Shown here: positions 1-27,225 of the stretch, piece after piece
Position numbering within the stretch: the stretch's first letter is position 1
How the letters are laid out: every line of letters begins with the position of its first letter
Origin: Stentor roeselii
Taxonomy: Eukaryota; Ciliophora; Heterotrichea; Heterotrichida; Stentoridae
Assembly: GCA_006503475.1 (NCBI GenBank)
Contig: RSEH01000396.1
Location: 1 to 27,225 of the forward strand
Length of the DNA stretch: 27,225 nt
Direction of reading: 5' to 3'
Program-made: the position numbers and the translations under genes
The notes under the pieces: generated by a model
Databases searched by the model: none
Seen by the model: the letters and a program-made list of their open reading frames with translations, nothing else
Told to the model about the DNA's origin: nothing

Positions 1-131
1 AAGATTTCGTGCTTTCCAGGACTTATCGTATGGTGGTTGATATGGTCCAGGCACGTCTTGATGATAGTGTCGCAGGAGCATCCGTATGTCGCTGGATTTC
101 GACATCCAGGCATAAAACAACTGTCAGCCAT
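1..131 (-). CDS. B-box-like zinc-binding protein, N-terminal 43 codons (cut by window edge)
   Basis: This is the 5' end of a gene that reads out of the window. The ATG is at 131-129 and an in-frame TAA lies two codons upstream, so this start is secure unless an intron intervenes. The 43 visible residues begin MADSCFMPGCRNPATYGCSC and continue to a run of histidines. Cys5, Cys10, Cys18, Cys20, Cys27, His30, His33/34 and His41 form a compact Cys/His pattern like a B-box-type zinc-binding fold, although the spacing is not the canonical TRIM B-box. The rest of the protein is missing, so its role cannot be assigned. The stretch is identical, base for base, to the copy at 27095-27225. It could instead be another small zinc-ribbon type. 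Confidence 0.6.
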   Translation of the reverse strand, partial: MADSCFMPGCRNPATYGCSCDTIIKTCLDHINHHTISPGKHEI

Positions 132-139
132 TATTTATA
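132..139 (-). promoter_or_regulatory. TATAAATA motif abutting the start codon of the left B-box-like gene
   Basis: On the minus strand TATAAATA sits immediately before the ATG, as in the right-hand copy. The motif resembles a TATA element, but being adjacent to the ATG it could equally be start-codon context or part of a very short leader. The three large genes also have ATAAATG at the start. Confidence 0.25.
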
Positions 140-1258
140 AGGACTTTTGGATGGTTTTCCTTGTAGACTTGTGCTTAAAGTTCTATATTTTTTAGTGTCT
201 ACAATTTTTTTGTTGGGGGAAGGTTGAGGGTGAGGAAGTTTGGGAAGGATTAGAAGAAAGGGTTTAAGGGTCTGATGTTTTTGTTCTTGTTGGACCTGAT
301 GGGGCTTACTTAAGGTTGGGAAATTTTTGAATGATTTTTTTGGATGAGATTGAGTTTTTAGTGCTGTCATCAGGAAGACTTTAAGTAGATAAATGTCAGT
401 TCAGGCATAATGCACTATGCTATCAACAGATGATACCTAAATTAAGGTCCCCCCCGAGAAAGAGAGAATCAAATTTCAATTTAATTTCAACTGGTCTTTG
501 AACTGCTTATCAGAATAGCTAAACTGATTCTTTGAAGGATATCGGGACAGTTTTAAGTTGATTTTTTTGTTAGGTCTTGTCAAGTAAAATTTTAGAAAAT
601 TTTGGAAATGCTTATCAGAAATATAATTTCAGTATAAAAATTAAATACTTATTGTTGAAATTACTTAAAATTTTAAGATATCTACGTTAAAAACAAAAAT
701 AACTTACTTCTCTATCTAAAGATTTCTTAAAACATTGAGAAATCTTGTGCAAGTTTATAGAAAAGTAAAAATTTAGAAGTTTTATAAAAAAATTTTGTGT
801 TTCAGGGATTTTTTATGTAAAATCTAATTATTTGCTTTCTCAAGAATATATATTAAATCAGGCTTTCAGTATTGTACATCAAGGCAAGCCAATAATTCAT
901 ATATTACTCATAATAATCATATTTTTGATATGTTTCTCTTATCATTAATCATGCTATCTATGTAAATCTTAATACTAGGGCTTTGAAACCTGAATTGAGT
1001 TTGCTCTTAACACTGAAATTTTTTTGGAATATCGATCAGCTGTATGAATATATACTTTAAGTTAAAATTGTATTTTCTAAGGGAATTACCTATCAACTAC
1101 TCCAAGAAACTCTTAAAGCGGGTTGACACTCAACAAATGAACATTAATAATTCCATAGAATTAAACAAGCCATTAAATTTATCCTGAAAGTTGAAGTAAC
1201 ACTCAAATATATAAAGGATAAAAAGATAAGAAGTGGTCAATTATTTCTAGTAAATACT
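140..1258. other. Spacer without a convincing gene
   Basis: The outer part (to ~457, weakly to ~630) is the upstream region of the B-box-like gene shared with the other arm. It is purine-rich on the plus strand, with runs such as GGGGGAAGG near 215-224. An open frame of 79 codons on the minus strand (131-370) lies here, but the equivalent frame in the right arm is broken by a TAA and by indels, so it is not coding. The remainder is AT-rich with poly-A/T tracts; I see no RNA gene or further ORF. Confidence 0.6.
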
Positions 1259-4200
1259 TTATTTAAGTATAGGTTTAACCCCTCTAACAAGCACCAAATT
1301 AATATGAGAAAATTCACTAGAAACTCCATAATTCCTAATTTCTGCAAGTCTCAAGACAAGTTCCGCATGATCTTTGACAACCTTCGAGTAACAATCTCCA
1401 AAAACCTCTTCTCTACTTTCCAACCTAACAAATCCCGAAGTTAAAATCCTTCCATCATCAACCATTCTCTGACATTTCAAATCCAAGTTCGAATAAGCCA
1501 AAATTTTCAAAAAAGCCTGAATTTCCTCTTCCTTATTAAAATACTGAGACCCAGCAAAGACGGCAACTTGCTGAGAAAATTGAAGATCAAGATGAAAAGA
1601 CTGCAAAGAAAACAAATCATTTTGTCCAGGTCTAGTCCTCGGCATGAACAAGAAAATCTTCAAATGTTTTGATTCAATTTGACTCAAAAGAAAATTCGCT
1701 TCAAATCCGCTGATGCAGGCCAATTTCTGATGTTCTTGAGAAAAAGCCAGCCACTTCACAGGTCTTAAAAAAAAATCACCTTCGCAAGGCCTGTCAACAG
1801 TCCTGATAAAGTCAAGAGTAACGAAAATGTTTTCATTCCAAAAGCAGTCCTCGAAAAGAACACCAAGTGAAGAAGGCTTCAAGGCTTTTCCAAGAGGTAA
1901 AAAAATCTGACTTTTTTGTTGCATTGTTCCAGTCTGCATCCAGTCTTTGAACTCTTTTTCAATTGAAGGCTCATGAGGCTTAACTCCTGAAAGTTCTAAC
2001 TTAACATAGACATCTTCGTCATTTTCCTTTTCAACTTCTTTTTGAAGCTCGATTTCTTGAAGATCGTCTGATTGAAGAGCGAATCTTTTAACACCCTCTG
2101 CGAATTTCTGCACTTTTGACAAGATTGCCTGAGTCAAGATGTCAAACTCATGAAAGTCGATATTTTTCGTTTTTAACTCATTTTTCGCGAGGATTTTTTT
2201 AAATTCCACAATTTTCGAAACCAATGTTTTTTTACGGTTACTTCCGTAAAGTTTTTCAATGTCGAATTCATCTGAAGTTTTCAGGTCTTCAAAGCACTTT
2301 TTAGTAACTTGAGAAGGTGAAAAACTTTGAAAAATTTCAGAATTTTTAAAGAAAGTGATTCCTTGAACAGCCCAAGTGAAAAGGTTATCCGCGATGAGTT
2401 GTTTCGAGTTCTCCATGGCCCACTCGAGGATCCTTGCAGGAGACACTGAATCTTCTTGTTTGATTTTAACATGCGCTTCAGAAGACGCGTAAAAAATGAT
2501 TGAATGTCCTTGTCCAAGAAGTCTGAGTCTCATGCATCCTTGAAGAAGTTTATCTTTCGTTACTTGTTTTGCAAGAGTGACAGCCGCTTTAGTGCCAAGA
2601 GGAAAGTTGAAGTCAGTTCCACGAGTATGACAGTCATCAATGTAAACCAGGCACTTTTCTAACTGCTTGCGAAAAGGAGAAAGTTCGAAAAGAGTCTTAC
2701 CTCCAAGTCGGTCAATCACAGTGATATCGTTTTTTTCGAAGTAAACTGAAGCTTGAGCCTCTTCTGTCAGTTCAAGCCATTTGCAAGCGACTTGCTCATT
2801 AGAAAGCCCTGTGAAAATCGCTCCGACGTCGATGATAACTTGAAGTCTCTCATGAAAATCTTTAGAAATCATGATCAAAACGTCATGATCGGCCATTTCA
2901 TGGCCGATTTCTCTATAAGCTTCTTTCTCAACTGTTAAAATACTGTGCATTAAAAAACCGTTTGTGCCAGTCAATTGTGGAATGTCTTGATGAGAAACAG
3001 AGAGAGGCAAAAGGACTTTTAAGTCATTCGTCCCACTGAAGCCAGTCGTGAGTTGTTTATCAGGACACAAGTCCCAAAAAGACGTAAGAAGTTTGCCTTC
3101 GAATTGTTTAGCTTCTCGAGGGTATAAAAAGTGATTTAACCAGTAATTAATGACCTGCATGTTAAACTTCAATCGAGGCAGGACTTCTCTTTCAAGATGC
3201 CAGGTGTTATGAGGGTTGACATCGTTTAGACTAGTGAAAAAATCAACTTCGGAAGACTCCAGCCAAGACTTGAATTGTTTTTCTCCGTTTGGGTTGGATT
3301 TCAGATGTTTTATCAATTCTGTTAATTGAGGAAGGTTGAGACCGCTGTAGTAGTAACTTAGTTGTGTTAGTAAAATCATGATTTCCACGTGGGCGAATTG
3401 AGACTTTTCAGCTGGCACGTCTTTCGCTTTGAATGGAACAGCTTGAAGGAGAAACTTGTCGATTTCGTTAACGCCGTAGTTTACCTTCCAGATCTTTTGA
3501 AACGCGTTGAAAAGCAACTCGAATTGAAACAATCCTCGCATTAGAAGAACTGATTTAAAGACTTCTGAAGACTCTCCCAGGATGGTTTTTACTGATTTTT
3601 TTAAGTCTTCTGAGAAGTTTCCTAGGATAAAATCTTGGATCTTTTGTTTTTCACTTGTTGTGACGGGTTTGAAAGGCAAGATCTTGCTTCTGTTGTTTAA
3701 GAAGTCCTCACAGACCCTTTGACAGAGTTTGTAATGACCATCAATAGTATTTATCCTGAACTGTGGAAAAGCGCATTCAGGTTTTTTTTCATGGACAAAG
3801 AAAAAGTCCTCAAATCTTCCTTCCAAAGTCCCGACAATACCCTTAACAAGTTCAAGTACACCCTGAATAACTTTCCACCTAATTTTCCCCGCATAAACCA
3901 TTGTCTCTTTCCCAACAGTGTAAACCAATTCATACTTAGAGTTCAAAATTTCATCACTTTCATCAAGCAAGTCTCTAATCTTCATCTCACTTTGCATTTG
4001 AATCAAAGCCTTTCCTATGTCAAGCGTATTTTCATCTCCACACAATTCAACAGCTTTCAACTTTAAAGAAAGTCGGTCTTCAGGTCTTGTAAGAAAAACT
4101 CCTTGATTTTCTTGACAAGTCAAAAAGATTTTTTTTAAGTTCTCAACTTGGGCCTTGTCGAAGAAGGACTCACGTTTGCAAGGAAAGGAAAAAATTTTAC

Positions 4201-7200
4201 GATTTAGGACTCCTCCGAGTTTTTGAATTAGAGATTTTTTGTTTGTGTTGAAAAGGGACCTGAGGACTGTCAGACGAACGAGAAAGCCCTGCTTGTTCAA
4301 GGCGAGGACGACCATTGGGATTATTACTGATGTCTTACCTTCACCCATGCTTAGTTGGGTTACTGCACTTTTGTGTTCTAACGGGTCAAGAAGAAGTCTT
4401 GCGACTTGGACTTGAATTGATCTTATCATCAGGTTGTTTTCGAGCTGGAAAATTAACCACTCGGGATTTTTACTAGGGTACCAGTTGCTGTAGGGCTTGT
4501 TTTCTAGTTCGCGATATAAAGCGATTGACTGGTTCTCATCATCGAAGTACCTCAGACACCTAATAACTCGATGCTCTAAAGTCCACAACACACAAAGACT
4601 TCCAAAAATCGGTACCAATTCCGAATCAATTCTAAAAAACTCGGATTTTCCAAGAACCCCTTTTTGTATCTGCCAAGGATTCAAACAAGGAATCAAATTT
4701 GCATGAAGAAGAAAGCTATGCTCATCAACTTTTAACAAATTCGAAAGAAACAATGAAAAAACTTTTATCCTTTTTCGATATTTCTTCAAAAGTTTACTCA
4801 AAACATCTTTCTGTACTTTTGGATGATTTTGACGTGTTGATCTTTGAAAAAATTCCCAACTTTTTCGCTGGTCTTCGAAGTAAAAAGTCTCGAGTTCTGA
4901 GTCATTTCTTTGTGTAAATGGAAATTCAGGGATTTCAACAGAAGATGGCTTTTTTAAGGAGTTAAGAAGGTCTTGTAAAGCATTTTCTTGAGCGATTTCT
5001 GAATTTTCGTAGAGTTTCTGCGATTCGTTTCGAAGTTTAAGAGATGCTGGGTCTGAGAAAAGGAATAATTTTGGTCTTAAAGAGAAGATTGGTTTATTGC
5101 AATCGACAGGATTTTGTATCTTTAAACGGGAAGGATAAGAAAATAATCCTTCCAAAACTTTTTCATTTTTCGGGATGAATTTTTCAATAAATTCAAAAAA
5201 TAACTGGTTATTGAACCAAAATTCAAAAAGTTTTGATACTTCGATGAGGACTTCTTGTTTTAAAAAGAAAGGGATATGGAAATCATATAGAAAATCATTA
5301 GGCCATTGTTGAAAAATATGATTTTCAGCTTGTTCAATCAATCTTTTTTTAGCGAAAATGTCATTTGTTGAGATTCTTACATTAAAAGAATGAATCGATT
5401 CTCCAGTATTTTGAGTGAGTCCATCGATGTTAAAAGTTTTCATCGGGTCGAAAGATTTATTAAGTAAATCTTGAATCACTTGAGAAGAATACTCACGTTT
5501 ATTAATATCTATCTTCATTTTTCTACTCGGCAAGGCCTCAACATTCAACAAGTCCCGATGATGGTGAACCTGGAACAAAAAGTAAAGAATATCAACGTCG
5601 ACTTCTCGAAAAGCAAGATAAGCCAAAAACAACTTGAAAAAAAATTCACTTTTTTTCAAGATAATAATTTTTATCAAGTCCTCTAAAAAAACTGCGACTT
5701 CTTCAGAAGACTCTTCATCAATTTCATCAAAAGGGTCTTCAGGTGCTTTTAAAAATAAAATTAAACTGTTGGCATCGATTTGGTCAATCGGTAAGTTGAA
5801 GGACTCTTGTAAGATTTCAAAGATGTTAACTGATCGAAAACAAGGAGGTTCTCCAGCTGAAATTTTCAAGATCCTCAAATGAACATCTTCATTTTCAGGG
5901 TATTCAATGAAACTATTCCCAAAAATATCTCCCTCCAAATTCTGATTATTTTTCACTCTATACTTCAAGTTCAGTTCTCTTCTAGCAGCTTTTTTCTTAA
6001 AAACCTTTATTTTTTCTTTACCCTTTACCTGATTTTCACTTTTTTTCTTCAAACCGAATTTTTGACTGAAAGTTTTAAGTTCTTCAACAATTTCTTCAAA
6101 ACAATCAAGAGCGACAAACGAGTTCAGGTACTTCGGCCATTCGATTATCTCAACATTCGGACTTTGCTTATAAATCGATTTTCTTTTAGGAGAAAGATCT
6201 TCAATCGCTTTCAAGATTTTTTCACCGAATTCACTAAAAGGCTCACAACTGAAGCACCTGCCTGATCTAAGAATGTCCAACGATCGGTCAACCCCAGTGG
6301 CTTCCAGTAAAGGGTCATTAACGACTCCTGATGTGCATGCATGAAGAAGTGCAAGATAAAGCCAGGCTTCATGAGACTCATCTGCATTGATAACCTTCAT
6401 CTGTTCATTGATTTCGTAAATGAAAAAAGGAGGAGAATTTAAAGATTTCAGTTCAAGGTTCACCTTTCGATGGATTTGATCGAATTTTTTTGTAGTGTTG
6501 TCTTCAGGGTTTATTTTTTTTTCATGTTTTTTCTTGGGTTTTAAAGAATTTGATGATTTTTCAGATTTTTCATCTTCGTGGTTGGTTAATTTTAATGACG
6601 TGTGAGGAATTATCAGCTTTTTTTGTTTTGGGTATTGATTCGTTTTTAAATCTTCTTCTAAGAGAAGACCGGACTCGAGTCCGTGTAAAGTTCCTAAGGT
6701 TTGGAAAGGGCTGATGAAAAAACCGGTGAATTCTTTTGAACGGATTAAAGAGTCTTTTGATTCGAAGGTAAAATTTAACTTGTGTCGAAAAAGATGAATT
6801 TCGAATTTTTTATTTGATTTGTTGGTTTCGGTTAGGTAGATGTGGAGATATTCTGCTTTATCTAATCGGAAAAAAAATTGATTGAAGAAATGGAGAAAGG
6901 CAGGTGAAGTTAATAGTAAGAGTTGTTTACCGTGAAGGTCTTTAAAGGTACCATTATTTAAATCCAAGATAAACTTCACATCTTTAGAAAAGTTATCATT
7001 TTTATACTCTTTCGACCTGAACTCTACTATTTTCCGTTCTAAGTCATACCAATGAATGAAACTTTCAACGAAATAAGCCGGAAGAATTTTTCGAAATTTC
7101 GAGTTTTCAATTAAAATTCTAACTTGTCCAGAATAAGAACTATTCGATCCTCTTTTATATTCAACAATAGCAAGTTCAAGTCCATTTTCAAGATCAAATT

Positions 7201-10200
7201 CATTTTCACCTCCAAATTCCTTTTTTTCCGTGAACTCGATGAATTTATATGAAACTATTTTTCCATTTTCTATTGAAATAGGCATTGTTTCTCTTGACCT
7301 TCCACTGTTTAAAACCTGAAACTCGTGACATCCAAAGCAAGATTTGTAAAGTTTATGAGTCGTTATTGATCTTGGCAGTTTTCCAATTGGTTTACCCATG
7401 ACTAAGAAGATTCCATTGATTCCTATTCTGATTGTTTTGAACTGGTTTGATCTGTTGTGAACGGCGGTGGTAAAACTGAGATATTCGGGGCAGTAAGTGA
7501 AATGATCGACTCCTTGATCGATTTCTTCATTTATTTTTTCTCGTAGATATTCACTAAGGTGTAAGGGGTTTTTATGGATGTAGTCTATGAGGTAAGACTC
7601 AAATGAATGCATTGTTCTAGTGGCTGATCTGCTCAGGTGCTTTATTACTTGAGTTGTTTTATTATCAAATTGAAGATCATTATCATGGATTATGCTGAAG
7701 GCTCTAAACCAATCTAGAAGATCATCTTTTGATTTCATAACATCTTTCATTTTATCGTCATCAACATCAAAGCTTAAAATTATCAAATACTGAACATTAA
7801 AATAAATTTCTCTAAAATATTGAACTGTCTCACTTGCATTATTCACTTCCTGCTCAATTATTTCTTTTAGATCTTTTTCCCAACCTTTTAGCACCTTTCT
7901 AATTTCTATCAGTAACTGAATGCACCTATCCCCAATTGAAGACACATCACAGATACTTAAACATCTCTGAACAATTAAAATCAAGTTCATTAAAACCAAA
8001 AAATTGCTCCAATTACTTCTATTCTCTTTCACCAAATCCTCAACCAACCAAATCAACCTTTTACAAAATTTTTTATTCCTGAGTAATTTATGAGCATCAG
8101 ACCAACAATAGCTGCGACTCTGAGTAATCAAAACAGATCCAAGTTCCCACAAGCTTTTCCAAACCAAATACAAAACAGAAGGTTCCTTTAATGGTAAAGA
8201 TCGTGTTTCAAGTGTTTCAAGCAAGTTCAACAACTGTAAATAAGTCCCAGCTCGAAACATTCCAAACTTCAAAAACGTTTTAATCTGCATTTTTTGCGAA
8301 CACTTCCCTTGCATCGACAATACAAAATTTTCAGAGTGTTCTGAAGAGTCAACCGCCCATTGTAGTACTTTAAATTCATCTTCAAGTGAAAAAGTGCAAA
8401 TTTCTCTGACCCTATTCAAGTTTTTTCGAGGTTTTTTAAAGAGAAGGGTCTTGTCGAAGCAGTATTTTACGTTGAAGTGATTTTCAAGGATGTAAGTGTT
8501 CGGGTCTCGCTCTTGGTTAATGAAAAAGCCTTTGAACCTGGTCCTTGAAAAAGAAGGCAAAGATGACCCGATTGTGAACCTTGGCTCGTAGTCGTCTTTG
8601 TAAAAATCTAAGTGTTCTTGGTCTCTCCACAGTAAATAACATTGAACATCTCCTAGTTCTTGTTTAAATAAGACACTTTTCACGATCATTATCGCATCAC
8701 GTAAGACTTTTATTGAAACCGGCATCAACAACTCATTTAAAACAAGCTCATGAAGAGTTTCGTTCATTGGAAGGAGTTTTTCGAAACATAACTCGTAAAT
8801 TCTGTAACCTTCTGTGTAAAGTTTGCATTTTTCACATGTTTCTTCAGAATGAGAAGTCTCATCACAGGTCATCATCTCGTAAATTGCCATGATTTCCAGA
8901 TATTTCTTTATTTTTAACTTGACTTTTTCCATTTTTTCATCGATTTGCTCATTTTCGAACTTTTGTAGGTCTTTCAATATTTTACTAAGAGAAAACTGTT
9001 GATTTATTATATTAAAAATTTTCTTTTGGTCGTTTAAAGAGGCGGAAACGATTGAAGGAAAAAATTCGTTGTTTCTGGAGTTCAAGTATTGAATCATGAA
9101 GTTTACTAATGCGATATCTTTGGACTTGGGAAGCAGAAGGTAAATCAAATCTTCGGAATTTATTCCAAGTGAAGAATAGGACTTTAGCGCTGGGTACTCT
9201 CGAAGAGCTATCTTGTCAAGAAGGATTATTATTTGGAAAGAAAGGATTATGCTTCGGCTCATTCCGATTGGATCGTTTTCGTAGATTTTCAGGGATTTTT
9301 CTAGATGAGTATTCAAAATTTCAATCAAAATTTTACCATCTGATGAGTTTAGAGAGGGCATAGATTGGAAATATTCGCTGAAACTTGATTCGAAATCTAG
9401 AAAAGTGATTGAGGGGTTATTTGAGGAATCTTGGAGGATTTTTAAGGTTTTTTTTAGGTTTTCACATGTTGGCAGCCTTTTGTGTTGGAATTGACGCTCG
9501 ATTGTTTCTGAGATTGAAACTTGGCTTTCTTCTGATGAGTCTAAAATTTTAGAGATTTTTTTTAAGGATTGCTTTATGCCAGCTAAATCGCTTGCATCAG
9601 TAATTAGCTCCTCTATTTTTATCTGACCACCCGTCAAGCGACATATAGAAAAAATCTCCTCATATATATAATTGAGCTCTTTTCTCTTTTTTTCAATAAA
9701 TTCTTTCGAGAAGAAAATCAAATTTTCAACACTCTGACTTTTATCTGAAATAGCAGAAAGTTTATGTGTTCTTTTCGCGATTTTTTGAATACATTCTAAA
9801 GTAATTTCCGGGTCATCAGTTTTATACTCTGCAACTCTAACATGTATAAAAAGCATCAATACCTTATACAAGAGATAAGCTTCAGACTCTTGATATTGAT
9901 CCAAAAAGCCCAACATTAAAATAACTTTAAGACAAATCCAGAACCCAGATCTTCTAAAGATTCGATTAACTCTCAAAACAGAATCTCTGTACTTTTTCTT
10001 GACCTTCAAATACTGACTTTCCATGCCGTTAGTTCCAGATAGCAAAGTCATGATCCACCCAATCACAAGGTCCGGGGTAGGAACATCAGTAGGTTCAACC
10101 ATGATATTCCCCATCCTGTTCGAATGAGGTAAAACTTCAGGAGTTCCAAAGTTGGTCAAATATTCCAAAGCCAAACTGAAATCTTCTGACAAAAGCAGCT

Positions 10201-10663
10201 GGTTATCAAAAACTTTTATCACGACCTGAGGATATTCCATGATCAGGTCATTTTCATTGTTCATCACTTCATCATTTGAAGAATGGATTTTAAAGCAGGA
10301 GACTATGAAGTTGATTGAAGAGTTTTTAAAGGTCTTTTGAATGATGAGACAAGAGTTTTGGAGATCCATGTAAAGAACTTGATTTTCGCCTGGGTTTAAA
10401 GACTTGAGTTGATTGTTTAAAATGGTCTTATCGATCGGTTTTTGAATTTTTTTCCAGTTTTCGATTGTTTTTTTTACATGAATTATCCGAGACCTTCTTA
10501 GAATCAAGGTGTTAAGTCCTTCTTCTACTATTTTGAATAAAGCGTTTTCCATTTCAGATGGATTTTCGACGATTTCTAGAATACGCTTTGGGAAAAATAT
10601 GTTGTTGTAGAGATCCAAGTGAGTTTTAGGGTCTAAGGAATTGACTTGGAACCGCCCTGACAT
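1259..10663 (-). CDS. Giant DUF6606/DUF3638/DUF3645-family protein with SF2-like P-loop ATPase core
   Basis: An uninterrupted frame of 3134 codons ends in TAA. An in-frame TAA directly precedes the ATG, so the start is well fixed. The length is typical for this eukaryotic family, known from fungi, plants, oomycetes and protists. N-terminal residues ~20-270 resemble DUF6606. A conserved segment with LHACTSG and DPLLEATG near 1420-1450 matches the family's middle region. The DUF3638-like core spans about 2070-2270, with Walker A GEGKTS at 2107-2112 and a Walker B-like DESDE at 2234-2238. A DUF3645-like stretch with VNYG and VPFKAKDVP follows near 2390-2410, then GFSGTND near 2538, DDCHTRGTD at 2676-2684 and a CMRLRLLGQG motif just after. 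These suggest an ATP-hydrolysing, helicase-like enzyme, probably cytosolic or nuclear since no signal peptide or membrane helix is evident. The cellular role of the family is not established to my knowledge. No intron is needed. Confidence 0.88.
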   Translation of the reverse strand: MSGRFQVNSLDPKTHLDLYNNIFFPKRILEIVENPSEMENALFKIVEEGLNTLILRRSRIIHVKKTIENWKKIQKPIDKTILNNQLKSLNPGENQVLYMDLQNSCLIIQKTFKNSSINFIVSCFKIHSSNDEVMNNENDLIMEYPQVVIKVFDNQLLLSEDFSLALEYLTNFGTPEVLPHSNRMGNIMVEPTDVPTPDLVIGWIMTLLSGTNGMESQYLKVKKKYRDSVLRVNRIFRRSGFWICLKVILMLGFLDQYQESEAYLLYKVLMLFIHVRVAEYKTDDPEITLECIQKIAKRTHKLSAISDKSQSVENLIFFSKEFIEKKRKELNYIYEEIFSICRLTGGQIKIEELITDASDLAGIKQSLKKISKILDSSEESQVSISETIERQFQHKRLPTCENLKKTLKILQDSSNNPSITFLDFESSFSEYFQSMPSLNSSDGKILIEILNTHLEKSLKIYENDPIGMSRSIILSFQIIILLDKIALREYPALKSYSSLGINSEDLIYLLLPKSKDIALVNFMIQYLNSRNNEFFPSIVSASLNDQKKIFNIINQQFSLSKILKDLQKFENEQIDEKMEKVKLKIKKYLEIMAIYEMMTCDETSHSEETCEKCKLYTEGYRIYELCFEKLLPMNETLHELVLNELLMPVSIKVLRDAIMIVKSVLFKQELGDVQCYLLWRDQEHLDFYKDDYEPRFTIGSSLPSFSRTRFKGFFINQERDPNTYILENHFNVKYCFDKTLLFKKPRKNLNRVREICTFSLEDEFKVLQWAVDSSEHSENFVLSMQGKCSQKMQIKTFLKFGMFRAGTYLQLLNLLETLETRSLPLKEPSVLYLVWKSLWELGSVLITQSRSYCWSDAHKLLRNKKFCKRLIWLVEDLVKENRSNWSNFLVLMNLILIVQRCLSICDVSSIGDRCIQLLIEIRKVLKGWEKDLKEIIEQEVNNASETVQYFREIYFNVQYLIILSFDVDDDKMKDVMKSKDDLLDWFRAFSIIHDNDLQFDNKTTQVIKHLSRSATRTMHSFESYLIDYIHKNPLHLSEYLREKINEEIDQGVDHFTYCPEYLSFTTAVHNRSNQFKTIRIGINGIFLVMGKPIGKLPRSITTHKLYKSCFGCHEFQVLNSGRSRETMPISIENGKIVSYKFIEFTEKKEFGGENEFDLENGLELAIVEYKRGSNSSYSGQVRILIENSKFRKILPAYFVESFIHWYDLERKIVEFRSKEYKNDNFSKDVKFILDLNNGTFKDLHGKQLLLLTSPAFLHFFNQFFFRLDKAEYLHIYLTETNKSNKKFEIHLFRHKLNFTFESKDSLIRSKEFTGFFISPFQTLGTLHGLESGLLLEEDLKTNQYPKQKKLIIPHTSLKLTNHEDEKSEKSSNSLKPKKKHEKKINPEDNTTKKFDQIHRKVNLELKSLNSPPFFIYEINEQMKVINADESHEAWLYLALLHACTSGVVNDPLLEATGVDRSLDILRSGRCFSCEPFSEFGEKILKAIEDLSPKRKSIYKQSPNVEIIEWPKYLNSFVALDCFEEIVEELKTFSQKFGLKKKSENQVKGKEKIKVFKKKAARRELNLKYRVKNNQNLEGDIFGNSFIEYPENEDVHLRILKISAGEPPCFRSVNIFEILQESFNLPIDQIDANSLILFLKAPEDPFDEIDEESSEEVAVFLEDLIKIIILKKSEFFFKLFLAYLAFREVDVDILYFLFQVHHHRDLLNVEALPSRKMKIDINKREYSSQVIQDLLNKSFDPMKTFNIDGLTQNTGESIHSFNVRISTNDIFAKKRLIEQAENHIFQQWPNDFLYDFHIPFFLKQEVLIEVSKLFEFWFNNQLFFEFIEKFIPKNEKVLEGLFSYPSRLKIQNPVDCNKPIFSLRPKLFLFSDPASLKLRNESQKLYENSEIAQENALQDLLNSLKKPSSVEIPEFPFTQRNDSELETFYFEDQRKSWEFFQRSTRQNHPKVQKDVLSKLLKKYRKRIKVFSLFLSNLLKVDEHSFLLHANLIPCLNPWQIQKGVLGKSEFFRIDSELVPIFGSLCVLWTLEHRVIRCLRYFDDENQSIALYRELENKPYSNWYPSKNPEWLIFQLENNLMIRSIQVQVARLLLDPLEHKSAVTQLSMGEGKTSVIIPMVVLALNKQGFLVRLTVLRSLFNTNKKSLIQKLGGVLNRKIFSFPCKRESFFDKAQVENLKKIFLTCQENQGVFLTRPEDRLSLKLKAVELCGDENTLDIGKALIQMQSEMKIRDLLDESDEILNSKYELVYTVGKETMVYAGKIRWKVIQGVLELVKGIVGTLEGRFEDFFFVHEKKPECAFPQFRINTIDGHYKLCQRVCEDFLNNRSKILPFKPVTTSEKQKIQDFILGNFSEDLKKSVKTILGESSEVFKSVLLMRGLFQFELLFNAFQKIWKVNYGVNEIDKFLLQAVPFKAKDVPAEKSQFAHVEIMILLTQLSYYYSGLNLPQLTELIKHLKSNPNGEKQFKSWLESSEVDFFTSLNDVNPHNTWHLEREVLPRLKFNMQVINYWLNHFLYPREAKQFEGKLLTSFWDLCPDKQLTTGFSGTNDLKVLLPLSVSHQDIPQLTGTNGFLMHSILTVEKEAYREIGHEMADHDVLIMISKDFHERLQVIIDVGAIFTGLSNEQVACKWLELTEEAQASVYFEKNDITVIDRLGGKTLFELSPFRKQLEKCLVYIDDCHTRGTDFNFPLGTKAAVTLAKQVTKDKLLQGCMRLRLLGQGHSIIFYASSEAHVKIKQEDSVSPARILEWAMENSKQLIADNLFTWAVQGITFFKNSEIFQSFSPSQVTKKCFEDLKTSDEFDIEKLYGSNRKKTLVSKIVEFKKILAKNELKTKNIDFHEFDILTQAILSKVQKFAEGVKRFALQSDDLQEIELQKEVEKENDEDVYVKLELSGVKPHEPSIEKEFKDWMQTGTMQQKSQIFLPLGKALKPSSLGVLFEDCFWNENIFVTLDFIRTVDRPCEGDFFLRPVKWLAFSQEHQKLACISGFEANFLLSQIESKHLKIFLFMPRTRPGQNDLFSLQSFHLDLQFSQQVAVFAGSQYFNKEEEIQAFLKILAYSNLDLKCQRMVDDGRILTSGFVRLESREEVFGDCYSKVVKDHAELVLRLAEIRNYGVSSEFSHINLVLVRGVKPILK

Positions 10664-10670
10664 TTATAAG
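10661..10670 (-). promoter_or_regulatory. CTTATAAATG start context of the giant ATPase gene
   Basis: The bases just upstream of the ATG read CTTATAA, matching CTTATAAATA before the B-box-like genes. The TAA within it is in frame and blocks any upstream extension. Whether it acts as a TATA-type element or just start context cannot be told from sequence. Confidence 0.25.
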
Positions 10671-11020
10671 TGTCTATATTTTAGGGAAGATATGGATAAA
10701 AGGTGTATTTAGAATATTTTTAGGAAAGACTTCAGTAAGATAACGATTTAAAGTTAATCATTTAAGATTTTAATTAGTTGAAGGTTTATGTTTAAAGCTT
10801 AAGGATTGTAATTTAAAGAAAAATTTAAGTTTTAAAGTCAAAGAATATTTTTAGAGTATTTTAATAAATACTTTAAACCTAAGAACTTGAAAATCTTTGA
10901 AACGTAATTCTATTAAACGAAAATTCTTAAAAATTAGAGTTAGTAAGGAAGAACATAAATTTTAAAGTGATCATGCGTTCTTTATAGCTCAAGTTTAAGG
11001 TAAAAATTTCATTATTTGAA

Positions 11021-11054
11021 AATAGTTTAAATCTAAAAATAGTTTAAATCTAAA
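11021..11054. repeat. Exact 17-base tandem repeat, two copies
   Basis: AATAGTTTAAATCTAAA occurs twice back to back (11021-11037 and 11038-11054). It lies in AT-rich spacer DNA and probably reflects replication slippage. Confidence 0.8.
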
Positions 11055-11572
11055 AATTCAATCATAATTCACAACGTAATTTTTAGGAAGCCAAATGAAT
11101 TAGAGGATTATTAAGTTTAAAGTTTAGCAAGGCGTTTACATGAACTAAACTTCAGTAACCCTCAAAAAATCAGGAATATATTTGAAATGGTATCTTGTAG
11201 CTTTTAAAAATATGATATCTGGTTTTCAACTAGTTCTTTTCAATAAACTTCTCGAAGAGCTCTGTGATAAATAATGATAGTTTAAATCAATCACTTCGAT
11301 AAGTATTTTTCATTATGATCTATGATGAATATAATTACAGATATGGATTCATATTGATTCATAATTTCTGTGTAGTTTTAGAGAATGTAGGTCATCTAAA
11401 TTCATATTTAATTATATTTTTTTTGTGATATAAAAGAATTAAAAGATTTCGCAAGTGATTAATAGGATGTTTTATAGACATATTTTCCTCACATTCAGTT
11501 TATCAAGATATATTTTCTTTGATTTATTTGAGTTTATTGAAACCTGAATGATTTGAAGACTTAATAATTTTT

Positions 11573-11736
11573 GATATCATCTAAATATATTCCCATATTA
11601 ATTAAATACACTTTAAAGTCACTTAAATTCATCAATTCATCAAAATAAATGTAAGATATCATCTAAATATATTCCCATATTAATTAAATACACTTTAAAG
11701 TCACTTAAATTCATCAATTCATCAAAATAAATGTAA
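11573..11736. repeat. Exact 82-base tandem duplication with partial third copy
   Basis: The 82 bases at 11573-11654, starting GATATCATCTAAATATATTC, are repeated directly at 11655-11736 with no difference that I can see. A decayed fragment, ATATTAATTAAATA followed by AACCTTAAA, continues at 11737-11760 and looks like the middle of a third copy. The unit is non-coding and lies between the ATPase gene and LamG/Cys-rich gene A. Perfect identity suggests a recent event. Confidence 0.9.
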
Positions 11737-12201
11737 ATATTAATTAAATAAACCTTAAAACCCATAGCATATAAATATCCTTCAGATAATCATAATAATC
11801 TATCCTTAATGCAATTTAGAGATTGAACTTTTTCTTAATTTTTATATCTTTTAAAATCTCAATATTTTAAAATGATTGATAACTTTTTTTCAAAAAGAGG
11901 TTAGCCACTCACTATTATTCTATTCTTCGATATATTTAAGTACTTTTATCATCTAACAATCATATAAATGTGTTAAGGGTGCTATTCATACATCTTAGAA
12001 CACTAAAAGAACAGCTTTCTGCAATTTAAAAAATTATTCATTTAAACCTGACAGCGCAAAATAATATACATTAAAGTTTATCAGATTATTGAAATTAATT
12101 AGTTGATTTTATGAGATTATCCATGGCTAATTTAGTGATATCTGAAAATTAAATATTCAAACTAAAAATAAATTATAATCCTCTAATGAAATTTAACTTG
12201 T

Positions 12202-15200
12202 TTATTTATGATTCTTAACATAGTTCAATTGATCTAAGCTAATAAACTTGGAAGCATCATTTTTGAATTTCAAGGCCTTTTGCTTGATTATTTCAGAGCA
12301 TAAAACTCTAAGCGTTCTAATCATTAAAACTGTGTTTATGATAAACTGAGCTCCAATAGCTGAGATAATTGAATAAATGCAGACCTTCTCTATTATTTCT
12401 ATATTTCCCTCATTTTCAGTGTACAAAAAGAAGCTTGAAGCAAAAAAAACAATAAAAATACAAATTTCTCCAATTATTTGAGAAGTCAAAATCAAATTTT
12501 CTTTGAAAGGTTTGAAGTAAAGCAAGTAAAAAATAACTAAAAGAGTGAATGTAACATTTGAATAAGCTTGAAATGCAGGATAATCACTAAAAAACAACTG
12601 CACCACGCAATAGAATAGTCTTCTGATAAAAAACAAAGGATAGTAAAGTGTCGGAATCAATCCCCGATCAATCCAAAACTCATCAAACAGCGAAGAATGA
12701 ACAATTAAAAACTCCTGGTCCTGCAGCTTATTCTCCGAATACTTAAGAGAAACAAACAAAGCAAAAGGCGTGACCACAACTAAAAACTATTTAACCCTTA
12801 CCAAAACCACAAGAGCCAAGCACAAATAAAAATACCCTTCAGCGCCATTCATAACTTCCTATTTATCCCTCACAGCTTTAATCTGAATCATCGCAAACAA
12901 AGTCAACTCCAAATACGACTCAATCCAAAATCTCATCAAAAGGTTAAACTTGTATTTTTTTGCATATTTTTCGAATTTTCTCGAATTCTGAAAAGTTTTA
13001 TTCAAAAATACAAAAAAGAGAGTCATGATTAAACAATAAACAAAAATTGCCCAAATCGACCCGACATTTAAAAGAAAGACAGAAGATTCAATGCCGAAGT
13101 CTTGAACCTCTTCCTGAGGAGGTGAAGTCGCTTTTGGGTTTGAAATGAAAGTCATCACATTAGGGATTATGTTGTAGTTCATAAGAGATGTCGCTGTTTC
13201 TTTAAGGCTTTCTGAGTAAGGCACTGTGTTTAAAGGCATGTATGTGATCAGCTGGATTGTGTTGATTAGAGACCAAAGACCTGCTGGGTTGGAAAAAAAA
13301 GCTATTCCAACGCTTGAAGCTACAACTGATTGTGTCAATGGCTTCACTGAGGAGACTAAAGATGCTGTGGATGATGTGGAAGGCTTGAGTATTACAGAAT
13401 GAAAGTAGTTGGCTAAAAGAGAATTGTTTGAACTATAAACAGGTTTTTTAATGATCTTTAAAGATACTTCAAGAGAAGTATTTACTTCAGGAAGTGATAA
13501 AATTTTCAAGTTGTATTTCGAAGGTTGCTTCTTTTTTAGGTAAAAATTGAAAGATTTTTTAGATATGATGATACTCAGATCTTTATCATTCAAAGTAATA
13601 AGTAAAGACTCATAAAAAGTCAGTTCAAGAGTTTGATCTTTTACTGTCAAGTTAGAATAAAAGTACTTCTCAACACATTCAGATCCTTTTTGCTGAAATC
13701 CTGCAATGCAAGTGCATTTCGAGTTTTTAACCTCCGCATTTTCACTGCAATTTAAACAGTTCAAGTCTAAATCGCACTGACTACACAATTCATCACATTC
13801 TAAACAACCCTCTGTAAGATTTTTCCAGCATAAAACAACACAATCCCCAGATGAGTTAATTTCAGCGAAATCTTTACAACTAAGACATTTTTGACTATTC
13901 TCACAAGTTAAACAAGTTTCTTTACATTTAATGCAAGAGCTTTTTTCTGTTAGTTGACTTGAGTTCCAATACCCTTCATTGCATAAGCAGCCTGAGGTAT
14001 TCGTTGGAGAAGAGTTTTCACTGATACATGAAAGACAGGTCTGTGAATTTTCACAGGAATTGCATTCTTCGTGACAGGCTTTGCACGAGTTCTCAGTTGT
14101 CAAGTCTCCGGAACTTTTAAAGCCTGGGTCGCATTCACATGCTTGGCCGTTTCCTGTTGAGTTCTTGGATATGCACTCTAAGCAGAATGTTTTATTGCAG
14201 GATAGGCATGTTTCATGACATGAGGTACATTTATGATTTTCTTCGTTGAAATAGAAACTGTCTTTACAGCTGCACACATCCCCTGATTCAACCATATTCG
14301 AAGTATCCCAACAACTTTCACACAAATCAGTAGAAGAGCAAGTTTTGCATCCACTATTACACGACACACACACTTGACTTAATAAATCAAAATAATAACC
14401 ATTTGAGCAAGTGCATATTTCTCCAGATTCAATCATATTTAATGAATCCAAACAAGTTGAACACAAATCAGTAGAAGTGCAAGTTTTACACCCACTGTTG
14501 CATGAAGAGCAAACTTTATTCAACTCATCAAAAAAGTACCCGTCTGAGCAAGTGCATGTCTCTCCAGATTCAACCATATTCAATGAGTCCCAACAACTTT
14601 CACACAAATCAGTTGAAGAACATGTTTTACACCCACTGTTGCAGGAAACACAGTTTTTATTAGTAGAGTCGAAATAAAAGCCATTTGAGCAAACACATTG
14701 ACTTCCAGATTTTGCCAAATTTGATGTGTCCCAACAACTTTGACATAAATCAGTAGAAGAGCATGTTTTACAGCCACTGTTGCAGGAATTACAGATTTTA
14801 TTAGTAGAATCAATGTAAAAGCCATCAGTGCAGACACATACTTCACCAGATTGAACCATATTCGATGTATCCCAGCAAGTTAAACATAAGTCAGTAGAAG
14901 AGCATGTTTTGCATCCACTATTGCAAGAAGCACAAACTTTATTTACTGAATCAAAATAATAACCATTTGAGCAAGTGCATGTCTCTCCAGATTCAACCAT
15001 ATTCAATGAGTCCCAACAAGTTAAGCATAAATCAATAGAAGTGCAAGTTATACACCCACTGTTGCATGAAGAGCAAACTTTATTCGACGCATCAAAAAAA
15101 TACCCGTCTGAGCAGATACATTGATTTCCAGATTTAGACAAATTTGATGTATCCCAACAACTTTCACACAAATCAGTAGAAGAACATGTTTTACAGCCGC

Positions 15201-17955
15201 TATTGCAGGAAACACAATTTTTATTAGTAGAGTCAAAATAAAAGCCATTTGAGCAAATGCATTCATTTCCAGATTTTGCCAAATTTGATGTGTCCCAACA
15301 ACTTTGACATAAATCAGTAGAAGAGCACGTTTTACAGCCACTGTTGCAGGAATTACAGATTTTATTAGTAGAATCAATGTAGAAGCCATCAGAGCAGGCA
15401 CATACTTCACCAGATTGAACCATATTCGATGTATCCCAGCAAGTTAAACATAAGTCAGTAGAAGAGCATGTTTTGCATCCACTATTGCAAGAAGCACAAA
15501 CTTTATTTACTGAATCAAAATAATAACCATTTGAGCAAGTGCATGTCTCTCCAGATTCAACCATATTCAATGAGTCCCAACAACTTTCACACAAATCAGT
15601 TGAAGAACATGTTTTACACCCACTGTTGCAGGAAACACAATTTTTATTAGTAGAGTCAAAGTAAAAGCCATTTGAGCAAATGCATTGACTTCCAGATTTT
15701 GCCAAATTTGATGTGTCCCAACAACTTAGACATAAATCAGTAGAAGAGCACGTTTTACACCCACTGTTGCAGGAATTACAGATTTTATTAGTAGAATCAA
15801 TGTAAAAGCCATCAGTGCAGACGCATACTTCACCAGATTGAACCATATTCGATGTATCCCAGCAAGTTAAACATAAGTCAGTAGAAGAGCATGTTTGGCA
15901 TCCACTATTGCAAGAAGCACAAACTTTACTTACTGAATCAAAATAATAACCATTTGAGCAAGTGCATGTCTCTCCAGATTCAACCATGCTCGTTGTATCC
16001 CAACATGTTGAGCATAAATCAGTAGAAGAGCAAGTTTTGCAGCCACTATTGCATGAAGAACAAAGTTTACTTGAGGAGTCGAAGAAGTAACCATCTGAGC
16101 AGCTGCATATGTTTCCTGATTCAAGCATATTCGAATTGTCCCAGCAAGCTGTACATAAGTCACTTGAAGTGCAAGTTTTGCATCCGCTATTGCACTGCAC
16201 ACATACTTTATTAGTTGAGTCATAATAAAAACCATCTGAGCAACTGCATACTTCTCCAGATTCTACCATATTTGATGTATCCCAGCAAGTAACACACAGA
16301 TCACTAAAAGTGCATGTTTTACATCCACTGTTGCAAGCCGAACAAAGTTTTGTAGTTGGATGGAAGTAGAAGCCGTTAGGACAGCTGCATGTATTACTAC
16401 TAGATTCAGTCATAGTTGAGTCCCAGCATGTTAAACACAAATCTAGCAAACTGCAAGTTTTGCACCCCTCGTTACATGTTGAACAAGTATTCGAAGCACT
16501 TAAATAATAACCTTGACTAGGGCAGCTGCAAATATCAAGAGTTTCAGTCATAATATTGTCCCAGCAAGAAAGGCAAAGGTCAATTGACGAACATGTTTTA
16601 CACCCATCGTTGCATTTAGAGCATGTAGTTGTAGTTGATGCAAAATAACCTTCAGAGCAAGCACAAATATTTGAATTTTCAATCATATTTGTATCCCAGC
16701 AACTTTCACAAGGGTCAGTTGAGGAACAAGTTTTACAGCCTGAGTTACAAGCAGTACAAACAGTAACAGAACTTGCATAAAACCCAAAATTGCAAGAACA
16801 AGATCCTCCATTGACATAAACATTAGAATCAACACAGCCTGTGCAAGAGCTAACTGAAGAACAAGTAGAACACCCAGACCCTTTAAGACAACAAGAAGTA
16901 GTAGTAGTAAGAGGAGTAGTCCCATAGTAGTTAGTATTACAATAGCAAACTCCTGATGAAACATAACTGTTACTGCTCTTGCAAGTTAAACAATTGCCAT
17001 TCGCATCGCATGTACTGCAGTCAGAGTTACAGCATTGGTTACTGGTACTTGTGTATCCGGATTGGCAGGAACATGCTGTTGTAGTTGAGGTATAAGAACC
17101 AGTCACTTGCTTAGTAGAACATGTATTTGTAGATCTATCGTATAGACATGTTTCTGAGGTTGAACCACAAGAAAATACAGTCGTTTTCGAGCACCCTGAA
17201 GAAGAACCAGTACAGGCAGTCTCAAACGAGTTCTCAAGTGGATTCATTTCTTTCGACAAGCATCCAGTCCCAAGTGGGTCAACCACAGCAGGAGTGCAAC
17301 TAGTACAAGTCCCAGTCCCAATCAAACAATTACTAGAAGAAGACGAATCAATACGACTATCATCAGGATTTATGATATAATTCCATACAAATCCCTTAAC
17401 ACTATTAGGACTACCAAAAGAGCATCCAATTCCAGTAACAAAAGTTCCACCCTCAGTAATACTTTGAGTTAAACTCACCATAAGTGCTTGATTAACATAA
17501 GCTTTAAAATCATTCCCAATTTTAGTCAAGACCAACAAAGACCAAACCTCTGCTAAAAAGCTGTTCGAAGGTCCAAATGCTTCAGTCGCTGAGCCTTTAT
17601 CAACACAGATGTAAACAGAATCAGTTGAAGCTCGACGTCCAAGGAAATAAACATGGTTCCCGTTTTTTCCTCGAAAAAGCAGCTGAAATTCGGAATCTGT
17701 TGGCATGACCCAAGCGAGATAAGTCAAAGAAGACAAATTATCTAAAGATGAACTGTCTTTTATTATTATTCGACTGCAGTCACTGTTTAAGTAAAGGCCT
17801 CGTTCTGTTGATATTATTGTACTTGAAGCAAGGTCGTTGCTTCCGTGGTTGTTAGTTCCTGAATAATCCCAAAATTTCTGACCGAAACTCGAACCGAAGC
17901 GATATTCGACCAAGGCCGACCTGGCAAGAAAAGGGAATAAAACAATGGATATCAT
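12202..17955 (-). CDS. LamG and cysteine-rich repeat multi-pass membrane protein A, with two 15-base introns
   Basis: The gene runs from ATG at 17955 to TAA at 12202 and needs introns at 12859-12873 and 12787-12801. Splicing leaves 1907 residues. An in-frame TAA directly precedes the ATG. A short hydrophobic N-terminus (IVLFPFLA) looks like a signal peptide. Residues ~16-200 form a laminin-G/concanavalin-like domain (FWDYSG, NNHG, WSLLVLT). A mixed Cys-rich region follows to 402, then 18 furin-like units at 403-1245, a few related units, and a beta-rich stretch after KYFYSNLTV. The C-terminal ~400 residues hold one clear membrane helix near 1630-1660 and about five more after the introns. The protein is probably at the cell surface with an extracellular Cys-rich ectodomain. 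This architecture is common in ciliates; I cannot name a ligand. Without the introns the frame appears split at two TAG codons, which would wrongly suggest a pseudogene and a separate small ORF (12202-12777). Confidence 0.88.
12787..12801 (-). other. 15-base spliceosomal intron 2 of LamG/Cys-rich gene A
   Basis: The minus strand reads GTAAGGGTTAAATAG: GT at the start, AG at the end, length 15. Its last codon would be an in-frame TAG. The frame on both sides continues and aligns without gaps to the paralogue (LCLALVVL before, FLVVVTPFAL after). The paralogue has GTAAGAAATATTCAG at exactly this position. Fifteen bases is the characteristic intron length in Stentor. Confidence 0.9.
12859..12873 (-). 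other. 15-base spliceosomal intron 1 of LamG/Cys-rich gene A
   Basis: The minus strand reads GTGAGGGATAAATAG, 15 bases with GT and AG ends; GTGAG is a slightly weaker donor than GTAAG. It ends in an in-frame TAG. Flanking codons (FAMIQIKA before, EVMNGAEGYF after) match FAFIQTRA and EILNGLEGFV in the paralogue, which has its own 15-base GT-AG segment here. Introns 1 and 2 start 72 bases apart in both genes. Confidence 0.9.
14221..16749 (-). repeat. Array of 18 Cys-rich units (141-base period) coding type I modules
   Basis: Units start at 16749 and then every 135-141 bases (16053, 15912, 15771 ... 14361); from unit 3 on each is 47 codons. Cysteines fall at unit positions 1, 5, 8, 14, 17, 30, 32 and 45, with a CWD motif at 17-19 (CLD in unit 17). 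The pattern is furin-like/growth-factor-receptor Cys-rich. Units near the N-terminal end (1-3) are the most diverged and the middle ones nearly identical, so expansion happened inside the array. Confidence 0.95.
14644..16053 (-). repeat. Three-unit higher-order repeat (423 bases, three copies) within the array
   Basis: Units 6-8, 9-11 and 13-15 repeat the same order of three subtypes: A (NMVESGETCTC), B (NMVQSGEV) and C (NLAKSG). Copies start at 16053, 15630 and 15066 on the minus strand. Unit 12 interrupts between the second and third copies and is a C-like unit (NLSKSGNQ) joined to another ending. Long stretches are almost base-identical between copies, for example around 14861-15000, 15421-15560 and 15841-15980. 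Confidence 0.85.
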
Positions 17956-17961
17956 TTATTT
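17953..17961 (-). promoter_or_regulatory. AAATAAATG start context of LamG/Cys-rich gene A
   Basis: Bases before the ATG read AAAAATAA; the TAA is in frame and fixes the start. The same AAATAAATG is found at the start of gene B. Function as an initiator or leader element is only a guess. Confidence 0.25.
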
Positions 17962-20327
17962 TTAAATTTCAAGGTGGAATTGGATTATTGTCTTAATTTT
18001 TTGGGTTGGTTTGGGGAAGTGGTGGATTAGATGTGAATTGTTTGAGGTGAGAAGAGATTTTTGAGTTTTTGGAATGTTTTTTTTGTAGATGTCAATCAAT
18101 ACAAATCGAGGCTTTTGAAGAAGGAGGATTTTTGGCTTGGGGATTTTGATTCGCCTTTTGAGATTTGAAGGAAGGGCCATTGGTAGAATTTGGAAATTTG
18201 GTTTTTTTAAGTGATCTGTGATTAGAGTCGATCTGAAATGTGATTTTTGAAGTTTTTTAGAGGTTTGGTTGAGATGAAAGAGATTAGAATCGATGCAAGT
18301 ACAGAGATGAAGGAGATACTCGAGTATAAGATCGACACTTGAATAGTTGAGGATTAATTGAAGGTTCAAGACTTGAGATCAACACATTCATTTAATCATT
18401 TTAATAGTCGATTCTTAAGTAAATATTAAAATTCTAAAATTTTAGAGTATGAACACCCTTAGACTAGAATTGCTTCTATAACCTGAGTTCTAAAGTTATT
18501 TTAAAAATTTGAGAGAATTTATTGTAAAAATAGATGTTTTGATCTTTAGTATTGAAATAATAAACTTATTATCTATTTAAAAATGATTATAATTACATAA
18601 GGCTCTTCGCTAGAACAACTAATAAAGCTTCCGGGTATACCATATTACTAATTTTACATAGGTTTAAATTTTATATGAATTAACTCTCCATTATATTGTA
18701 TATATATTGAAGTTTGCTATATCAGCAGAAACGATGAATCTTGAAGTTCTATCTCCTATTCTAGCCTTTTGATGCAAATTTTTTATAGGATACATAGAAT
18801 TGATTACCTTAAACTGATCAAAGAATTACTTGATTTTCGAATATATCTTTCAAAAGGATCTGATTGAAATTAGGTTTCCCTTTTGGGTAAAGTACCGGAT
18901 GGAAATTAAATTCTCGAGGATTTAGATTCGGACAGTCACTACAAATGTTTAGTTCTTATGAAAAATTGACTGATTTTTTTTTGTCAATTGTGATAAAAGA
19001 TTGAATGATTGAAAAAAAGATATCAGTAGAACTTGGCATCTAGTATTATAACTTTGATTCGATTAATTATACAAACACTGCATAATTCAGTGATTTAATC
19101 AATGCCAAACTTCACTTTGTCAGACTGTTTTATAATTATTAAAATTGAATTTAATCATAAAAAATAATCAGCCCTCATCTTATCATTTGATTAAATTCTC
19201 AAGTTTGCCAATAATAATCAATCTATACATCATAATTAAAAGTTCCTTGAAAGTTAATTTTTGAATATAAATGAAAAAGCATAAACCTTTTGTGCTGTTG
19301 GCTTCTGAGCAAGAAACTTTCAAATGGTGTAAAAATAAGATCATTAATATCACTCATTATGCTTCATGCACTCATTTAAACGAAATTAACCTAAATTCAA
19401 TAATATCGATGCAAGAATAATAAAAGCATCTTAAATTCCTTTAACATATGGACTATACTTGTGAAACAATTGTTTTGTAATAATCTGATTTTCTTATTAT
19501 AGTGGAGTGCGTAATCACCTTTACTCGAGTAGCAAATGAGTATAATATAAGCACTTCTGTAGTAAATATTGACTTGGATACTTAGAATCGGCTTATGTAA
19601 TCATCTAATTACTATTTACTCAATAGGTGGTGAAGGAAAAGATGTGAAAATTGATAAGTGTTTTGTACTAAAAGAATTTTTGAATACACTTAGGTGCTCA
19701 AAGATAATTTTTTAAATGGAGGTGTTGATTTTCAAGTGAAGATTCAAAATGTGGAGTAATTAGACTTCAAACACAAATTAATTTTTTTTCTTTTTGATAA
19801 AAGTTTATGGAAAGCAAACTTTTGAGCATTTTATAGATTATCAAGGAGAATATTATTAATTTTGAATATTAGTTGAAAATATACCATTAATATATGTTTT
19901 TACTATGAGAAATTTGTAATCGTAGATAAACCTAACAGTCAATCATTGAAATTACATCTGAAAATCATTATCTCAATTAAAATAAAACTTATATTCAATA
20001 TATAATGAATATTATGAAGTATGAAATTTAAATTTATTAAGTGAAATTGCATAAAGGTCTAAATTACGAGTCCTATTTGACTGGCTACTTAAAATTTATT
20101 ACTTTATGTTTAATTGCGAATATTTGCCTTATTTGAACAGAAGTGCAGTGCATTATCTTATAATTAATTAGATTAAAAAAATTATTCTTAAGTATTTATC
20201 AGTATGGACATGTAAAACATTATCATTTTGAACTGAGTAAAACCTCATCAGTACCATAAGTATAAATATTATATTTCATTGCTTAAATGTTTTTCTGTGA
20301 ATAAAGTAATTAATATTATTAATCTAT
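17956..20327. other. Spacer between LamG/Cys-rich genes A and B
   Basis: About 2.4 kb. The part next to gene A (17956-18369) is purine-rich on the plus strand, and on the minus strand it contains a 135-codon open frame ending 6 bases before the gene A ATG. That frame is low-complexity and rich in Lys, Leu, Ile, Pro, and the DNA resembles the upstream region of the B-box-like genes, so I do not call it a gene. The remainder is AT-rich. One 7-base inverted repeat, AATTGAC/GTCAATT at 18964-18970 and 18983-18989, spans a T run. No RNA gene recognised. Confidence 0.55.
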
Positions 20328-23300
20328 CTAAGTTAAAGGATAGGGACTTTCTACTTCATTTAAAATTTTGATTGCATCATTCCTGAATTTCAGAGCTTTC
20401 GCTTTTATTATCTCATTCCATAATTCTTTAAATGTTCTCATCAATAAAATAAAGTTAATTATGAATTGGATTCCCATAGTAATCAAAATTGAATACAAAC
20501 AAATTGAATCAATAATCTTGATGTATTTTTCATTTTTAGTGTACATCACCCAACTAGACACAAAAAACACCACAAAAATACAAACTTCTCCTAAAACCTG
20601 TGAAAACTGAACCAATTTTTCCTTAAACGGTTTAAAATACCCCAAAAACCCAATAACCACAACAGTAAATCCAACATTAACATAAGCCTGACACTTAGGA
20701 AATCTATTAAAAAAAATCTGCACAACGGAAAAAACCAGTCTTCTAAAGAAAAACAACGGATAATAAAGTAAATAATTACTTCCCCGATCCACCCAAAACT
20801 CATCAAAAAGGCTCGAATAAAGAAAAACGAATTCAAAATTCCTGACCGACGAGTCAGAATACTTCATCGCAACAAAAAGTGCAAAAGGAGTGACAGCAAC
20901 TAACACCTGAATATTTCTTACACAAACAAGAGCAGCAAGGCAAACATAAACAAATCCTTCTAATCCATTCAAGATCTCCTTCATACTCCTTACAGCTCTT
21001 GTCTGAATAAAAGCAAATAAACTCAATTCCAAGTAAGACTCAATCCAAAACCGAATTAAAAGATTGAACTTAAACTTTTTCGCTAATTTTTCAATTTTTC
21101 TTGAAGTTTTCACTATTTTGTTGAGTATGACGAAAAAAACTGATGTAAAAAAACAATAAAGAAAAATTAGCCAAATCGGTCCTGTGTTGAGCAGAATGAC
21201 TGAAGATTTTATTCCGAAGTGTCTGACTTCTTGATGAGGAGAAGAAGTCGCTTTAGGGTCGCAGATGTAGTCCATCAAGTTAGGGATCAAATCGTAGTTC
21301 AACAGGGAAGTCGATGTTTCTCGTAGTCTTTCTGAGTAAGGTAAAGAATTTAAAGGCATGTAGGTTATTAGTTGAATCGTGTTGATTAGAGACCAGAGAC
21401 CTGCCGGGTTTGAAAAGGCTCCGAATCCAAGACTTGAAGAGACTATGGCTTGACTTAGAGGTTTTAATGAAGACTTCGATGATTTCATTGATGGCACTGA
21501 AGGACTCAACTTTCCTTTTAACAGGTAGTTGAATAACTTTGAGTTTTCCAGACTGAATAATATTTTCTTTAAGATTTTTAGTTCGACTTTCACGGATTTA
21601 TTCACTTGAAACCCGTTCATCACTTTAATCTTGTATTTTGAAGGACTGAGTTTTTTTAAAAAGAACTTTGAAGACTTTTTATCAAGATTTAACAATAAAT
21701 CTGAATCTTTCAATGAATCCTGCAAATTTTCATTGAAAGTCAAATGCAAAACCATTCCTTTTACAGTCAAATTCGAATAAAAATATTTATCCAGACATTT
21801 TCCTTGATTCTCCTGAAAACCTTTAAAACATCTGCAATTTTCTGAATCACTTTCAGAATTTTCACTGCAATTCAAACATTTCAAGTTTTGATCACAGCGA
21901 TTGCATAATTTTTTACATTCAAGACAATTTTCTGAAGTTTTTTGCCAACACAAAAAAATGCATTTTCCTGAAGAATTAAGAAATGCAGAAGGATCTTTAC
22001 AGCTAAGACATTCTTTTTTATTATTGCAAGTCAAGCAAGTCTCGTCACATTTAATGCAAGAGTCTTTTTGGGTTAATTGAGTTGAGTTCCAAAAGCCTTG
22101 ATTGCAGAGACATTCGGAAGAATTGTTGGGAGAAGCATTTTCGCTTATACATGAAAGACATCCAAGATTATTACAAGTTGCGCAGGTCTCTTTGCATTTA
22201 ATGCAAGAGTCTTTGAAAAGGATTTGAGTAGAGTTCCAGAAGCCATCATTACATTGACATCCGAGGTTTTTCTTAGGAGATGCATTTTCACTGATACATG
22301 AAAGACAAACTTGATGATTGGTGCAAGATGAGCAAGTTTCTTCACATTTTTTACATGAGGACTTTTCAATCAATTTACTTGAATTCCAGAAGCCGTCTTT
22401 ACAAAGGCATCCTGAGTCATTTGTTGGAAAAGCATTTTCACTGATACATGAAAGACAAACTTGATCATTATTGCAAGATGAGCAAGTTTCTTCACATTTT
22501 TTGCATGAGGACTTTTCAATCAATTTACTTGAATTCCAGAAGCCGTCTTTACAAAGACATCCTGAGTCATTCGTTGGAAAAGCATTTTCACTGATACATG
22601 AAAGACAACCTTGGTGAGTTTCACATGTTAAACAAGTTTCGTCACATTTTTTACATGAGGACTTTTCAATCAATTTGCTTGAGTTCCAGAAGCCGTCTTT
22701 ACAAAGACATCCTGAGTCATTCGTTGGAAAAGCATTTTCACTGATGCATGAAAGACAAACTTGATGATTGTTGCAATATAAGCAGGTCTCTTCACATTTT
22801 TTACATGAGTCGTTTTCAATCAATTCACTCGAGTTCCAGTATCCGTCTTTACAAAGGCATCCTGAGTCATTTGTTGAAAAAGCATTTTCACTGATGCAAG
22901 AAAGGCAAAGATCATGAGTTTTGCAGGTTAAACAAGTTTTTTCACACTTAAGACAAGATGATTTTTCAGTTAATCGACTTGAGTTCCAGAACCTTTCTTT
23001 GCATTTACATCCGATTTCACTTGGAGATGAATTTTCACTGATGCATGAAAGACAAATATTCTGCTCTGCACATGAACTGCATTCTTCATGGCAGGCATAA
23101 CAAGACTCTTCAGTTGTCAGGTCTCCATTACTTTGAAATCCTTTTTTGCATTCACACTTTAGTCCTACTGGATAAGCATTTTTTGATATACACTTGAAAC
23201 AAGTACTTTGATCACATATAGAGCATGTTTGATCGCATGAGGTGCATTCATGTCTTCCAGTTTCCAAATAAAAGCCATCTTTACAGCTGCATTTAAATTC

Positions 23301-25259
23301 CTGTAGAATCATATTTTGACTATCCCAACATTTCTCGCACAAATTATCTAAAGAGCAAAATTTGCATTCTTTATTGCACGGTTTACAAAATTTACTTAAA
23401 GAGTCGAAATAAAAGCCATCTAAACATTTGCATGAATTTTCTGATGTTTTTCCATTTGATTCATCCCAGCAAGACTGACAAACACTGAGTGAAGTACATA
23501 ATTTGCATCGAATGTCACATGATTGGCAACTCTTGACATTCAAATCGAAATAGAAACCATCCACACAATTACAAGAACCATTTGAAGGTGTCACTTCAGG
23601 AAGCCAGCAAGTTAAGCATGAGTCTGTTGAACTACATGTTTTGCATCCTTTGTTACAAGCTGAACATATTGTTAAAGAAGTTAAGTAATAACCTTCTATA
23701 CAAATACAGGATCCTTCATTTATTATCATGTTTGGATAGCAAGCTGTGCAGGGATTATTTTCATTACAGGATAGACACCCAACTTTGCAACTAATGCAAG
23801 ATTTTATATTTGAATAGTAGTAACCATTAGGACACTTGCATCCATTTAAATCCTTAATCATGTTTGCATCCCAGCAAGTAAGGCAATTGTCATTTGACGA
23901 ACATGTTCGACAACCATTGTTGCACTCTATGCAAGTACTCGAAGTTTGAGCATAATAACCTTCTTTGCAAGTACATTCATTGTTAATATTATTCATATTT
24001 ACATTCCAGCAGCTTTCGCAAGGATTGATTAAGGAGCAAGTTTTGCAGCCTGAGTTGCACGTAGAGCAAGTCAAAGAAGATGTGAGAAAATAACCTTCCT
24101 TACAAACACAAGAACCTGCAGAAATAGAAGCCTTTTGATCATTACACCCTGTGCAAGGATTAACTGAAGTGCAAGAAGAGCATCCCTGACCTTTAATGCA
24201 GCATGAATTTGAATTGGTCAAAGGAAGAACTCCATAATAATTATCGTTACATTGGCAAATTCCAGAGGATGCATGACTGTTCAAACTTTTGCATGTAAGA
24301 CAGTATCCAGTGTTATCACATGTCAAACAGTCTGAATTGCAGCATTTTTTAAGACTTGACCTTTCAGATATACAAGAGCATTCAACTGTTGTTGATGTAT
24401 ATGGGCTTGATACTTCTTTTTGGTAACAAGTATTTGAAGAGTGATCATATACACATGCTTTAGAGGTTGAACTACAATAATACTTCATATTTTTTGAACA
24501 TCCAGTAGTAGTACTTCCGCAGTTATCCGAAAAGGAGTTTTGAAGAGGATCCATATTGGTAGACAAGCACCCAGTGCCAAGCGTATCAACAATGGCAATC
24601 AAGCAACCACTACAGCTTCCAGCTCCAAGCAAGCAGTTCGAAGATGGAGAAGTATTAATACCGATTGAATCAGGCATAATAATATAGTTCCAAACAAATC
24701 CCTTGACATTATCTGGATCTTCATCAGAGCACCCGATACCTGTTTCAAATTTTCCATTTTCCTTGAAGCTGTATGTCAGACTTGTCTTCAGAAGTTCATT
24801 TATAAATACTTTGAAGATCGACCCATCAAAAGTTAAGACTACCAAAGACCAGACCTCAGCTGGGAAGCTATTATTTTGACCATAAACGAAATACTCACTA
24901 CCACCGTTTATTGCATGAAGATAGACAGCTTTAATATCTGCCTTTCTTCCCAAGTAATACCTATGGCTTTTATTTTTTGTTCGAAAAATCAGCTGATACT
25001 CTGAATTGGTAGGCATGACCCACGTCAAGTATTTCACTGAATTAGGTAAATCCAAATTTGTAAATGTTTTAATGATACTGCAATCGCCATTTAAATACAA
25101 TCCACGATCTGTTGAAATAATCGGGTCTGAGCCAGTTTGGACACTCCCATGGTTGTTCTTCCCCGAATAATCCCAAAATGTCTGTCCGAAATTACTTCCG
25201 AAGCGATATTCTACCAAGGCTGCCTTGACAAGGATTAGGTTTAAAACAATGGCTTTCAT
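20328..25259 (-). CDS. LamG and cysteine-rich repeat multi-pass membrane protein B, paralogue of A
   Basis: The frame runs from ATG at 25259 (in-frame TAA immediately upstream) to TAG at 20328, with a TAA three codons further on. It is open through its length at 1643 codons, but two 15-base GT-AG segments match the introns of gene A, and removing them gives 1633 residues. The N-terminus (IVLNLILVKA) looks like a signal peptide. A LamG-like domain follows (FWDYSG, NNHG, WSLVVLT), then a Cys-rich region, six type I units at 401-674, a linker unit at 675-722 and seven type II units at 723-1070. A beta-rich stretch (KYFYSNLTV) precedes the C-terminal membrane part, with helices near VILLNTG, YVCLAALVC, PLFFFRRLVFSVVQIFF, VGFTVVVIGFLGYF, VCIFVVFFVSSWV and YSILITMGIQFII. 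Product and partner are unknown; a surface receptor, adhesin or channel are all possible. Confidence 0.88.
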   Translation of the reverse strand: MKAIVLNLILVKAALVEYRFGSNFGQTFWDYSGKNNHGSVQTGSDPIISTDRGLYLNGDCSIIKTFTNLDLPNSVKYLTWVMPTNSEYQLIFRTKNKSHRYYLGRKADIKAVYLHAINGGSEYFVYGQNNSFPAEVWSLVVLTFDGSIFKVFINELLKTSLTYSFKENGKFETGIGCSDEDPDNVKGFVWNYIIMPDSIGINTSPSSNCLLGAGSCSGCLIAIVDTLGTGCLSTNMDPLQNSFSDNCGSTTTGCSKNMKYYCSSTSKACVYDHSSNTCYQKEVSSPYTSTTVECSCISERSSLKKCCNSDCLTCDNTGYCLTCKSLNSHASSGICQCNDNYYGVLPLTNSNSCCIKGQGCSSCTSVNPCTGCNDQKASISAGSCVCKEGYFLTSSLTCSTCNSGCKTCSLINPCESCWNVNMNNINNECTCKEGYYAQTSSTCIECNNGCRTCSSNDNCLTCWDANMIKDLNGCKCPNGYYYSNIKSCISCKVGCLSCNENNPCTACYPNMIINEGSCICIEGYYLTSLTICSACNKGCKTCSSTDSCLTCWLPEVTPSNGSCNCVDGFYFDLNVKSCQSCDIRCKLCTSLSVCQSCWDESNGKTSENSCKCLDGFYFDSLSKFCKPCNKECKFCSLDNLCEKCWDSQNMILQEFKCSCKDGFYLETGRHECTSCDQTCSICDQSTCFKCISKNAYPVGLKCECKKGFQSNGDLTTEESCYACHEECSSCAEQNICLSCISENSSPSEIGCKCKERFWNSSRLTEKSSCLKCEKTCLTCKTHDLCLSCISENAFSTNDSGCLCKDGYWNSSELIENDSCKKCEETCLYCNNHQVCLSCISENAFPTNDSGCLCKDGFWNSSKLIEKSSCKKCDETCLTCETHQGCLSCISENAFPTNDSGCLCKDGFWNSSKLIEKSSCKKCEETCSSCNNDQVCLSCISENAFPTNDSGCLCKDGFWNSSKLIEKSSCKKCEETCSSCTNHQVCLSCISENASPKKNLGCQCNDGFWNSTQILFKDSCIKCKETCATCNNLGCLSCISENASPNNSSECLCNQGFWNSTQLTQKDSCIKCDETCLTCNNKKECLSCKDPSAFLNSSGKCIFLCWQKTSENCLECKKLCNRCDQNLKCLNCSENSESDSENCRCFKGFQENQGKCLDKYFYSNLTVKGMVLHLTFNENLQDSLKDSDLLLNLDKKSSKFFLKKLSPSKYKIKVMNGFQVNKSVKVELKILKKILFSLENSKLFNYLLKGKLSPSVPSMKSSKSSLKPLSQAIVSSSLGFGAFSNPAGLWSLINTIQLITYMPLNSLPYSERLRETSTSLLNYDLIPNLMDYICDPKATSSPHQEVRHFGIKSSVILLNTGPIWLIFLYCFFTSVFFVILNKIVKTSRKIEKLAKKFKFNLLIRFWIESYLELSLFAFIQTRAVRSMKEILNGLEGFVYVCLAALVCVRNIQVLVAVTPFALFVAMKYSDSSVRNFEFVFLYSSLFDEFWVDRGSNYLLYYPLFFFRRLVFSVVQIFFNRFPKCQAYVNVGFTVVVIGFLGYFKPFKEKLVQFSQVLGEVCIFVVFFVSSWVMYTKNEKYIKIIDSICLYSILITMGIQFIINFILLMRTFKELWNEIIKAKALKFRNDAIKILNEVESPYPLT
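20907..20921 (-). other. Predicted 15-base intron 2 of LamG/Cys-rich gene B (no in-frame stop)
   Basis: The minus strand reads GTAAGAAATATTCAG at the exact position of intron 2 in gene A. It is in phase and lacks a stop, so translation through it would just add VRNIQ. Position, length, donor and acceptor all agree with gene A, and removal makes the flanks (CLAALVC and VLVAVTPFAL) align without a gap. Confidence 0.78.
20979..20993 (-). other. Predicted 15-base intron 1 of LamG/Cys-rich gene B (no in-frame stop)
   Basis: The minus strand reads GTAAGGAGTATGAAG, 15 bases with a good GTAAG donor and an AAG acceptor. It sits at the position of intron 1 in gene A. If not spliced it would add VRSMK. 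The AAG acceptor is less usual than TAG or CAG, so this is slightly less certain than intron 2. Confidence 0.72.
22050..23093 (-). repeat. Array of seven Cys-rich type II units (about 150-base period)
   Basis: Seven units of 49-50 codons carry cysteines at positions 1, 5, 8, 14, 17, 30, 32 and 48, the same framework as type I but with three extra residues before the last Cys. Most contain CLSCISEN and FWNSS or YWNSS, the latter an N-glycosylation sequon. Units 3, 4 and 5 are nearly identical at the DNA level, indicating recent duplication or conversion. Gene A has only one or two units of this type. Confidence 0.93.
23238..24059 (-). repeat. Six diverged Cys-rich type I units
   Basis: Six units of 44-47 codons with the type I cysteine pattern, starting CNSGCKTC at residue 401, equivalent to the first unit of gene A at 403. 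They share only the cysteines, CWD (in some) and GYY/GFY positions, so the array is old and has not been homogenised. Confidence 0.88.
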
Positions 25260-25265
25260 TTATTT
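25257..25265 (-). promoter_or_regulatory. AAATAAATG start context of LamG/Cys-rich gene B
   Basis: The sequence TTTAAATAA directly precedes the ATG, matching gene A. The in-frame TAA excludes a longer N-terminus. Confidence 0.25.
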
Positions 25266-27086
25266 AAAGGAATTCGATGAGATTGACGTAGGTGGATTTA
25301 TTTTTTAGTCAGGGTAAGGAATTTGAGGTTTGAGAACTAATTATTCAAGAGAGAAAGAGTTTCAGAGGCAGAGAAATAAATTTGGTGCTGTTGATGTCTA
25401 CCAAAAGAAAACTTTGAAAGTTTGAATTTTAATGAAATTTTGACCAAGTCGACCCTTAGCATAAAAGATCTTCATAAAATAAAAAATGAGGCTGATTAGA
25501 CTTCTCTTTTCTTCTTCAGATACAAACAGACAAAAAATAATATCTTAATTATAGACTTTGATCAATTCCTTCAAAATAATCCAGTCATCACACAAAACAA
25601 TTCGAGTCTCCTTACAATAAAAGTAAGCTAAGCAAAATTTTCTAATTTGAACAAGTTCAACACTACTGAGGTTTCTTTAAAATAACTAAATTAGAATCTC
25701 ATCTTTACAATTCAATAAAACATTATAAAAACAAGCTATGTTGATTTGATAAGCTAAATATATAAAGAAGAATTTTAGCTGATTAATATACTTTCTAGTA
25801 GTTTAATTTTTAGACTTATTCAACAATTTCTTCAAATTATGCATAATTATTTCTTTTACCACACCGAAAGTAGTATATTCAAGGCTAATTATTGAACAAT
25901 AAAGTAATTTTGAATTAATTAGTTAAAAGATTTGTAAGTATTGACCTAAATTTTGATTAGTAATCTATGTCCTTCATTGTGATGATAGAATTTAAACTAA
26001 TTAAAAATCATCAAGTCTTGCCATAAATCAGTTTTAACCAACAAAGCCGAAGCCTTGTGTAGTTGCAATCGCAAAAATATTTTAAAATCTATAGGAAATT
26101 GAATTTTCTGGAAAACAGTAAGCAGTGAAACATATTGAAATAGAAGTTGAGCCAAATACTATTGAAAGCCTCGTATGTATGTTAGAAAATAAAAAACTGA
26201 CTAAATTGACTTATGATTATTTAGAGATTGGTATAATAATGAGACTTATAAATATTGAATAGTCTATACTCATCAAATCTTCAAATTAATAAACAATTAA
26301 TATTTGTTATATTTTCATCTCCTGAGAACTATCTTCGTAATACTTGAATCTATTTTTTAATAGAAACACTTAGAATTCTCATAAAATATTCCCTTATTCA
26401 CAAATCCCTCTAAAAACTTGATTATTTCCCTTATTTTTCAACTAACAAAATTAATTTTTGCAATTTTGTGAAAAGCTTATTGCAGAGGGTCCGTAAGTAG
26501 TTTTAAATTTTCAATTTGAACACCTCAAAAATTTTAGATACTTGTGTTTAACTTCGAGAAAATTTACTTTTTTTAATGTTTTTATGATCTTAATCCTTTC
26601 TGATGAGCAATTTCAAAATTTTCAAAAAATTTTAGTATCTAGATTTGAATGAATCTACTACTTGAGATTGTCCCGATAGGCTTCAAAGACATACTCTGCC
26701 TACTCTTATGATCAATTTAGAGAATATTTGGAATTGAAAATTGAAAATTTCGATACTTTTACAAGGGGGACCCTCGCTTAGTCTTAAGCTCTTGATATCA
26801 TAGTTCATAATGTCTGAACTGACTTTTATCTACTTAAAGTCTTCCTGATGACAATACTGAAAACTCAATCTCATCCAAAAAAATCATTCAAAAATTTCCC
26901 AACTTTCAGTAAGCCCTATCAGGTTTAACAAGTACAAAAACACCAAAACCTTTAACCCTTTCTTCTAATCCTCCCTAAACTTCCCCAACCTCCTCACCCT
27001 CAACCTTCCCCCAACAAAAAATTGTAGACACTAAAAAATATAGAACTTTAAGCACAAGTCTACAAGGAAAACCATCCAAAAGTCCT
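25260..27086. other. Spacer upstream of gene B and of the right B-box-like gene (divergent)
   Basis: Gene B reads leftward and the B-box-like gene rightward, so this ~1.8 kb should contain both promoters. It is AT-rich with no plausible ORF. The portion from about 26595 is homologous to the left arm, and from 26764 strongly so; on the plus strand it is C-rich, with CTTCCCCAACC and CTTCCCCCAAC blocks near 26980-27015. Confidence 0.55.
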
Positions 27087-27094
27087 TATAAATA
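27087..27094 (+). promoter_or_regulatory. TATAAATA motif abutting the start codon of the right B-box-like gene
   Basis: TATAAATA lies directly before the ATG at 27095, identical to the left copy. It may be a TATA-type element or start context. Confidence 0.25.
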
Positions 27095-27225
27095 ATGGCT
27101 GACAGTTGTTTTATGCCTGGATGTCGAAATCCAGCGACATACGGATGCTCCTGCGACACTATCATCAAGACGTGCCTGGACCATATCAACCACCATACGA
27201 TAAGTCCTGGAAAGCACGAAATCTT
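27095..27225 (+). CDS. B-box-like zinc-binding protein, N-terminal 43 codons (second copy, cut by window edge)
   Basis: Same 131 bases as the left copy, reading outward on the plus strand. An in-frame TAA lies at 27089-27091, two codons upstream of the ATG. The Cys/His pattern is Cys5, Cys10, Cys18, Cys20, Cys27, His30, His33/34, His41. There is no synonymous difference from the left copy, so either the two genes were recently homogenised or both ends represent one repeated sequence in the assembly. Confidence 0.6.
   Translation, partial: MADSCFMPGCRNPATYGCSCDTIIKTCLDHINHHTISPGKHEI

What the first reader, a model, noticed from the sequence alone, without database searches (positions are those of the whole stretch)
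12787..12873. Two 15-base introns hide behind apparent TAG stops in gene A
Read straight through, gene A stops at TAG (12859-12861), then at a second TAG (12787-12789), and looks like a broken gene plus a 191-codon fragment. Both TAGs are the last bases of 15-base GT-AG segments, and removing them restores a frame that aligns without gaps to gene B. These are near the minimum intron size known in any eukaryote and mark the organism as a heterotrich. The intron ends (TTAAATAG, ATAAATAG) share an AT-rich, A-containing 3' half that may serve as the branch site.
Basis: partly seen in the sequence, partly recalled or inferred. Interest (0 to 1): 0.7.

Follow-up and report, generated by a model that had tools for sequence, protein, structure and literature searches.

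The report
Two 15-base introns with stop tails
The gene looks broken by two stop signals, but each stop is the tail of a 15-base intron that the cell should cut out of the RNA; dozens of sister genes in the same ciliate genome carry such tiny introns at the same places, so this is unusual but of a kind already known.

Summary
Confirmed from DNA; no RNA was available. Gene A (minus strand, 17955-12202) is interrupted by GTGAGGGATAAATAG (12873-12859) and GTAAGGGTTAAATAG (12801-12787). Of 524 TAG triplets in the window, only these two follow GTRAGNNNNANN. I aligned 84 copies of the C-terminal domain: A, B and 82 paralogues from the same genome. Site 1 holds a 15-base GT..AG segment in 70 of 84, site 2 in 80 of 84. 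Position 10 is A in 132 of 133 distinct segments, and 124 of 126 in-frame stops lie in such segments. Six copies lack one segment by exactly five codons.

One claim is wrong: removing the segments from A alone opens two gaps against B. B carries stopless 15-base introns at both sites (20993-20979, 20921-20907).

The genome has CCCTAACA telomeres, U1/U2/U6 genes, no TGA inside 135 kinase matches, and the motif about 6.4 times commoner at 15 nt than at 14, 16 or 17. This fits a standard-code, Stentor-like heterotrich; the genus is open.

New members of a known kind. Possibly new: 15-nt introns cannot shift the frame, yet their splice signals tend to supply an in-frame stop.

The parts
12874..17955 (-). 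Gene A exon 1 (1694 codons, ATG at 17955)
   Evidence: Laminin_G_3 28.7 bits, cut-off 27.6
12859..12873 (-). Gene A intron 1, GTGAGGGATAAATAG, phase 0, in-frame TAG
   Evidence: same site in 70 of 84 copies
12802..12858 (-). Gene A exon 2 (19 codons)
12787..12801 (-). Gene A intron 2, GTAAGGGTTAAATAG, phase 0, in-frame TAG
   Evidence: same site in 80 of 84 copies
12202..12786 (-). Gene A exon 3 (194 codons and stop TAA)
20994..25259 (-). Gene B exon 1 (1422 codons)
20979..20993 (-). Gene B intron 1, GTAAGGAGTATGAAG, stopless, same site as A intron 1
   Evidence: profile score 10.7, at the threshold of 10.6; alignment
20922..20978 (-). Gene B exon 2 (19 codons)
20907..20921 (-). Gene B intron 2, GTAAGAAATATTCAG, stopless, same site as A intron 2
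   Evidence: profile score 16.1; alignment
20328..20906 (-). Gene B exon 3 (192 codons and stop TAG)

Best explanation
Both segments are 15-nt spliceosomal introns of the heterotrich type. The transcript of gene A would be cut after GCT (before GTGAGG) and after TTG (before GTAAGG), the A at intron position 10 is the likely branch point, and the AG of each TAG is the 3' splice site. Joining the three exons gives one 1907-aa protein. Gene B has both introns too, ending in AAG and CAG, so it looks intact even unspliced. Shown by sequence: place, length, motif, conservation, exact presence or absence among paralogues, and confinement of stops. Inferred: that splicing happens, that A10 is the branch point, and what the protein does.
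For: 70 and 80 of 84 domain copies carry a 15-mer GT..AG at sites 1 and 2; A10 in 132 of 133 distinct segments; segments end TAG 118, CAG 22, AAG 10. 122 of 126 in-frame stops lie in the two segments, and 2 more in a third 15-mer that is a five-codon insertion in 4 of 84 copies. Exact five-codon absence in L016 and L034 (site 1) and L041, L065, L069, L084 (site 2); presence changes at least 6, 3 and 1 times on a tree. Profile hits in ORFs A, B, C: exactly four sense, none antisense. Genome: 1,051 matches at 15 nt against 154, 162, 174 at 14, 16, 17 nt; in 26 of 40 sampled matches a long frame is open only when the 15 nt are removed. U1, U2, U6 genes present. Branch A at position 10 agrees with S. 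coeruleus.
Against: No RNA evidence. A aligns to B without gaps even with the segments kept. The reversed-pattern control for the 15-nt motif is 612, so against that control the excess is only 1.7-fold, though the reversed control exceeds the forward count at 14, 16 and 17 nt. 12 of 84 copies have an unalignable loop at site 1, and 10 of 40 sampled genome matches show no open frame. B's site-1 segment scores just over the threshold, and the profile was trained on a set that includes the four window segments.
Confidence: 0.96

Rival explanations
1. TAG is translated (as Gln, as in several ciliates) or read through; there are no introns and A aligns to B as it stands.
For: Read-through alignment of A and B is gap-free.
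Against: No other internal TAG in 6,697 codons of A, B and C, which hold 227 CAA/CAG codons. 120 of 120 TAGs in the 84 copies are the last codon of a GT..AG 15-mer with the same motif. TGA and TAA also occur inside the segments (3 and 1), so one reassigned codon does not suffice. The segments are missing whole in some copies.
Confidence: 0.015
2. Gene A is a pseudogene with two nonsense mutations.
For: Two stops near the 3' end; B is open throughout.
Against: The same stops recur at the same two columns in dozens of divergent paralogues: 118 of 150 segments end in TAG. No frameshift or other stop in 1,917 codons of A. One copy, L013, does look decayed, with two TAA outside the segments.
Confidence: 0.01
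3. The segments are germline sequences (IESs) cut from DNA during nuclear development, not introns cut from RNA.
For: Ciliates remove IESs; about 70% of Blepharisma's are intragenic (PMC9942856, passages seen).
Against: Contigs end in telomere repeats, as a somatic genome would. About three quarters of Blepharisma IESs are TA-bound and their first length peak is at 65 bp; these segments are 15 nt with GT, A10 and AG, the signals of heterotrich introns.
Confidence: 0.01

Closest known systems
15-16 nt introns of Stentor coeruleus (PMC9505925: abstract to section 2.2 read, further passages seen; the 2017 genome paper is not held)
   Same: 15 nt, GT..AG, AT-rich, A at position 10, standard genetic code; 8,173 of 8,806 introns there are 15 nt and 8,005 have the branch A at position 10.
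   Different: Here 16-nt introns leave no excess in the one motif counted (162 against 154 and 174), whereas 7.19% are 16 nt there. The assembly is 44.39 Mb; I recall about 83 Mb for S. coeruleus.
15 and 16 bp introns of Blepharisma stoltei (PMC9942806, passages seen)
   Same: Tiny introns; telomere repeat CCCTAACA; similar genome size (41 Mbp).
   Different: Blepharisma reads UGA as Trp; here no TGA lies inside 135 kinase matches. Both 15 and 16 bp are predominant there.
3n introns of Paramecium and their stop codons (PMC5485702, passages seen)
   Same: Introns with and without an in-frame stop; stopless ones would escape nonsense-mediated decay if kept.
   Different: In Paramecium stopless 3n introns are counter-selected among several lengths; here the usual length is itself 3n, so only an internal stop can mark retention. 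32 of 150 segments of this family are stopless.

Membership tests
Heterotrich 15-nt spliceosomal intron | Length 15 (or 16) nt, GT..AG | tested here: met
Heterotrich 15-nt spliceosomal intron | Branch-type A at position 10 of 15-nt introns | tested here: met
   132 of 133 distinct segments; all four window segments
Heterotrich 15-nt spliceosomal intron | Removed from RNA | not testable with these tools
   no RNA reads on hand
Heterotrich 15-nt spliceosomal intron | Genome-wide length class, not one gene family | tested here: met
   26 of 40 sampled matches restore a frame only when removed
Heterotrich 15-nt spliceosomal intron | Major spliceosome present | tested here: met
   U1, U2, U6 over Rfam cut-offs, one match each; U4, U5 and minor snRNAs not searched
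Heterotrich genome | CCCTAACA telomere repeat | tested here: met
   547 matches of three tandem repeats, reversed control 0; listed places at or within about 100 bases of contig ends where the length is known (repeat as in Blepharisma)
Stentor | Standard genetic code | tested here: met
   135 kinase matches (best-scored part of 1,346 candidates): 12 hold a stop, 10 TAG, 3 TAA, 0 TGA. Not specific: Climacostomum virens also uses it (PMC10942620)
Stentor | rRNA or protein phylogeny inside the genus | not tested
   I ran no search for reference heterotrich sequences
Blepharisma | UGA read as Trp | tested here: not met
   0 TGA inside 135 kinase matches and in ORFs A, B, C

The most novel reading that the evidence does not exclude
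Because these introns are 15 nt, keeping one never shifts the frame, and the intron consensus may have been shaped to carry a stop in each frame: TAG at 13-15 for phase 0, TAA or TAG at 9-11 (T9, branch A10, then A or G) for phase 1, TAA at 2-4 (inside GTAA) for phase 2. The splice signals would then double as a retention alarm for mRNA decay, and introns would favour phases where the alarm is built in. In 26 sampled genome-wide cases that open a frame only when the 15 nt are removed, phases 0, 1 and 2 number 19, 1 and 6. That set excludes stopless introns; adding the 4 matches open both ways gives 5 of 30 in phase 1 (P = 0.035 against one third, 0.12 against 28%). In this phase-0 family 32 of 150 segments are stopless, so any such pressure is not absolute.
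Probability: 0.3. Interest if true: 0.6.

Novelty: new member of a known kind. Interest (0 to 1): 0.38.

Why it matters
Gene calling that ignores such introns splits genes like A in two and would miss stopless introns like B's altogether; 149 places in this genome match this one C-terminal domain, many with one or two TAGs. Copies in which the same tiny intron is present, absent or stopless are natural material for asking how a spliceosome handles a 10-nt lariat loop and how a cell notices a retained intron that cannot shift the frame.

Tried and rejected
Translated TAG, pseudogene and germline-IES readings were considered and rejected (see rivals). Codon-usage scoring of phase in 40 sampled loci was too weak and misassigned phases; open-frame length replaced it. 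As a length control on those 40, removing 12, 13, 14, 16, 17 or 18 nt left 11, 13, 5, 13, 5 and 29 open, against 30 for 15 nt; 18 nt is as good because one more codon makes no difference, so this control tests the frame and not the exact boundary. A profile scan of 164 kb around paralogues gave 58 hits against 22 for the reversed profile, and 15 against 5 with open flanks; the two introns lie 57 nt apart and close each other's frame there, so I did not use it as evidence. Hydropathy at site 2 rose on removal in 59 of 80 copies and in 12 of 17 stopless ones: it leans the expected way but is weak. Structure prediction was not run: it accepts only unchanged window proteins, so the spliced form could not be given. 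The S. coeruleus genome paper is not held. Collections of viral, metagenome and bacterial contigs were not scanned, since the window's own genome gave enough relatives.

Full report
OBSERVATION. On the minus strand, gene A runs from ATG at 17955 to TAA at 12202 and is open except for TAG at 12861-12859 and at 12789-12787. Each TAG ends a 15-base segment in phase 0: GTGAGGGATAAATAG and GTAAGGGTTAAATAG, alike at 13 of 15 positions. Of 524 TAG triplets in the window, only these two are preceded by GTRAGNNNNANN; shuffled sequence gives 0.25 matches on average and two or more in 2 of 100 shuffles. Apart from these two, the ORFs of A, B and C (6,697 codons with their final stops) hold no internal stop; they were picked as long open frames, so this is expected in part.

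CORRECTION. The finding says that removing the segments makes A align without gaps to gene B. In fact A aligns to B without gaps when read straight through (AVRDK*EVMNG against AVRSMKEILNG; VRVK*FLVVV against VRNIQVLVAV). B carries GTAAGGAGTATGAAG (20993-20979) and GTAAGAAATATTCAG (20921-20907) at the same two places. The pair alone therefore cannot tell introns from translated TAG codons. Paralogues can.

PARALOGUES. The window is contig C342 of a 44.39-Mb assembly in 522 contigs, and the C-terminal stretch of B has 149 matches there, a lower bound. I fetched 80 loci and aligned 84 domain copies: A, B and 82 others. Site 1 holds a 15-mer GT..AG in 70 of 84, a five-codon gap in 2, and a loop that does not align in 12. 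Site 2 holds one in 80 of 84 and a five-codon gap in 4. The segments end in TAG 118 times, CAG 22 and AAG 10. Position 10 is A in 132 of 133 distinct segments (the exception is L081) and position 3 is A or G in all; positions 5 to 8 are weakly constrained. Of 126 in-frame stops in these copies, 118 TAG, 3 TGA and 1 TAA fall in the two segments. Two TAG belong to a third 15-mer with the same motif, an insertion of exactly five codons in 4 copies (L071, L073, L077, L088) and absent in the other 80. The last two stops, both TAA, are in L013, perhaps a decayed copy.

HISTORY. On a maximum-likelihood tree built without the intron segments, the presence of sites 1, 2 and 3 changes at least 6, 3 and 1 times (at site 1 the 12 unalignable copies count as absent). 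L016, for example, lacks site 1 while its nearest relatives L014 and L017 have it. The tree does not tell gain from loss.

GENE B. Its two segments score 10.7 and 16.1 on the profile of the 133 distinct segments; A's score 11.1 and 15.2; the training median is 14.2 and the threshold, its fifth percentile, 10.6. On the sense strands of ORFs A, B and C only these four reach the threshold, and none does on the antisense strands. The four are part of the training set, and B's first is just over the line. With the alignment I read B as having two stopless introns.

GENOME. GTAAG-N4-A-N2-TAG (15 nt) occurs 1,051 times, against 154, 162 and 174 for the same motif at 14, 16 and 17 nt. The tool's reversed-pattern controls are 612, 749, 751 and 788 for 15, 14, 16 and 17 nt; they differ in composition and exceed the forward counts at every length but 15, so I lean on the length series. 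In 26 of 40 a frame of at least 60 nt on each side and 360 nt in sum is open only when the 15 nt are removed; in 4 it is open either way, and in 10 it is not open.

ORGANISM. That is Blepharisma's telomere repeat (PMC9942806). U1, U2 and U6 are present; U1 keeps ACUUACCUGG, U2 keeps GUAGUA and U6 keeps ACAGAGA. Among 135 kinase matches, 12 hold a stop: 10 TAG, 3 TAA, 0 TGA. I did not check that those stops lie in introns. This fits a heterotrich with the standard code, as in Stentor or Climacostomum (PMC10942620, passages seen), and not Blepharisma. The genus is not settled.

MECHANISM. Ordinary major-spliceosome splicing with branching at A10 would leave a 10-nt lariat loop and a 5-nt tail, as proposed for S. 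coeruleus, where 8,173 of 8,806 introns are 15 nt and 8,005 have the branch A at position 10 (PMC9505925). Splicing itself is inferred here. The protein has a Laminin_G_3 domain in A (28.7 bits, cut-off 27.6; B misses it by 0.1 bit) and, by eye, Cys-rich repeats and a hydrophobic C-terminus; the only other match, 7tm_2 in A's last exon, is below its cut-off. A surface role is a guess.

NOVEL POINT. A 15-nt intron never shifts the frame when kept. In phase 0 the TAG of the 3' splice site is in frame; in phase 2 the TAA inside GTAA is; in phase 1 a stop arises if positions 9-11 read TAA or TAG. In the 26 clear cases phases 0, 1 and 2 number 19, 1 and 6, but that selection excludes stopless introns; with the 4 ambiguous matches phase 1 is 5 of 30, P = 0.035 against one third and 0.12 against 28%. 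In the family itself 32 of 150 segments are stopless. Paramecium counter-selects stopless 3n introns (PMC5485702, passages seen). I did not see this phase argument for heterotrichs in the listings, which is a narrow search of an open-access library.

VERDICT. The two introns are real on the DNA evidence and are new members of a known kind. Interest is moderate, mainly for the correction about gene B, the presence/absence variation among paralogues and the testable phase argument.

Noticed in passing
window 1-462 and 26756-27225: The window ends are an inverted repeat: 1-218 with 27008-27225 at 99%, 226-462 with 26756-26992 at 85%. By eye the outer arms hold the start of an ORF (MADSCFMPGCRNPATYGC...) facing outwards, so the contig may stop inside a repeated gene.
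   Followed up: partly
window 11573-11736: An exact 82-base tandem duplication in the AT-rich stretch between genes A and C.
   Followed up: partly
window 1259-10663, minus strand: A 3,134-aa ORF with DUF6606, DUF3638 and DUF3645; no segment reaches the intron profile threshold in it.
   Followed up: partly
window 12202-17955 and 20328-25259; genome G000: A and B belong to a large family: 149 matches to the C-terminal stretch in this genome, often several on one contig.
   Followed up: partly
L071, L073, L077, L088: A third 15-nt intron site in four related copies that lack an alignable site-1 intron.
   Followed up: yes
L013: A family copy with two TAA outside the intron sites, possibly a pseudogene.
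   Followed up: no
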